From positions 620,001 through 684,000 of the forward strand of contig JAIBCL010000001.1 of NCBI GenBank assembly GCA_019694165.1: a stretch of DNA of 64,000 bases. The letters are read 5' to 3'. Below the pieces are notes generated by a model. That model worked only from the letters and a program-made list of their open reading frames with translations. It was not told where the DNA came from and did not search any database. Below are positions 1 through 64,000 of this stretch, piece after piece. Source of the DNA: Verrucomicrobiaceae bacterium (GTDB taxonomy: Bacteria > Verrucomicrobiota > Verrucomicrobiia > Verrucomicrobiales > Verrucomicrobiaceae). Position 1 is the stretch's first letter. Each line of letters starts with the position of its first letter. The position numbers and the translations under genes were made by a program.

Positions 1-2117
1 AGAGAACCCGACTCATCGGCTTCCAGCTTCTTTTCGAAGATCTTCTCGCCACGCGGATTGTTGATCGTGATCTCGAACTGCTTGCCCGCCCAGCGATTGA
101 AATTCGCCTTCGGATCATAGTTGGAGGATCGAATCCACGCCTTCCACTTCACCGTCTGCGCCGGTCGATACACCGGCCTGTCCGTGACCGCATACACGCG
201 GCCCTGCTTCTCTTCCGGCTCGGAGTAATCGCTGAACCAAATCCCCTGAAAGCCCCGCACGGCCACGCGGCCCTTCTTGTCTTTTGCAAACACCAGCCAC
301 TGGTTCCGATCCTCCATCCTGCCTTTCGATTCCTTGAGCACGCCCTCCGCATCCGGCTGATCGCTGAACTCCTTGAACGAGTAGTTGTAGCGCGGCGTCT
401 TGCGGAAGATGCCCGGCTCCTTCCACTCGCGGCGATAGCCGAAGAAGTTCACGTCCGCATCAGCGACGGCTGCACCGGACACAGCATCGGCGAGACAATA
501 GAGCTGCTGATTTTTCTGCTTCGCCTCGACGATCACCAGATCCTCGATCCACAACAGCGCCCTCGCCGTGTTCCCCTTCTCCACCTTGCCCTCGATGAAA
601 TACGCGCCGCCGTTTTGCAGCGAAGTGGCGATCTCGATTCGCTTGTCCCAATGATCCGCCGCCGGCTCCAGCGCCGTCTCCCAGCGAGCGACCACAGCGC
701 CGAGATACTTTTGCTGATCTTGCTCCAGCAAACGGCGGCCGATGCTGCTCACATCGCCACGCCACCATTCCTGATTGCCCTGTGGCTCGGAGCGCAACCA
801 CGCCTTCGTGTCCTCCACCAGCTTCAGCACATCCACCTTCCGCGCGGTGAAGGAAATCTTCTGTGCATTGCGAAACACGAGGGAGAGCTTCGCACCCTTC
901 CCTGCTGGTTGCGGTGCCTGCGGCTCGAAGCGGGCGAGATTGTCGATGATCTGATGCAGCAGGTCTGTGAGGTTTTCCCGACGCTTGCCATCCTGTTCGA
1001 GTGCAATGGCGCGGCGCAAGGTTTCGGCGGCCCTCGGATACTGCCGGCGATCGGTCAGTTCCTCGGCGATCTGCCGCAGCGCGCGGATGCGCTGATCGCG
1101 ATCGGCAGCCTCGTCGTCCGCCAGCAGGCGATAGATGGCGAAGAACGACTGCCCGTCCGGCAGCACGAAGCGCTTCGGCCCGGTGGCGAGCTTCGCCACC
1201 GTCTCGTCCTCGCGCAGCGTGTGCACCGCGGCGATGCCGGCCTTGCTCTTTGCATCGTCCGGCGTCGAGCGACCCCACCAGCCGTGCATCGCGAGCGAGC
1301 GGACGGAAAACCACGACCTGAGCATCAGTGCCTTGCTCTCTTTTGCCTTCGCCGCGTAAGTGCCGCCGAGAGACTCCATCTCCCGCCACAGCCAGAAGAG
1401 CCGCGCGCCATCTGAGTCCGCCTTTTCAAACGACTCCGCCGCCGAGTAGAAGACGGGATTGTTCTTCTCATCCACCGGGTAGCCGCTCGCTCCCGAGTCG
1501 CCGCCTTCCTGCTCGTCGTAGTCGGGCAGCTTCGTCAGATCGGTGAGCGCCTGGAGCTTCCACGCCATGCGAAAGCCATTCGACTGCGAGCCGAGCGACA
1601 GGGACATCCAGTCAATCAGGTCGGCCTTCTCATGCACCGCAGCGTCCCCCGGCATTTTCTGACGGGCGGCAACGAGCAATTGCAGCGTGCGCACTCTGTC
1701 GCGAAGCATCACATTCTTCCACCCGCCACGATTCCGCTGCTGCCCGCGCTGGAACTTTCCGTCGATCACCACGCCGTAGTGCGGCAGCGAGAAGTAGGAG
1801 CCGCCCGCCTGCCGCAGCACGCGCCAGTCTCCGGGAAAATCCGCCGCCGCCTTCTCGATGGTCTGGTCTGCCTCGTCGAAGGCGGAAAGCTTCTTCAGCG
1901 AATCGACCGCAAGTTGAAGCGCGAAGGCCCGCGTCTGACCATCGGCACTCGTCGCGGAATCAAGCAATCGCTTTGTCGCGTCGGCTGCCTCCCGATGGTT
2001 GCCTGCATTCTCCAATGCACGGGCCTTCTCAAGCTCGTCTGCCGGGCTCGCCGCTCCCAGGCGAGTCGTGATGAATGGTCCCACGGCAATCACTGCGCAA
2101 AACAAAAAAGTTTTCAT
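1..2117 (-). CDS. Alpha-2-macroglobulin family protein, N-terminal part (3' end outside window)
   Basis: The frame is open for 705 codons from the ATG at 2117 to the window edge, so the C-terminal half, where any thioester would lie, is not visible. The N-terminus (MKTFLFCAVIAVGPFITTRLGA) reads as a Sec signal peptide. Residues about 25-120 are helical and TPR-like (DELEKARALENAGNHREAA). A long stretch of unassigned sequence follows, and near residue 645 comes the macroglobulin MG2-type motif DRPVYRPAQTVKWKAWIR, which is typical of A2M_N domains. Bacterial A2Ms are periplasmic or envelope protease traps. The upstream hisD faces the same way but is separated by 301 bases, so shared transcription is uncertain. 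Family assignment rests mainly on the YRPxxTVxxK motif and general layout. A second, complete A2M lies at 24.3-30.3 kb. Confidence 0.8.
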   Translation of the reverse strand, partial: MKTFLFCAVIAVGPFITTRLGAASPADELEKARALENAGNHREAADATKRLLDSATSADGQTRAFALQLAVDSLKKLSAFDEADQTIEKAAADFPGDWRVLRQAGGSYFSLPHYGVVIDGKFQRGQQRNRGGWKNVMLRDRVRTLQLLVAARQKMPGDAAVHEKADLIDWMSLSLGSQSNGFRMAWKLQALTDLTKLPDYDEQEGGDSGASGYPVDEKNNPVFYSAAESFEKADSDGARLFWLWREMESLGGTYAAKAKESKALMLRSWFSVRSLAMHGWWGRSTPDDAKSKAGIAAVHTLREDETVAKLATGPKRFVLPDGQSFFAIYRLLADDEAADRDQRIRALRQIAEELTDRRQYPRAAETLRRAIALEQDGKRRENLTDLLHQIIDNLARFEPQAPQPAGKGAKLSLVFRNAQKISFTARKVDVLKLVEDTKAWLRSEPQGNQEWWRGDVSSIGRRLLEQDQQKYLGAVVARWETALEPAADHWDKRIEIATSLQNGGAYFIEGKVEKGNTARALLWIEDLVIVEAKQKNQQLYCLADAVSGAAVADADVNFFGYRREWKEPGIFRKTPRYNYSFKEFSDQPDAEGVLKESKGRMEDRNQWLVFAKDKKGRVAVRGFQGIWFSDYSEPEEKQGRVYAVTDRPVYRPAQTVKWKAWIRSSNYDPKANFNRWAGKQFEITINNPRGEKIFEKKLEADESGS

Positions 2118-2418
2118 GGCTTGTGTGCATCGATGATACGACGGGCCGGCCCCGCGTCACAGTAAACAGTGTGTAAACCTTGCGGCAGCATGGCTTGACG
2201 TTGGTCTGAAAAACTGTGCTCGCGGGGCGGAAAGAGGCCATCCGCCAACATGATGTGGCCGCGAGGCGACCGGGAGTGATTGGATGAACCGCGAAGCCGC
2301 GGAGCGTCCGAAAGCGCCGGCGGGCGCACATGCCGATGCTGCGTGAAAGCCGCGGAACGTTTCCACGCCAGACGAAGCGTGACACGTCTCCCGCGGCCGG
2401 CGTGGTGATAAGCAGCGG
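2118..2418. other. Intergenic stretch between hisD and the A2M gene
   Basis: About 300 bases without a convincing gene. Short open frames here have no recognisable domain. It should hold the A2M promoter on the minus strand, but I see no clear -35/-10 pair and no strong hairpin. Confidence 0.5.
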
Positions 2419-3708
2419 CTACGCCCTCGCCCGCACGGCCACGGACTCGCCGTGCGCATCGAGACCCTCGATCCGGCTGAACACGCGCACGACCGGCTCG
2501 CTCTTCGCGCACGACGCCTGGTCGAGACGGATGATGCTGGTGCGGCGCTGGAACATATCGACCGTCAGGCCCGGGAAGGACTTGCCGGCGCCGCCCGTCG
2601 GCAGCGTGTGACTCGGCCCCGCGAGGAAGTCGCCGACGGCGACAGGCGAGTAATTGCCGAGGAAGATGGCTCCCGCAGTGCGGATCATCGGCAGAATGTC
2701 CGCCTCGCGCGCAGTGACGAGCGAGAGGTGCTCGGGCGCGTAGTCGTTCACGAGGCGCGCGCCGTCTTCCAGCGACGGGACGAGGATGTGGAAGCAGTCC
2801 TTTTCCAGCACGGGCCGCAGCAGCGCCTGGCGGCTGAGCTTCGCGGCCTGCACGTCGATCTGCGCGAGCACGGCGTCGAGAAGCGCGGCATCATCGGTGA
2901 TGAAGCCCGCTTGACTGTCCTTCCCGTGCTCGGCCTGCGCGAGGAGATCGGCGGCGATGAATGCAGGATTTGCCGTCTTGTCGGCAAGAATAAGCACTTC
3001 GCTCGGACCCGGCAGCAGATCGATGGACACGAGGCCGAATGCCTGGCGCTTCGCCTCGACGACGTAGGCATTCCCGGGCCCGAAAATCTTCGCCACCGGC
3101 TTGATCGTGGCCGTGCCGTACGCCATCGCCGCGATGGCCTGCGAGCCGCCGATCTTGTAGATCTCCGCAGCCCCCGCGAGCTTCAACGCGGCAAGGAGTC
3201 CGGCATTCACCCCGCCGTCCTTTCCGCACGGCGTGCAGACCACGATCTCCGGAACTCCCGCGGCCGCTGCAAGAGTGACCGTCATGAGAGAAGTCGAAAC
3301 GAGCGGCGCAGTCCCGCCCGGCACGTAGCAGCCGACCCGCTCGAAAGGATGAAACACCTCGCCGACTTCGGCTCCCTGCTCGTTCACGCGCGACCAGTCT
3401 TGACGCAGGCTCTGCCGGGCAAAGGCAAACACATTCCGATGCGATGCCTCCAGCGCATCACGCACGTCTCTGTCCGCCGAGTTCCACGCCGCATCCAGCT
3501 CTGCGGCGGACACGCGCATCGTCCCGGGAGTCAGCGTGGTGCCGTCGAACTTCGCCGCGAGGTCGATCACCGCAGCATCACCGCGCGTGCGCACATCGGC
3601 CATGACACCGGCCACTACATCACGCACGGCAGCGCCCGCCTCGGCACGGCGGTTCAGTCTGGCGATGGCTTCGGCATAGCCCGGATCGGTGTGGCGGATG
3701 ATTCTCAT
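2419..3708 (-). CDS. hisD: Histidinol dehydrogenase
   Basis: This enzyme catalyses the last two steps of histidine synthesis, L-histidinol to L-histidine, with NAD and zinc in the cytoplasm. The 429 residues match the family length. Family motifs appear in order: GCYVPGG near 126, GPGNAYVVEAKR near 210, DLLPGPSEVLILAD near 230, and PTGGAGKSFPG near 370. Zinc ligands expected from the E. coli enzyme are present at near-identical numbering (Gln258, His261, Asp360, His419), as are the catalytic pair Glu326-His327 (APEHL). No other his genes are in the window, so it appears to stand alone. No good ribosome-binding site precedes the ATG. Identification is secure. Confidence 0.97.
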   Translation of the reverse strand: MRIIRHTDPGYAEAIARLNRRAEAGAAVRDVVAGVMADVRTRGDAAVIDLAAKFDGTTLTPGTMRVSAAELDAAWNSADRDVRDALEASHRNVFAFARQSLRQDWSRVNEQGAEVGEVFHPFERVGCYVPGGTAPLVSTSLMTVTLAAAAGVPEIVVCTPCGKDGGVNAGLLAALKLAGAAEIYKIGGSQAIAAMAYGTATIKPVAKIFGPGNAYVVEAKRQAFGLVSIDLLPGPSEVLILADKTANPAFIAADLLAQAEHGKDSQAGFITDDAALLDAVLAQIDVQAAKLSRQALLRPVLEKDCFHILVPSLEDGARLVNDYAPEHLSLVTAREADILPMIRTAGAIFLGNYSPVAVGDFLAGPSHTLPTGGAGKSFPGLTVDMFQRRTSIIRLDQASCAKSEPVVRVFSRIEGLDAHGESVAVRARA

Positions 3709-3830
3709 GGAGTGGTGGCCCGCCTCGGAAAGCGGACGCGCAGGCTAGCGCAATCCCCCGGCAGTTCAAATCGCCCGGCTGCGCGGACGCCCAAAAATCC
3801 AGCTTGTCAGATGCGGGCGTATTTCATTAA

Positions 3831-4358
3831 ATGACCGCCATGAAACCATCCGCTCTCTTCCGTCTGGTGGCCGCCGCTTGTGTGGCCGTGTGTTTCGCCT
3901 TCCCGGCTCTCAGCGCAAAGGACAAGAACAAGGCCGCACCGCCGGGCGTGGGCGAGCCGGTGTCGTTGAAGTTCAACGCCGTCAAAGGCGGCAAGGTCGA
4001 TCTTGAGACCCTCAAAGGAAAAGTGGTGCTCATCGACTTCTGGGCCACATGGTGCGGACCGTGCGTGAAAGAAGTCCCGAACGTCGTGGCGGCCTACGAG
4101 AAACTGCACGACAAGGGCTTCGAGATCGTGGGGATCTCTCTCGACCAGAACAAGGCGGCGCTGACGAAGTTTGTGAAGGACAACAAGATGACTTGGCCGC
4201 AGTACTTCGACGGCAAGGGCTGGGAGAATGAAATCTCCACCCGCTTCGGCATTCACGCGATCCCCGCCATGTGGCTGGTGGACAAGGAAGGCAAGCTGGT
4301 CTCCACCAATGCGCGTGGGAACCTCGAAGCGGAAGTGGAGAAGCTGCTGGCGAAGTGA
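3831..4358 (+). CDS. TlpA-type secreted thioredoxin-like protein
   Basis: A 175-residue exported thiol-disulfide protein. A signal peptide (MKPSALFRLVAAACVAVCFAF) is followed by a thioredoxin fold with the active site DFWATWCGPCVKEVPN near residues 70-85 and the cis-Pro region GIHAIPAMWLVDKEG. TlpA/ResA proteins reduce disulfides in periplasmic partners, often apo-cytochromes c. That would fit the many CxxCH proteins in this window, but no direct link is shown. ATG codons at 3831 and 3840 are both possible; the second starts directly at the signal peptide. It stands alone, divergent from hisD. Confidence 0.9.
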   Translation: MTAMKPSALFRLVAAACVAVCFAFPALSAKDKNKAAPPGVGEPVSLKFNAVKGGKVDLETLKGKVVLIDFWATWCGPCVKEVPNVVAAYEKLHDKGFEIVGISLDQNKAALTKFVKDNKMTWPQYFDGKGWENEISTRFGIHAIPAMWLVDKEGKLVSTNARGNLEAEVEKLLAK

Positions 4359-4588
4359 GTACGGCCAGTGGCGCTAGAATGGCGTGACCCAATCTTGGCG
4401 CGCCCAGCGTCCCGGCTCGATCTGAAGGATCGGGCCGCGCCGTGCTGCGTGTGCGGCACTCCCGTCGGCGGAGAGCTGAAACCATGGTGTTGCCAGCCGG
4501 GATCACCTCATTTGGCGGGCATGCGCCCCGCTGGCGTGCAAGAACACGACAGTCCTGCACGCTTCATCCAGACATCGCAATGTTCATC

Positions 4589-6706
<2,118 letters not shown>

Positions 6707-6771
6707 TCCGCCCTCCGGCATCCGGGCCACGTTGTCGCCAGTTCGTTCCGGTCGTTGTTTTCATCCTTCGC

Positions 6772-9603
6772 ATGTCGGCCCGCCTCCTTCTCCTCTGCTT
6801 CGGACTCGTGATCCCCGTGCTCGCGGAATTCCCCGCGCCCTATGACAGCGAGCCGGAGGGCGGTCTGCCGCCGCCTGCCGAATCGCTCGCCATGCTCTCG
6901 ATGCCGGAGGGCTTCCACGCCTCGCTTTTTGCGGCGGAACCGGATGTGCAAAACCCCATCGGCATCGCGTGGGACGCCCGCGGCCGCATGTGGGTGGCTG
7001 AGAACTACACGTACGCCGAACGGGCAAAGCGCTTCGATTTGTCGCTTCGCGATCGCGTCGTCATCCTTGAGGACAAAGACGGCGATGGTAAGGCCGAGAC
7101 GCGGAAGGTCTTCACCGAAGAGGTGCAGATGCTCACCAGCGTCGAGATTGGCCGCGGCGGCGTGTGGCTCATGTGCCCGCCGCAGGTTCTTTTCATCCCC
7201 GACGCCGACGGTGACGACGTTCCCGACGGCCCGCCGCAGGTGGTGCTCGACGGATTCACGGTCGCGCGTGACAACTACCACAACTTTGCCAACGGCCTAC
7301 GCTTTGCCCCTGACGGCTGGCTCTACGGCCGCTGCGGCCATTCGTGCCCCGGCAGACTCGGTGTGCCGGGCACGCCCGATGAGAGGCGCGTGCCGATGAA
7401 AGGCGGCATCTGGCGTTTTCATCCCGGGAAGAAAATCGTCGAGGTGCTGACTCACGGAACGACCAATCCATGGGGTCATGACTGGGATGCAAACGGGGAG
7501 ATGTTCTTCGTCAACACCGTCACCGGCCACCTCTGGCATCTCATCCACGGCGCACATCTCATCGACTCCGGCGTCAACAATCCGCTCATCTTCGAGCGGC
7601 TCGACACCATCGCCGACCATTGGCACTTCGACAAAAGCGGCGGCTGGCAGACCTCGCGCACGAGCAACGCCTCCGACCTGCTCGGCGGCGGCCACGCGCA
7701 CATCGGGATGCTGATCTACCAGGCCGATCAGTGGCCGGAGCAATTCCGCAACAAGCTTTTCACCCTGAACATGCACGGACGTCGCGCGAACGTGGAGCGC
7801 CTCGAGCGGAACGGCAGCGGCTACGTCGGCAAACACGAGCCCGATGTGTTCAAGTCGTCCGACAAGTGGTTCCGCGGCATCGAGATCAGCACCGGACCTG
7901 AAGGCAGCGGCTACATCGTGGACTGGAGCGATGTCGGCGAGTGCCACGAGAGCACCGGCGTGCATCGCACCAGCGGCCGCATCTACAAGGTCAGCTACGG
8001 CGAGCCGAAGTTGCCGGCGGCACCATTCGCCTGGCGCAAACCGTGGCCGAAGGCTGATTTGAAGTCATCAGACGAACACGCGCGCGCCCTTGCGATTCGC
8101 GAGCTGGTTCAATTCTGGCCGATCGATCTCATCACCGGTGAACAGCATCCTCAGGCAGTAAAAAGTCTCGCAGGCAGAGATGCGAGTGCATTCAAGCAAA
8201 TGCTCGGCATGGCGCGAAGCGATCCATCGTCGTTCATTCGCTTGAATCTCGCGTCGGTCCTGCAGCGCATCCCGCTCACCGATCGCGCCAAACTTGCCGC
8301 CGCCCTGCTGTCGCACGCAGAGGACGCCGAGGATCCTTTCCTGCCGTATCTCGTATGGTTCGGAATTTGTCCGCTCGCCAAACACGATCCAGCGGCACTC
8401 GTCGAGCTGGCGCAACAGTGCGCCTGGCCGAAAACGCTGCGCTGGATCGCGCGCAGCCTCGCCCAGCAGCCGGAGCAGCTCAATGCGCTGCTCGCGCAAA
8501 CGAAGCCGGCTCAGTTCGACAGCGTGCTCGAAGGCATGGGAGAGGCATTCAAAGGCATCCGCAAGGCGCCGAAGCCGGAAAACTGGGAGAAGGTGACTGG
8601 AGCGTTGGCCCGAGGGAATGCCGATCCGGTTCGTGCCGAGACCCGAGCCACCTTGCTCCGCGAACTCAGCATTCTGTTCGGCGATGGACGCGCGCTGGAC
8701 GACGTGAAGCAAATCGCCCTCGACACAAAGGCCGATCTCGCCGCACGCGAGTCCGCGCTCAAGACGCTCATCGATGCACGCCCCGCCGATCTGCGTCCCA
8801 TTTGCGAATCATTGCTCGACGTGCGCGATCTCAATGTCCTGGCTGCTCGCGGGCTCGCCTTGTTCGACGATCCCGCCATCGGCGCATCTCTGGCGAAGAA
8901 CTACCGCAAGTTTGCGCCGGCCGCGCGCGCGACAGTGCTCGGCACGCTGTGCTCGCGACCCGCCTTTGCGAAGGCGCTGCTCGCCGAGCTGGCCGCAAAA
9001 CGCATCGGCCGGGATGAACTCGATGCCTTCCACGCGCGGCAGATACGTGCGCTCAAGGACGACGCGCTGAGCCGGCAGCTCGCCGAGGTCTGGGGTGAGA
9101 TCCGCGATCTCGGCGGCGACAAGACGAAGACCATCGCCAATTTCAAAGCCAGGCTCACCCCCGATGCGCTCGTGAAGGCAAACCTGGGCAGTGGCCGCGT
9201 GCTCTTCACCGCCCTCTGCTCCGCCTGTCACACGCTTTATGGCGCCGGGGGAAAGATCGGCCCCGATCTCACCGGCTCCGGACGCGCGAACCTCGACTAC
9301 CTGCTGGAGAACATCGTCGATCCCAGCGGCGTGGTGAGCGCGGACTTCCGCATGAGCGTGCTGCATCTCAGAGACGGCCGCGTGTTGAGCGGCATCGTCA
9401 GCTCACAAGACGCGCGCACGGTGAAGCTGCGCCAGCTCACCGAGGAGACGACCATCGACAAGGGCGAGATCACGAGGCAGGACATCGCGCCGGCGTCGAT
9501 GATGCCCGAAGGGCTGCTGGTCCCGCTGCAGCCGGAACAGGTGCGCGACTTGATCGCCTACCTCATGCATCCGAGCCAGGTGCCGCTGCCCGGCGGAAAG
9601 TAA
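6772..9603 (+). CDS. PVC-type membrane-bound dehydrogenase with HEAT repeats and C-terminal c-haem domain
   Basis: 943 residues starting with a signal peptide (MSARLLLLCFGLVIPVLA). Residues about 30-430 form the beta-propeller dehydrogenase domain found almost only in Planctomycetes and Verrucomicrobia (FHASLFAAEPDVQNPIGIAWD and AENYTYAE). A helical HEAT-like middle follows. The C-terminal haem-binding domain has CSACH at 816-820 and then GGKIGPDLTGSGR, as in the PVC haem-binding family. It probably oxidises a sugar or polyol in the periplasm and passes electrons through its haem. I chose the ATG directly before the signal peptide; an in-frame ATG at 6655 overlaps the previous gene. Confidence 0.9.
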   Translation: MSARLLLLCFGLVIPVLAEFPAPYDSEPEGGLPPPAESLAMLSMPEGFHASLFAAEPDVQNPIGIAWDARGRMWVAENYTYAERAKRFDLSLRDRVVILEDKDGDGKAETRKVFTEEVQMLTSVEIGRGGVWLMCPPQVLFIPDADGDDVPDGPPQVVLDGFTVARDNYHNFANGLRFAPDGWLYGRCGHSCPGRLGVPGTPDERRVPMKGGIWRFHPGKKIVEVLTHGTTNPWGHDWDANGEMFFVNTVTGHLWHLIHGAHLIDSGVNNPLIFERLDTIADHWHFDKSGGWQTSRTSNASDLLGGGHAHIGMLIYQADQWPEQFRNKLFTLNMHGRRANVERLERNGSGYVGKHEPDVFKSSDKWFRGIEISTGPEGSGYIVDWSDVGECHESTGVHRTSGRIYKVSYGEPKLPAAPFAWRKPWPKADLKSSDEHARALAIRELVQFWPIDLITGEQHPQAVKSLAGRDASAFKQMLGMARSDPSSFIRLNLASVLQRIPLTDRAKLAAALLSHAEDAEDPFLPYLVWFGICPLAKHDPAALVELAQQCAWPKTLRWIARSLAQQPEQLNALLAQTKPAQFDSVLEGMGEAFKGIRKAPKPENWEKVTGALARGNADPVRAETRATLLRELSILFGDGRALDDVKQIALDTKADLAARESALKTLIDARPADLRPICESLLDVRDLNVLAARGLALFDDPAIGASLAKNYRKFAPAARATVLGTLCSRPAFAKALLAELAAKRIGRDELDAFHARQIRALKDDALSRQLAEVWGEIRDLGGDKTKTIANFKARLTPDALVKANLGSGRVLFTALCSACHTLYGAGGKIGPDLTGSGRANLDYLLENIVDPSGVVSADFRMSVLHLRDGRVLSGIVSSQDARTVKLRQLTEETTIDKGEITRQDIAPASMMPEGLLVPLQPEQVRDLIAYLMHPSQVPLPGGK

Positions 9604-9658
9604 GCAGGCCGTCATCGCCCGCAAGCAGCGCATGGCTGCCGGCGTTCACACTCACCGC

Positions 9659-10267
9659 ATGAAACTTCATTCCCTCATTCTCCTCTCCACGCTGCTTCTC
9701 ACCGCCGCCCGCGCCGACGACTGGAAGCCGGACCCTGGCTTCACATCCCTCTTCAATGGCAAAGACCTGACCGGCTGGTGCTTCAGGGCGAAGACGGACA
9801 AAAAGGACCCGAATCCCGGGGCGATCACCGCCACACACGACGGCAAGACCGAGGCCGCCGACGCCGGACATTACGCAGCGAAGGACGGCGTCTTCGTCGT
9901 CAGCTTCCCGGGCGAGATGGACAAGCTGACCGGCCAGATTTACACCGTGGCCGAATTCCCGAAGAACTTCGTGCTCAAGCTCGAGTTCCGCGCGAGCGTG
10001 AACGCGGACAGCGGCATCTTCATCCGCAAGCCGCAGCTCCAGTGCCGCGACTACCTCGTGGCCGGCCCCTACAAGACTCTGGCGAAGTACAAGCCGCAGG
10101 AGTGGAACCAGATCGAAGTGACGGTGAAAAACGGAGCGGCCCACTGCACATGCAATGGTGAGGTGCTCGAGGATGCGCTCCAGCTTCCAGCCACGGGACC
10201 CATCGGCCTCGAAGGAGACCGCGGGCAGATGGAATACCGCCACATCCAGATCAAAGAGGAACCGTAA
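9659..10267 (+). CDS. DUF1080 (3-keto-disaccharide hydrolase-type) secreted protein
   Basis: 202 residues with signal peptide MKLHSLILLSTLLLTAARA, then the DUF1080 hallmark GFTSLFNGKDLTGWCF near residue 30. Further family blocks are present: FVLKLEFRASVNADSGIFIR, an EWNQIEVTVKNG strand, and a closing PIGLEGDRGQMEYRHIQIK. Members of this family have been assigned hydrolysis of 3-keto glycosides, or glycan binding. That would fit a neighbour producing oxidised sugars, namely the dehydrogenase 55 bases upstream. The exact substrate is not visible. Confidence 0.88.
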   Translation: MKLHSLILLSTLLLTAARADDWKPDPGFTSLFNGKDLTGWCFRAKTDKKDPNPGAITATHDGKTEAADAGHYAAKDGVFVVSFPGEMDKLTGQIYTVAEFPKNFVLKLEFRASVNADSGIFIRKPQLQCRDYLVAGPYKTLAKYKPQEWNQIEVTVKNGAAHCTCNGEVLEDALQLPATGPIGLEGDRGQMEYRHIQIKEEP

Positions 10268-10277
10268 GGCCAGCCGG

Positions 10278-11267
10278 ATGCCGAAGCAGCGACTCGAATG
10301 GATCGATCTGTTCCGCGGCCTGGCCGTGGCCGGCATGATCGAGACGCACGCGGGCAATACGTTCCTGGACGCCGCACTCCAGAAGACCGGCGCCTGGCCG
10401 GAGCTGACGTATTATAACGGTCTGGTGGCCCCCTCCTTCTTCTGGATCCTGGGCTTCGTGCGCGGCCTCTCCTTTCACTCGTCGCCCACGCCAAAACCGG
10501 CGTGGCCTTCGGTCAAGCGGCTGCTCATGATCCTCGGCGTGGGATACGCGATGCATTTGCCGTATGGCTTCCTTTCCCACGGCGATTTCTCGGAGCCGGC
10601 GATGTGGAGCATGTTCATGGTGGATGTGCTCCAGTGCCTGGCCGTCTCCGGACTCATCCTCGTACTCTGTGAGCGTCTCCCGAAGTTCACATGCGTCGTG
10701 GTGCCGGTGGCGTGGAGCCTTTTCGTCTTCTTCGCCGACCGCGCACAGACTTGGCGCACGGGTTTCATCCCCGTGGATGCGTACTTCACGTCCGAGCACG
10801 GATCGTTGTTCCCGCTTTTCCCGTGGGCGGGCTTCGCGCTCGCCGGTTTCATCCAGAGCAAGGGTGCCGTCAGCAGCGTGCCCACGGCAGTCTTCGGTGC
10901 GCTGCTGGCCTTCGGCGCACGCCATGTGCCTGTTCTCGGATGGACACCCGCTTTCTTCCTCGAACGCCTCGGCTGGGTGGTGATGGCAGCCTTCATCACG
11001 AGCACGGTGCTCGAAAAAATCTGCCAGCGCACGCGTGCGGCCACAGGCTGGCTGTATTTGGCAGGTCGTGAATCGCTCGTGGTCTATGTCATGCATCTCA
11101 TGCTCATCCATGCGCTGCCATGGCCGGCCATGTCGCCCGAAAAACGAATCGGTGCCACGCAGCCGCCACTGGTGGTGGCCGGCATTTTTGTGATGCTGCT
11201 GGCGATGTCCGTCGGTGCCGCCTGGGTGAACGAGCACCGGAAGGCGCGTCCGGCGCCGGATGCGTGA
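10278..11267 (+). CDS. HGSNAT-like (DUF1624/DUF5009 type) membrane acetyltransferase
   Basis: 329 residues with about eight to ten membrane segments. The N-terminus RLEWIDLFRGLAVAGMIETHAG is the signature of the heparan-alpha-glucosaminide N-acetyltransferase-like family, and the His in ETHAG sits where the family keeps its acetyl-accepting His. The family transfers acetyl groups across the membrane to extracytoplasmic sugars. The start is 10 bases after the DUF1080 stop, so the two are probably co-transcribed. It could instead belong to the broader acyltransferase-3-like superfamily; the motif favours HGSNAT. Confidence 0.75.
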   Translation: MPKQRLEWIDLFRGLAVAGMIETHAGNTFLDAALQKTGAWPELTYYNGLVAPSFFWILGFVRGLSFHSSPTPKPAWPSVKRLLMILGVGYAMHLPYGFLSHGDFSEPAMWSMFMVDVLQCLAVSGLILVLCERLPKFTCVVVPVAWSLFVFFADRAQTWRTGFIPVDAYFTSEHGSLFPLFPWAGFALAGFIQSKGAVSSVPTAVFGALLAFGARHVPVLGWTPAFFLERLGWVVMAAFITSTVLEKICQRTRAATGWLYLAGRESLVVYVMHLMLIHALPWPAMSPEKRIGATQPPLVVAGIFVMLLAMSVGAAWVNEHRKARPAPDA

Positions 11268-11330
11268 GCAGACCGGATGCTGGAGAGCCGGACGGCAAGA
11301 TTGCCGGTGAATGGACGTAGGTTTGCGAGC

Positions 11331-12704
11331 ATGTCTCCAGCCCGCAATCACACCAGACACACCTCGCGTCGCGAGCTTCTCCAGGCCGGTGCCCTGGGGC
11401 TGGCGGGTCTCGGCTTGCAACGCTTCGGCCCGATGAGCGCGCTGGCATCTTCCACCGCGGTGACACGCGGACCAGGCAAGGCAAAGGCGATCATCATGAT
11501 CTTCAACGGCGGCGCGCCCAGCCACATCGACCTTTGGGATCCGAAACCCGATGCCCCCTCGGAAGTGCGCGGCTCGTTTTCGCCGATCAAGACGAACGTG
11601 CCGGGCGTGCACATCTCCGAGCTGCTCCCGCGCATGGCGCGGCGCATGGACAAGCTCGCGCTCATCCGCTCCGTGTATCACGGGCACAGCAGTCACAACG
11701 GCGGAATGCACTGGTCGCAGGTTGGCAGGCCCTACCGCGTGGACAGCACGTTGATCAATCCGGCGCGCACCGATCTGCCGGGCGTGGGCACGCTCGTCGG
11801 CTGGCTGGCGCAGCGCGACGGCTTCAGCAAAGGCGTGCCGCCCTATGTCATCACCCCCTTCCCCACCTGCGACAGCAAGGTCTATCTCACGCCCGGTCAG
11901 TTCGGCGGATGCCTGGGGCCGCGCTACGATCCCTACGTGCTCGACGACGACCCGAACGCCGCCGGCTTCAAGGTGCGGAACATGGCGCTCGATGCCGGAG
12001 TCTCCTCCGCGCGGTTCAGCGAGCGCGTGAGTCTGCTCAAAGGCATCGATGAATCCGCGCCGAGAATTTTCTCCCCGCAGACGACGGAGATCGACACCTT
12101 CAATGAACAGGCCGCCGCGCTGCTCCAGTCCGGCAAGGCGGCGGAGGCATTCGATCTCTCGAAGGAACCGGACTCCGTGCGCGAAAAATATGGCCGGCAC
12201 AGTTGGGGCCAGTCGCATCTGCTGGCGCGCCGTCTGGTCGAAGCCGGCACACGCTTCGTCACCACCGTGAACGGCCCGAGCATCCGCTGGGACACGCACA
12301 AGGACAATTTCAATGCGCTGAAGAACACGCTCGTGCCGCCGATGGAGCAGGCGTATGCCGCGCTGCTCGACGATCTCGAAGACCGCGGCCTGCTGGACTC
12401 CACGCTCGTCGTGTGGATGGGCGAGTTCGGCCGCTCGCCGAAGATCAATGCCGACAACGGGCGTGACCACTGGCCCGGCTGCTATTCCGTTTTGCTCGCC
12501 GGCGGCGGCATCCGCGGCGGACAGGTGATCGGCTCCTCCGACGCCATCGGCGGCGCGCCGAAGGACCGCCCGACGACGCCCGCCGACATCCACGCCACGA
12601 TGTACACCGCGCTCGGTTACGACGTGCGCTCCATCATCTACCACGCCACCGACGGCCGCCCCACGGCGCTGACAGAAGGCACGCCGATGATGGACCTGTT
12701 CTGA
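11331..12704 (+). CDS. DUF1501 protein with Tat signal
   Basis: 457 residues. The N-terminus carries a twin-arginine motif (SRRELLQAGALGLAGLG), and the mature part starts as typical DUF1501: KAIIMIFNGGAPSHIDLWDPKP, then RRMDKLALIRSVYHGHSSHNGG, and near the end VVWMGEFGRSPKINADNGRDHW. DUF1501 proteins share the alkaline phosphatase/sulfatase fold and are abundant in PVC bacteria. They are usually paired with a DUF1549/DUF1553 cytochrome, and none lies beside this one. It is the last gene of the plus-strand carbohydrate run. Function is unknown beyond the family; export by Tat suggests a metal-bound fold. Confidence 0.88.
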   Translation: MSPARNHTRHTSRRELLQAGALGLAGLGLQRFGPMSALASSTAVTRGPGKAKAIIMIFNGGAPSHIDLWDPKPDAPSEVRGSFSPIKTNVPGVHISELLPRMARRMDKLALIRSVYHGHSSHNGGMHWSQVGRPYRVDSTLINPARTDLPGVGTLVGWLAQRDGFSKGVPPYVITPFPTCDSKVYLTPGQFGGCLGPRYDPYVLDDDPNAAGFKVRNMALDAGVSSARFSERVSLLKGIDESAPRIFSPQTTEIDTFNEQAAALLQSGKAAEAFDLSKEPDSVREKYGRHSWGQSHLLARRLVEAGTRFVTTVNGPSIRWDTHKDNFNALKNTLVPPMEQAYAALLDDLEDRGLLDSTLVVWMGEFGRSPKINADNGRDHWPGCYSVLLAGGGIRGGQVIGSSDAIGGAPKDRPTTPADIHATMYTALGYDVRSIIYHATDGRPTALTEGTPMMDLF

Positions 12705-12833
12705 CTGGGCGCGCGGGGTGTTTCGATGCGGTCAGCCGTCGATTCGCCCGTTCAGCAGTGATGCGAGAATGGGATGAACCCCAGAATTGACGGCAGACAC
12801 GGAATGAACCGCCGAAGAAGGGTGCCGTGAGGT

Positions 12834-13229
12834 TCACGTTTTGACCATGCTGCCGGCCGTCATCCGACCCTTCTCATTCCGTGCAATCCGAGCACTGCGC
12901 GGTTCATCATCTTCGGATCTGGACTCACCCACCCGCCCCTCTTTCTGCCGGCGCGTGAGCTTCTTGAACGCCGCCTCGGCCTTGGATGCACCGGAGCGGT
13001 CCGCCGCAGGCCAAGAGCGCACGAGCGCCACGGGCCCGCGACCGCGAGTGTAGCGCGCACCGGTGCCGCGGTTGTGCTGGTCGATGCGGCGCGCGAGATC
13101 GTTCGTGATCCCGCAGTACAAGGTGCCGTCCGCGCAGCGGAGCACATAGAGGCACCACGACTTCGCCGCGCATCTCCGCGACGGCCGCTCCTTTCGCGCG
13201 CTGCGGTTGCTTGAACTCCCTTTCCCCAA
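12834..13229 (-). CDS. GIY-YIG nuclease-like (UPF0213 type) small protein
   Basis: The frame holds a clear GIY-YIG module: CLYVLRCADGTLYCGITNDL, then ARRIDQHNRGTGARYTRGRGP, and EAAFKKLTRRQKEGRV, as in the YhbQ/UPF0213 family. No ATG lies near the expected N-terminus. The best candidate is a TTG at 13229, 14 bases after the stop of the upstream YkuD gene, giving 131 residues. The C-terminal 30 residues are charged and have no match to the family. Single-domain GIY-YIG proteins are thought to act on DNA, but their roles are poorly known. The start is uncertain, the domain is not. Confidence 0.75.
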   Translation of the reverse strand: MGKGSSSNRSARKERPSRRCAAKSWCLYVLRCADGTLYCGITNDLARRIDQHNRGTGARYTRGRGPVALVRSWPAADRSGASKAEAAFKKLTRRQKEGRVGESRSEDDEPRSARIARNEKGRMTAGSMVKT

Positions 13230-13243
13230 TGCCGCGCCCTTTC

Positions 13244-14851
13244 TCACTTCCACTCCAGCGGCGTGCCCGCCGGAAGCAGCCGCACAAGGCGCGCGATGTC
13301 CCAGTTCGCCACGCGCAGGCCGCCGATGCTCTCCTGCGTCTTCATCTGGCCCGGGATGCTGGTCCCGTGCAGTCCGTAGGGCAGCGGCTCGGTGCTCTTT
13401 GCCTTCGCGAGATTGATCCAGAGAATGCCCAGCGGATTGTTCGGCCCGGCGGCGAGAAATTGATCGGAGGCGAGCACGGGTTTCGGCGCGACTTCCGCCG
13501 TCGGAGCGGTCTGCGTGAGCAGCGGCGTGGTGTAAATGTTCGTCTTCGGCTTCGGTTTCTCTTTTTCCTCCTGTCGTGTGGCCAGCCGCGGGCGCGGAAT
13601 CACATCGAGCACGGTCCATGCGCCGCGGCCGCGCAGATCAGGGCGCGCGAGGGACATCGGCACCACGCACACGAGCTTCTCACCGCGACGAACCTCGATG
13701 CGTGAAAGCTCGACGACGGCCGCCGTCACTGGCTGCGCGGGATCGGCCTGGGGCTGGAGCGGGCTGTCCAATGCTTTCTCGATCTCGAAGGGGATCACAT
13801 TCGGCACCTGGAACTCGGTTCCCACCACCGGCGTGCCTTTGATGCGCGGGTTCAGATTGCGCAGGAAGGACTCGTCGCAATGAAACCGCTCCGCCACAAA
13901 TTCCCACGGTGTGCGGTAGGCGAGCATCGTGGCCGAGGTGAGGTCCTCATAGGTGAGCGGTGGCAACGGGGGTGGCGGCGGCGCCTTGGATTTCGACGAG
14001 CGCTTCGACCGGCTGGATGAAACGGCGGGAGTCGTCACCGCAACCGACTCGGCTTTCGGCGGGGCGATGAAGCGGAAGTCCTCGCGCTTCAACGTGTAGC
14101 GGGTGAATGGCTCGCCGACTTTGTCGATGGCCTTCTGTCGCAGCGGCTCAGCCCCCTGCACGTCGTCATGGACGGTGCGATAAAGCAGCAGCGTCTTGTC
14201 GAACGTCGGCCCCGTGGATCCCGTGATCGGGCCGGCGGAAAATCCTTCGCGGTCGAGCAAAGCCTGGAGCAATACGCTCTCCATCTCGCGCGTGGCGTCG
14301 AAGCTGGTCGCGGGCTTCGGTGGTTCCTTCGACTTGCCCTTCGTCTTCTTCTCCACCGTCGTCTTCGCTTCGGGCGGTGGCGGCGGAGGCGGGGCCATCA
14401 CTTTGATTTCATCGAGCGTCGGAATCTTGAGCACCTGGCCGACGCGGATGACATCACCTGTGAGGCCGTTGAACTGCTTGAGCTGCGCCACGGACATCGA
14501 GAACTTTCGGCTGATGGAGCCGAGTACATCCCCGCGCTGAACTTCATAGATGGCCGGGCGCGCGGTGGTCGCAGGCGGAGTACCGCCCGCCACCGGTGCG
14601 GTCGTCTGCGCAGTCACGGGCGGCGGCTCCGGCTCAGGCAGCGGAATGCCCCAGTCTTTTTCATCGGACGGCGCCACCCACCACTTCCACTTCAACGCAT
14701 TCTCAAGACCCGGCTCGATACGCGACACGCCCGGCTTCGGCGCGGGCGGAGGCGCAGGCAGCGTCTGCGCGAACGACTGCAAGCAGACGAGCCACGAGAT
14801 CAGAAGCAAAGCCGCAAAACGGACAACGGACGGAATGAACATGACGTGCAT
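13244..14851 (-). CDS. LysM plus YkuD (L,D-transpeptidase fold) protein with altered active site
   Basis: 535 residues. A signal peptide (residues 1-29) is followed by a Pro-rich stretch, a LysM peptidoglycan-binding domain at 101-145 (YEVQRGDVLGSISRKFSMS), a Pro/Lys-rich linker, an N-terminal region seen in large L,D-transpeptidases, and a YkuD domain at about 385-520. In the C-terminal active-site block HGT (495-497) is kept and the frame around it is canonical, but the expected S-H-G-C-[IV]-R reads SIGGLR at 508-513, so both the His and the nucleophilic Cys are gone. I checked the codons: ATC GGC GGC CTG CGC. It is probably a cell-wall binding pseudo-enzyme, or an enzyme with another chemistry. 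Confidence 0.85.
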   Translation of the reverse strand: MHVMFIPSVVRFAALLLISWLVCLQSFAQTLPAPPPAPKPGVSRIEPGLENALKWKWWVAPSDEKDWGIPLPEPEPPPVTAQTTAPVAGGTPPATTARPAIYEVQRGDVLGSISRKFSMSVAQLKQFNGLTGDVIRVGQVLKIPTLDEIKVMAPPPPPPPEAKTTVEKKTKGKSKEPPKPATSFDATREMESVLLQALLDREGFSAGPITGSTGPTFDKTLLLYRTVHDDVQGAEPLRQKAIDKVGEPFTRYTLKREDFRFIAPPKAESVAVTTPAVSSSRSKRSSKSKAPPPPPLPPLTYEDLTSATMLAYRTPWEFVAERFHCDESFLRNLNPRIKGTPVVGTEFQVPNVIPFEIEKALDSPLQPQADPAQPVTAAVVELSRIEVRRGEKLVCVVPMSLARPDLRGRGAWTVLDVIPRPRLATRQEEKEKPKPKTNIYTTPLLTQTAPTAEVAPKPVLASDQFLAAGPNNPLGILWINLAKAKSTEPLPYGLHGTSIPGQMKTQESIGGLRVANWDIARLVRLLPAGTPLEWK

Positions 14852-14901
14852 GTTTATCCACGTCCGGGCGCTGCGCCAAGTGGAAAGCCGCAGAGGGCAA
14901 G

Positions 14902-15981
14902 GTGGCGACCGAGGACACAGCCGCCCTCAATCATGCGCCACTGACCACGGCAAGTCGCTTGCATGACGTGCCTCCGCGCCGACGATGCGCCGTGCCGGAG
15001 TCCGACATCGCCACCCAGCCTCATGACGCCTTCATCAAGGAGCTGCTCCGCTCTCCCGAGCGCGCGATCGCCTTTTTCCAAGGCCACCTGCCGCCGGCCA
15101 TCGTAGCGTGCTTCGACTGGCGGACGCTGACGCTGATGCCGTCGTCCTTCGTCCATCAGGACTTGAAGCAGACGCACTCCGACCTGCTCTTCTCGGTGAC
15201 AACGGAAGGGCGCGAAATGTTGATCTACGTCCTCGTCGAGCACCAGACCTCCATCGATCCACTCATGCCGCTGCGCATGCTCGGCTACACCGTCGAGATT
15301 CTGCGGGAGCATGAAAAGACGCACGGTCTGCCGCTGCCGGTCGTGCTGCCGATGCTGGTTCATCAGGGCCCTGACCGTTGGACCGTGCCCGTGCAGTTCA
15401 ACGAAATGTTCGACCTGCCCGCCGGGCTCGCGCCGCACTTTCTGCGCTACCTGCCATCGTTCGAGCATGTGATCTTCGACCTCACACAGCACGATCCCGC
15501 CGATGAAGAGTCGCACCTGCAACTGCGCGTGGCCTTGCAGCTCATGAAGCTCGCCCGCGAGACGCGGCTGGTCGAGTTCCTGCACTGGCTGGACGAGCAG
15601 GCCTACAGGCTCAGCGAGCAGTTCCCCGTGGGATTCATCGAAATGTGTCTGCTGTATGCGGTGTATGCCGACACGAATCTTGACCTGCGACAGGTGGCGG
15701 CTACCCTTGCAGTGCAATCCGAACTGAGAGAGCAAACCATGTCGTTCGTCGATAAAGTAAAGTTGGAGGGACGCGCCGAAGGGCTTTCGCAAGGCCGCGT
15801 CGAAGGCCGCGCCGAGGGTCGTTCACAAGGCGAGTGGATCGGCAGAGTGCGGCTGCTCCAAGAACTGATGGGTGCGGAGCAAACCCCGGCGGAGCAGTTG
15901 AATGAACTCGGCGTGAGCGAGCTTGCCGCACGCTTTGCTGCGTTGCAGGCCGAGTACGATCGCCGGTTCAAAGCGCAGTGA
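14902..15981 (+). CDS. Rpn/YhgA family PD-(D/E)XK nuclease
   Basis: 359 residues from a GTG start with AGAGGG just upstream; an in-frame GTG at 14992 would start closer to the conserved domain. The domain begins PHDAFIKELLRSPERAIAFF, and DLLFSVTTEGREMLIYVLVEHQTS supplies the PD-(D/E)XK pattern (the D, then E-H-Q in place of ExK), as in recombination-promoting nuclease RpnA and related 'transposase_31' proteins. The C-terminus has the short Gly-Arg-Glu-Gly repeats (QGRVEGRAEGRSQG) usual for this family. Rpn proteins have DNase activity, and the family is often mobile and multicopy. It is divergent from the YkuD gene with only 50 bases between. Confidence 0.85.
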   Translation: MATEDTAALNHAPLTTASRLHDVPPRRRCAVPESDIATQPHDAFIKELLRSPERAIAFFQGHLPPAIVACFDWRTLTLMPSSFVHQDLKQTHSDLLFSVTTEGREMLIYVLVEHQTSIDPLMPLRMLGYTVEILREHEKTHGLPLPVVLPMLVHQGPDRWTVPVQFNEMFDLPAGLAPHFLRYLPSFEHVIFDLTQHDPADEESHLQLRVALQLMKLARETRLVEFLHWLDEQAYRLSEQFPVGFIEMCLLYAVYADTNLDLRQVAATLAVQSELREQTMSFVDKVKLEGRAEGLSQGRVEGRAEGRSQGEWIGRVRLLQELMGAEQTPAEQLNELGVSELAARFAALQAEYDRRFKAQ

Positions 15982-16022
15982 CCGGCCGCTGCGGCACGCA
16001 ACCGGCAAGACCAGGCATTCCC

Positions 16023-16048
16023 GGAGCATCCGGATGGATCGATGCTCC
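16023..16048 (+). terminator. Stem-loop after the Rpn gene
   Basis: A perfect 8-base stem (GGAGCATC / GATGCTCC) with a 10-base loop lies 42 bases after the Rpn stop and is followed by the pyrimidine-rich TGCTGTCTTCTTC. It may end transcription between this gene and the convergent sulfatase, but there is no true T run. Confidence 0.35.
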
Positions 16049-16147
16049 TGCTGTCTTCTTCGCTGAAACTTGGCATTGCCATCCGCTCCGCAGTTCATGG
16101 CGTAGAAACCTGGGGCTGAGCGTGCCCCGGCTCGTCCAGGCACGCCG

Positions 16148-17536
16148 CTATTTCACCTCCATCACTGCCTCGAGCTGATTCGGTACGGGCTGCACTCCCG
16201 CGCGATGCTTCGCCACGACGGCTTCAATCTGCCGAAGCACTTCGGCATGATCCGCGGCCACGTCGAACCGCTCCGAGGGATCATTCTCCAGATCGTACAA
16301 CTCCGGCGGCTCATGCTTTGCCGGGCCGTCCTTGCCATAGGCGGACTGCGTGATGAAGTGCGCCTTCCATCGCCCGACGCGCGCGGCGAACAGCTCCGTG
16401 CCGCGATAGTAGAAGAACGCCTCGCGCGCGACCTTCCCACCCTCGAAGAGCAGCGGCGTGATGTCGAGGCCGTCGATGGCACGATCCTGCGGCACGACTG
16501 CTCCGGCGATCTTCGCGCCAGTGGTGAAGATATCCATCGTGCACGCCACATCGCGGCAGACTTTGCCCGCCGGGACTTTTCCCGGCCACCACGCGATGCC
16601 CGGCACCCTCATGCCGCCTTCCCAGGTGCTGCCCTTGCCTTCGCGCAGCAGTCCGGCGGAGCCGCCCTGCTGGTTCATGATGAGCCACGGTCCGTTGTCG
16701 CTGCTGAAAAAGACAAGCGTGTTTTTGTCGATACCTGCATTGCGCAACGCATCGAGCACCTGGCCCACGCTCCAGTCCAGTTCCTCGACCACGTCGCCAT
16801 AAATTCCACGCGGGCTGGCGCCGCGAAAGTCCTTCGAGGCGAAGAGCGGTGTGTGCGGAAAGGTGTGCGGGAAGTAGAGGAAGAACGGCCTGCTCTTGTT
16901 GACCTCGATGAACTTCTTCGCCTCCTCCGTGTAGCGCCGCGTGAGCATCGTCTGATCCGCCGGTTGCTCGATCAGCTCCATCCCGCGGTAGAGCGGTGCA
17001 TTCCACCACGCTGGATTCTGCTCTGCGAGCGACCCGGCCAGCTTGGGGTTGCCGGGATTCGGATTCATGTCGTTGGAGTGCGGCAGGCCAAACTGGAATT
17101 CGAATCCATGCTTCATGGGATGGTTGGCAGGATTGTTCGACCACACGCCCAGGTGCCACTTGCCGATGCATGCCGTGGCATAGCCGCGCTCTTTCAAAAG
17201 CTCCGCCAGCGTGATCTCGGCGGCGGGAAGGCCGCCGGTGGAATTGTTGCGCAGCACGCGAATCTTCGAGTGGCACATGCCGCTGCGGATGGGATAGCGC
17301 CCGGTCAGCAGCGCCGCGCGGCTCGGTGTGCAGACTTCGGCAGCGGAGTAGAATTGCGTGAAGCGCATCCCTTCCGCAGCCATGCGGTCGAGATTCGGCG
17401 TGCGGATCGTCGGATGGCCGTAGCAGCCAAGGTCGCCGTAGCCGAGATCATCAGCGTAAATGATGACGATGTTCGGCGTGCCGCCGGCCCGGAGCGTGGC
17501 GGCAAGAAGAAGCGAGAGCAGGGCGATGCGGATCAT
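16148..17536 (-). CDS. Secreted arylsulfatase-type sulfatase
   Basis: 462 residues with a signal peptide (MIRIALLSLLLAATLRAGG). It has all main sulfatase motifs: metal-binding YADDLGYGDLGCYG, the formylglycine site CTPSRAALLTGRYP with Cys69, GKWHLG, and FFSSDNGPW. Formylglycine sulfatases remove sulfate esters from polysaccharides or small molecules. No formylglycine-generating enzyme or anaerobic sulfatase maturase is recognisable nearby, so maturation must come from elsewhere in the genome. It stands alone on the minus strand, convergent with the Rpn gene. Confidence 0.93.
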   Translation of the reverse strand: MIRIALLSLLLAATLRAGGTPNIVIIYADDLGYGDLGCYGHPTIRTPNLDRMAAEGMRFTQFYSAAEVCTPSRAALLTGRYPIRSGMCHSKIRVLRNNSTGGLPAAEITLAELLKERGYATACIGKWHLGVWSNNPANHPMKHGFEFQFGLPHSNDMNPNPGNPKLAGSLAEQNPAWWNAPLYRGMELIEQPADQTMLTRRYTEEAKKFIEVNKSRPFFLYFPHTFPHTPLFASKDFRGASPRGIYGDVVEELDWSVGQVLDALRNAGIDKNTLVFFSSDNGPWLIMNQQGGSAGLLREGKGSTWEGGMRVPGIAWWPGKVPAGKVCRDVACTMDIFTTGAKIAGAVVPQDRAIDGLDITPLLFEGGKVAREAFFYYRGTELFAARVGRWKAHFITQSAYGKDGPAKHEPPELYDLENDPSERFDVAADHAEVLRQIEAVVAKHRAGVQPVPNQLEAVMEVK

Positions 17537-17717
17537 GGAGCACTCAAACGAGTTCCGCCTCGTCGATGTATTCTCCGTGCCGTCACTTTTTGCGAAAACC
17601 CAGTCCCACCTGCCGCCGATTCACTCACGAAATCAAAGGTGAGGGAGAACCTGACCCACGGGGCGTCAGCATCCCGGCTTCATTTGCACGCGGCCCCAGC
17701 TTGTGGCATCACCCATA

Positions 17718-18422
17718 ATGCCCGAAGACTTCGAGCAGCCTTTCTTCGACCAACTCACCCTCTGGCTCGACCCCGAGCCGCATGACGGTGCGCTGAACAT
17801 GGCGCTCGATCAGGCTTTGCTCGAACTCACCGAGAATCCCGTGCTGCGCGTCTATTCGTGGGCTGCGCCGGCTGTCACCATCGGCTACGCGCAGAGGCTT
17901 GACCTGCTGAAGCCTTCCCTGCCCGGCTGGCCCGTGACGCGCCGCTGGACCGGTGGCGGCGTGGTTTATCACGATGCTGACCACACGTACTCCGTCATCG
18001 TTCCGGCAACCTGTCCCTGGGCGCAGACACGACCCGTGGACAGCTATCGCATGATCCACGGGTCGCTCGCCGGAGCATTGGTCAGCGCGGGGTTTGACGG
18101 CTGCCGCCTCGCCGTCGCCGAGGATGTCATCGACAAGCCCTTCTGCTTCGAGGCCCCTGCCGTGCATGACATCGTGCGCGGCGCGGCAAAAATCGCCGGC
18201 GCAGGCCAGCGCCGCTCGCGCATCGGCTTGCTCCATCAAGGCAGCGTCCAGCAGGTGGCGCTCGACGCCACATTCTGGCACGGCTGGGCCGCCGTGATCG
18301 GGAGGCATGTCAGCGAGATGGCCGGGCCGACAAGCCCGGTGCAAGCCAGAGCACACGAACTGGCGGCGACGCGCTATGGCACCGACTCGTGGCTTCACGA
18401 ACGCGAAGACACTCCCGCCTGA
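17718..18422 (+). CDS. Lipoate-protein ligase A / octanoyltransferase family protein
   Basis: 234 residues from ATG 17718 (a GTG at 17703 is also in frame). It belongs to the BPL/LplA/LipB fold: ALNMALDQALLEL at the start, VTIGYAQ, the RRWTGGGVVYHDADHTYSVI block that binds the acyl-AMP, and GAAKIAGAGQRRSRIGLLHQGS with the conserved Lys. Members attach lipoate or octanoate to E2 and GcvH domains. It lacks the accessory C-terminal domain of E. coli LplA, so it may be a ligase-type octanoyltransferase. It is followed 18 bases later by a gamma-glutamylcyclotransferase gene. Confidence 0.8.
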   Translation: MPEDFEQPFFDQLTLWLDPEPHDGALNMALDQALLELTENPVLRVYSWAAPAVTIGYAQRLDLLKPSLPGWPVTRRWTGGGVVYHDADHTYSVIVPATCPWAQTRPVDSYRMIHGSLAGALVSAGFDGCRLAVAEDVIDKPFCFEAPAVHDIVRGAAKIAGAGQRRSRIGLLHQGSVQQVALDATFWHGWAAVIGRHVSEMAGPTSPVQARAHELAATRYGTDSWLHEREDTPA

Positions 18423-18440
18423 CCATCCACCGCCCCTCCG

Positions 18441-18833
18441 ATGCCCATGCCCCTTGAGCGCGCAGCCTCCCACCAGCCTCCGAATCGCATCTTCGTCTAT
18501 GGCACGCTCAAGCGCGGACTCTCGAACCACTCGTATCTCGCCGGCCAGCATTTCGTGAGCGACGCGCGGACGCAGCCTGTTTACCGGCTCTACGACCTCG
18601 GCGGCTATCCAGGCATGGTGCCCTCACCAAAGGACGGCCTGTCCATCGAGGGTGAGATTTGGGAGATCGACGGCGCATGCCTGCACCGTCTCGACAAACT
18701 CGAAGACACTGATGGCGGCGAATACGAGCGCACCCGAGTGGCACTCGCTGACCCCCACGCGGACGAACGCATTGAAGGCTATCTCTACCTGCGTCCGGTC
18801 ACCGGACGTCCGGACATGGGCACGCGCTGGTAG
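18441..18833 (+). CDS. Gamma-glutamylcyclotransferase-like (AIG2/GGCT) protein
   Basis: 130 residues, the normal length of the family. The signature FVYGTLKRGLSNH lies near residue 18, followed by YDLGGYPGMVPS, the GEIWEID strand, and LDKLEDTDGGEYERTRVAL with the catalytic-type Glu region. Such proteins form 5-oxoproline from gamma-glutamyl groups or act on gamma-glutamylamines. It is likely co-transcribed with the lipoate ligase-like gene, though no functional link between the two is evident. Confidence 0.85.
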   Translation: MPMPLERAASHQPPNRIFVYGTLKRGLSNHSYLAGQHFVSDARTQPVYRLYDLGGYPGMVPSPKDGLSIEGEIWEIDGACLHRLDKLEDTDGGEYERTRVALADPHADERIEGYLYLRPVTGRPDMGTRW

Positions 18834-18853
18834 CTTGCCCCGGGGGGGAACAA

Positions 18854-19240
18854 TTACGACTTGTTGATCTGGACCATCTTTCGCACTCGCTGGAGCGCCT
18901 CCTTGATCGCAGCCTCAGCCTTGTCCAGATGCTCGGCAGTATCTTCGGACTTCGCAGCCTCAAGCTCCTTCTTGGCCGAGGCGACAAATTCGAGCGCCGC
19001 GTTGACATTGGTACCCTTGTTCTTCTTCACCTCGTTGAGCCGCTCCTCGGTGTTGAAAAGGACGCTGATGATGTTGGGGATGGATGTCTTGCGCTTCTTG
19101 CCGGCACCCTCTTCCTTCTTGTTCAACAGCCCCAGGGCAGGCTCGAGAAGATTTCTGGCCTCCTGCACGGGAGTGTTTCCCACCAACGGACAGGAAAGGC
19201 AAATGAACACGACCAGTGTGACGGACAGTTGTGTTTTCAT
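18854..19240 (-). CDS. Small secreted helical protein of unknown function
   Basis: 128 residues: a signal peptide (MKTQLSVTLVVFICLSCPLVG) and a mature part rich in Lys, Glu and Ala with strongly helical stretches (SAKKELEAAKSEDTAEHLDK and AEAAIKEALQRVRKMVQ). No domain is recognised. The Cys in CLSCPLVG is not a clean lipobox. The gene sits 20 bases from the convergent cyclotransferase gene and downstream of the membrane sulfatase on the same strand, with an 89-base gap. Confidence 0.6.
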   Translation of the reverse strand: MKTQLSVTLVVFICLSCPLVGNTPVQEARNLLEPALGLLNKKEEGAGKKRKTSIPNIISVLFNTEERLNEVKKNKGTNVNAALEFVASAKKELEAAKSEDTAEHLDKAEAAIKEALQRVRKMVQINKS

Positions 19241-19329
19241 GCGCTGCAAGAGGGTGGAGTGACCTCGAATCTGATCCTGAGCCTTGCGGCCCGCGCATCG
19301 CTCCGGCAACAGCTTTTTCTCCCGCCGCC

Positions 19330-21540
19330 TCATTCCTTGGGCTGAATCGTCTGCTCGTCGATGATGCCGAAGATTTCGCGCACCGTGCTTTCTTTTTTCT
19401 CTGCGGCCCATTTGTCGAGCGCGAGGGTCAGTCGCTCGGTGACGTCGGGGAACCGGTCCTTCACGTCGCGCTCGCAGTGCGGGTCGGCGTTGAGGTCGAA
19501 GAGGCGGCGGATGGGGCGGTCTTCGCCGGGAGTGCGGATGAATTTGAAGCGTTCGGTGCGCAGCGTGCGCTCTTTGGTCTGGAGCACGGCATCCTGGAAC
19601 TTGTCCTTGAGCACGAAGTGAAAGTCGAAGTCGGGGTCGATGAAGGTGGTCTCGTCCATCGGCGGGATGTGCAGCGGCTTCTCGCCGGGAATCTTGCGGC
19701 GGAAGAAAAGGTAGCTCGTCTCGCCGTAGAAGCCGAGGCTCAGGTCGTTGCTCTCGCCGCGAATGTAGGGAGCGAGGCTTTTGCCTTCGAAGCGCTTGTC
19801 GGCCGGGACGCCGACGAGTTCGCAGATGGTGGGGGCATAGTCGATGGTGCGGACCACGTTCTTCACCTGCTTGCCGGGCGTGGCGAGTCCGGGAATGTGC
19901 ATCACGGCGGGGACGTTGTTCGCCTGATCGCCGCCGTTGAAGGTGAGGCCGTGGCCGAAGGTGACGTTGGGCTCGAACAAGTCGTCGCCGTGGTCGCCGG
20001 TGACGATGATGATGGTGTTGTCGAGCAGGCCCTGGTCCTTCATGGAGGCGACCACGCGGCCCACGCAGTCGTCGAACATGCGGATGCAGCCGTCGTAGAG
20101 GTCGTTGATGCGCTGGACTTCCTTGGGCGGGAACTTGCTCCACTTCTCGTTGATGTCGGTGCCGCCGATGAACTCGTCCACATTGAGAGCCAGCTCGTGA
20201 TCGTGCGGGCCATCGTATTTGGGATCACCCCACAGCTCGGCGTACTGGCGCGGCGTCTTGTAAGGCAGATGCGTGCAGGAGTAGAAGGCAAACATGAGGA
20301 ACGGCTTCTCGTCCTCGGCGCGCTTCTTCAGACGATCGATCACCTGCTCGGTGACCACGTCGGGCGTCATGTAGTTGGCGAAGGAGCGCAGCTTCGGGAA
20401 GAGCATGTGACCGACGCGGTTGTCGAAGAAGAGCGGCAGGATTTGATGATGGAGATAGACCACCTCGCTCATGTAGGTTCGGAAGTTGTCAAAGTCCGCG
20501 ACGGTGATGTCCTCGAAACCCATGGGCAGCTCGTTGAAGCCGCAGGCACACCAGTCGCCGATGACAGCGGTGTCGTAGCCGTTATCTCGCAGCGTGCGGG
20601 CCAGCGCGGGTGATTCCGCGTTGACCTTGTCCACCATGGCGCGGTTCGGGAACATGTGATGGATGCCATGCGTGTGCGGATACTGGGAGGAGAAGATCGT
20701 GACCAGCGACTCCAGCGTGGAGGCGATGGGTGTCATGCACTTTTGGAAGTTGATCCCGCCTTCGGCGAGCCGGTCGATGCTTGGCGAGGTGGGCCGATGG
20801 TAGCCGTTGCAGGAGAGGTGGTCGGCCCGCAGCGAGTCGGAGGCAAGAATCAGGATGTTCTTCGGCTTTGATTTGTCCAGAGGATCGAGCCTGCCCGCCG
20901 AATCGCGGCCCACGCCGTAGCCGCTGACCACCAGCACACCCATCATCGCCACGACCGACATTGCGCTGAAGAGCAGAGGCTTCGCCGCGCGGCCGAACCA
21001 GCGGCGCATCTCGGAGGCGTAAAACGCCACCGCCACGACGACCGTGAGAGAGGGAAAGACATTCACGACAAAGCCGTGCACCAGGCCCTGCACACCTTTG
21101 CCGAACCACGAGCCGACCGCGTAATACCAGCCTTCGAGATAGCGGTAGTCGCCAAAGTATGGCTTCTCCAGCATCAGGCGGACGATGAAGAATCCGTACA
21201 ACACGCCGGCGAACATGGCCGCCCGCCACACCACACCCCACCTGCCAAAGGGCCGCACCCGGCTCCACACCAGCACGAGCGGATAGATCAGCAGCGCATA
21301 GCCGACGGCCACGAGAAGATAGCCTTTGAGGACGACGACATTGCTCCAGATGAGGTACCACCAGTGCGTCTTGATGGCGATCTCGGTGAAGCGGTTGTTG
21401 AAGCCATAGGTGTTGCCCGCGAAGCTGGCCACCGCGCTCACATACCAGGCGACGAGCGTGCCCAGCACGGTGAGCACGACGAGCTTGAAGATTTGCAGAC
21501 GAGAAAGCGGCGCCCGCTGCGGCGGTTCGGTTACGGTCAT
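19330..21540 (-). CDS. Membrane-anchored sulfatase-superfamily hydrolase lacking the formylglycine Cys
   Basis: 736 residues from ATG 21540. The first 210 residues hold about five membrane spans; the rest is an alkaline phosphatase/sulfatase-fold domain. Metal motifs are visible: NILILASDSLRADHL (Asp235) and VTGDHGDDLFEPNVTFGHG. At the nucleophile position the usual C-x-P-S-R is replaced by IASTLESLVTIFSSQYP, which aligns with the T-L-P-S block of Ser/Thr-type members with Thr275 as likely nucleophile. It is therefore not a formylglycine sulfatase and may be a phosphodiesterase or phospho-group transferase acting outside the membrane. An upstream in-frame start would add 61 unlikely residues. 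Confidence 0.82.
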   Translation of the reverse strand: MTVTEPPQRAPLSRLQIFKLVVLTVLGTLVAWYVSAVASFAGNTYGFNNRFTEIAIKTHWWYLIWSNVVVLKGYLLVAVGYALLIYPLVLVWSRVRPFGRWGVVWRAAMFAGVLYGFFIVRLMLEKPYFGDYRYLEGWYYAVGSWFGKGVQGLVHGFVVNVFPSLTVVVAVAFYASEMRRWFGRAAKPLLFSAMSVVAMMGVLVVSGYGVGRDSAGRLDPLDKSKPKNILILASDSLRADHLSCNGYHRPTSPSIDRLAEGGINFQKCMTPIASTLESLVTIFSSQYPHTHGIHHMFPNRAMVDKVNAESPALARTLRDNGYDTAVIGDWCACGFNELPMGFEDITVADFDNFRTYMSEVVYLHHQILPLFFDNRVGHMLFPKLRSFANYMTPDVVTEQVIDRLKKRAEDEKPFLMFAFYSCTHLPYKTPRQYAELWGDPKYDGPHDHELALNVDEFIGGTDINEKWSKFPPKEVQRINDLYDGCIRMFDDCVGRVVASMKDQGLLDNTIIIVTGDHGDDLFEPNVTFGHGLTFNGGDQANNVPAVMHIPGLATPGKQVKNVVRTIDYAPTICELVGVPADKRFEGKSLAPYIRGESNDLSLGFYGETSYLFFRRKIPGEKPLHIPPMDETTFIDPDFDFHFVLKDKFQDAVLQTKERTLRTERFKFIRTPGEDRPIRRLFDLNADPHCERDVKDRFPDVTERLTLALDKWAAEKKESTVREIFGIIDEQTIQPKE

Positions 21541-21920
21541 GATCGGGACGCGAAGGTTACCAGATGCCGGAAGTGAAGCAACCGCGCAGAGTTGAGTCGG
21601 CGGGAGGTCCCAGGGCTTACGCATGAATTGCTTCTGTGTGAATTCCCACGGATTCAGGACGACCACGGATCGGACTTCTTCTGGACCCATCTGTGGAATC
21701 CTAAATCTTGCGGGGCAAAGCATCGATTTGCGGCTTTCGCTTTCGGTTCATGCGTAAGCCCTGGGGATGTCCGGCCCGCAGCGCCGCGGACCGGACTTGC
21801 AAGACTGCTTTGCGCACCGCCTCGTCGGCCGGGCTTGCCGCGGGACATGCGCCCACGCTCTTCATCCGGTCCCGGCTTCATCCTTGCATCGCCTGCATTC
21901 TTTCCAACAATGGAGGCCCC
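21541..21920. other. Divergent intergenic region, mostly the inverted-repeat element
   Basis: About 380 bases between the divergent membrane hydrolase and UbiA genes. It contains the inverted repeat at 21609-21765 described separately. The right part carries the UbiA ribosome-binding site GGAGG at 21912-21916. Open frames inside have no recognisable domain. Confidence 0.5.
21609..21765. repeat. 157-base element bounded by a perfect 19-base inverted repeat
   Basis: CCCAGGGCTTACGCATGAA at 21609-21627 recurs as its exact reverse complement at 21747-21765. The 119 bases between carry no gene. Terminal inverted repeats around a short non-coding core suggest a miniature mobile or REP-type element, here in the promoter region between two divergent genes. 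Confidence 0.65.
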
Positions 21921-22862
21921 ATGCCACCGCCCGAGAACGCCGCCGCCACGCCTCCTGTCATCACGCAGAGGGGCGGCAGTGCCGGTATCGGGACATGGCT
22001 GCGGGCTTTGCGGTGGAAGCAGTGGACCAAGAACGTCCTGGTCTTTCTGCCGCTGCTCTTTTCTCATCAATGGACGCAACCCGCGCTGTTCGGGCGTGCG
22101 GTGCTGGCCTTCGCCGTGTTCTGCGCGGGCGCATCAGCCATCTACTTGGTGAACGACATCATGGATGTGGCGGCCGACCGTGAGCATCCTGAGAAGAAAC
22201 ACCGGCCGCTGGCGGCGGGCCTCGTCAGCAGGCAGGCGTGCTGGGCCATGAGCGCGCTGCTCGTAGTCGCCGGCACTGGTGCGGCACTGGCATTGCTGCC
22301 ACGCCAGTTCTTCGCGGTGTATCTGATCTATGGCGTGGCGACGACGGCTTACTCCGCCGGCCTCAAGAAGGTGGTGATGCTCGATGCCCTGATGCTGGCG
22401 GGCTTTTACACGCTGCGGATCTTCGCCGGATCGCTCGCCACGCAGACACCGGTGTCGAAGTGGCTGCTGCTCTTCTCGATGTTCTTCTTCCTCGGGCTGG
22501 CGTTTCAAAAGCGGCTGGCCGAGCTGCGCGGCTGGGAATGCGACGAGTCGCCGCTCCACCGCCGCGGCTACGTGAAGGGTGATCTGGACCACATCCTGAG
22601 CATGGGCACGAGCGCCAGCTACATGGCCGTGCTGGTGCTGGCGCTCTACATCCAGAGCCCGGACGTCACGGCGCACTACTCGCGGCCCGGCGTTCTGTGG
22701 TGGACGCTGCCGTGCCTGCTCTACTGGCTGAGCCGTCTGTGGCTGCTGGCGGGCCGGCAGGAGGTGTCCGAGGATGCCATCGACTTTGCAATCAAGGACA
22801 GGATCAGCTACGCAGTGGCCGCGGCCGTGGTGATCATCATGCTGCTGGCCAGGCCGATTTGA
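21921..22862 (+). CDS. UbiA-family polyprenyl transferase (decaprenyl-phosphate phosphoribosyltransferase-like)
   Basis: 313 residues with about eight to nine membrane spans. The first Asp-rich motif, NDIMDVAADREHPEKKHRPLAAG, resembles that of DPPR synthase-type members, which make decaprenylphosphoryl ribose, rather than menaquinone enzymes. The N-terminus RWKQWTKNVLVFLPL also fits that subgroup. A clear GGAGG with a 4-base spacer precedes the ATG, unusual in this window. The next gene encodes a polytopic membrane protein, so a lipid-linked sugar donor and its user may be paired. Confidence 0.85.
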   Translation: MPPPENAAATPPVITQRGGSAGIGTWLRALRWKQWTKNVLVFLPLLFSHQWTQPALFGRAVLAFAVFCAGASAIYLVNDIMDVAADREHPEKKHRPLAAGLVSRQACWAMSALLVVAGTGAALALLPRQFFAVYLIYGVATTAYSAGLKKVVMLDALMLAGFYTLRIFAGSLATQTPVSKWLLLFSMFFFLGLAFQKRLAELRGWECDESPLHRRGYVKGDLDHILSMGTSASYMAVLVLALYIQSPDVTAHYSRPGVLWWTLPCLLYWLSRLWLLAGRQEVSEDAIDFAIKDRISYAVAAAVVIIMLLARPI

Positions 22863-22959
22863 TGGGAGTTGATAGTTGGCGGCGGATGGTTGATAGCAGC
22901 GCGCGCGTCCGCCGGCCGCGAGTTCCGCTCCACATCCACCATCCCTCCGTCAGCCACGC

Positions 22960-24255
22960 ATGACCGTCGCCGCAGCCTCTGAGCGCACCCTCGCCATCCT
23001 CCGCCGGATCGACCCGGTGCCGCTGGTGATTTTCGCGGTGTTCTTCGCCTTCTACTTTCAGGCCGGCGGTGTGCTGCGGAACACGGCGGCTTACGATCGC
23101 GGCGATGCCTTCTTCCGCGCCGACACACGCCGCGCCTGGCGGGACATGGTCGGGGACCGTTTGAGCGCGCATGTGCATACGTCCGGGCATCCGAATTTCG
23201 TGATCTTCCACCAGCCGGCCGGCACGGCGCTCACCAGCATGGTCAAGAAACACTGGCGCTGCTCCAAAGCGGAGGCCAACAAGACGGCCACGATGCTGAT
23301 GACGGCCGCGGCGGCGGCTGGCACGGCGGGCTTTTTTTATCTGCTGCTGGCGGCCAATGGAGTGGCGCGGCTGCACAGCGTGCTTTTTACATGCGTGCTC
23401 GGGCTTTCCAGCGTGGGCATTTTCTACGCCAGCGTTCCGGAGACCTACGTGTTCTCCAGTCTCGGCCTCACGGCCATCGCGTGGCTTGCCTCGCGGCCCG
23501 GCGGCACGGGAGAGCCAGGGTGGCAGCTCGCGGCGGTCTATGCGTGGTCCGCGCTCACCACGAACATCGTGCTCATCGGCATCTGGTCGCTGGCGCGGCA
23601 CTGGGGGCGGCCTTTGAAGGAATGGATCAGGCGCGTGGCGGTTTCGACGGCCATCTCCGCCGCCCTGGTGGTGGCGGTCAATCTGCTGCAAAAACTCATC
23701 TTTCCAGGCACGGTGCTGTTCTTCGCCTCGCACTCAGTGGCAAAGGAATCACACTGGCTCTACTGGGAGCGCCTTCTTTCCCCCGTCGAGACCACGCGCA
23801 TTCTGCTGCAGCATCAGTGGCTCTCAAACATCATCGCGCCCGAACCGGAGAAGACATTCCCGTTTGGCCCCGACGCACCGATGGCGTCCATCGAAGCGGG
23901 GAGCTGGGCCATGTTCGCGCCGGCCTGGCCGCTTTTTGCGTTGTGGTCGCTCGTTCTGCTCGGCGCGGCTACCGCGCTCTTGGACCGGCGCTTTTACACA
24001 CCGGCCATCCTCGCCGCGCTCGGCGTCATGGCCTTCAACTTCTGCTTCTTTTTCGTCTTCGGGCACGACCGGATGCTTTATGCCGCGCTGTGGACACCCG
24101 TGAGCGTCTTCCTCGTGGCCGCGGGCACGGAGTCGCTCGTGCGGCGTGCGCCGGCTCTGTCCAAGGCCCTGCCCGTCGTGCTCGCCGTCCTGGTTGTCGG
24201 TGAAGGCTGGCACAACTGGCAGTTCCTCGGCAAAATCGCCGCGCTCGTGAAATAG
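22960..24255 (+). CDS. Polytopic membrane protein, possibly a GT-C type glycosyltransferase
   Basis: 431 residues with about ten hydrophobic segments, the first at residues 20-40. A first extracytoplasmic loop contains acidic and His residues (AAYDRGDAFFRADTRRAW and SAHVHTSGHPNFVIFHQP), as GT-C glycosyltransferases use an Asp in that loop. No family signature is certain, so the assignment is an inference from topology and from the UbiA-type gene 97 bases upstream. It ends 13 bases from the convergent A2M gene. Confidence 0.6.
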   Translation: MTVAAASERTLAILRRIDPVPLVIFAVFFAFYFQAGGVLRNTAAYDRGDAFFRADTRRAWRDMVGDRLSAHVHTSGHPNFVIFHQPAGTALTSMVKKHWRCSKAEANKTATMLMTAAAAAGTAGFFYLLLAANGVARLHSVLFTCVLGLSSVGIFYASVPETYVFSSLGLTAIAWLASRPGGTGEPGWQLAAVYAWSALTTNIVLIGIWSLARHWGRPLKEWIRRVAVSTAISAALVVAVNLLQKLIFPGTVLFFASHSVAKESHWLYWERLLSPVETTRILLQHQWLSNIIAPEPEKTFPFGPDAPMASIEAGSWAMFAPAWPLFALWSLVLLGAATALLDRRFYTPAILAALGVMAFNFCFFFVFGHDRMLYAALWTPVSVFLVAAGTESLVRRAPALSKALPVVLAVLVVGEGWHNWQFLGKIAALVK

Positions 24256-24268
24256 GCCGGCAAGCCTG

Positions 24269-27200
24269 CTACTTGCCCGCCACCTTCTTCCCGTCGCCGG
24301 ATGGCAGCGTCACGACTCGCTGGGTGGCGCTGAGGCCGAACTTGTCGGGCTGGTACATCGCTTCGATGCGGGCGGGCGGGGCGATGGTGTCCCCTTCGGC
24401 GATGACTCGTGCGAGGTAGGTGAGGTTGTAGCGGCCTTTGTCGGGGGCGTAGTCGGTGAAGAAAAGCGCGCGGTCGGCGCGGATCTCGCGGAAGTCGCAG
24501 AACCACGGTTCGCTGGCGTGGTCGGAGCGGTTGCCGCCGTTCTCGCCGCCCTGCGTTTCGAACTCGGGGTTCACGGCCTCGAACACGGCGGGCAGCGAGT
24601 CATTGATGGCCAGGTAGCGGCTGCCGGCGGTGATCTCCACCTCGAGTGTGACGATCACCATGTCGCCGACGCGCAATTCCTTTGCGTCCTGCACGGTGCC
24701 GTCGGGCATGAGCTTTGCGTAGCTGCGCGTGATGCCGTAGCCGGCGTTTTGTCCGTCGAACTGCTTCATCGGCGGCCACGCTTTCGCCTCGATGCGGGCA
24801 AAGGCGGTGCGGCCTTCGGGTATGGACACGCTGAGCGGCTTGGCGGCGAGATTGGAATTGAGCACGAAGCTGGTCTTCGCGGACGCGTTCTGCGTTTGCA
24901 GATTGAGCGGCACGTCCTGGGTGTCCCATTTCGCGGCGAGGGCGAGCGGCTCGCTGCCGGTCTTGATGCTGCGCTCGTAGGCGGCCAGTGATGTAAGCGT
25001 CCACGCATTCGTGATCGTATTGCCCCACTCGCCGCGGCCGTTGCGCGATTGGAGAATGCTCGTCGCCAGCGCGTCGGCGTCTTCCTTGAGGCCCATGTGC
25101 GTGCAGGCGATGAGGCGCAGAGCCTTGTTGAGCTGATTGCCCCACCAGTAAGACCACGTCGGCACCTGCGCGGGGCGCGGGGCCGGTTTCGGTGTTTCTT
25201 TCGCGACGGCCTTTGTGCCCGCCTTGTCTTTTTCTTTCGTGCCCGCAGTCTTGCCAGCGGACTTGCCCTTCGTGCTCGCGGTGGCTTTTGTTTTCGCGGC
25301 GGCAGCCGGCTCGGCTTTCTTGACTTCGACCACGGGCTTCGGGTGCCAGCCGAGCAATTCCTTCACCTGTGCCTCCGGCGCATCGTGAATGAGCATGGCC
25401 AGGCTCAGATACAATTTCGCCACCTCGGGAATGCGGTCGCGTTTGCCGAAGAGGAGGTTTTCGTACGCAGGCTCGGCCTTGCCGCCTTTGGCGAGCGTGT
25501 AGAGCGCCATCGCGGCGTGCGTGAGTGCGTATGGATCTTTTTCATCGTCGAGCGTGCGCAGCGACTTCGACAAATGATCGAGCAGCGCCGTGACCACTTC
25601 CGGGGGCACGGATGCGCCGGCATCGCGCGCCTTCAGCAAGACGTAGCCGCCATACGCCGTGCCCCACGGGCTGGACTCCTGGCCGCCGGGCCAGTAGGCG
25701 AGGCCGCCGTCGTCGGTGACCATTTGCAGAATGCGGTTCACGCCGGCCTGGATCGCGGCCTTCGCCTTGTCCTTCGCGAGATGCTCGGGGAAGAGATCAT
25801 TGTATCCGCCAAGCGCGAGCCACGGCATCATCGACGACGAGGTCTGCTCCACGCAGCCATACGGATAATGCAGCACGTAGCCAAGGGCATCGCGCACCTC
25901 CGAGAGCCGGCTCTGGCTCACGCTGACTTCCACCGCGCCTTCGCCTTCGAGAATCTGCGGGCTCACTTCTTTGAGCAGGTTTTCAACCGGCGTCTTTGCA
26001 TCGAGCCGTGCGTAGCGCACCTCGCGCAGTTCGGGCATCGGGTGGTTCACCTCGAAGACGGATTCGGTGCCGTCGGTCAATGCGGGCGCGCCTTCAGTCC
26101 ACTTCGTCGTGCGCGCGGTCCACGTCCATTTCGTGGTGCCTAGCTTGCTGAACTTGATCGGGAACGCCGTTGCAGTTGTCGCGCCGGCTTTCAGCGTGAG
26201 CGTGCGCTTCTGCGACTTTGCGTCGGCTCCTTTGGCTGCGCCGAGGATCACCGGCACATAAGGCCGCACTTCCTCGACGAAGGACGCGTGGTCATCGAGC
26301 TTGAGTTCGATCTCCACATCGCCAGCGTTCGGCGTGGTGTTGTGGATGACGGCCTTCACGAGCACTTCGTCACCGAGACGTGCAAAACGCGGCACGACCG
26401 GTTCGACCATGAGCGGCTTGTTGATCTTCACCGCCGACTCCGCACTGCCGAAGCGATCCACGCCCGCAGCGGCCACGGCCATGATGCGGTAGCGCGTGAG
26501 ATTGTCCGGCGCGGTGAAGGTGGCGCTCACTTTTCCCTGCGCGTCGCTCAAGACCGACGCCACCCACAGCGGCGTGACGACAAAATTCTTCCGCAGCTCG
26601 ATCTGCGCGTCTTCTTCGTCACCACCGCCGCCGACGAGGAAGCCTTTGTTTCCGCGCTGCCGCTCCGCGGCGTCCTCGGGCAGGATGCCGTCGAGCGAAG
26701 TCCAGTTCTTCACGGCCAGCGGGAAAGTGGCGCCGAAAAGTTTCATGGGATCAGGCGTCTCGAAATGCATGAGGCTCAGCACGCCTTCATCGACTGCGAA
26801 GATCGTCACGTCACTGCCGGCGACGGGCGCGCCTTTTCCGTCCTTCACCACGGCGGACACCACGACAGGCTCGCCCGGCTTCACTTCCTCGCGCCCGGGC
26901 TTCACGTCGATGGCGAGGTCGCGCGCGGTCGAGTCCACCTTCAGCTCGCAGTAGCCGACGCGATACTCGGGCATCTTGTGCTGCTTCGGACTTCCATCCG
27001 CGCCGCGCACGACGATCACGGAGACGAACACATTCGGCGACTCCGCGTCCTGCACCGGCACCTTGATCACCGGATTGTCCGGCGAGAGCTGCGTGATGTA
27101 CTGCTTGTGAAAGCGGTTCCGCTCCACGGTCACGAGCGCGGTGCCGGCGATGGGCGTCTTCACGACGATGGTGGCTTCCTGCCCCGGAGCGAGTTCCTTC

Positions 27201-30200
27201 TTGTCGGGCTGGAGGTTCATCATCGAGCCGTCCTCCATCGCCCAGGGGAACTCGCCTCCGCCGACGACGTAGAATGGCAAACGGCTCAGCAGCTTCTTGC
27301 CGTGTGCGTCGACCGACTCCGCCGTGAGGAAATACGTACCGGCCTTCGCGGGCTTGAAGGTGATCGTCGCGGAAGGCGCATGGCCTTTCGCCGCGGCTTT
27401 GAGCTGCACGGCTTGATGAAACTCATCCTGCAAAACGACCTGGTCCTTCGTCGTGCTGCCGCCGCCTGCGGTGGCGATCTTGATCGTGCTGTAGCTCTGG
27501 CGCTCGATCTTCACATCCACCTTCGCATCGCCATTGGGCGGATCGCCGTCGGGTGTGATGGCGATGACTTCGAGCGACACGTCCTTGCCGGTGGAGCCAA
27601 AGGTGTCCGGGCCCTTCAAACCGAGGATGAAGTCCGCGCCCGGCACGCGGAACTGGCTGGAGGCGTTGATGGTCTGTTCGTTGATGTCCGTGACCTCGGC
27701 CTCGACGCGGATGTTTTGCGGCATCGCGGCCTTGTCCGGCGGCGGCACGGGCATCTCGAGCATTGCGGTGCCGTCTTCATTCAGCACGGCGTCGCCAAAG
27801 GCATCCCACGACGCGTGTTCCTCCTCGCCAAAGTACGTGCCGCGCTCCTTGCCATAGCCGGCCCACGCGGGCGCGTCGCCGAAATGATAAGCCGAGAAAT
27901 TCTCCGGCGGCGCGAAGTCCTCGGTGCGATACGCGCTCCAGTTGATCTTTGCCTGCGAGAGCGCCTTGCCCATGTAGTAGTTCGCGGTGAGCGGCACGCG
28001 GATGCGCTCGGGTTTGAACTCGATCTTGTCGGTCTCGACCTTCACTTCGAAACTGTTCGGCCGGTAGTCTTCGATGCGGAAGGTGAACTGGCCGTTGCCG
28101 TCCTCGGCCCTGCCATTGCCGTCCTCGCCCTTCGCGGAGGGGAACGAAATGTTCAGCGTGTACCAGCCGAGCGGCCCTTCGGGCAGCACGAGGTCATCGT
28201 TCCACGAGCCGTTCGCGCTGAAGGCGATCTGCTTGTCCATCACGATGCGGTAGCGGGGATCGCGCAACACCATGCGCGCCTTCAGAGGCTGCGCGTCGAG
28301 TTGCAGATCATCGCCGCTCAAACGCCGCGCATACGATTTCAAGTGCGCCGTCTCTCCTGGGCGATACACAGGCCGGTCCGCGAAGATGAACGTACTCCGC
28401 TGGCCTTCCCACGGCGACTCCCATGCAGTCGGAATGTTGAAGCTCCACAGCCCTATGCTCGATCCGCCGTCTTGCAGCCGGATCGCCGTGCAGTCGCCGT
28501 CCTTCTCCGCGCTCACGAATTTCGGCTCCACGCCCTGCACGATCGCGATGCCGTTCGCGTCCGTATCGCCGCTGCCGAGCAGCTTGCGCTCGCCATCCAC
28601 CATCGTGAGGCGCACGCCTTGCACGGGCTTGCCGGTTTTGAGCGACACGACGAAGACCATCGACTCGCGTCCGTTCGTCTTCTGCACGATGCCGAGGTCC
28701 GTGAACTGCACGAGCGACTGCGCGATCACATTTTGCTTCCCCGCTCCCTCCGCCGCGGTGCCTTCCACTTCGAGGAAAAGCGGTCCCGCCTTCGCGCTGC
28801 CGAGGATTTCCTTCCAGTTCAGCCTGATGAGATCGCTGCGGTCGAGCGGCTTGTTGATGGGGAATGAGCGGTCGAACACGACCTGCCCTGGGTAGCTCTC
28901 GAAAGGCTCCACTTTGAACGCTGCCTTCTTCTGCGGCTCGCTGTGGAAGGCGCGTTCGTAGGGCTGGTATTTCTCGATGGCCTCCATCAATTGCGGCCCC
29001 GTGAGCCGCTTCGCCCGCACGCGCACCTGCCGCACGTTCGCGGCGGCGCACTCGAATTCGCCCTTGCCGGTGGCGAGCTGCGCGTTCACAAAAGCGGGCG
29101 TGGCCACGTAGGCCGGGTTCGTCTCGAACGTCTTCTCCGCCACGGCGACTGCGGCCAGTTGAAGGCCGTCTGATGACTCGATCTCCTGGCCTACGGTGAT
29201 GGTGTACTTTGTATTCAGCGTGAACTTTCCGTGGATCGCCACGCTGCGCCAGTCGGCATCCGTGCTCGTGATCTCGACGGCGGGCTCGATCTTCACCGCC
29301 GCGGCGATCTTCTTCGCCACTGCGGCGAGCACCTTCGGGTCATCGTCCCCGTTGTCATTGCGGTAGATCGTCTTGTTGAAGAGGACGCGCACGTAGTAGT
29401 CGCGATCGAAAGGCGTGTGCGCGCCGATGTCGCGCACCTCGAACGGCTGAACGTCGCCGACTTCGATCGACTCGCCCGCGGCGAGCGAGTCGTGGCCGGA
29501 CATGTTTTTCATGCCTGAAGCCACATTGAGTTTCCAGCCTTTGCCGACGGCCAACGGCGACTCCGGCTCGACGATGAGCGCGCTGAGCCGCGCGCCATCA
29601 GGCGACACGGACGGCTTTGCTCCGGTCACCTGCTCGGCCCATGTGGCCTGCGCATCGGCGCTGTAGCGATCGAAGTCTTTGCCCGTCGCGTGGCGGGCTT
29701 TTGCCGCCACGCGCGACTTCGTCTCCCCGCAGACGAAGAACATCGACTTCGCCGCCTCCGAGGGATTCACGCCGTCATTGAACTCAAACAGAAACGTCGC
29801 CGTGCGGCTGGTGTCGGACGTGTTGAACCACTTCGGATACTGGTCGATCACGCGGAAAGGCGCGCTGGTCACCTCGTCCAACAACGCCGTGGAGAGGGAC
29901 TTGCCGTCGAGGTCCTTCAAGCCCGCCTTGAGCTTGAAGCGGTAGGCAGTGTTGAAATGCGGTGGCTGAGTGAGACGGTAGAGGCCGCTGCGCGTGCTGG
30001 TCCATTTGAATTCGCCCGCCAGCTCCGGCTGCACCTCGAGCGGCGACTGCTGCGCCACCGTGCCAACGGTCTCTTTCTGGACCATTGCGGACGGAAAGCG
30101 CACCTCAATGGACGACTCAGGCCCCAGCTCCGGCGGCTGGATGTCGATGTCCGCGGTGAGCACGATCTCCTTCGGCACGGTCGGCACGGCGGCAGAAGGC

Positions 30201-30328
30201 TTGGCGGCTGTTTTGGCAGCAGACTTGGCGGCTTTCCCTGATTTCGCAGGCGCGGCATCAAGCCGGTCGAGGCCGGCAAACGAGATGGCAGCCACGAGCA
30301 CGGCTGTGGAGATGAGTGATTTCTTCAT
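24269..30328 (-). CDS. Bacterial alpha-2-macroglobulin with thioester
   Basis: 2019 residues from ATG 30328 with signal peptide MKKSLISTAVLVAAISFAG. Early residues 50-110 carry a bacterial A2M N-terminal domain (ELGPESSIEVRFPSAM). The MG2-type motif FADRPVYRPGETAHLKSYAR is followed by the bait and alpha-2-macroglobulin core. The thioester CVEQ lies at 1492-1495 (YPYGCVEQTSSSMM). A 55-residue Lys/Ala/Thr-rich insertion (about 1666-1721) interrupts the thioester domain. No lipobox Cys follows the signal peptide, so it is probably soluble in the periplasm, unlike E. coli YfhM. The usual partner, penicillin-binding protein 1C, is not adjacent. It would trap incoming proteases. Confidence 0.92.
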   Translation of the reverse strand: MKKSLISTAVLVAAISFAGLDRLDAAPAKSGKAAKSAAKTAAKPSAAVPTVPKEIVLTADIDIQPPELGPESSIEVRFPSAMVQKETVGTVAQQSPLEVQPELAGEFKWTSTRSGLYRLTQPPHFNTAYRFKLKAGLKDLDGKSLSTALLDEVTSAPFRVIDQYPKWFNTSDTSRTATFLFEFNDGVNPSEAAKSMFFVCGETKSRVAAKARHATGKDFDRYSADAQATWAEQVTGAKPSVSPDGARLSALIVEPESPLAVGKGWKLNVASGMKNMSGHDSLAAGESIEVGDVQPFEVRDIGAHTPFDRDYYVRVLFNKTIYRNDNGDDDPKVLAAVAKKIAAAVKIEPAVEITSTDADWRSVAIHGKFTLNTKYTITVGQEIESSDGLQLAAVAVAEKTFETNPAYVATPAFVNAQLATGKGEFECAAANVRQVRVRAKRLTGPQLMEAIEKYQPYERAFHSEPQKKAAFKVEPFESYPGQVVFDRSFPINKPLDRSDLIRLNWKEILGSAKAGPLFLEVEGTAAEGAGKQNVIAQSLVQFTDLGIVQKTNGRESMVFVVSLKTGKPVQGVRLTMVDGERKLLGSGDTDANGIAIVQGVEPKFVSAEKDGDCTAIRLQDGGSSIGLWSFNIPTAWESPWEGQRSTFIFADRPVYRPGETAHLKSYARRLSGDDLQLDAQPLKARMVLRDPRYRIVMDKQIAFSANGSWNDDLVLPEGPLGWYTLNISFPSAKGEDGNGRAEDGNGQFTFRIEDYRPNSFEVKVETDKIEFKPERIRVPLTANYYMGKALSQAKINWSAYRTEDFAPPENFSAYHFGDAPAWAGYGKERGTYFGEEEHASWDAFGDAVLNEDGTAMLEMPVPPPDKAAMPQNIRVEAEVTDINEQTINASSQFRVPGADFILGLKGPDTFGSTGKDVSLEVIAITPDGDPPNGDAKVDVKIERQSYSTIKIATAGGGSTTKDQVVLQDEFHQAVQLKAAAKGHAPSATITFKPAKAGTYFLTAESVDAHGKKLLSRLPFYVVGGGEFPWAMEDGSMMNLQPDKKELAPGQEATIVVKTPIAGTALVTVERNRFHKQYITQLSPDNPVIKVPVQDAESPNVFVSVIVVRGADGSPKQHKMPEYRVGYCELKVDSTARDLAIDVKPGREEVKPGEPVVVSAVVKDGKGAPVAGSDVTIFAVDEGVLSLMHFETPDPMKLFGATFPLAVKNWTSLDGILPEDAAERQRGNKGFLVGGGGDEEDAQIELRKNFVVTPLWVASVLSDAQGKVSATFTAPDNLTRYRIMAVAAAGVDRFGSAESAVKINKPLMVEPVVPRFARLGDEVLVKAVIHNTTPNAGDVEIELKLDDHASFVEEVRPYVPVILGAAKGADAKSQKRTLTLKAGATTATAFPIKFSKLGTTKWTWTARTTKWTEGAPALTDGTESVFEVNHPMPELREVRYARLDAKTPVENLLKEVSPQILEGEGAVEVSVSQSRLSEVRDALGYVLHYPYGCVEQTSSSMMPWLALGGYNDLFPEHLAKDKAKAAIQAGVNRILQMVTDDGGLAYWPGGQESSPWGTAYGGYVLLKARDAGASVPPEVVTALLDHLSKSLRTLDDEKDPYALTHAAMALYTLAKGGKAEPAYENLLFGKRDRIPEVAKLYLSLAMLIHDAPEAQVKELLGWHPKPVVEVKKAEPAAAAKTKATASTKGKSAGKTAGTKEKDKAGTKAVAKETPKPAPRPAQVPTWSYWWGNQLNKALRLIACTHMGLKEDADALATSILQSRNGRGEWGNTITNAWTLTSLAAYERSIKTGSEPLALAAKWDTQDVPLNLQTQNASAKTSFVLNSNLAAKPLSVSIPEGRTAFARIEAKAWPPMKQFDGQNAGYGITRSYAKLMPDGTVQDAKELRVGDMVIVTLEVEITAGSRYLAINDSLPAVFEAVNPEFETQGGENGGNRSDHASEPWFCDFREIRADRALFFTDYAPDKGRYNLTYLARVIAEGDTIAPPARIEAMYQPDKFGLSATQRVVTLPSGDGKKVAGK

Positions 30329-30452
30329 GAATTGAGAGGGCGCGGGGTGGTCGGACAGGATTCGGCGGCAGCGCATTCAAACTATCACGATGAATGAGCG
30401 TTTGACGAGCGTATTGCTCACGCCTCCATTGCTTTCGCCGCAAGGCGCTTTC

Positions 30453-30466
30453 GCGCAGCGCTGCGC
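30453..30466. promoter_or_regulatory. Perfect 14-base palindrome upstream of the sigma factor gene
   Basis: GCGCAGCGCTGCGC reads the same on both strands and lies 37 bases before the chosen sigma-factor start. A small hairpin (CGCC-GCAA-GGCG) precedes it. It could be an operator or part of a REP-like repeat; nothing in the sequence decides. Confidence 0.35.
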
Positions 30467-30503
30467 ACCGCGACCGGAGATCCCTTGCCCCCAACCGCCT
30501 GAG

Positions 30504-31172
30504 ATGGAACCCGCCAACCCGCCAACCCCCAAAGAAGACAAAAAGGAGCGCGTGCTCTGGGAGAAGACGCGCAAGAGCCTCATCGAGCGGCTCAACAACT
30601 GGGAGGACCAGAAGACGTGGAATGAATTTTACCAGACGTACTGGCGGCTCATCTACAGCGTGGGGACCAAGTCCGGCCTCACCCGCGAGGAGGCGTTCGA
30701 CGTGGTGCAGGAGACTGTCGTCGCCATCGCCCGTCAGGTGCAGAAGGGCCAGTACGACCCGCGCGCCGGGTCCTTCAAAGCGTGGCTTCTGCAGATGACC
30801 CGCTGGCGCATCCTCGACGTCTTCCGCGCCCGCAAGCGCCAGCCGTCCCTCGCCGACCAGGGCAATGCCGACAGTGAGGACACGACGAATCTCACGTTGG
30901 AGCGCATGACCCAGGACAAGGACAACCTCCTGGAAAACATCTGGGACAAGGAGTGGCGCGACAACATCACCTCCGCCGCCCTCGAGCGGGTGAAGGCCAA
31001 GGTTTCACCACGCCAGTATCAAATCTTCGATTGCTACGTGATGAAAGGCTGGGGCGTTAAGAAAACCAGCGAAGCCCTCGGCATCAACGCCGCGCAGGTC
31101 TATCTCGCGAAGCATCGCGTGGGGAACCTCGTGAAGAAGGAAGTGCAGGGTCTGGAGAACACGCTGCTCTGA
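30504..31172 (+). CDS. ECF-type RNA polymerase sigma factor
   Basis: 222 residues from ATG 30504; an ATG at 30390 is in frame but adds 38 unlikely residues. Sigma region 2 is visible (EEAFDVVQETVVAIARQV, then SFKAWLLQMTRWRILDVFR), and region 4 follows with its helix-turn-helix (VSPRQYQIFDCYVMKGWGVK, then KTSEALGINAAQVYLAKHRV). No zinc-anti-sigma gene is next to it. The following gene is a transmembrane Ser/Thr kinase, and sigma factors paired with kinases are known in PVC bacteria, where phosphorylation is thought to control the sigma factor. Confidence 0.9.
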   Translation: MEPANPPTPKEDKKERVLWEKTRKSLIERLNNWEDQKTWNEFYQTYWRLIYSVGTKSGLTREEAFDVVQETVVAIARQVQKGQYDPRAGSFKAWLLQMTRWRILDVFRARKRQPSLADQGNADSEDTTNLTLERMTQDKDNLLENIWDKEWRDNITSAALERVKAKVSPRQYQIFDCYVMKGWGVKKTSEALGINAAQVYLAKHRVGNLVKKEVQGLENTLL

Positions 31173-31474
31173 TCTCCGACGATTCAGTTCTTTGAACTGC
31201 GGAGCAGCTTTCGTCCTCCTGCCCGGACATGTTCTAGGATGCGAGCGCCCTGTCTTGAACTCGAGGTCGGACAGAAGCATGAGGGCGATCAATCCATGAC
31301 CTTCGGCTGTGACCCGCGGCGCCTGAAACGGGCCGCCGTGAGCGATGGGTGACTTCGCACGCCAGCGCAAAAACTTCCCCTTCCCACTGCTTGAGAATCG
31401 CGCCTCGTGATGGAAGGTGGCCCGATGCCACGCGCGCGTCGCACCCTGCGCGCGGGCCATTGCCATTCCACCCC
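31173..31474. other. Spacer between sigma factor and kinase genes
   Basis: About 300 bases. A small hairpin (CAGTTC-TTT-GAACTG, 31185-31199) follows the sigma stop by 12 bases without a T run, so it is at best an attenuator. The kinase frame is open back to 31349 but shows no domain there. No other gene is seen. Confidence 0.45.
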
Positions 31475-34006
31475 ATGAGTGTCCCATCAGGTGAATTCCT
31501 CGCAGCGGGGCCGCAGGCCGCGCCGGAGAGCCTGCCGACACATGACGCGGGACACGATGACGCCGCCGCGTGGGCGAATGCGGACGAGACGCTCTCGCTG
31601 CCCGAGATTGAGGAGCCGTCGGAGCGGCGCTCGCGCGTGGTGGCGAAGCAGACGTCGCACCGTGATGACATCGTGATTCCCGATTACACGCTCATCAAGC
31701 GCATCGGCGCGGGAGCGTATGGCGAGGTGTGGCTGGCGCAGAGCGTCACCGGTGCGCTGCGCGCGGTGAAGATCGTGTGGCGCGAGGACTTCGAGCTGAC
31801 GAAGACATTTCACCGCGAGTTCATCGGCATCCAGCAGTTCGAACCCATCTCACGCGGCCATCCGGGGTTGGTGCACATTTTGCACGTCGGCTGGAACGAG
31901 AAACGGGGCTTCTACTATTGCGTGATGGAGCTGGCGGACGATGCCGTGACGGGTCCCGACATCCAGGACCTCCAGGCCTACGAACCGCGGACGCTGGGCA
32001 CCGACATGAAGGCGCAGGGCCGCCTCGACCTGCACTTTTGCCAGGAGGCCGGCGCCTTCATCGCCGATGCTCTGCACTTCATGCACGCGCACGGTCTCAC
32101 CCACCGCGACATCAAGCCGTCGAACATCATCTTCGTCCACAACACATGCAAACTCGCGGACATCGGCCTCGTCGCGGGCTTCGGCGAGCGCACCTACGTC
32201 GGCACCGAGGGCTTCGTACCGCCGGAAGGCCCGGGTACAGCGCAGGCCGACCTGTACAGCCTCGGGAAAGTCTTGTACGAGATGACCACCGGCAAAGACC
32301 GGATGGAATTCCCCGAAATACCCGAAGACATCAGCGAAGACGAGTGGCCTTTCTGGAAGGAACTCAACCGCGTGATCTGCCGCGCCTGCGCACCGGACCT
32401 CAAGGAGCGCTACCAGACGTGCGAGCAGTTCGCCGCCGACCTGCGCAAGGTCGGGGCGCCGAGACCCGAGCGGCTGACCGTACGCATCGGACGCTTCGCG
32501 CGCGCGGCGCTGGTGATGCTGTTCATCTCCGCCTGCGCGGGCGGGCTGCTCGCCGCGTATAAGAGCGGCCGCGACACGGCGCGCTGGACTTTCACCTCGC
32601 CCATCCCGAAGAAGCCCGTGGTCAAGCCGCTCGGTCCGCAGCCGCCTGTGCCGGGCAAGCCGTGGCAAAACCGCCTCTCCCAGTGGTTTTCCTTCAACAA
32701 GGACCGCCATGTTGCCGATGTGCCGGTGGACTACACCACCTTCAAGCTCTTCCTCGACATGAGCGGACGCTCCATCGAGTGCGACTTCAGTCCGCCGATG
32801 AAGGTGCCGGGTCACAAGGATTTCCGCGCCGTCATGGTGCCGCCCGCCGACGCCACGGCCTTTTGCGAATGGCTGACGGCCACCGAGCGTGAGACGGGCC
32901 GTCTCACCGTGAACCAGGAGTACGGCTGGTCCCCCGTGAGCGTCCCGCGCACACCGGGCTTCGAGCCACGCGACCCGTCGTGGACAGCCATCAATTGCGA
33001 AATCGTGAAGTCCCACTACGGCAGCGTCGCCATCGACAGCACGCCGCGCGGTGCGGACGTCTTCGATGGCGACCGGCTCATCGGCCGCACGCCCCTGAGC
33101 CTGCCACGCGTCCACACCGGCGCTTTTGAGTACGAAGTGCGGTTCCCCGGCTACAAGCCCGAACTCGCGAAGGGCAAGCTCCAGGAAGGCCAGTCCACCA
33201 GCTTCAATCTGCGACTGAAGGCCAGCGGGGCGGTCGTCTTTGGCAAGACGTGGCAGAACAGCCTCGCCATGAAATTCGAGCCGCTCGGTCAGGCGATGAT
33301 CGCTGTGCATGAGGTCCGCCGGCAGGATTTCGCCGCATTTGCGAAGGCCGCGGGCCTGCCGCCGGTCGAGAATCGCGCGCTGGATGCCGACATGCGGCTG
33401 CCAGTGACCTTCGTCAACCGCAAGGACGCCGAGGACTTCTGTCGCTGGCTCACCGACACCGAGCGCGAGAAGGGCCTGCTCGATCCCGCCCAGGAATATG
33501 CGCTGCCTAGTGATGACGCCTGGAGCATGGCCGCCTATCTCCCGCGCGAGCGGGGAGACTCCCCGTCCGAGCGGAACCTACGCATCGGCAGCATCTACAC
33601 CTGGGGTTTCATCTGGCCGCCCACCGCGAAGACCGGCAACTTTTTCGGACGCAAGCCACCGCCCAAGAACGCGAAGGACGCAAAGGGCGAAAAGGAACCA
33701 AAAGGCATCGAAGGCTTCGAGGATGGTTACGAGGGCCCCGCGCCCGTCTCGTCCTTCAGCCCGGACAGTCGCAAGCTCTTCGACCTCTCCGGCAACGTCT
33801 GGGAATGGATCGCCGAACCGTGGGGCGGCGACGACGAGGCCACACGCGATCACGGTGTGGTGCGTGGCGGCGCGTTTACAACTGAAGACCGCACCGAGTT
33901 GCTCGCCTCCTACCGCCGTCATCTACCCGCCAATTCGCGTCTGCCCGATGTCGGCTTCCGCATCATGCTCATCGAAGACGGCAAACCCGCGCGGGCGGAA
34001 GAGTAA
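31475..34006 (+). CDS. Transmembrane Ser/Thr protein kinase with PEGA and SUMF1-like extracytoplasmic domains
   Basis: 843 residues. The cytoplasmic kinase domain spans 71-325: Gly loop IGAGAYGEV (77-85), Lys99 in RAVKI, HRDIKPSN (210-217), DIG (229-231) in place of DFG, and PPE at 249-251. One membrane span lies at about 340-361. Outside follow a degenerate half of a SUMF1 domain (455-490, FCEWLTATERETG), a PEGA domain (515-582), and a full SUMF1-like domain (590-835, FCRWLTDTEREKG and LFDLSGNVWEWI). The last lacks the Cys pair of true formylglycine-generating enzymes, so it is likely a sensor. The sigma factor gene upstream is the probable target. Confidence 0.9.
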   Translation: MSVPSGEFLAAGPQAAPESLPTHDAGHDDAAAWANADETLSLPEIEEPSERRSRVVAKQTSHRDDIVIPDYTLIKRIGAGAYGEVWLAQSVTGALRAVKIVWREDFELTKTFHREFIGIQQFEPISRGHPGLVHILHVGWNEKRGFYYCVMELADDAVTGPDIQDLQAYEPRTLGTDMKAQGRLDLHFCQEAGAFIADALHFMHAHGLTHRDIKPSNIIFVHNTCKLADIGLVAGFGERTYVGTEGFVPPEGPGTAQADLYSLGKVLYEMTTGKDRMEFPEIPEDISEDEWPFWKELNRVICRACAPDLKERYQTCEQFAADLRKVGAPRPERLTVRIGRFARAALVMLFISACAGGLLAAYKSGRDTARWTFTSPIPKKPVVKPLGPQPPVPGKPWQNRLSQWFSFNKDRHVADVPVDYTTFKLFLDMSGRSIECDFSPPMKVPGHKDFRAVMVPPADATAFCEWLTATERETGRLTVNQEYGWSPVSVPRTPGFEPRDPSWTAINCEIVKSHYGSVAIDSTPRGADVFDGDRLIGRTPLSLPRVHTGAFEYEVRFPGYKPELAKGKLQEGQSTSFNLRLKASGAVVFGKTWQNSLAMKFEPLGQAMIAVHEVRRQDFAAFAKAAGLPPVENRALDADMRLPVTFVNRKDAEDFCRWLTDTEREKGLLDPAQEYALPSDDAWSMAAYLPRERGDSPSERNLRIGSIYTWGFIWPPTAKTGNFFGRKPPPKNAKDAKGEKEPKGIEGFEDGYEGPAPVSSFSPDSRKLFDLSGNVWEWIAEPWGGDDEATRDHGVVRGGAFTTEDRTELLASYRRHLPANSRLPDVGFRIMLIEDGKPARAEE

Positions 34007-34170
34007 GCCCCTTTCGCGAAGGCGAATCTGCGGCATGCGATGACGACCAAGTGCGCTCCGCGGAAACAGGTCTCCTCACGGATTTCCGCACAACCTTCGA
34101 AGCGCTACGCGGCGGAAGCGCAGTCCGCGACAGGAGAACTCCGCTCGTGTCCCTTTGCAAAGGGGCTTAC
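34003..34170. repeat. 168-base inverted-repeat element across two convergent stop codons
   Basis: GTAAGCCCCTTT at 34003-34014 and its exact reverse complement AAAGGGGCTTAC at 34159-34170 flank a 144-base core. The arms supply the TAA stop of the kinase gene and, on the other strand, the TAA stop of tpiA. The right end also holds the palindrome CCCTTTGCAAAGGG (34151-34164), which could act as a bidirectional terminator. Confidence 0.6.
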
Positions 34171-34943
34171 GGGTGCGCATTCACCCAGTCAACCGCCGCG
34201 CGGACGATCTCCCAGAAGCTGCCGCTTTCGAGGCTGGCACCGCCAACGAGCGCTCCGTCCACGTCGGGCTGAGCGATGAGTTCGGCCATGTTGTTTGGCT
34301 TCACGCTGCCGCCGTACTGGATGCGGATCTTCTTCGCGGCGTCTTCGCCGAAGAGATCATGCAGCACCTTGCGGCAAAACGCGTGAGCTTCCTGCGCCTG
34401 CTCCGACGATGCTGTGCGACCGGTGCCGATGGCCCAGACGGGCTCGTAGGCGATCACGCAGTCGAGCACGCGGCGCGCGCCGACTTCACCGAGGCTTTCG
34501 CGGAGTTGCTTCTCCAAAACTTCTTCCAGTCGGCCGCCATCGCGCTCTTCCAGCGTCTCACCGATGCAGAGAATGGGATGGATGCGCGCTTCGAGAGCGG
34601 CGAGCACCTTCGCGTTCACGATCTGGTTTGTCTCTCCGTAGAGCGAGCGGCGCTCGCTGTGGCCGAGGATCACATGCTGGCAGCCGACGTCTTTGATCAT
34701 GCGCGCGCTGATCTCGCCTGTGTAGGCGCCAGCCGGATGCTGGCTCATGTTTTGCGCGGCGAGTTCGATGTTGTCATTGCGCAGCATTTCACCCGCCTTC
34801 GGAAGACTCACGAACGGGGGAGCCACCACCACCTGCACAGGGCACTTGTCCGGCACCAGTCGCATGAAGGCGCGGAGGAAATCCTCCGTCTCCTGCGGGA
34901 CCATGTGCATTTTCCAGTTGGCGGCGATGATGGGCTTTCTCAT
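34167..34943 (-). CDS. tpiA: Triosephosphate isomerase
   Basis: 258 residues, normal length. It interconverts dihydroxyacetone phosphate and glyceraldehyde 3-phosphate in glycolysis. Catalytic residues are in their usual motifs: Lys in AANWKMH near residue 11, His in ILGHSERR near 96, and Glu in AYEPVWAIGTG near 167. The phosphate-binding YGGSVKPNN and GALVGGASLE close the barrel. It starts 38 bases after pgk ends and is probably in one transcript with it. Its stop codon lies inside the arm of an inverted repeat. Confidence 0.97.
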   Translation of the reverse strand: MRKPIIAANWKMHMVPQETEDFLRAFMRLVPDKCPVQVVVAPPFVSLPKAGEMLRNDNIELAAQNMSQHPAGAYTGEISARMIKDVGCQHVILGHSERRSLYGETNQIVNAKVLAALEARIHPILCIGETLEERDGGRLEEVLEKQLRESLGEVGARRVLDCVIAYEPVWAIGTGRTASSEQAQEAHAFCRKVLHDLFGEDAAKKIRIQYGGSVKPNNMAELIAQPDVDGALVGGASLESGSFWEIVRAAVDWVNAHP

Positions 34944-34981
34944 AGATCGATTCAGGGTTCCCGGTTCTCAGTTGGCGGGTT

Positions 34982-36196
34982 TCATTTTTCCTTCAGGCAG
35001 GCGACACCTGGAAGCACTTTGCCTTCCAGAAGTTCGAGGCTCGCGCCGCCGCCGGTGGAGATGAAGGTCACTTTGTCGGCGACACCGGCCTTCTTCACGG
35101 CCTTCACGCTGTCGCCGCCGCCGATGATGGTCTTCGCACCGCTGTTGGCGGCGATGACCTTCGCGATGTCGAACGTGCCTTTGGCGCAATCCTTGATCTC
35201 GAACACGCCCATCGGGCCGTTCCAGATGACGGTCTTCGCCTTGGCGACTTCGTCGGAGAAGAGCTTCACGGACTCGGGTCCGATGTCCACGCCTTCCCAG
35301 CCGTCAGGGATGTTCTCGTTCACGCCCGTGTAGCGCGTCGCGCCGACGGTCTTCGCATCAAAATCAAACGCATCGGTGATCATCGCATCCACCGGGATGA
35401 GCAGCTTCACACCGCGTTGCTTCGCCTTGTCGAGCGCCGCTTGCGCGATGGGCTCCCACTCGGGCTTGTAGAGGCTTTTGCCGAGCGTGATGCCCTGCAC
35501 CAGCTTCCGGAAGGTGTAGGCCATGCCGCCACCGATGATGATCGTGTCTGCCTTCTCGAGGAGGCGATTGATGACCTCGATCTTGTCGCTCACTTTCGCG
35601 CCACCGAGAATGACGACGAACGGACGCTCAGGATTCTCCAGTTCGTCATGGAGCCAGGTCAGTTCCTTCTCCATCAGCAAACCGGACACAGCTGGCAAGT
35701 AATCGGCCACACCTGCCGTCGAGCTGTGCGCACGATGCGCGGAACCGAAGGCGTCATTCACGAAGACATCGCCGAGTTCAGCGAGTTGCTTCGCCAGCGC
35801 GGCGTCGTTCTTTTCTTCACCGGCTTCAAAGCGGACGTTCTCCAGCAGAGCCACGTCACCGTTCTTCAAATGCTCGACGATCTTCTTCGGCACATCGCCC
35901 ACGACGTCATGGCTGAAGACGACCGGATGATTGATCAAAGTGTGCAGATGATCCGCGACCGGTCGCAGCGAGAACTCCGGCGCGGGCTTGCCCTTCGGAC
36001 GGCCAAGGTGCGACATCAGGATGACCTTCGCACCCTTCTCGCGAAGAAATTTGATCGTCGGCAACGTCTCCTTCACGCGCGTGTCGTCGGTGATCACCAT
36101 TTTGCCGTCCTTGTTGTCGAGCGGCACATTGAAATCCACGCGCACAAGGACGCGTTTTCCGGCGAGGTCGATGTCACGAATGGTCTGCTTGGGCAT
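34982..36196 (-). CDS. pgk: Phosphoglycerate kinase
   Basis: 404 residues from ATG 36196, giving the canonical N-terminus KRVLVRVDFNVPLDNKDG. It makes ATP from 1,3-bisphosphoglycerate in glycolysis. Further family motifs are ILMSHLGRPKG, RFEAGEEKND, VVILGGAKVSDKIEV with the substrate-binding Lys, NGPMGVFEI, and the C-terminal GGGDSVKAVKKAG and STGGGASLELLEGK. A longer in-frame start at 36274 adds residues unlike the family. The pair pgk-tpiA is a common glycolytic arrangement; gap is not in the window. Confidence 0.97.
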   Translation of the reverse strand: MPKQTIRDIDLAGKRVLVRVDFNVPLDNKDGKMVITDDTRVKETLPTIKFLREKGAKVILMSHLGRPKGKPAPEFSLRPVADHLHTLINHPVVFSHDVVGDVPKKIVEHLKNGDVALLENVRFEAGEEKNDAALAKQLAELGDVFVNDAFGSAHRAHSSTAGVADYLPAVSGLLMEKELTWLHDELENPERPFVVILGGAKVSDKIEVINRLLEKADTIIIGGGMAYTFRKLVQGITLGKSLYKPEWEPIAQAALDKAKQRGVKLLIPVDAMITDAFDFDAKTVGATRYTGVNENIPDGWEGVDIGPESVKLFSDEVAKAKTVIWNGPMGVFEIKDCAKGTFDIAKVIAANSGAKTIIGGGDSVKAVKKAGVADKVTFISTGGGASLELLEGKVLPGVACLKEK

Positions 36197-36325
36197 GGCG
36201 GGCAGTTTTTGGGGGGCGCATCTATCGCGGGAAAACCCCGCTTGGCAAGAGCGCAATCCCGGAGCGGCATCCATGCCACGATGCCGCCCGACTCAGCCCG
36301 AGAATCCGCAGACCTCACGCCCCAA

Positions 36326-39300
36326 TCACGGTCTCCACACCAGCGGAACGACAAAGCTCGGCTTGTCGGCCACGGACTTGATGAAGGCCGCGCGCATGGT
36401 GCCGAAGAGGAGGGCATCGTTGAGATTGGTCAGCGAGGCATCGCCAGTGGCGGTCCACTGCTGGAGGGGGCCGCTGTTGAGGAGGAATTCAGTGGCGTAG
36501 CCGGCGGTGCCATTGGCTGCGTCGCCTTTCCAGATGTGGATTTGGTCGGCGCTCGATGCGTTGCGTGAGCCGATGAGGCCATTGGCGAGGGTCATGCCGA
36601 GTGAAGTTGCCGATTGCGCGCCGGGCCATGGATTGGCGATGAGTTTGGTGCCGGCTTTCAGCGGGAGTGAGATGGCATTCGCGCGGACGATGCCGCTGAA
36701 CGTGAGATTCACCGGTTCGCTTCGTGCCTGGACGAGCACGCCCTCGGTTTCGTCGATGATTCGGCCGCCAGCATTAGCAAGCGTCGCATCGTCTTCGCGG
36801 GTCCATTGCTGGTAGCCATCGGCGCGCTTCCAGAGCCAGAGCGCTTCGAAGGCGCTGCCGTTGTAAAAGAGAAGACGATCAGCGGTCGAGCGCTGTGACG
36901 TGCCGCGGAAGAGTGTCTCAGGAAACATTTCGCTGACGGTGCGATGTGCACGAATGGCGATGGTATCGCCGACCAACGACGAAGGAAGTGTCGCGAGTGT
37001 GCTGCGAGCGGCATTCGCTTCGATGACAAGGCGGCCGCCGGTGCTGGCTTCTTCATCGATCTCGAAGCGCTGGCCTTCATTCACGCCGCGCGTGACTTCG
37101 AGATAACAGCTCGCGCCTCCGAACGATGGTGCAGCACGATCGAGCGTGAGCGAATCAGCCGAGACGCCCGTGGTCATCGCGGTGCCGAGCGCGGGCGTGG
37201 CAAATGGCACGCCGGCGGTGGCTGTGCCAACGGGATAGGCTGCGCGAGTGAAACCGACGGTGTCGCCTTCCTTGGTCGAGTCGGCGAATCCATCGCCATC
37301 GCTGTCCACTTCCTGATGCAGACGGGCGAATCCTTTGTCAGCACCCGTGAAGAGCGATGTCACATCGGAATACGACACGGTTTCCGTGCCGTCGCCGTTT
37401 GAAGCGATCGTCGGTGATGCCGTGGCGACGCGCCAGCCGGCGGGTGATTGCGCGAGATCGTCGAGCAGGTGCAATTCATAGCGTGCGGCGCTGTTCGCAG
37501 GACGTGTGAAGGCAAGGCCGAGTGAGCCGCTGCCGCTTTGCATCGAGACGAGTTCGGGGAAGTTCGTCGTGCTCGATGTGAGCGATGCGAGTGTCGCCGT
37601 CACGGTAGTGCTGAGAGCTGCACCCGGCGTGCCGGTGATCGCGACATTGTCGAAGGTCGCTGTGCCGAGCACGCTGTTGTTCGCGCTGGTCACGCAGAGG
37701 CCGAACATCACATTCGATGGCAGCGAGGTGAGGGTGATCGCCTTCACCTGTGTCCACGTCGTGCCGTTGGCGGAGGCGTAGCCGGCGATCGTGTTGCCAG
37801 AGCGCACCAGGCGCACCCAGTTGTTCGGCGGCGCGTTGTTGGCCGGACCACTGACATCGGTCGTCACTCCGTTCGTCGCAGAGCGCGACATGAACTCGAA
37901 GCCGTTCCGCGTTTCGTATGGCGTCACATACATGATCGCGTGTCGCGAGCCGACAGCGCGGCTTTCGCGGATCATCACACCGGCTTTGGCCCACGAAGCG
38001 GTGTTCGTCTGGCTGGTGATGCGCGCTTTGATTTCGCCATCGCCAGTGATGCTCGTGGAGGCGAAGTGGAAGCTGTCCTGCGCATAATAGATGTCCACGC
38101 CTGAGCCCTTCACGGTGTAAACGCCGCTGCTGAGCGATGTGCTGCCAGCAACCCCGACGAGTCCGATGTCCGCGCCGATCAAAGTCGTGCCGCTGCTCGT
38201 CGCGAGCGTCGTTGCACCAACGGGTCCTGCCGTGCCAGCGCCGACGATGTTGAAGGCGGAGACTTTGTAATTGTAGAGCGTCGATGCGGCGAGCCCGGAG
38301 TCGGTGAAGCTGAGGCTGCCCGCTGCGAGCGAAGCGATTTCCGCGAAAGTGCCCGAGCCGGTCGCGCGTTCGACGCGATAGCCCGTCTCGTTTGTTGACA
38401 CATCGGTCCATGTGAGGCGAATCGACGAGCTGCTCTGCGCTGATGCCGCGAGATTCGTCGGCGCCGCCGGCGCAGTCGGCTGCGCGGTGGTGCCGATGAT
38501 TTGCACGTTGTCGAAAGTCGCGGTGCCGAGGCGTGTGTTGTCCACGCTCGTGACACAAAGACCGACGAACATCGTGGAGGCGAGCGAGCTGTAGCTCGCA
38601 CTGTGGATTTGCGTCCACGTAACACCATCCGCCGACGCGTAGCCGACGATCGTGTTGCCCGTGCGCACGAGTCGCACCCAGTTGTTTGGCACCGGATTGT
38701 TCGCCGGGCCGCTGATGTCGGTGGTCGCGCCGTTCTTCGTCGTACGCTTGAGCATTTCGAAGCCGTTTCGCGTCTCGACCGGCGTCACATACGTCGTGCC
38801 GTGACGGCTGCCGACGGAGAGATCTTCGCGGAACATCACACCTGCCTTTGCCCACGACGCGGTGTTCGTCTGGCTCGTCACGCGCGCGCGGATCTCACCA
38901 TCACCAGCAAGCGACGCGTAGGCGAAGTGGAAGCTGTCCGTGTTGTAGTAAATGTCAGCGCCCGAGCCATTGATCGTGTAAACGCCATTCGCGAGCGTCG
39001 TGCTGCCAGCCACGCCGACGGAGCCGATGTCGAGCGCGGTGAGCGTTGGTGGCGGAGGCGTGGTGGAATACGAAACGCTCAGCGTGTTCGAGGCCGTGTT
39101 GCCGAGGTTGATCGCGTTCACACAGCTTCCGGCTGGCAGAGAAATCGTGACCGCGCCTGCTGCCGTCGGCGTCACAGCCACTGTGTAGATCGATGGGCCG
39201 CCCGTCAGTGCGCCCGCCGTGCCGTTTGTGATCGTGAAATCGCTCGCGGTCAATCCGCTGACCGATTGCGTGGCCGTGATCGTCACATTGAAGGCACCCG

Positions 39301-42300
39301 TTGCTGTTGCCGGACCTGTCAGCGTCATGCCCGGCGCACCGAGCACGGGCGCACTGGCTTCGCCGCCGTCGATTTGCTGGAGATAAGAGACGAGATTGTT
39401 CAGCTCGGTCGTCGTCAGCGTCACGCCTTGATGCGCCTGCACGGCGGCGGCCAATGTTTGCGCTGTGCCATCGTGAAGATACGGAGCCGTGGCCCAGAGG
39501 CCGCGCAGCGTGGGCACATCGAGTCCGGTCAATGCTGCGCCGAGACGCTGGCCCGTGCTCGGCTTGATGGTGCCGATGTTTGCGAAGACGTTCAGCGCGC
39601 TGTTCGTGAACTGAGCCCCGCTGTGGCATTGCGCGCAGTTTGCATTTTCAAAGACAGCTTTGCCAGCAACTGCCGCTGTGGTGAGCGAACCGTCCGCATT
39701 TCGGAACGGACTCACGTCCTGCGTCGAAAGCGATGTCACATAAGACGCCAGCGCATCGAGATCGGCACTGCGACCGGCGTTCGGCGTGCCCATTGGCGGA
39801 TGCGGATCACCGCCCGCGATGAGTCCAGTGCCGAGATCGAGTCCACGCAGTTGGTTTTCGAAGTCCTGCACTTCATCGAAGTTGCCCGTCCAGTGAAGCG
39901 GCCCCTGCGCCGTGCCGCCGTGACCGCGAAGGCCGATGGTGTTGCGCAGGCCTTCGCCGAAGCCCGTGAAGTCCCACGTGCGACCATCCTGTCCGCCGTC
40001 GTTGTGACACGAGGCGCACGAGATGTATTGCTGGAAGGCGATGCGCGGATCAGCCGAGTCATAGAAATGCTTTTTGCCGAGCAGCACGTTCGGCGCGAGC
40101 CGCTCGGTCGTGATGCAGTTCAGCGTGGCCGTCAGCGCCGGATTCGTGTCCGCGCCATCGATCAACATGCCCACGTCATGCACGGTGATCGTGCGATCCA
40201 TGAAGTTCTGCACGAAGACCGTGCGACCATCCGGCGATACAGCGACTCCCTGTGGCGCGCGGCCTGCGGCGAACCGTTTGATCTCCTTCTTGTTCCAAAC
40301 ATCCACCACGCCGATCTCGCGACTACCCTCCAGCGCGGTGAAGAAATAGATGCCCGTGCGCTCGAAGGCGCCGTTGCTCGCGATGCCGGCGTTGTCGAAA
40401 TCGACGCGCCTCGGCATGTCGTCCGTGTTGGCCGGCACGCCGCTTGTCAAAACGATGCGACTGGCGACGCTGCGCACCGTTTGGTCGTGCGTGAGCTGCG
40501 AACCATCGCGCAGCATGCCGCGCAAGATGTTGTCCTGCTTCGATGGCACCCACGCAGTGAGTCCATCTGGCGAGATCACAGCAGGGCCGAGGTAGTTTGG
40601 AATGCCGCGACCGGTGTTGATCGTGTCAGGGCGCGTGCTGTGAGTGAGAATGCTCTTCTTCTCGATCGCTAGCGATGCGGTGAGAATACTCAGCGTCTCG
40701 CCGCCGGTTGTGTCCGTCGGAGAAACGGTCGCGGTGTTTTCACCCGGCAACTGAGGCGTAATGAAGCGCGTGACGAACACGCGTGCGCCATCCGCGCTCA
40801 CCGAGATGTGGCGCGCATTCACACCGACATCGAGCGTGGCGACTTGTGCCGCAGTCGTCGGATTCATGCGCAAAAGCTGGCCGGTGCCTTCGCAGACGAT
40901 CCAGCCGTCCGTGCCGTCGGGATCGAAGGCGATGCCGAAGGGTCGCGAACCGCGCGGCAGCGTGAGCGTCTGCACCACAGCCAGTGTGCTGCCGCTGATG
41001 ATGCTGACCGTGCCGCTCTCGTTGTTCGTCACCCAAACGCGGCCATCCGGCGCGAGTGCGAGCGCGCGCGGCGAAGTGCCGACCGTAGTCTCGGCGAGTC
41101 GCGCGCGAGTGACGGCATCGAAGACGGACACGCTGTTGTTGTCCGGATTCACGCACCACACGCGGTCGTTCGTGCCAGTCGGACGATCTTCAAAGATGAT
41201 GCTGCTCGATGCGCTCGGCGCGCGAGTCGTGAGCGGCGCGAAGATGCCCTGGAAGAACGTGGCCGTCGTGATGCGACCTGTGTCATCCGTCGCTGTGAGC
41301 GTGATCAAATAGCGACCCGGCGCTGCATACGTGTGCGAGGCCGTGGTGTTCGTGCTGAGCGGCGAGTCAGCCGTGCCATCGCCCCAGCTCCACTTGTAGC
41401 GCACGTTTGCGCCGCCAGTGCTCGATGCCGTGAAGGTCACCGCGCTGCCGCTGACCTTCGGCGGCGAAGCAGAAGGCTGATTGAGATTCACGATGTCGTT
41501 CACCGTCCACGCAAAGTTCACTGACACCGCGGCATTGCGGCCATCGCTCACGCTCACCGTCGTGTTGTTGCTGCCCGTCGTCGTGAGAGTGCCGCTGATG
41601 AGGCCCGTCGCCGGATTGATCGACAGACTCGCTGGCAATCCCGTCGCGCTGAAAGTGAGTGCGTCGCTGTCCGGGTCAGAAGCGACGATTTGCAGCGCGA
41701 CATCGCTGCCGACCACATCGGTGCGCGCGCCAGGATTCGTAACGAGCGGCGCGCGGTTGTTCACCCACGGCGAGAGGTATTGGCCGGCGATCACGACTGG
41801 CATCACACTGCCGGGAGTGGCCCATGCGATGGCGAGATTGTCACCACCGCCGCCTTCTTTCATGAGGGCTTCGACGTAGTAGCTCTGGCCGGCCTGCAGC
41901 GTGATCACCGCCGACTGCTGCTCGGGGAATTTTGTCCACTCACGCGAGCTGCTCCACTGCGGCACGTTTGCGATCAGCGTCTTCGCACCAGGATCGCGAC
42001 TCGTGGAAAGGAAGAGCTGGCCTTCGTCATCACTCGCGATCCAGAAGCGATACTGGCCAGTCACCGGCGGATGAATGTAGCCGCGCACGCGCTGGCCCAT
42101 GTTGTCCGCCCAGTCGGTCGGCGTCTCGAAGGACGTGAGCTGTGAGTTGCCCGTCGGTGAATTCGGATACGCTGCTGCGCTCGTGAGATTGGAAACGAGC
42201 ACGCCGGTGATGCCGGTCCACCACTCGCGCAGAATGCTGCCGCTGCCTGTGTTCGTGAGCAGCACGGTCCACGTGAAGTTTTGCGAAGCCGACAAGCCGC

Positions 42301-44140
42301 CGCCACTCGCTGTCACCCGCACATTGAAGACACCGCTCTCAGTCGGCACGCCGGAGATGAGGCCGTTCGCGCTGCCGATCGTGAGGCCGCCCGGCAGACC
42401 CGTGGCCGAAAACGTCGGCGTCACACCGGTCGGAGCCGTGGCGCTCATTTGCAAAGAAGCCGGTGAGCCGATGTTCGACGTTTGATTGCCCGGCTGCGCG
42501 ACCGTAATCACTGCGCTCGCATCGACCTTGACTACTTTCGCCACGGAATACGCGCCGCTCGCATTCACGCCAAAGAGCATCCAGTAGCCAGGCGTCACCA
42601 CATTCGTGTTGGCGTGCATGTTGATGTCGTAGCTGCCTGCTGCTGTCTCGGTGAATGGCAGCGAGAGATAGCGCTGGTCGGTATTCACCGAATGCGTCAG
42701 CGCCGCCATGCGGATGAAGGCAAACTTCGCGATTCCCGATGTGCCTGTGACGCTGAACACCGCACTCGGAGCAACGGCTGTGGGCGCTGTATTCAACACC
42801 GGACGCACAGCATCCGCGCCAGTCGAAGTGAAAAGGGTTGGCGGCGTGTAGAGCTGTGCGTCCTGATGATCGCCCGCACCACCGCTGAGTCCGCCACCGC
42901 CGGAATACACGCGGCCATCCGGCAGCAGCAGCGCCACGCTGTGATAGTTCCGCCCGACGGCGATGCTTCCGACTGTGCGCCATGTGCCGGTGCTGGGACT
43001 CCAGATTTCGCAGGGCAACACCGAGCCTGTGTCGCTGAATTTCTGACCGGGGCTGTTGCCGCCGATCGCGAGCACTTCGCCCGTCGGCAGCACGACGGCA
43101 TTCACAAACTGCCGCGCAAACTGCATCGACGCCGTCGGCGTCACAGTCGGCGGACTCGTCGTCATATCGACGGTGTAAGCCGCATTCGTGCTGGTGCCGA
43201 TGGTGCTGTCGCCCGCGCTCGCCGTCGTGTTGATCGAGCCACCAGCCACGAGCACTTTTCCTTCGTCATACATCACGAAGCAGCCTTCCTTCGGGTAATG
43301 CGCGCCGGGCACGCTGGTGCCGGTGTTCGTGAAGCTGCCGGTGTTCGCCATGTTGAACCAATGCATCGTGTCCGTGGGGCCGAAGTGCAGCAGCCGACCA
43401 TCCGGCGCGAGGCTGAGGAAAGGATGCCAGTGTGTGTTGTAGCCCGCATTGGTGCCGATCACGCTTGTCCACGGAATGCCCGTCATCGCGGTCCAGCCCG
43501 TGCCGGTCCAGCGTTCGGTCGTTGTTTGTCCGGTGCCGCTGCCAGTCGCCGTGAAGACGTTGCCGTTTGGCAGGGAGACGGATGTGTTATACCAGCGGCC
43601 GCCGTTCATGTTTTGGACGCGAGTCCATGTATTGTTTCGCCAGTCGAAGATGCTGACGTAGGGCGTTTCATTGCGACCACCGTTCACCATCACGCGACCG
43701 TCGGGCATCAGCGTGATGCCACCGCAGAACATGTCGTGTGTCGAGTTGTTGAATTCCTGAAACGCACCCGTCGCCGGATTCCACGTGGCTGCGTAGGTGA
43801 ACTCAACGCCCGCAGGAAACGACGTGCGTTGATTGGAGGCAAAAGTCAGGACACGACCATCTGGAAGATTCGCGGCCGAGACGGGAATGTGCGGCGTCCA
43901 ATTGATCAGCGAACTCCACTCGCCGAGGCTGCTGCTGTCTGCGGCTGTGACCGCTGCGCCGATCGTGACCGTCACCGTCGTCGCCAACGCAGCGCCAGGA
44001 TTTGCCTGTGCTGAGAGTTGAGCAGCGGCCAATGCGAGTTCGTCGTCTGCTGCGTGACCGGTGGCATCGGCGCGAAGACGCGGAGACGCGAGAGCCAGCG
44101 CGATGAGAATCAGCAGGAGGAGTCGGGATTTCGTGATCAT
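36326..44140 (-). CDS. Giant secreted galactose-oxidase-like copper radical oxidase fused to PA14, propeller and di-haem peroxidase domains
   Basis: 2604 residues with a signal peptide (1-24). Domains: galactose-oxidase kelch propeller (70-430) plus its E-set domain (440-540). By alignment to fungal galactose oxidase (Cys228, Tyr272, Tyr495, His496, His581) the copper/radical residues are Cys139 (DMFCGG), Tyr184, Tyr399-His400 (RNYHS) and His483 (THSVNTDQR). Then an Ig-like domain (545-627), PA14 (635-785), Ig-like (797-880), PKD (885-965), a YVTN-type propeller (980-1325), a di-haem peroxidase-like domain with CASCH (1375-1379) and CAQCH (1502-1506), Ig-like (1600-1695), a lectin-like repeat (1700-1883), FN3 (1888-1985), a second repeat (1987-2170), and a C-terminal domain shared with the other giant. 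It starts 13 bases after the MbnP-peroxidase fusion gene ends. Confidence 0.85.
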   Translation of the reverse strand: MITKSRLLLLILIALALASPRLRADATGHAADDELALAAAQLSAQANPGAALATTVTVTIGAAVTAADSSSLGEWSSLINWTPHIPVSAANLPDGRVLTFASNQRTSFPAGVEFTYAATWNPATGAFQEFNNSTHDMFCGGITLMPDGRVMVNGGRNETPYVSIFDWRNNTWTRVQNMNGGRWYNTSVSLPNGNVFTATGSGTGQTTTERWTGTGWTAMTGIPWTSVIGTNAGYNTHWHPFLSLAPDGRLLHFGPTDTMHWFNMANTGSFTNTGTSVPGAHYPKEGCFVMYDEGKVLVAGGSINTTASAGDSTIGTSTNAAYTVDMTTSPPTVTPTASMQFARQFVNAVVLPTGEVLAIGGNSPGQKFSDTGSVLPCEIWSPSTGTWRTVGSIAVGRNYHSVALLLPDGRVYSGGGGLSGGAGDHQDAQLYTPPTLFTSTGADAVRPVLNTAPTAVAPSAVFSVTGTSGIAKFAFIRMAALTHSVNTDQRYLSLPFTETAAGSYDINMHANTNVVTPGYWMLFGVNASGAYSVAKVVKVDASAVITVAQPGNQTSNIGSPASLQMSATAPTGVTPTFSATGLPGGLTIGSANGLISGVPTESGVFNVRVTASGGGLSASQNFTWTVLLTNTGSGSILREWWTGITGVLVSNLTSAAAYPNSPTGNSQLTSFETPTDWADNMGQRVRGYIHPPVTGQYRFWIASDDEGQLFLSTSRDPGAKTLIANVPQWSSSREWTKFPEQQSAVITLQAGQSYYVEALMKEGGGGDNLAIAWATPGSVMPVVIAGQYLSPWVNNRAPLVTNPGARTDVVGSDVALQIVASDPDSDALTFSATGLPASLSINPATGLISGTLTTTGSNNTTVSVSDGRNAAVSVNFAWTVNDIVNLNQPSASPPKVSGSAVTFTASSTGGANVRYKWSWGDGTADSPLSTNTTASHTYAAPGRYLITLTATDDTGRITTATFFQGIFAPLTTRAPSASSSIIFEDRPTGTNDRVWCVNPDNNSVSVFDAVTRARLAETTVGTSPRALALAPDGRVWVTNNESGTVSIISGSTLAVVQTLTLPRGSRPFGIAFDPDGTDGWIVCEGTGQLLRMNPTTAAQVATLDVGVNARHISVSADGARVFVTRFITPQLPGENTATVSPTDTTGGETLSILTASLAIEKKSILTHSTRPDTINTGRGIPNYLGPAVISPDGLTAWVPSKQDNILRGMLRDGSQLTHDQTVRSVASRIVLTSGVPANTDDMPRRVDFDNAGIASNGAFERTGIYFFTALEGSREIGVVDVWNKKEIKRFAAGRAPQGVAVSPDGRTVFVQNFMDRTITVHDVGMLIDGADTNPALTATLNCITTERLAPNVLLGKKHFYDSADPRIAFQQYISCASCHNDGGQDGRTWDFTGFGEGLRNTIGLRGHGGTAQGPLHWTGNFDEVQDFENQLRGLDLGTGLIAGGDPHPPMGTPNAGRSADLDALASYVTSLSTQDVSPFRNADGSLTTAAVAGKAVFENANCAQCHSGAQFTNSALNVFANIGTIKPSTGQRLGAALTGLDVPTLRGLWATAPYLHDGTAQTLAAAVQAHQGVTLTTTELNNLVSYLQQIDGGEASAPVLGAPGMTLTGPATATGAFNVTITATQSVSGLTASDFTITNGTAGALTGGPSIYTVAVTPTAAGAVTISLPAGSCVNAINLGNTASNTLSVSYSTTPPPPTLTALDIGSVGVAGSTTLANGVYTINGSGADIYYNTDSFHFAYASLAGDGEIRARVTSQTNTASWAKAGVMFREDLSVGSRHGTTYVTPVETRNGFEMLKRTTKNGATTDISGPANNPVPNNWVRLVRTGNTIVGYASADGVTWTQIHSASYSSLASTMFVGLCVTSVDNTRLGTATFDNVQIIGTTAQPTAPAAPTNLAASAQSSSSIRLTWTDVSTNETGYRVERATGSGTFAEIASLAAGSLSFTDSGLAASTLYNYKVSAFNIVGAGTAGPVGATTLATSSGTTLIGADIGLVGVAGSTSLSSGVYTVKGSGVDIYYAQDSFHFASTSITGDGEIKARITSQTNTASWAKAGVMIRESRAVGSRHAIMYVTPYETRNGFEFMSRSATNGVTTDVSGPANNAPPNNWVRLVRSGNTIAGYASANGTTWTQVKAITLTSLPSNVMFGLCVTSANNSVLGTATFDNVAITGTPGAALSTTVTATLASLTSSTTNFPELVSMQSGSGSLGLAFTRPANSAARYELHLLDDLAQSPAGWRVATASPTIASNGDGTETVSYSDVTSLFTGADKGFARLHQEVDSDGDGFADSTKEGDTVGFTRAAYPVGTATAGVPFATPALGTAMTTGVSADSLTLDRAAPSFGGASCYLEVTRGVNEGQRFEIDEEASTGGRLVIEANAARSTLATLPSSLVGDTIAIRAHRTVSEMFPETLFRGTSQRSTADRLLFYNGSAFEALWLWKRADGYQQWTREDDATLANAGGRIIDETEGVLVQARSEPVNLTFSGIVRANAISLPLKAGTKLIANPWPGAQSATSLGMTLANGLIGSRNASSADQIHIWKGDAANGTAGYATEFLLNSGPLQQWTATGDASLTNLNDALLFGTMRAAFIKSVADKPSFVVPLVWRP
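37631..39043 (-). repeat. Two copies of a 184-residue lectin-like repeat inside the copper oxidase giant
   Basis: Residues 1700-1883 (38492-39043) and 1987-2170 (37631-38182) are clearly homologous. Each has a DIYY..DSFHFA start, GDGEI(R/K)AR(V/I)TSQTNTASWAKAGVM, PPNNWVRLVR-like and TATFDNV blocks. They resemble concanavalin-fold DUF1349-type modules. Five more copies lie in the giant at 46.5-53.6 kb. Confidence 0.8.
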
Positions 44141-44153
44141 GCGAGTTCGGGAG

Positions 44154-46262
44154 TCAGCGCGGACTGGATTGAGAGAGGCTCGTCTTTGGTGTGGTGAATG
44201 CGGCGTCTGTCAGCGTGCGGAGGAAGGCCACGAGATCGGCCTTCTCCTGCGCGGTGAGGCCAAGTCCTTCGGAGGGATGCTTCGCGAGATTCGGATCGAG
44301 CGTGTCGCTGCGGACGACACCGTGGTCGTAGTGCTCGATCACTTCTTCGAGCGTCGCGAAGCGGCCGTCGTGCATGTAGGGCGCGGTGAGAGCGATGTTT
44401 CGCAGCGAAGGCGTTTTGAATTTGCCGCGATCCGCCGCGCTCTCCGTCACGGCTTCGCGACCGATGTCACCCGCAGCAAGCGGCAGGCCATTGTTGTGGA
44501 AAGCGCGATCGGTCACCAGCATCCCGCCATGGCAATGGAAGCAATCCGCGCCGCGAAACCCGCGCTTCGGATCGTGCTCGGTGACGAAGAGCTGGAGGCC
44601 GCGAGCTTCCGATGGCGTGAGCGTCGTTTCTTTGCGAAGCGCACGATCAAACTTCGAGTCCTGCGAGATGAGTGTGTGGAGGTACTGCTCGAGTGCGAGA
44701 CCGATGCGCGCGGGGGTGATCAGGTCTGGAGACCTGATTGCCGCAGACAGGTCAGGAGACCTGTCCTCCGTCGCGTTGGCGAAGACTCGCGCGAATTGTT
44801 GGCGCATCGCGTCGTCTGCCGAGAGCTTCGCGACGACGCGATCGAGCGACTCGTTCATCTCGTGCGCATCCTGGATCGGCATCAGCGCCTGATTCCGCAG
44901 ACCGACGGCGCGACCGTCCCAGAAGAAATCCTGCTGCCAGAGCAAGTTGAAGAGCGGCATCGCATTCCGCTTTCCGATCTGGCCCTCGGCTCCAATGCTG
45001 AAGCGCTTGCCGGGATCAGCAAAGGCCGCCGAGCGATCATGGCAGCTCGCGCAGCTTTGCGTGTTCGTTTTGGAGAGTCGTTGATCGTGGAAGAGCTTCT
45101 CTCCGAGCGCGACGCCTTCGATGGATGGCATGTTGTCCTTTGGAATCGACGGCACCGGAAAACGTGTGGTGATTTCGAGGGGGAAGGGAGTGGTTGACGG
45201 TGATCGTGGACGTTCTCGCGAAGGCAAATCGTCCCCCTCACCCCAGCCCTCTCCCGCAGGGAGATAGAGTTGTTGGCGCTGCCGCGCCGCTGGCGAAAGT
45301 AGTCCAGACACTTCGTGACTGGAGTCGTCGAGTGCTGCTTCGTGTTCCTTCGACAATGGCGCAGAGCGCTCTCGTCTCCCTCTCCCTTGGGGAGAGGGCT
45401 GGGGTGAGGGGGAATCGTTTGGCTTCCCGACACCGGAGAACGGCGCGACCGACTGCAAGTCGGTCCCACTTTGAAGCGCGAGATCGTGATAGCGATCGGA
45501 CGACACGCTCTTCACGCGAAAGGCTTGTTCGATGTTCGTCTTCAGCCGCGCAGCCAGCTTGTCGCCCTCGCGCGAGTGAGTCGAGTCTCCGTCCTTTGCG
45601 ATGTCGATGCCTCGGAAGACTTTTGCCAAATCAAATGCGAGACGAATCGTGCCGACGCCGGCTTCGCCGAGCTCGACCGGCAGTTCGACGCGCATGAGGC
45701 TCCAGTTGTTCGCGATGTGATATGACCAGCCGCCGCTAGCAGCGCCTGGAGGATAGGCCTCCGGCCTGTCAACGGCTGACAGGTCTCCTGACCTGTCAGC
45801 CCCACGACTCCACCGCCCTTCCATCGCGAGGAAGATGTAACTCCCCGCCCAGCCCCAGTGAAGACCGTTCACCAGCGGGTGCAGAGGATGATCGGCTGCC
45901 CGCATGTTGGGATCGGAGGCGTTGGTTGCGGCATCGAGGCCGACATTGAAACGAATGGCCGTGAACTTCGCGCCCGGCACGCCTTCGAGTAGCCCGAGAT
46001 GTTTTCTCTGATCGGCGCGGAAGCAGGCAAACCAGTTCTTCGACTCCAACCACGATCCATCCTCGCGGCGCAACGCGACGTTGCTCAAGAGAAAATCGAG
46101 ACGCGAGACGCTCAGCCTCGCGCCCGCCGCATCCCTTCCCTGCTCTCCCTTCTCTTGATCGAGCGCCAGCGGCTCCTCGCCCCAGCACGGCTGGATGTCG
46201 ATGTTGATATCGCGCACAGGCTGCGAAGCCGCGAACGCTACGCTCGAAAAGAGCATGAGCAT
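44154..46262 (-). CDS. Fusion of an MbnP-like domain with an MbnH-like di-haem cytochrome c peroxidase
   Basis: 702 residues from ATG 46262, chosen because it begins the signal peptide MLMLFSSVAFAAS; the frame is open to 46475. Residues 15-250 are MbnP-like: RLSVSRLDFLLSNVALR, FTAIRFNVGLDAATNASDP, and NGLHWGWAGSYIFLAMEG with Trp136 and Trp138. Residues 370-690 are a di-haem peroxidase with CASCH (404-408) and CFHCH (574-578) plus APYMHDGRFATLEEVI. In methanotrophs MbnH uses H2O2 to turn a Trp of MbnP into kynurenine at a copper site; here both partners seem to be in one chain. Surface loops and the linker (264-355) contain translated palindromic repeats. The next gene starts 13 bases on. Confidence 0.82.
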   Translation of the reverse strand: MLMLFSSVAFAASQPVRDINIDIQPCWGEEPLALDQEKGEQGRDAAGARLSVSRLDFLLSNVALRREDGSWLESKNWFACFRADQRKHLGLLEGVPGAKFTAIRFNVGLDAATNASDPNMRAADHPLHPLVNGLHWGWAGSYIFLAMEGRWSRGADRSGDLSAVDRPEAYPPGAASGGWSYHIANNWSLMRVELPVELGEAGVGTIRLAFDLAKVFRGIDIAKDGDSTHSREGDKLAARLKTNIEQAFRVKSVSSDRYHDLALQSGTDLQSVAPFSGVGKPNDSPSPQPSPQGRGRRERSAPLSKEHEAALDDSSHEVSGLLSPAARQRQQLYLPAGEGWGEGDDLPSRERPRSPSTTPFPLEITTRFPVPSIPKDNMPSIEGVALGEKLFHDQRLSKTNTQSCASCHDRSAAFADPGKRFSIGAEGQIGKRNAMPLFNLLWQQDFFWDGRAVGLRNQALMPIQDAHEMNESLDRVVAKLSADDAMRQQFARVFANATEDRSPDLSAAIRSPDLITPARIGLALEQYLHTLISQDSKFDRALRKETTLTPSEARGLQLFVTEHDPKRGFRGADCFHCHGGMLVTDRAFHNNGLPLAAGDIGREAVTESAADRGKFKTPSLRNIALTAPYMHDGRFATLEEVIEHYDHGVVRSDTLDPNLAKHPSEGLGLTAQEKADLVAFLRTLTDAAFTTPKTSLSQSSPR
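44719..44765. repeat. Two tandem hairpins inside the peroxidase coding sequence
   Basis: ATCAGGTC-TGGA-GACCTGAT (44719-44738) and GACAGGTC-AGGA-GACCTGTC (44746-44765) are perfect 8-base stems with 4-base loops. On the coding strand they give two near-identical peptides, RSPDL-SAAI-RSPDL (residues 501-515), just before the conserved ITPxxIxxAL helix. The same hairpin core recurs at 45776-45799. Confidence 0.75.
45232..45413. repeat. Perfect 24-base inverted repeat in the linker coding region
   Basis: A CCCTCACCCCAGCCCTC-type unit at 45232-45255 recurs as its exact reverse complement at 45390-45413. The right copy also carries its own hairpin (CCTCTCCC-TTGG-GGAGAGG). Such units are familiar as intergenic repeats, but here they are read in frame as SPSPQPSPQGRG and PAGEGWGEGDD in the linker between the MbnP and peroxidase domains. 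Confidence 0.75.
45448..45464. repeat. Short hairpin repeat encoding a GTDLQSV peptide
   Basis: ACCGACT-GCA-AGTCGGT is a perfect 7-base stem with a 3-base loop. It is translated on the minus strand as GTDLQSV (residues 266-272), just after the MbnP-like domain ends. Confidence 0.6.
45776..45799. repeat. Hairpin repeat inserted in a loop of the MbnP-like domain
   Basis: CTGACAGGTC-TCCT-GACCTGTCAG is a perfect 10-base stem with a 4-base loop. A second small hairpin (AGGCC-TCC-GGCCT) lies just to its left. It encodes about 16 extra residues (around 152-176, with RSGDLSAV) that the standalone MbnP paralogue at 53.6-54.5 kb lacks at the same place. Confidence 0.75.
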
Positions 46263-46386
46263 CGCCGCCCCTGAAGCGCGGTGGCGGAGCGAGGCACGAG
46301 CGAAGACGCCGCTTTCACTTCGCAGAGCTTCCGGGGTCGGTGGAATCTCGGCGCGGACGGGTGCGGCGGACGTGCCGGGTGAAAGC

Positions 46387-46444
46387 GGTGTCTGCGCCAC
46401 GCGCACTCCAAAGCGCTGCGTGCGGCGGCACTTTGAAGTGCACC
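46387..46444. repeat. Imperfect palindromic repeat between the fusion gene and the PQQ giant
   Basis: GCACTCCAAAGC and GCACTTTGAAGTGC face each other around a GC-rich centre and form an imperfect hairpin. It lies in the 209-base gap between two same-strand genes of the redox block, upstream of the fusion gene's start. It may be a dispersed repeat; a weak terminator is also possible. Confidence 0.4.
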
Positions 46445-46471
46445 CTCTCATGCTCGATTGACGTTTCTCCT

Positions 46472-49400
46472 TCATCGAATCGAGGGTGCGAGGATGAGTG
46501 TCGTGGTCGTCGTGGTGCCTGCGCGCTTGAGGAAGACGGCGCGATTGGCGATGAGCAAGGCAGCGTTGGACTGATCGGTGAGCGTCGCATTGTCCGCGCT
46601 GGTCCAGTAGGTGGACGCGCCGATCTGCGCGAACCAGAAGCTGGCAAAAGTCTGCGCGCCGCCGGGAGTGTCGGCGTTCCAGTCGAGGAGCATGTCGGCG
46701 ATGGTCTTCGAGCGCGAGGCGATGAAGCCGTTGGCCGCATTGAACGCAGCGCTCGCTGGCGAGGCGGTGACCGGGAACGGCCGCGCGATGAAGTTCTGGC
46801 CGGGCCGCAGCACCTGCACGAAGGGATTCGTGCGCACGGGGCCGGCGATGATCATCGAAGCGGCGTGGGCGGCTTTGACAAACATGCCCTCACCCGGCGC
46901 GATGATGCGCGCGCCAGCATTGGCGAGCGTGGCGTCGCCGGCCGAAACCCAGGCCGCTTTCGAGGCATCGGCAGGCGTCAAATTGAAGAGCCAGTAGCTG
47001 GCATAGTTGCCACCGGTGTAGAAGCTGACCCTGTCCGACAGGCTTGAGGAGCGGCTGCCGGTGAGCACGGATTTGTCCAGCACATCATCAAGCGTGACGT
47101 GCTGGCGGATGACGATGGCCGCGCCGGTGAGATCAGGCAGCGCGGCGGAAGTATTGCGCACGGAGGCAAGGTCGATCACGACGGCCGTGCCGGCAAAGGT
47201 GGCGATGTCGAAGCGATGCCCGGCATACGCGCCGTCGCGCACTTCGAGGTAGTAGTGCCGCGAGGGATCGCCGCCGAGCGACGTGGGGAGCAAGACCGAA
47301 TTTGCCGTGACGCCGGTGACAAGGCCGGCATAGAGCGGCGGCTTCACGTTTGCGCAGCCAAACGTCTCGCTGCCCGCGCCGAAGCTGATGCGTGAGAGCG
47401 AGAACGGCTCGCCCGTGGTCGTGCCTCCGCCTGAAAGATGCGTGACGCGAAGACGGAAGAAGATCGTGAAGTCTCCAGCATCGCCGAGCAGCGAATCGAT
47501 CGCGGGATAGGCGATGGTGCGGATGGCATCCGTGCCGTCGGTGAAAACGGGAGCGATGCCGGTCGCGGTCCAAGTCGCGAGATCTGCCGATGCCTCGACT
47601 TGATACGAGAGGTCGGTGCGATCCAGCGGATGACGGATGCTCGCGCTCCAGCGGCCATCCGGCTGCTTCTCGATGCGCAGGCCGGCGGCGTCTCCACCGT
47701 CGCGCGGATCGGTGCCGAGGGCGTACTCCATGAGGTCGGAGCCGTAGTCGCCATCCGCATTGTCGCCGCGCGCGCCGACCTCGTAGTCACCGAGCCACTG
47801 GCTCCAGCTCATCGCGGGCTGCGCCAACGGCTCCAGTGCGGCACGCACGCTTTGCGATGCGGGCGCGGCGGGGGTGCCGGTGACGACGACGCTGTCAAAC
47901 GTCGCGGTGGCCACCTGCGTGTTGTCCGAAGACGTGAGCGCGAGTCCGAAATAGGCCGATGCAGGCAATGTTGGAAGCGTGGCGGAAAAAGTCTGCGTCC
48001 AGTTCGTGCCATTGGCCGAAGTGTAGGCGGTAAGCACGGTGCCCGAGCGCTTGATACGCACCCAGTTGTTCGGCGCAGGATTCGCGGCCGGCCCCTGCGC
48101 GAAGACGCGCGTCGCTCCGCTGTCGGTGCGGTAATTGCCGGCGAAGCCGTTCTGAGGCGTGAGGAACGAGAGACCGAACGCGGATGGCTGCGAGAGGTCG
48201 GCGCGGATCATCACTCCGGCCTTGGTCCACATGTTTGAATTGGTGATGCTGGTGATGCGCGCCTTGATCTCGCCATCACCGGTGATGCGCTGCTGCGCGA
48301 AATGGAAAGTGTCCGCTCCGCCGTAGATGCCGTCACCTGCCGCGGCGAGCGTATAAGCGCCACCGCTCGCGAAGCTGGTGAAACCGGCCGGCGACACGGG
48401 GCCGACATCGACGCCGGCGAGCGCGCCCGCGGCGGGCGCGGTGATGATCTGCACGTTGTCAAAAGTGGCCCTGGCCACCAGCGAGCTCTCGGACGCGGTG
48501 ACCGCGAGACCGATGCGCGTCGTGGACGAGAGGGCGCTGATCGATGTGGCGAATATCTGCGTCCAGTTTGCACCGTCGGCGGATACGTAGCCGCCGAGCA
48601 CATTGCCCGCGCGCACGATGCGAATCCAGTTGTTCGGCGCGGCATTCAGGGCAGGGCCGCCGGCAAAGATGCGCGTGCCGCCGGCGGCGGTGCGGTAATT
48701 GCCGGCGAAGCCGTTCTGCGGCGTGATGAAGACGAAGCCGAACGGTGCAATCGTCGCGAGGCTGTCGCGGATCATCACGCCTGCCTTTGACCACGGGTTC
48801 GTGTTGCTGAGGCTCGTGACGCGCGCGCGAATCTCGCCATCGCCCGACAGCGTGGTGCTGGCGAAGTGGAATGCATCGGCGGTGCTGTAGATGCCATCGC
48901 CCGAACCGCTCACCGTGTAGCTGCCCGCGCCGCCGGATGAAGTGCTGCCGGCGATGGCGACCGCGCCCACGTCGGCCCCGGCGAGCACCGGTTGCGTCCC
49001 CGGCTCGGTGGTAAGCCATGTGAAGCTCGCGCTGGCGCTCAGCGAGCCGTCCGAGACGGCGACGACGACGCTGTTCGTCGCGAGCGCGCTCGTGCTCACG
49101 GTGCCGCTGATGATGCCGCTGCTCGCATTGATCGAGAGGCCGGCGGGCAGTCCGGTGGCTGAATAGCTGAGCGCGTTTCCATCCGGATCTGCGGCCTGGA
49201 TTTGCAAAGCGACCGACGAGCCGCGCGGCGTCGATTGACCCGCCGGCTGGGTGACGACCGGCGGGCGGTTGCCCGTGATCGGGCCGACGATGATCTCCAC
49301 ATTGTCGAACGTGGCAAAAGCGCGGTCGTTGTTGTCCGAGGCGGTGACCGCGAGTCCGATGTAGGCGGTGCTGGCGAAGCCGGAGATCGTCGTCGTGAAG

Positions 49401-52400
49401 ATGGGCGTCCACGCGGTGCCATCGGCGGACACGTAGCCGCTGAGCACGTTTCCGGTGCGCACCACCCGCACCCAGTTGTTTGGCGGGGGATTGAGTCCGG
49501 GACCGGCCGCAAACTGGCGTACTCCGCCGGTCGTGAGCCGGTAGTTGCCCGCCAGTCCATTCTCCGTGGTGACGAACGCGAGACCGAAGCGCGAATCAGG
49601 CGCGAGTGACTCGCGGATCATCACGCCGGCCTTTGCCCACGGATTGGCGCCGGTGAGACTGGTCACACGCGCGCGGATGTCACAATCGCCACTGACCGCG
49701 GTGCTGGCGAAATGGAACGAGTCCTCCGTGCCCGTGATGCCGACACCGGATGCGCTGATGGAATACGTGCCGGTGGTGCCATCGAAATTCGTGCCTCCAT
49801 TCGGAGAGATCGCACCGATGTCGAGTCCGGTGAGCGCGGCCTGCGTGGCACCGCCGATGATGGTGACGTTGTCGAAAACGGCGGTGGAGAGTCGCGACAC
49901 ATCGCTGGCCGTGACCGCGAGTCCGATGGAAACCGACGACGGCAGCCCGCTGAGGGCAATGGAGGACACCTGCGTCCATGACTGGCCGTCCGCCGACACG
50001 AAGCCGGTGAGCACATCTCCCGCGCGCACGAGGCGCACCCAGTTGTCTGGCGCGGCATTGAGCGGCGGTCCGCCGGCATATTCCGCCGCCGCGTCCTGCA
50101 CTGCGCGCCACACCATGCCGAAGCCGTTCTCGGGCGTGACAAAGGTCATCGCGTGACGCGAGCCGCCGGTGAGATTCTCGCGGACCATGACGCCGGCCTT
50201 TGCCCACGGGTTCGTGTTTGTCTGGCTGACGACGCGTGCGCGAATCTCGCCATCGCCCTGCAGCGTGCGCCACGCGAACTGGAAGCCATCGGCGTTGAAG
50301 AAGATGTCCTCGCCGGATCCGCTGATCGTGTAAGCGCCGGTGGATGCGTTCACGCTGACGCTGCCCGTCTGGCCTACCACGCCGACGTCAGTGCCGGTGA
50401 GATTTGTGCCACCCGAAGAACTCGTGCTCCATGTGAAGGACGCGCTGGCGCTCAAGACGCCGTCGCTGACGGCGACGATCACCGGATTCGAAGCCGCGGC
50501 GGATGCGCTGACGGTGCCGCTGATGACGCCGGTGGACGGATCGATCGACAGCCCCGCGGGCAGGCCGCTGGCGATCCATGAGAGGATGTCGCCGTCCGGA
50601 TCGCTCGCCTGGAGTGCAAAGCTGACTGCGGAGCCGCGCAGGGTGAATTGATCCTGCGGCTGCGTGATGGCCGGCGCGTGATTTTGCTGCGACGAGCCGC
50701 CGAGCTGCACGTTGTCGAAGGAGGCGGTGCTGAGCACGCCGTAGTTTGACGACGTGACGACGAGGCCGATGTACACTGTCGATTGCAACGCTGGCACGAC
50801 GCCGATGTGCACGAGCGTCCACGAGTGTCCGTCGGCGGACGTGTAACCGCTGAGCGAATCGCCCGAGCGCACGATGCGGATCCAGTTGTTTGGAGCGGCA
50901 TTCGATGCCGGGCCGAAGAAGAACTCACTGGGCTGCGCGGTGGCGGCGCGGAATTCGTAGCCGAAGCCGTTCTCCGGCGTGAGAAAGCAGACGGCGTGAC
51001 GCGAATCTTCACTGAGCGACTCGCGGATCATCACGCCGGCCTTCGCCCACGGATTGGTGTTCGTCTGGCTCGCGACGCGCGCGCGGATTTCGCCATCACC
51101 CTGGAGCGTGGTCCATGCATATTGAAAGGCGTCGGCCGTGCCAAAGATGCCGGAACCTGAACCGTTCAGGGTGTAGCTGCTGTGGTCGGCGCTGCCGCTG
51201 GTGCTGCCGGATGCGCCAACCGCGCCGACATCGGCACCGGTCAAGGCAGGCTGCGAGACGACCAGGGAATTGATCCAGTCCGCGATGGTGGCGACGGCGG
51301 CAGTGTCCACGACGTTCTTTGCCAGCGGAGGCATCTTCGCATCGGCGAGGCTGTTCAGGCGGATGTGCATCATGCTGCGCGATACATCCTTCGGCACGAC
51401 GACCTTCGCGCCAGAAACGCCGAGGTCGTTGAAGAGCGGACCGTTGATGATGTTCGCGTTCGCGAGCGGCGTGTCGAAGCGCGCATCCCAGTTCGCACGC
51501 ACGCCGCCGGGTCGGTGGCAGTGCGAGCAGTTTGAATCGAGGTAGGAGCGCGTGCGCGTTTCCAGCGAGGCTGATGTGTCCGTGAGCGGCACCGTTTTGG
51601 TGAAGCCGGCGATCTGCGTCGAACTCAGCGGCGTGTCGAACATGCCGATGGCGCTCCATGTGGCGAGCTGGTTCGCGGTGATGCCGGTCGTGGGATACGT
51701 GAGATTGCCATTGAGCTGACGGGTGTTCGGTCCCAGCACCCAGCCTGCGTTCTCGGTGTGGCAGTTCATGCAGTCACCGCGGCCGGGGAAAGTCCAGTTT
51801 TGCGTGCGCGTGCCGCCGTCAGACGTGGTGATCGTGACGGGCATGTTCTCGCCGTTGACGAGCAGGTCTGCATTGGAGCCATCGGCGCGCCACTTGTAGG
51901 TGAGGCCGTACCAGCCGTCGGTGCCGCGCACGAGAAAGCGCGTTTCGATGCGGCGGACGATGAAAGGATTCGATTCGTTCGTCGCCAGGTCGAACTGCTT
52001 GATGAGCACGGTGCCGACGGGAAAGTTCCAACTGCCGGTGGCAGAAAAGTTAATGACCTCGCCGCCGGAGTACGGTGCGCCGTCGTTCGGCAGCGCGATC
52101 CAGCGTTGCTTCAGCGCATTGTCGGTCCAGAGCGGTGAATTGACGTTGTAAGGGATCACGCCGGAGGCGGGCTGGAGATTTGCGAGGCTCGAGAATGCGC
52201 CGGTGGCGGAAAGCGTCGCGGGTGGCTGCGCGGTGCCGCCGGTGGAGGAGAGGCGATAGATTCTGCCACTCGTGCCCATCGTGCAGAAATAGAGTTCGTT
52301 CTGCGCATCGACGGAGAAGCCGCTCAAAGAGCTGCCTGAAATCTGCGTGAGCAGCGAGGGCTGCGCGCCGGGCGTCTGCCAGTCGAGCGACCAGATCTTG

Positions 52401-53578
52401 CCCGACACGTAGTCACCGAAAATGTATTTCCCGATGAGGCTGCCCGGCAGCCGGCTGCCACGATAGACGAAGCCGCCAATCACTGCAGCGCCGCCGCCGT
52501 TGTGCGAGTACGTCAAGATCGGCGCGGTCTCGGTGCCGATGACGGAAGCCGGCTTCGCCTTTGGCCCGGTGATGGTGCCTTCGAGATAGCCCCACTGATA
52601 GTTCGCCGCCTTCGCGAGCACGTCGATCTCCTCGGCATCCTCCTGCCCCACGTCGCCGATGACCGCCTTGCCCGTGGCTCCATCGAACGACATGCGGTGC
52701 GGGCTGCGCAACCCGATCGCGTAGAATTCTTCAAGCGTGCCTCCCGTGGGATCGACCCACGGATTGTCATTCGGAATATAGTAGCCCTGCGTGAAGGTCG
52801 CGGGCCAGCCCGCGGGCGGCACGCCGCCGACCTGCGGTTGACGCCGGATGGGATGGCTGCGCGCGGCGTCTTGATTCACGTCGATGCGCAGCACGCCGGA
52901 GAAGATGCCGTCATTGATCTTCTGCGCGTTGTTGTAGATCTCGCCGAGCGCGCCCTCGTCGCCCACGCTGATGTAGAGGAACGAGTCCGGCCCGAAGAAC
53001 ATGTCGCCGCCATTGTGCCAGGGGTTTTCGTCGAATTGGTTGATCATCACCAGCTCGCTGGAGCGGCCGATCGTCGTCGCACCGTCGTTGAGCGTGTAGC
53101 GCGAGAGGCGGTTGTAGCTCAGCTCGCCGGATCGCGTGTCAGGCACATAGCTGTACCAAATATAGACATGCCCGCGATGCGCGGCGCCGGACAGACCAAA
53201 GTCTGGATGCAGCGCGATGCCCAGCAGCCCGCTGTCGCCGCCGCCAAGCGTGTTCGATGCGAGATCAACGACCAACGTCCTCGTGGTGCCCGGCGAATTC
53301 TTGTCAAAGCGCCACACCTTCCCCTGACGTGTGATCACCCACATCATCGAGCTGCGAGGCTCCTGCACCATCTTGATCGGATCATCGAACGTCACGCCCG
53401 GAAACGCGTCCTCCGCCATGTAGCCGCCACCGGTGCCAGGCGATGTCGAGGGAAACGCGCCGTTCAGATACGCGCCCATCGGCTGGCGGCTGGCGAGGCC
53501 GGACTGTGCGAGCGCAGAGCCGCCAAGCGCGGCACACATCAGCAAGAGGGAAATTGAGGAGTGGATTGTCTTGTTCAT
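46472..53578 (-). CDS. Giant secreted PQQ sugar-dehydrogenase/cytochrome c protein with five lectin-like repeats
   Basis: 2368 residues with signal peptide (1-25). Residues about 45-450 are a glucose/sorbosone dehydrogenase propeller of the soluble PQQ type: LGGGDSGLLGIALHPDFG, PWHNGGDMFFGPDSFLYISV with the base His, and GLRSPHRMSFDGATGKAVIG. Residues 455-775 resemble the cytochrome part of SO_0930-type proteins, with CMNCH (603-607) and CSHCH (684-688). Five 184-residue lectin-like repeats follow (starting at 779, 1060, 1249, 1532, 1719), with two cadherin/Ig-like putative domains (965-1050, 1437-1522). The C-terminal 460 residues match the end of the other giant. It would oxidise a sugar and pass electrons to its haems. 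It starts 12 bases after the MbnP-like gene. Confidence 0.87.
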   Translation of the reverse strand: MNKTIHSSISLLLMCAALGGSALAQSGLASRQPMGAYLNGAFPSTSPGTGGGYMAEDAFPGVTFDDPIKMVQEPRSSMMWVITRQGKVWRFDKNSPGTTRTLVVDLASNTLGGGDSGLLGIALHPDFGLSGAAHRGHVYIWYSYVPDTRSGELSYNRLSRYTLNDGATTIGRSSELVMINQFDENPWHNGGDMFFGPDSFLYISVGDEGALGEIYNNAQKINDGIFSGVLRIDVNQDAARSHPIRRQPQVGGVPPAGWPATFTQGYYIPNDNPWVDPTGGTLEEFYAIGLRSPHRMSFDGATGKAVIGDVGQEDAEEIDVLAKAANYQWGYLEGTITGPKAKPASVIGTETAPILTYSHNGGGAAVIGGFVYRGSRLPGSLIGKYIFGDYVSGKIWSLDWQTPGAQPSLLTQISGSSLSGFSVDAQNELYFCTMGTSGRIYRLSSTGGTAQPPATLSATGAFSSLANLQPASGVIPYNVNSPLWTDNALKQRWIALPNDGAPYSGGEVINFSATGSWNFPVGTVLIKQFDLATNESNPFIVRRIETRFLVRGTDGWYGLTYKWRADGSNADLLVNGENMPVTITTSDGGTRTQNWTFPGRGDCMNCHTENAGWVLGPNTRQLNGNLTYPTTGITANQLATWSAIGMFDTPLSSTQIAGFTKTVPLTDTSASLETRTRSYLDSNCSHCHRPGGVRANWDARFDTPLANANIINGPLFNDLGVSGAKVVVPKDVSRSMMHIRLNSLADAKMPPLAKNVVDTAAVATIADWINSLVVSQPALTGADVGAVGASGSTSGSADHSSYTLNGSGSGIFGTADAFQYAWTTLQGDGEIRARVASQTNTNPWAKAGVMIRESLSEDSRHAVCFLTPENGFGYEFRAATAQPSEFFFGPASNAAPNNWIRIVRSGDSLSGYTSADGHSWTLVHIGVVPALQSTVYIGLVVTSSNYGVLSTASFDNVQLGGSSQQNHAPAITQPQDQFTLRGSAVSFALQASDPDGDILSWIASGLPAGLSIDPSTGVISGTVSASAAASNPVIVAVSDGVLSASASFTWSTSSSGGTNLTGTDVGVVGQTGSVSVNASTGAYTISGSGEDIFFNADGFQFAWRTLQGDGEIRARVVSQTNTNPWAKAGVMVRENLTGGSRHAMTFVTPENGFGMVWRAVQDAAAEYAGGPPLNAAPDNWVRLVRAGDVLTGFVSADGQSWTQVSSIALSGLPSSVSIGLAVTASDVSRLSTAVFDNVTIIGGATQAALTGLDIGAISPNGGTNFDGTTGTYSISASGVGITGTEDSFHFASTAVSGDCDIRARVTSLTGANPWAKAGVMIRESLAPDSRFGLAFVTTENGLAGNYRLTTGGVRQFAAGPGLNPPPNNWVRVVRTGNVLSGYVSADGTAWTPIFTTTISGFASTAYIGLAVTASDNNDRAFATFDNVEIIVGPITGNRPPVVTQPAGQSTPRGSSVALQIQAADPDGNALSYSATGLPAGLSINASSGIISGTVSTSALATNSVVVAVSDGSLSASASFTWLTTEPGTQPVLAGADVGAVAIAGSTSSGGAGSYTVSGSGDGIYSTADAFHFASTTLSGDGEIRARVTSLSNTNPWSKAGVMIRDSLATIAPFGFVFITPQNGFAGNYRTAAGGTRIFAGGPALNAAPNNWIRIVRAGNVLGGYVSADGANWTQIFATSISALSSTTRIGLAVTASESSLVARATFDNVQIITAPAAGALAGVDVGPVSPAGFTSFASGGAYTLAAAGDGIYGGADTFHFAQQRITGDGEIKARITSITNSNMWTKAGVMIRADLSQPSAFGLSFLTPQNGFAGNYRTDSGATRVFAQGPAANPAPNNWVRIKRSGTVLTAYTSANGTNWTQTFSATLPTLPASAYFGLALTSSDNTQVATATFDSVVVTGTPAAPASQSVRAALEPLAQPAMSWSQWLGDYEVGARGDNADGDYGSDLMEYALGTDPRDGGDAAGLRIEKQPDGRWSASIRHPLDRTDLSYQVEASADLATWTATGIAPVFTDGTDAIRTIAYPAIDSLLGDAGDFTIFFRLRVTHLSGGGTTTGEPFSLSRISFGAGSETFGCANVKPPLYAGLVTGVTANSVLLPTSLGGDPSRHYYLEVRDGAYAGHRFDIATFAGTAVVIDLASVRNTSAALPDLTGAAIVIRQHVTLDDVLDKSVLTGSRSSSLSDRVSFYTGGNYASYWLFNLTPADASKAAWVSAGDATLANAGARIIAPGEGMFVKAAHAASMIIAGPVRTNPFVQVLRPGQNFIARPFPVTASPASAAFNAANGFIASRSKTIADMLLDWNADTPGGAQTFASFWFAQIGASTYWTSADNATLTDQSNAALLIANRAVFLKRAGTTTTTTLILAPSIR
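47876..51244 (-). repeat. Five copies of the 184-residue lectin-like repeat inside the PQQ giant
   Basis: Copies lie at 50696-51244, 49850-50401, 49283-49834, 48437-48985 and 47876-48424. Shared blocks are GDGEIRARV, NPWAKAGVMIRE, APNNW(V/I)R(I/L)VR, SGY(V/T)SADG and ATFDNV. Spacers between the first and second and between the third and fourth copies are Ig-like domains. The DNA similarity makes this a possible assembly trouble spot. Confidence 0.85.
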
Positions 53579-53590
53579 GGCCAGCCAGGT

Positions 53591-54547
53591 TCATCCGTCG
53601 AGGTCGTTCGAGTGGCGCGTTGAAAGGGTTCGCGGGCACGCATGGGCGGCAGTTGCGCGCAGATTTGAAGTTCGCGCGGTCCATTCGCCGCACGCCTGGC
53701 CAGGCACGGCATCTGCAAACTCCTGATGCCTCCCCGCCACGACTCGTCGCACTCGGAAAGCCGATTCGACGTTGCTCTTCAGCAGCCGACCGCGTGTTCC
53801 GCCCTCGATCCCGCCCTCCGCTTCGCCAGCAACGGGATTGAGTACGGGCGAGGCACCACGGAAGATTTTTTCCACGTCGAGAGCCAGCCGGATGGTCTGC
53901 GGCCCTGTGGGACCGAGCACGAGCGGCAACTCCACATGCATGAGGTTCGCATCCCCTTCGACGTGCCACGAGTAGGGCGCAAAGGTCCCGTCCGGCCTCT
54001 GGCAGCGCCCCTCTACTGCCAGAAAAATGAATCCGCCCCGGCTGCCCCTGTGCAGGCCGTTTACCAGTGGATGCAATGGATCATGATCCCCACGTCCAGA
54101 GGGGTCGGCGGCGTTCGTTCGTGGATCGACGCCGACTTGGAACCGGATGGCGTTGAACCTCCGTGCGGGCACGCCGCCGATCCGTGCCGTAAAGCGCCCT
54201 TTGTCGGATCGGAAGACGGCGAACCAGTTCGGCTCCTCGAGCCACGCGCCATCCTCCCGCCGCAGGGCCATTCCGCTCAAAAGGAAATCCAACCGCGATA
54301 CAGTCAGCCGCGCGCCATCCGAAGTGCTGCCGACTTCCGCTGCCAGCGGCAGGGGTCGATCCTCCCACACGACGGCTATCTCCAGATTTACATCCCGATC
54401 CACCGGCGAGACCGCCTCTGCCCTTCCCGCCGCCACACCAAGAACCAAGGCAATGAGACAGATGGCGAGGGTGATTCCACGCGCACCTGCCCGTCCGAAT
54501 GGCAACGGACCAAAAGCGGCATGGTTGACTGGCTGAACTATTATCAC
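53591..54547 (-). CDS. Standalone MbnP-like protein without the conserved Trp
   Basis: 318 residues from a GTG; no ATG lies near the membrane segment (GITLAICLIALVLGVAAG), so the start is uncertain. The MbnP-like domain covers about 50-270 and is plainly related to the N-terminal half of the fusion protein: RLTVSRLDFLLSGMALRREDGAW, FNAIRFQVGVDPRTNAADPS, HDPLHPLVNGLH, and HVELPLVLGPTG. Where the fusion has LHWGWAGSYIF this protein has LHRGSRGGFIF, so both Trp are missing; the codon AGG at residue 167 is one base from TGG. The last 35 residues match nothing. It probably opens the redox gene block as copper-binding partner or decayed copy. Confidence 0.75.
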   Translation of the reverse strand: MIIVQPVNHAAFGPLPFGRAGARGITLAICLIALVLGVAAGRAEAVSPVDRDVNLEIAVVWEDRPLPLAAEVGSTSDGARLTVSRLDFLLSGMALRREDGAWLEEPNWFAVFRSDKGRFTARIGGVPARRFNAIRFQVGVDPRTNAADPSGRGDHDPLHPLVNGLHRGSRGGFIFLAVEGRCQRPDGTFAPYSWHVEGDANLMHVELPLVLGPTGPQTIRLALDVEKIFRGASPVLNPVAGEAEGGIEGGTRGRLLKSNVESAFRVRRVVAGRHQEFADAVPGQACGEWTARTSNLRATAAHACPRTLSTRHSNDLDG

Positions 54548-54640
54548 AATTACGATTGGTATCTTTAATGAAATTCATTTGTGCTAATTTGAAAGCTATA
54601 GTTCTGATTCATCGACTCATATCCAAAATTTTATACCCAG
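54548..54640 (-). promoter_or_regulatory. AT-rich upstream region of the redox gene block
   Basis: About 90 bases that are far richer in A and T than anything around them (for example AAAATTTTATA and CTAATTTGAAAGCTATAG on the plus strand), directly upstream of the MbnP-like gene. This is the natural place for the promoter of the minus-strand block. I could not fix one -35/-10 pair. Confidence 0.4.
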
Positions 54641-54719
54641 ATCCCGCCGGACGAACCATCTGAGGGCCGTCTTGTCCGCCCTCTTCACCATCGAACAGGC
54701 TCGCCACCGCCACAAAAGG

Positions 54720-55871
54720 TCACCGTCTCCCGAGCAACCACGCCCCCAGCACTCCGAGCGCAGCGGAGACATACCAAGCGAGCGAGGGAGCCATCTCATA
54801 GAGGTGCAGCCCGGCGACCGAAGCGACGATACCTCCGATACTCCAGGCAAAGCTGAGGAATCCCGCGTAGCGCCCGCGCATGTCATCGGGTGCCAGACTG
54901 GCAGCATATGCCTGCTGCCGGGAGAAGGAACACATCTCGCCCACGGTGAACACGATCATCGCCGCCACGAAGGCCCACAGCGTGGAAGTCACGAGAAACG
55001 CGAGAAAGCTGCCACCCATCAGGACGTAACCAAGGCCGATGACGCCGCGAACCGGCCAGCCGCGCGTGGCTGATGCGAGCGGGATCTCGAACAGACAAAT
55101 GAGCACGCCGTTGAGCGCCAGCACCGCCCCGCACCAGTGCATCGAGATGCCCGAGCGCTCGAAATGCAGCGGAAACGTGGTGCTGCTCTGCCGGAAAATC
55201 CACGAGACGCAAAGGCACGCGGCGAACAGCGCGAGGAACGGCCGGTTTTGCCGGATGGACTCCCACGCGTGACTCCAGCCCGCCATCTCCTTCGGAGCGC
55301 GCCTTCCTCGAGGAAGGAACAACCAGGCCACAATCCCAAAGAATGCCGATGTCGCAGCGTCCACCACGAAGAGCCAGAAGAACGAATAGTCCGCCAGAAA
55401 GCCTGCCACCGCGGGCCCGAACGACCAGCCGAGATTCACCGCGAAGCGCTGCACCGCGAAAGCCAGCACGCGCTGCTCCGGTGCCACGATGTCCTGCACG
55501 AGTGCTGCGCTTGCCGGATTCCCGGCTTCACTCACCAGGCCTGTGAGAAGTGAAATGAGAGTCAGCGCCTGCCAGCCTGCCGCCTGTGACATCGCCATCA
55601 TGCAGCCCGCGCCGCCGAGCGCGCTCAGGGCCATGGTCACATTGCGCCCCAGCCTGTCCGCCAGCCAGCCGCCGAGCGCGGCCGCTATCAGATTGCCAGC
55701 GGAGTACGCGCTCACCGCGATGCCCGCCTGCGCGGCCGTGTGCCCCTGCCGCGTGATGATGATGGTGAGGAACGGCCACACGAAGACGCCAAAGCGGTTC
55801 ACGAAAGTCGCGCCCGCCAGCACCCAGAAGGGGCCGGGCAGCTTGCGAATGCTGTGAAAAAATGTGGTCAT
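54720..55871 (-). CDS. MFS transporter (MdtH-like)
   Basis: 383 residues with about twelve membrane spans. The loop 2-3 motif of the major facilitator superfamily is clear: GGWLADRLGRNVTMALSALG near residue 67. The overall form (PFWVLAGATFVNRFG at the N-terminus, ALNGVLICLFEIPLA mid-protein, SLAPDDMRGRYAGF late) resembles MdtH/YceL-type drug exporters. Substrate cannot be told. It is separated from homoserine dehydrogenase by 84 bases and from the redox block by the AT-rich region. Confidence 0.88.
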   Translation of the reverse strand: MTTFFHSIRKLPGPFWVLAGATFVNRFGVFVWPFLTIIITRQGHTAAQAGIAVSAYSAGNLIAAALGGWLADRLGRNVTMALSALGGAGCMMAMSQAAGWQALTLISLLTGLVSEAGNPASAALVQDIVAPEQRVLAFAVQRFAVNLGWSFGPAVAGFLADYSFFWLFVVDAATSAFFGIVAWLFLPRGRRAPKEMAGWSHAWESIRQNRPFLALFAACLCVSWIFRQSSTTFPLHFERSGISMHWCGAVLALNGVLICLFEIPLASATRGWPVRGVIGLGYVLMGGSFLAFLVTSTLWAFVAAMIVFTVGEMCSFSRQQAYAASLAPDDMRGRYAGFLSFAWSIGGIVASVAGLHLYEMAPSLAWYVSAALGVLGAWLLGRR

Positions 55872-55955
55872 GGGCTGGTCAAGGAACCCGCAGACCGGAA
55901 GCGAAGAGTTTGTTTTGCCGACCCGCTCCTCGCTCCGGGTCTCCGCCGGAAAAGA

Positions 55956-57278
55956 TCACGAAGTCATCGTCTCGACACGCATCCACACCGGATGCTCGCG
56001 GACGCACGAGAGCCGGGCGATGGCACCCATCGCCGCCTTCATGTCACCGAGCTTCGCGTCGTGAATCATGAGGACGAGCGAGGTCGTCGCGCTTTCTGAT
56101 TCGAGGTCTTCAGGCTGGATCACCGACGAGATGCCGATGCCCCGCGCACCGAGCGCGGTGGTGATCTGGCCGAGCACGCCGGGCACGTCATCGACGGTGA
56201 GGCGCAGGAAATAACGGCTCTCCGTATCGTCGATGGGCTTGGATTTGCCGTAGAGTCCGTGCGGCACAAAGCCGGTGTGGCGTGCGCCGTAGATGATCGT
56301 CGCGGCGGCTTCGCACAGATCACTGATGACCGAGCTGGACGTGGGGTCCTGCCCTGCCCCGCGGCCGTAGAAGAGTGTCTCGCCCACGATGTCACCGTTC
56401 ACGACGATGGCATTGAAGGCACCGTTCACGCTCGCCAGCACATGGGAACTCGGCAACAAGGTCGGCTGCGTGCGCACCTCCACGCGCCCTTGATCATCGG
56501 CACGGATGACGGAGAGCAGCTTCACGCCATAGCCAAGACGCTCGGCAAAGCGGATGTCGGCGATCGACACACGGTCGATGCCCTCGACATGCACATCCTC
56601 CGCCTTGATCCAGAAGCCGTAGGAGAGAGAGGCCAGGATGATGGCCTTGTGCGCCGCATCCCAGCCGCTGACGTCCAGCGTGGGATCGGCTTCGGCGTAG
56701 CCCTTGTCCTGCGCCTCCTGGAGCGCATCGCTGTAGCTCAGGCCCGCCTGCGCCATGCGCGTGAGGATGTAATTGCACGTACCGTTGATGATGCCGTGGA
56801 TGGAGCGGATGTGATTCGCCACGAGGCCCTCCTGCAGCACCTGGATGATCGGGATGCCGCCCGCCACCGCAGCCTCGAAGTAAATCGGCACACGGCATTC
56901 CTCCGCGAGCGCAAACAACTCCTGCCCGCGCTCGGCAAGCAGCGCCTTGTTGCCGGTGACGACGATCTTTTTCGCGCGAAGCGCCGTGCTCACGAGATCG
57001 AAGGCTTCCGTGGTGCCGCCGATCAACTCCACGACCACCTGCACGTCCGCATCGGCGATGATCGCGCGCCAGTCGTCGGTGAGCATCGCCGCCGGCACCT
57101 CGACATCACGCGGCTTGCCCAGGTTGCGCACCGCGACCTTTGTAATCTCGAGGTTCGCGCCCGTGCGCTGCAAGATCAGATCGCGGTTCTTCGCCACGTT
57201 CTTGAAAACACCCGCGCCGACATTGCCGAGTCCGGCGAGTCCGATCCGAATGGTGCGAGGCGTATTGGCGTTTGGCAT
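55956..57278 (-). CDS. hom: Homoserine dehydrogenase
   Basis: 440 residues, the usual length of the ACT-containing form. It reduces aspartate semialdehyde to homoserine for threonine and methionine synthesis. Visible are the NAD(P)-binding GLAGLGNVGAGVFKN, VTGNKALLAERGQELF, GGIPIIQVLQEGLVANHI, the active-site region GTCNYILTRM and GYAEADPTLDVSGWDAAHK, and a C-terminal ACT domain from about 360 (LRLTVDDVPGVLGQITTALG) for feedback control by amino acids. It lies alone between an MFS gene and a PrsW-like gene. Confidence 0.96.
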   Translation of the reverse strand: MPNANTPRTIRIGLAGLGNVGAGVFKNVAKNRDLILQRTGANLEITKVAVRNLGKPRDVEVPAAMLTDDWRAIIADADVQVVVELIGGTTEAFDLVSTALRAKKIVVTGNKALLAERGQELFALAEECRVPIYFEAAVAGGIPIIQVLQEGLVANHIRSIHGIINGTCNYILTRMAQAGLSYSDALQEAQDKGYAEADPTLDVSGWDAAHKAIILASLSYGFWIKAEDVHVEGIDRVSIADIRFAERLGYGVKLLSVIRADDQGRVEVRTQPTLLPSSHVLASVNGAFNAIVVNGDIVGETLFYGRGAGQDPTSSSVISDLCEAAATIIYGARHTGFVPHGLYGKSKPIDDTESRYFLRLTVDDVPGVLGQITTALGARGIGISSVIQPEDLESESATTSLVLMIHDAKLGDMKAAMGAIARLSCVREHPVWMRVETMTS

Positions 57279-57396
57279 GGCGAGGGGGCGCGTAATAGGG
57301 CGCGAGTCGGCGGTTTGGCAAGCTGCGAGGGCCGTTCGTTCGTCTCAAGCCTGTCCGATCATGACTGGCGGGAGATCGAAGGAAGGACTCCAACAC

Positions 57397-59034
57397 TCAC
57401 CTCACCTCGAATTTCCTCCAGTAAACGAAGATAACCGGCGCGACGCTCACACATTCGTTCCCCACGGCGGCGATGCCGCCGAGATCCGCAGTCGTGGCAC
57501 CCGCCACGACGAACATGACGGCGATGAGCAGCGCGGAGCCGATCAGCAACACGGCGGCGGGCGAGACGATGCCCGCGTCGGGCCGCGTGGTGGCGGCGAG
57601 CAGGTCGAAGAAGTGACCGGCCAGCAGGATGAGGATGATGAGCGGGAGAAACCGGCCGAGGCCGATGTTCAGCACTTCGTCGATCTCGTCCGCGCAATCG
57701 TAAAAGCCGTGCGCCATCACGATGAGGAGGAAGGCTGCCACGAATTTCTCCGCGCGGGCAAAGCGCCAGCGAAGCATTTCATAAAGCGCGTGCCCGGTGA
57801 TGCCGGTCATCGCCACATGCATGAAGTTTGCCGTGAGAAAGCGCAGCCACGCGATGCCGCCCCCGCCGCGATAGTAGTTGATGTTCTCCTCAAGGGCGAA
57901 GCCGAGGCCGACGAAGGCCGCGGCGAGAAGGGCCGCCCCCTCGCTGCGCCGCCACAGCAGCCAGGGGAGGAAGACGGCGAAAAGCGCCAGCTTGCTGAGT
58001 TCTTCGCGCAGGCCGACACCGGCGATGAAGTACCAGATGTTCCGCGGGAACGGCGCGTGCTCGACGAAGCCGAGATGGTATTCCTGATACGTCAGCAGGA
58101 TGAGCGCGGGCCACACGCTGCACACACCGGCGACCACGGGCAGCGCGGGCCTGAACCAGCGCCATGTCTGATCGTCCGAACGCTGGGCGAGAATCACATA
58201 CCAGAGCCCGGCGGCGAAGAGCGCGAGCGCGAGCAAGCCCCAGCGCATCGACGCCATCTGATGCGCGATGATGCCGCGCCACTGCATCCACACGTCGCCC
58301 GTAAGCGCCCCAATCCGGCCGCGCATCCAGGGCGTGGCGCTCTCGCGCCACTTCGGCAGCCGCATGAGGCCGGCCAGCAGCTCCGCCTCGTGCCGTTCGA
58401 TTGCGAGGTGCAGGGCGTCGTCACGAGCCAGTGCGGCATCGTCGAATCCGCCTTCGCGCACGAGCGCGCCGAGCACGTCCGCATCCTGATCGCGCGCCAG
58501 CAGCATGCGGGCGAGCATTTCATTGGCGAAGGGCGCCGGCGGCTCCGCTGCGGCCGCGTGTCTGAGGCGCCCGGTCGCCGCCTCGCCCCGATCATCCCGG
58601 ACACCGAGCATGGCGGTGACGAAATCTTCGAACAACCGGTGCTCTCTGTTTTCCTTCACATGCCTGACGATCATCGCGCGCACGTCGAAGGCGAAGAGCT
58701 TTCCGCTCTTGAGGTACGGATCCAGTTCGAGCGGCGGCGTGCCGAGTTCTTCCGCCAGATCGTCCTGGCTCTTGAAGAAACGCGCCAGCCAGCCAAGCAG
58801 CTCGCGCGGCGCTGGATCGCCGGCTGTTTCCAGCCGCCGCCACGACTCGCGCAACTTCTGCGCAGTCGGGCTTACCTGCCGGGCGCGGACATCGGCCGAT
58901 GTCGCGCCCACGCGCAGCCATTGCACGAGGCAACCGATGGTGAACCCGGCCACGACGATCGACACCGACGCGCGGATGAGAAACCGCCGGTTCCGCGTGA
59001 GATGATGACTGCGCGCTCTCCAGCCGTGAAACAT
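57397..59034 (-). CDS. PrsW-family glutamic-type intramembrane protease with long N-terminal domain
   Basis: 545 residues. One membrane span near 20-40 is followed by a mostly soluble helical domain (45-255) and then seven or eight spans. The PrsW motifs are present in order: GLREELSKL with Glu344, Glu345 and Lys348; FALEENINYY with Glu382-Glu383 and Asn386; His406 in FMHVAMTGITG; and His442 in AHGFYD. PrsW in Bacillus cleaves an anti-sigma factor. The usual family length is shorter, so the N-terminal domain is extra. The target is unknown; the gene lies 118 bases downstream of nothing obviously related. Confidence 0.87.
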   Translation of the reverse strand: MFHGWRARSHHLTRNRRFLIRASVSIVVAGFTIGCLVQWLRVGATSADVRARQVSPTAQKLRESWRRLETAGDPAPRELLGWLARFFKSQDDLAEELGTPPLELDPYLKSGKLFAFDVRAMIVRHVKENREHRLFEDFVTAMLGVRDDRGEAATGRLRHAAAAEPPAPFANEMLARMLLARDQDADVLGALVREGGFDDAALARDDALHLAIERHEAELLAGLMRLPKWRESATPWMRGRIGALTGDVWMQWRGIIAHQMASMRWGLLALALFAAGLWYVILAQRSDDQTWRWFRPALPVVAGVCSVWPALILLTYQEYHLGFVEHAPFPRNIWYFIAGVGLREELSKLALFAVFLPWLLWRRSEGAALLAAAFVGLGFALEENINYYRGGGGIAWLRFLTANFMHVAMTGITGHALYEMLRWRFARAEKFVAAFLLIVMAHGFYDCADEIDEVLNIGLGRFLPLIILILLAGHFFDLLAATTRPDAGIVSPAAVLLIGSALLIAVMFVVAGATTADLGGIAAVGNECVSVAPVIFVYWRKFEVR

Positions 59035-59056
59035 GATTGTCAGCCTTTTGTTTTTC

Positions 59057-60079
59057 TCAGGCCGTCAAGGTGCCCAGCACAAAGTCCGCGATGCGCCGTG
59101 CATCGGCTTCCGTCACACGCGCATCCCGCGCGCATTCGCCGGCGCTGAACTCGCCGCGATGCGCGATGCGGCCCGCCTTCCACACCCACGCGGCGCTGTT
59201 CCATGGGCCGACGCGGCGCGGGTCGCTCCATGTGTGGATGCCGAGCGTGCGATCGTTAACCGCCGCGGCGAGGTGCATCGGCCCGCTGTCCACGCTCACA
59301 CACGCCCGGGCCCGCCGCATGAGCCACACGAGCTGCGGCAGCGTGGTGAGATTGGTGAGATCGACCAGCCGCCCCCCTGCGGCAGGAGCCGCCGCGCCTG
59401 ACACGCCGACGACCACCACGCGCACGCCGGCGAGACACTCGCAGAGCGTCCGCAATGCCTCAGGCGCGAGCGACTTGTCAGCACCGCGCGACCACGGATG
59501 CAGCAGGACGAACGGCGTGGCGGCATCAAAGGCGTCCGGTGCCGAGCCTTCCGGAAGATCGAAAACCACCTCCACAGCCGGCGCACTCACACCGCACGCG
59601 CGGGCAAGGGCGAGACTGCGCTCCACCGCGTGCGCCTGCGCATCCACGGCGACGACCTGGTCGAAAAACCGCGAGGCACCCTCGCGCGCATCCGACATTC
59701 CGGTGATCCAGTCCGCGCCGCGCGCATACGCGATGAGCGCGCTGCGCAGCAGGCCCTGAAAATCGAGCACGATCTCCGGCGGCTCACGCCGCGCGCGATT
59801 CCACCGCGCCGCCCACCCGAGCCAGCGGAAGCCGCCGGTGATGCCGCGAAAACTCTTGCGTGGAAACGCAATCACCTCATCGACGAACGGGCAGCCTTCC
59901 ACCAGCGGCGCCCACTCGCTGTTCACTATCCAGCGCAGCTTCAGATGCGGATGGGCCTGCTTGATGAACCGCACGGCAGGCAGCGCGTGCACGATGTCAC
60001 CGAGCGAGCTGGGTTTGACGATGAGTGCCGATTTGAAATCGCGCAGATCGACCGCTGCAGGGGCATCCGCGGCGCTCAT
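59057..60079 (-). CDS. Family 9 glycosyltransferase (heptosyltransferase-like)
   Basis: 340 residues in two Rossmann halves. The N-terminal motif KSALIVKPSSLGDIVHALPA and the C-terminal VSVDSGPMHLAAAVNDRTLGIH are typical of ADP-heptose:LPS heptosyltransferases (GT9), as is VLLHPWSRGADKSLAPE. It probably builds the LPS core. Its ATG overlaps the stop of the metallophosphoesterase gene by four bases (ATGA), which suggests coupled translation. PrsW-like gene follows 22 bases later, so the three may form one transcript. Confidence 0.9.
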   Translation of the reverse strand: MSAADAPAAVDLRDFKSALIVKPSSLGDIVHALPAVRFIKQAHPHLKLRWIVNSEWAPLVEGCPFVDEVIAFPRKSFRGITGGFRWLGWAARWNRARREPPEIVLDFQGLLRSALIAYARGADWITGMSDAREGASRFFDQVVAVDAQAHAVERSLALARACGVSAPAVEVVFDLPEGSAPDAFDAATPFVLLHPWSRGADKSLAPEALRTLCECLAGVRVVVVGVSGAAAPAAGGRLVDLTNLTTLPQLVWLMRRARACVSVDSGPMHLAAAVNDRTLGIHTWSDPRRVGPWNSAAWVWKAGRIAHRGEFSAGECARDARVTEADARRIADFVLGTLTA

Positions 60080-60798
60080 TTGCCCAGGGAGAGCCGCTCG
60101 GCCAGCAGCGTAGGCAGGCCCGCATCGAGTATCTTTCCCTGCGTGGCCGGCAGATCGTACTCCACGCGGCGGATGGTGATCGTCTGCGCCGGCACGTCGT
60201 AAATCGCATAGGCCGCGCGCCAGTCACCATCACGCGGCTGCCCCACGCTGCCGACGTTGACGAAGTACTTCACGCCCCGCTGGAGCTGCACCTGGTCGCC
60301 ACGCGCACCGCGCACCGTATCGTCCTTTTCGAAGACCCGCGGCACATGCGTGTGACCGTAGAAGCACACCTGTGTGAACTGGTAGCTGAAGCTCGCCATC
60401 GCATCGAAGCGGTTCGTCACATAGCCCCACGCACCCGGCGAGTCGAGCGTGGCATGGACGATGGTGAAGTCACGCACCTGACGCACCAGCTTCAGCTCGC
60501 GCAGCCACTGGCGCTGATCCTCCGTGAGCTGCTCGCGCGTCCAGAGCAGCGCGCGCTGCGCCAGCGGATTCAGCTCTTCGAGCAGCGAGGTGGACGCCGC
60601 GCCCTCGTCGTGATTGCCGCGCACCACCGGGCAGTTCATTTCACGCACGATCTCCATGCACTCCGCGGGGTTCGCAGCGTAGCCGACGATGTCACCCAGG
60701 CACACATAACTGGAGCAACCTTGGTCCTGGGAGTCCGCGATCACGGCCTGCAAGGCTTCGAGGTTGGCATGGATGTCGCCGAAGATCGCGAATTTCAT
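60076..60798 (-). CDS. Calcineurin-like metallophosphoesterase
   Basis: 240 residues from ATG 60798, which gives the family start MKFAIFGDIHANLEAL. Metal-binding motifs follow: YVCLGDIVGYAANP, VVRGNHDEGA, the His in IVHATLDSP, and CFYGHTHVPRVF. This matches the MJ0936/YfcE-type phosphodiesterase group. Substrate is unknown. The stop overlaps the start of the glycosyltransferase gene, implying joint expression. Confidence 0.9.
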   Translation of the reverse strand: MKFAIFGDIHANLEALQAVIADSQDQGCSSYVCLGDIVGYAANPAECMEIVREMNCPVVRGNHDEGAASTSLLEELNPLAQRALLWTREQLTEDQRQWLRELKLVRQVRDFTIVHATLDSPGAWGYVTNRFDAMASFSYQFTQVCFYGHTHVPRVFEKDDTVRGARGDQVQLQRGVKYFVNVGSVGQPRDGDWRAAYAIYDVPAQTITIRRVEYDLPATQGKILDAGLPTLLAERLSLGK

Positions 60799-61019
60799 CA
60801 GGTGAATGTTCTTTTTCCGAGCGCCACATTTGCGGGGCAAGATGGGAAATCAAGCTGTTATCAGGTCGTTCCCGGCCGGAGCGGACTGGCGTCAGTGGAG
60901 CCCCCACATCGCCTTCGATCCCGCGCCGAACGGATTCAGCATTCCAGGCCGGCCTGAACGACGGACCGTCAGCGACGCCACATCAGACGACGACGCACGG
61001 AACATCCAGGAGCACCGGA

Positions 61020-61616
61020 TCAGGATTTGGGCGGGACCTTCTGTTTTCGAAGCAATGTTGCCCGGGTCACCTGCCAACCGGGATTCGCCACCGCCTCCCA
61101 CATGCGAAGACGCCGGAAGCTGGCCTCGGTGTCGGCTCCGACCGTGATACTGTGCTTTGCCTCCCCGGCGAGCGGACTCTGCACCGTGACGCTCCCGACG
61201 TCGATGGTGGCGACGATTTTGTGGCCATGGATTTCCAGAACGACCGTGAGCCACTCGCCGAGCCCGCCGGGCGAAGTCAGCGCCACCGCGGGGAACTTCG
61301 CCCGCTGCTTGGTCTTCGGATCCTTGTGCGCATCATCGTAAGCAAGCGCATTGATCCCGCGCTCGCCGCCAAAGAGCGCGCATACGTAGTCTTTCTCATC
61401 CGTCGCCTTCAATTTCAGCCCCGCCACTGGATCGATGCCGATTACCTCCGCGCCGGTGATTTCCCAACCATCCGTGCTTGTCAGCGGCTTCAGCGCGAAG
61501 TTCTGGATGGCCCACACCTCGTCCGCGATGGCGTAATGAAAACCCGTGCCCGCGCTCTGCTGCCAAGCAAGAAACGGCCGGCCCTCGCTGTGCGCCAAAC
61601 CGCGATGCTGCTGCAT
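61020..61616 (-). CDS. Hypothetical protein downstream of a sulfatase
   Basis: 198 residues from ATG 61616 (the frame is open to 61697, overlapping the sulfatase end). The protein looks like a single beta-rich domain: GWEITGAEVIGIDPVAGLKL, LGEWLTVVLEIHGHKIVATI, and SPLAGEAKHSITVGAD. This recalls a jelly-roll of the DUF1080/laminin-G kind, but no family motif is certain. There is no signal peptide, which is odd after an exported sulfatase, so the true N-terminus may be wrong or lost by frameshift. Confidence 0.5.
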   Translation of the reverse strand: MQQHRGLAHSEGRPFLAWQQSAGTGFHYAIADEVWAIQNFALKPLTSTDGWEITGAEVIGIDPVAGLKLKATDEKDYVCALFGGERGINALAYDDAHKDPKTKQRAKFPAVALTSPGGLGEWLTVVLEIHGHKIVATIDVGSVTVQSPLAGEAKHSITVGADTEASFRRLRMWEAVANPGWQVTRATLLRKQKVPPKS

Positions 61617-61635
61617 CGACACATAGCCTTCCGCA

Positions 61636-63183
61636 TCAATCCGCCGATCTCTTGCCCTCAGGTTTCGAGGCGGCGGGTGTTGCGGTGGCTTCAGCACGCA
61701 GGGCCTCCAAACGCGATTTCATCCGAGCCGCGACTTCTGGATGCTCGCGGATCACGTTCTTCGTCTGACGTGGGTCATTCATAAGATGGTAGAGTTGCTG
61801 CGCAGGAGTATCAGGCTTGGGCTTGCCGTTAGTAAAATCGCTGTTGGTCTCGCCGGTGAACTTCAGCGCACCACCGCCGCCGAGGCCGTGCTCGCCGGGT
61901 TTGGAGCCGTTGAAGCCGCCACCGCCGCGTGCGCCGATGTAGAGCCAGGGGCCATCGCGGAGGGCGAGATTGGCTTTTCGATTCGGGGCGAGCACGAGTT
62001 CGGTGCGCAGGGGCTTGTCGGGCTGGCCTAGCAGCGCCGGCAGGACATTGATACTGTCCGGGCCGCGTGTGTCGGAGCCCGTGAGCGCGGCGAAGGTGCC
62101 GAGGAGGTCGATCTGGCAGATGAGTTGATCGGAGGTGCTGCCGGCTTCGATCTTCCCGGGCCAACGCACAATGAAGGGCACCCGATGACCGCCTTCCCAA
62201 GCGTCGAACTTGAAGCCGAGCAGCTCGCCATTGAGCCGGTGGCCGGCTTTCCACGCCTGCTGGCCGCCTTGATTGAGCATGCCGCCGTTGTCGCTGGTGA
62301 GGATGACGAGCGTGTTCTCACGCAGCTTCAGCTCGTCGAGCGTGCGCATCACTTCACCGACCATCCAGTCGAACTCCTGGATGAAGTCGCCATACGCCCC
62401 ACCCTCGCTGCTGCCTTTGAACTTCGCGCCCGGCGTGAAGGGATGATGGATGTGCGGCGTGGCGAAGTAGAGGAAGAACGGCCCGCCCGCATGGCCGCGC
62501 ATCCACGTCGTTGCTTTCTCCGTGAGCGTGGTGCCATGCTCTTCTTCGTTGTAGAGCGCGTGCGCAGCCTTCGCGCCGGACATGGCGGGAGTGAGCATCT
62601 TTTCGGGAAACGAGAGCGTCTCCTCTTTGCCGCCATACTTCAGCGGATCGTCCGGATCGAGTCCGACGACGCGATGATCCTCCACCCACACAAAGGGCGG
62701 ATGGCTGCTCACGACGGGAATGCCGAAGTAGTGATCGAATCCGCACTCGAGCGGGCCTGGCTTCAACTCGGCGTTCCAATCCGGCTTTGGCTTGTCACCG
62801 AAACCCAGGTGCCACTTGCCAAAGCACGCCGTCGCGTAGCCCTGGCGCTTCAACATGCCGGGCAGCGTTGGCTTTGACAGATCGACGACGAGCGGGCTCG
62901 GATTCATGACCGGTCCCCAGAGGTTTTTGCGAAATGGATACTCGCCCGTGAGCAGCGCATACCGCGACGGCGTGCACACCGACGATGCCGAATGCGCATC
63001 CGTGAACCTGCGACCCTCGCTCGCGAGTCGATCTATGTTCGGCGTCTTCACCTTCGTCGCACCGTAGCAGCCGACATCGCCGTATCCGAGGTCATCGGCG
63101 AGGATGAGGAGGATGTTCGGCTTGTCGGCTGCGAAGAGCGAAGGGCACAGAGCGAAGAGAAATAGCAGTGCGTGACGTGACAT
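61636..63183 (-). CDS. Secreted sulfatase
   Basis: 515 residues with signal peptide MSRHALLFLFALCPSLFA. Sulfatase motifs: NILLILADDLGYGDVGCYG, the formylglycine site CTPSRYALLTGEYP with Cys70, GKWHLGFGDKP, and VILTSDNGGML. The C-terminal end is Ala/Glu-rich. It resembles N-acetylgalactosamine-6-sulfate or arylsulfatase A-type enzymes from PVC bacteria; the exact polysaccharide is unknown. The esterase gene lies 18 bases upstream and the hypothetical gene 19 bases downstream, so all three may be one unit. Confidence 0.93.
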   Translation of the reverse strand: MSRHALLFLFALCPSLFAADKPNILLILADDLGYGDVGCYGATKVKTPNIDRLASEGRRFTDAHSASSVCTPSRYALLTGEYPFRKNLWGPVMNPSPLVVDLSKPTLPGMLKRQGYATACFGKWHLGFGDKPKPDWNAELKPGPLECGFDHYFGIPVVSSHPPFVWVEDHRVVGLDPDDPLKYGGKEETLSFPEKMLTPAMSGAKAAHALYNEEEHGTTLTEKATTWMRGHAGGPFFLYFATPHIHHPFTPGAKFKGSSEGGAYGDFIQEFDWMVGEVMRTLDELKLRENTLVILTSDNGGMLNQGGQQAWKAGHRLNGELLGFKFDAWEGGHRVPFIVRWPGKIEAGSTSDQLICQIDLLGTFAALTGSDTRGPDSINVLPALLGQPDKPLRTELVLAPNRKANLALRDGPWLYIGARGGGGFNGSKPGEHGLGGGGALKFTGETNSDFTNGKPKPDTPAQQLYHLMNDPRQTKNVIREHPEVAARMKSRLEALRAEATATPAASKPEGKRSAD

Positions 63184-63201
63184 CGTGTGAAGAGCGCGGA
63201 G

Positions 63202-64000
63202 TTAGGGCTTGGCTGGCATCTTCGCTGGCACGTCATCCATCTTCGCACCGCGCACCCACTGACCGACGACGATCTGAAACTCCGGTTCAAAGCTGTGTCC
63301 GCGTCCGCGCATGACGACCTGTGTCCAATCCAGTCCACGCGAGCGAGCGGTGCCGTCCACGGCATCGCTGATGAGATTCAACCGGTCGCGAATGCTGCCC
63401 CACGCGGGCTTGTTGGCGCTCGTGCCCTGCAGCTCTTGATCTCCGCGCAGCATGAGGAAGCGGCAGCGATTCAACGACGGCGCGAAGAGTCCGAACGGCG
63501 TGAGGAACGGCGCGCCGCCATCGACGAAGAAGAACTGACGAAAGTGCGCAAGCGTGAACTCATCCTTGCCCGCGATGAGCAACGCGGTGGCGTGCGCGCC
63601 ATTCGAGAATCCACCCACCGCGCTGCCTTCCGCTACGATGCCGGGCACCTCCTTCATGAGCCTGCTCAACATCGTGCGATAAGCCTGACGCAGCGTAACG
63701 AAATCATCCACACCGAGCGCCATGCCCTTGGCTTCCTCCTTCGGATCATAAACGCGCTGAAACAGCGGAAGCGTAACGGCGATGAAGTTCGTGGTGCCGA
63801 TGATCTTCCGCGCGTTTCCGACCTCCGTGCCTTTTCCGCCGATGCCACCGGCGATGAAGACAAACAACGGCCACTTGCCCTCGGGCGTGTAGTTGTCCGG
63901 CAGTTGGGCGGTGAGCGTGGCGGGCACGTCTTCGTTCTTCGCCTGCGAGTAGAGCGTGGGCGGCAGATCGGGAAACTCGAGTTTGATAATGGCGCTCGGA
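63202..64000 (-). CDS. Alpha/beta-hydrolase (esterase) family protein, 5' end outside window
   Basis: The frame is open to the window edge, so the N-terminus is missing; a GTG at 63927 is internal. The visible 265 residues form an alpha/beta-hydrolase: LPDNYTPEGKWPLFVFIAGG, nucleophile elbow GGFSNGAHATALLI with Ser in G-F-S-N-G, and a late His in GRGHSFEP. It resembles poly(3-hydroxybutyrate) depolymerase-like or acetyl/feruloyl esterase proteins. Next to a sulfatase, it may remove acyl groups from the same polysaccharide. Confidence 0.75.
   Translation of the reverse strand, partial: PSAIIKLEFPDLPPTLYSQAKNEDVPATLTAQLPDNYTPEGKWPLFVFIAGGIGGKGTEVGNARKIIGTTNFIAVTLPLFQRVYDPKEEAKGMALGVDDFVTLRQAYRTMLSRLMKEVPGIVAEGSAVGGFSNGAHATALLIAGKDEFTLAHFRQFFFVDGGAPFLTPFGLFAPSLNRCRFLMLRGDQELQGTSANKPAWGSIRDRLNLISDAVDGTARSRGLDWTQVVMRGRGHSFEPEFQIVVGQWVRGAKMDDVPAKMPAKP

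Follow-up and report, generated by a model that had tools for sequence, protein, structure and literature searches.

The window, a 64,000-nucleotide stretch of a contig from a Verrucomicrobiaceae bacterium, encodes a protein in which an MbnP-like domain and an MbnH-like di-haem domain are joined in one chain. This is a real, conserved enzyme-substrate fusion, the families and anatomy of which are well supported. It probably acts as a single-chain MbnP/MbnH pair that makes its own kynurenine copper site; the link to a neighbouring oxidase is the weaker part of this claim. The gene and its parts are located as follows.

44154 to 46262, minus strand: MbnP-MbnH fusion, 702 aa (773 aa from a possible upstream start at 46475)
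45579 to 46211, minus strand: MbnP domain, residues 18-228 (PF20243; fold match 7l6g)
45849 to 45857, minus strand: WxW motif W136-G-W138, near-universal in the 58 distinct fusions and aligned with the WNW of 7l6g
45717 to 45719, minus strand: H182, candidate copper ligand, invariant in fusions and aligned with a His of 7l6g
45576 to 45578, minus strand: H229, candidate copper ligand, invariant in fusions and Gly in the solo paralogue
45192 to 45479, minus strand: linker, with low pLDDT at residues 258-352 and 105 aa between the domain profiles
44190 to 45146, minus strand: MbnH/MauG-type di-haem domain, residues 373-691 (TIGR04039; fold match 6e1c)
45039 to 45053, minus strand: haem-binding motif 1, CASCH 404-408, with C404, C407 and H408 invariant
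44529 to 44543, minus strand: haem-binding motif 2, CFHCH 574-578, invariant
44859 to 44921, minus strand: W448/Q458/P462/E468, with the spacing of MauG W93/Q103/P107/E113
44328 to 44330, minus strand: Y645, at the haem-ligand position of MauG Tyr294, invariant and aligned to a Tyr of 6e1c

The minus-strand translation from 46262 to 44154 is open for 702 residues. The two CxxCH sites that a preliminary description placed in the C-terminal half are present in it as CASCH and CFHCH, and the numbering given there for Trp136 and Trp138 is correct in this translation, where NGLHWGWAGSYIFLAMEG corresponds to residues 132-149. A second in-frame ATG, at 46475, overlaps the stop of the preceding gene in an ATGA, and the Met at 46262 lies inside the hydrophobic core of an apparent signal peptide. 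Judged from the sequence, 46475 is more likely than 46262 to be the true start, and the MbnP domain is apparently exported.

In order to place the two halves, both were submitted to profile searches. The N-terminal half matched the Pfam family MbnP (PF20243) over residues 18-228 with an E-value of 1.7e-28 and a score of 100.3 bits, versus a curated cut-off of 27. The C-terminal half matched CCP_MauG (PF03150) from residue 382 on (177 bits, E 3.7e-52) as well as MbnH (TIGR04039, E 9.6e-66), which was the best of all NCBIfam models for this protein. The N-terminal half thus falls within the MbnP family and the C-terminal half within MbnH/MauG, as the preliminary description had proposed, and its main proposal, that the two partners are fused in one polypeptide, is borne out by the single open frame and by 58 distinct fused frames. 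A chance fusion or a sequencing error is ruled out by these 58 frames, most of which have linkers of 21-28 aa. The window protein missed the equivalog cut-offs of both NCBIfam models, with 222.1 bits against 362.85 for TIGR04039 and a weak 27.8 bits (E 1.5e-6) against 140 for TIGR04052 (MbnP_like_WxW), so the fusions are related to the methanotroph pair without being equivalogs of it. Three MbnPs that are separate proteins in other phyla (Bacteroidota, Sumerlaeota) likewise fell below the TIGR04052 cut-off, at 34-50 bits. A direct sequence search of the PDB with the N-terminal half alone gave no match, while a profile of this half found 7l6g as its sole match (E 0.013).

The folds were compared on AlphaFold2 models of two proteins, that of the window and its relative L024, built from fusion-only alignments (pLDDT 75.8 and 80.2, pTM 0.77 and 0.79, respectively). 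The N-terminal half of the window protein superposes on 7l6g, the MbnP of Methylosinus trichosporium, with a Z-score of 18.8 (210 residues aligned, rmsd 3.7), and that of L024 with a Z-score of 18.1; unrelated structures score only 4-5 against this half in the two models. The C-terminal half is closest to 6e1c, the record of which is entitled MauG-like protein associated with copper homeostasis (Z 29.7, 301 residues, rmsd 2.2; Z 26.1 for L024). When bacterial di-haem peroxidases were superposed on the MbnH half, the alignment started at residues 134-138 in the window model and at residues 149-152 in that of L024. Both start points correspond to the HWxW segment, located where the peroxidases have their N-terminal segment. 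The WxW loop thus seems to dock on the MbnH half, in line with the preliminary description, an observation that is suggestive only, since the peroxidase rows are mutually homologous and both models share an alignment.

In MauG, Trp93 is located between the haems, Gln103 and Pro107 lie in the distal pocket and Tyr294 is a ligand of the second haem (PMC6405878); Glu113 appears in the same paper through a cited title and its BthA counterpart. Residues W448, Q458 (+10), P462 (+14), E468 (+20) and Y645 of the fusion match MauG W93, Q103, P107, E113 and Y294. The first four are invariant in alignment A1, P462 being near invariant in alignment A2, and Y645 sits at the Met position of classical peroxidases, so that a Tyr, not a Met, faces the second haem. 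The full MauG catalytic set is present in the di-haem domain of the fusion. The source genome also encodes a cytochrome c assembly protein.

In the MbnP half, no fusion with a readable alignment column lacks W136, whereas W138 is replaced by a Pro in L043 and kept in all others. On this pattern of conservation, W136 is more likely than W138 to be the predicted target Trp. H182 and H229 are kept in all aligned fusions, and the alignment shows no conserved Met in this half. In M. trichosporium MbnP, the first Trp of WxW is reportedly converted into kynurenine and copper is said to be held by a His, a Met, solvent and the kynurenine, according to a 2021 PNAS study. With no conserved Met, the copper site of the fusion must differ in part from this one. 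The copper site of CorA, formed by two His and a kynurenine (PMC3912023), may offer a closer picture of the predicted H182/H229 site.

The distribution of the fusion was examined in a 289-genome sample of Verrucomicrobiota and in 80 named loci. MbnP was found in 16 of the 289 genomes, always in frames of fused length save for the solo copy of the window and fragmentary hits in two genomes. The fusion hosts are soil and water bacteria. Among the 80 loci, those of Verrucomicrobiota are fused, while in Bacteroidota and in one Sumerlaeota genome the order is the same but the genes, two or three side by side, are unfused. In many of the Bacteroidota loci L047-L068, a single MbnP gene precedes a tandem of two distinct MbnH-like genes. 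On the trees of both halves the fused state requires two changes. For the MbnH half, a constraint that keeps all fusions in a single clade is not rejected (p-AU 0.65, the log-likelihood being 13 higher under the constraint). Both these trees and the unfused gene order of Bacteroidota are accounted for by one fusion event between neighbouring genes. Many independent fusions are not needed, and the fusion appears to be a family trait of Verrucomicrobiota with essentially one origin. The source genome has a second fusion, at 5444-7228 of locus L126 (G000:C34), which belongs to branch B of the fusions, carries the motif HWSW and lacks an oxidase neighbour.

The window fusion belongs to branch A, and its surroundings comprise three further genes.

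36326 to 44140, minus strand: galactose-oxidase-like copper-radical oxidase, 2604 aa, next gene downstream, with PKD, propeller and di-haem cytochrome domains
46472 to 53578, minus strand: glucose/sorbosone-dehydrogenase-like protein with two CxxCH, 2368 aa, preceding gene
53591 to 54547, minus strand: solo MbnP paralogue without MbnH half (W136->R, W138->S, H125->D, H229->G)

At its N-terminus, the downstream product has a galactose-oxidase-like domain (PF09118, and weakly PF07250); it matches the solved galactose oxidase 9g8h with an E-value of 8.8e-87. The Cys, Tyr, Tyr-His and His of the copper-radical site align with those of solved galactose oxidases in the motifs HDMFC, RWY, NYHS and THSVN. 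The combination of a copper-radical oxidase with haems is in itself unusual: the two-CxxCH stretch of this protein, which is kept in relatives, resembles the profiles of hydrazine synthase gamma (E 1.1e-19) and MauG (1.6e-12). Of 26 branch-A loci, 23 have the oxidase gene directly downstream of the fusion, against none of the 28 loci of branch B; at the branch-A loci L007, L013 and L015 it is found elsewhere in the genome. Among 57 relatives, the oxidase occurs, adjacent or not, in 20 of the 21 genomes with a branch-A fusion and in 0-1 of the 36 without, the single case being a distant homologue of 38% identity; this co-occurrence has a Fisher p of about 4e-13 before correction for kinship, and is confounded by shared ancestry. 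Genomes G004 and G019 were classified from partial copies at contig ends. The oxidase neighbour of branch A is a new observation of the present analysis.

Galactose oxidases need copper and release peroxide, and MauG-type enzymes need peroxide. In Streptomyces, the copper-radical oxidase GlxA depends for its maturation on the chaperone Sco and on the haem peroxidase DtpA, which uses the peroxide of GlxA (PMC4736821). The conserved neighbourhood in branch A suggests that the fusion is a copper chaperone which matures itself and serves an oxidase that produces peroxide. By analogy with Streptomyces we regard this link as a good hypothesis; branch-B fusions, which have no galactose-oxidase neighbour, and the three branch-A loci with a distant oxidase gene count against it.

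The solo MbnP opens the operon, ahead of the glucose/sorbosone-dehydrogenase-like gene, the product of which is by family not a copper enzyme. This giant protein contains five DUF1349 repeats, and its gene is not found upstream of the fusion in a same-genus relative, which has only the fusion-oxidase pair at this locus. In the tree, with an SH-aLRT support of 97, the solo MbnP groups with the MbnP halves of the window fusion and of this relative; its branch is long (0.66 versus 0.19). This position indicates that it descends from the fusion, and it has since lost H125, H229 and both Trps as well as the whole MbnH half. A joint loss of modifier, target and ligand is what the single-chain model predicts, and the solo MbnP fits, although one case proves little.

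In the mechanism that we propose on this basis, hydrogen peroxide would bring the two haems into an oxidised state of the bis-Fe(IV) type. The oxidised centre would then turn W136, whether on the same molecule or on an adjacent one, into kynurenine, which together with H182 and probably H229 would form a high-affinity Cu(I) site. Intramolecular kynurenine formation is likely, in keeping with the intramolecular Trp substrate predicted in the preliminary description; residence in one polypeptide does not by itself imply it, as two copies could react. In branch A, the copper protein might in turn serve the adjacent galactose-oxidase-like enzyme, and the peroxide of the latter might drive maturation of the fusion, much as DtpA and Sco serve GlxA. 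Combined, a self-maturing kynurenine chaperone, peroxide from the oxidase and copper loading would constitute a closed feed-forward loop within one operon, a tentative extension that is rather doubtful as a whole.

Alternatively, the fused domains could react in trans, the MbnH half modifying the MbnP half of another molecule, or another protein such as the oxidase, for instance in aid of the Tyr-Cys cofactor of the latter. The linker, short (21-28 aa) in most fusions and long and disordered in the window copy, would be compatible with this, as would the conservation of the oxidase neighbour in branch A and the fact that di-haem peroxidases are commonly dimeric (PMC10094543). However, both monomer models place the WxW loop on their own MbnH half, and WxW and both His persist in branch-B fusions, which have no such neighbour, so we consider a reaction in trans unlikely. 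Less likely still is that the fusion is mainly a peroxidase that guards the oxidase and the cell from the hydrogen peroxide of the neighbour, the MbnP half serving only as an anchor or as a route for electrons from copper. The neighbour is peroxide-forming by family and such a second role has been proposed for DtpA (PMC4736821), but branch B has no oxidase neighbour, and neither the strict conservation of WxW and His in the MbnP half nor that of a Tyr of the MauG type, where classical peroxidases have a Met, would be expected of a plain peroxidase.

The state of the window copy itself also has to be considered, since its linker contains a repeat.

45232 to 45413, strand not given: dispersed palindromic repeat element with 49-nt arms, in frame in the linker, ends CCCTCACCCCAGCCCTCTCCC

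This element of about 180 bp, translated in frame, makes the linker longer by 80 aa than the 21-28 aa typical of the fusions. About 50 such elements are present in the genome (about 100 half-sites, versus 0 in a reversed control). The element was rejected as the creator of the fusion in the source genome, because relatives without it are also fused. Short palindromes, ACAGGTC-N4-GACCTGT, lie in frame in the MbnH half (44721-44771) and in the MbnP half (45765-45800); only four ACAGGTC...GACCTGT sites exist genome-wide, two of them within the fusion gene. None of the three insertions occurs in the aligned relatives, which, together with the lengthened linker, could point to a decaying or non-functional member of the family, and the window copy might be impaired by the insertions in its linker and both domains. 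Yet the frame stays open across all three, those in the linker and the MbnP loop lie where the model is loop-like and of low confidence, all catalytic residues are intact and the end branch of this copy is short (0.16-0.19). Decay is thus improbable.

The closest known system is MbnP/MbnH of M. trichosporium OB3b (7l6g, 6e1c), which shares both domains, their order from MbnP to MbnH, the WxW motif and the di-haem domain with its Tyr ligand position. It differs in that its proteins are separate, whereas the window fusion is one chain with an MbnP half devoid of a conserved Met, and in that the latter neighbours a galactose-oxidase-like enzyme; no methanobactin genes were recognised around the window fusion. 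MopE/SACCP and CorA/CorB of methanotrophs likewise combine a copper protein carrying a Trp-derived kynurenine with a neighbouring di-haem protein (PMC3621798, PMC3912023), but they are encoded by separate genes and the partner is not markedly MbnP-like in sequence (PMC3621798). MauG, with the same W93/Q103/P107/E113/Y294 set, oxidises a Trp of its partner, pre-methylamine dehydrogenase; in contrast, that partner is separate and the product is tryptophan tryptophylquinone. In Streptomyces lividans, the copper-radical oxidase GlxA has a copper chaperone of its own, Sco, and a haem peroxidase, DtpA, that uses the peroxide it makes (PMC4736821), but chaperone and peroxidase belong to unrelated families and are separate proteins, whereas the fusion would unite both roles in a single chain. 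The open-access papers searched contained no description of the fusion; subscription papers lay outside this search, so priority is not established.

The reaction between MbnH and MbnP has so far been studied with two separate proteins that first have to meet. The fusion fixes enzyme and substrate at 1:1, and opens a one-chain version of this reaction directly to structural studies and to single-turnover spectroscopy. In the oxidase that is its conserved neighbour, there is a testable client for kynurenine copper sites outside methanotrophs.
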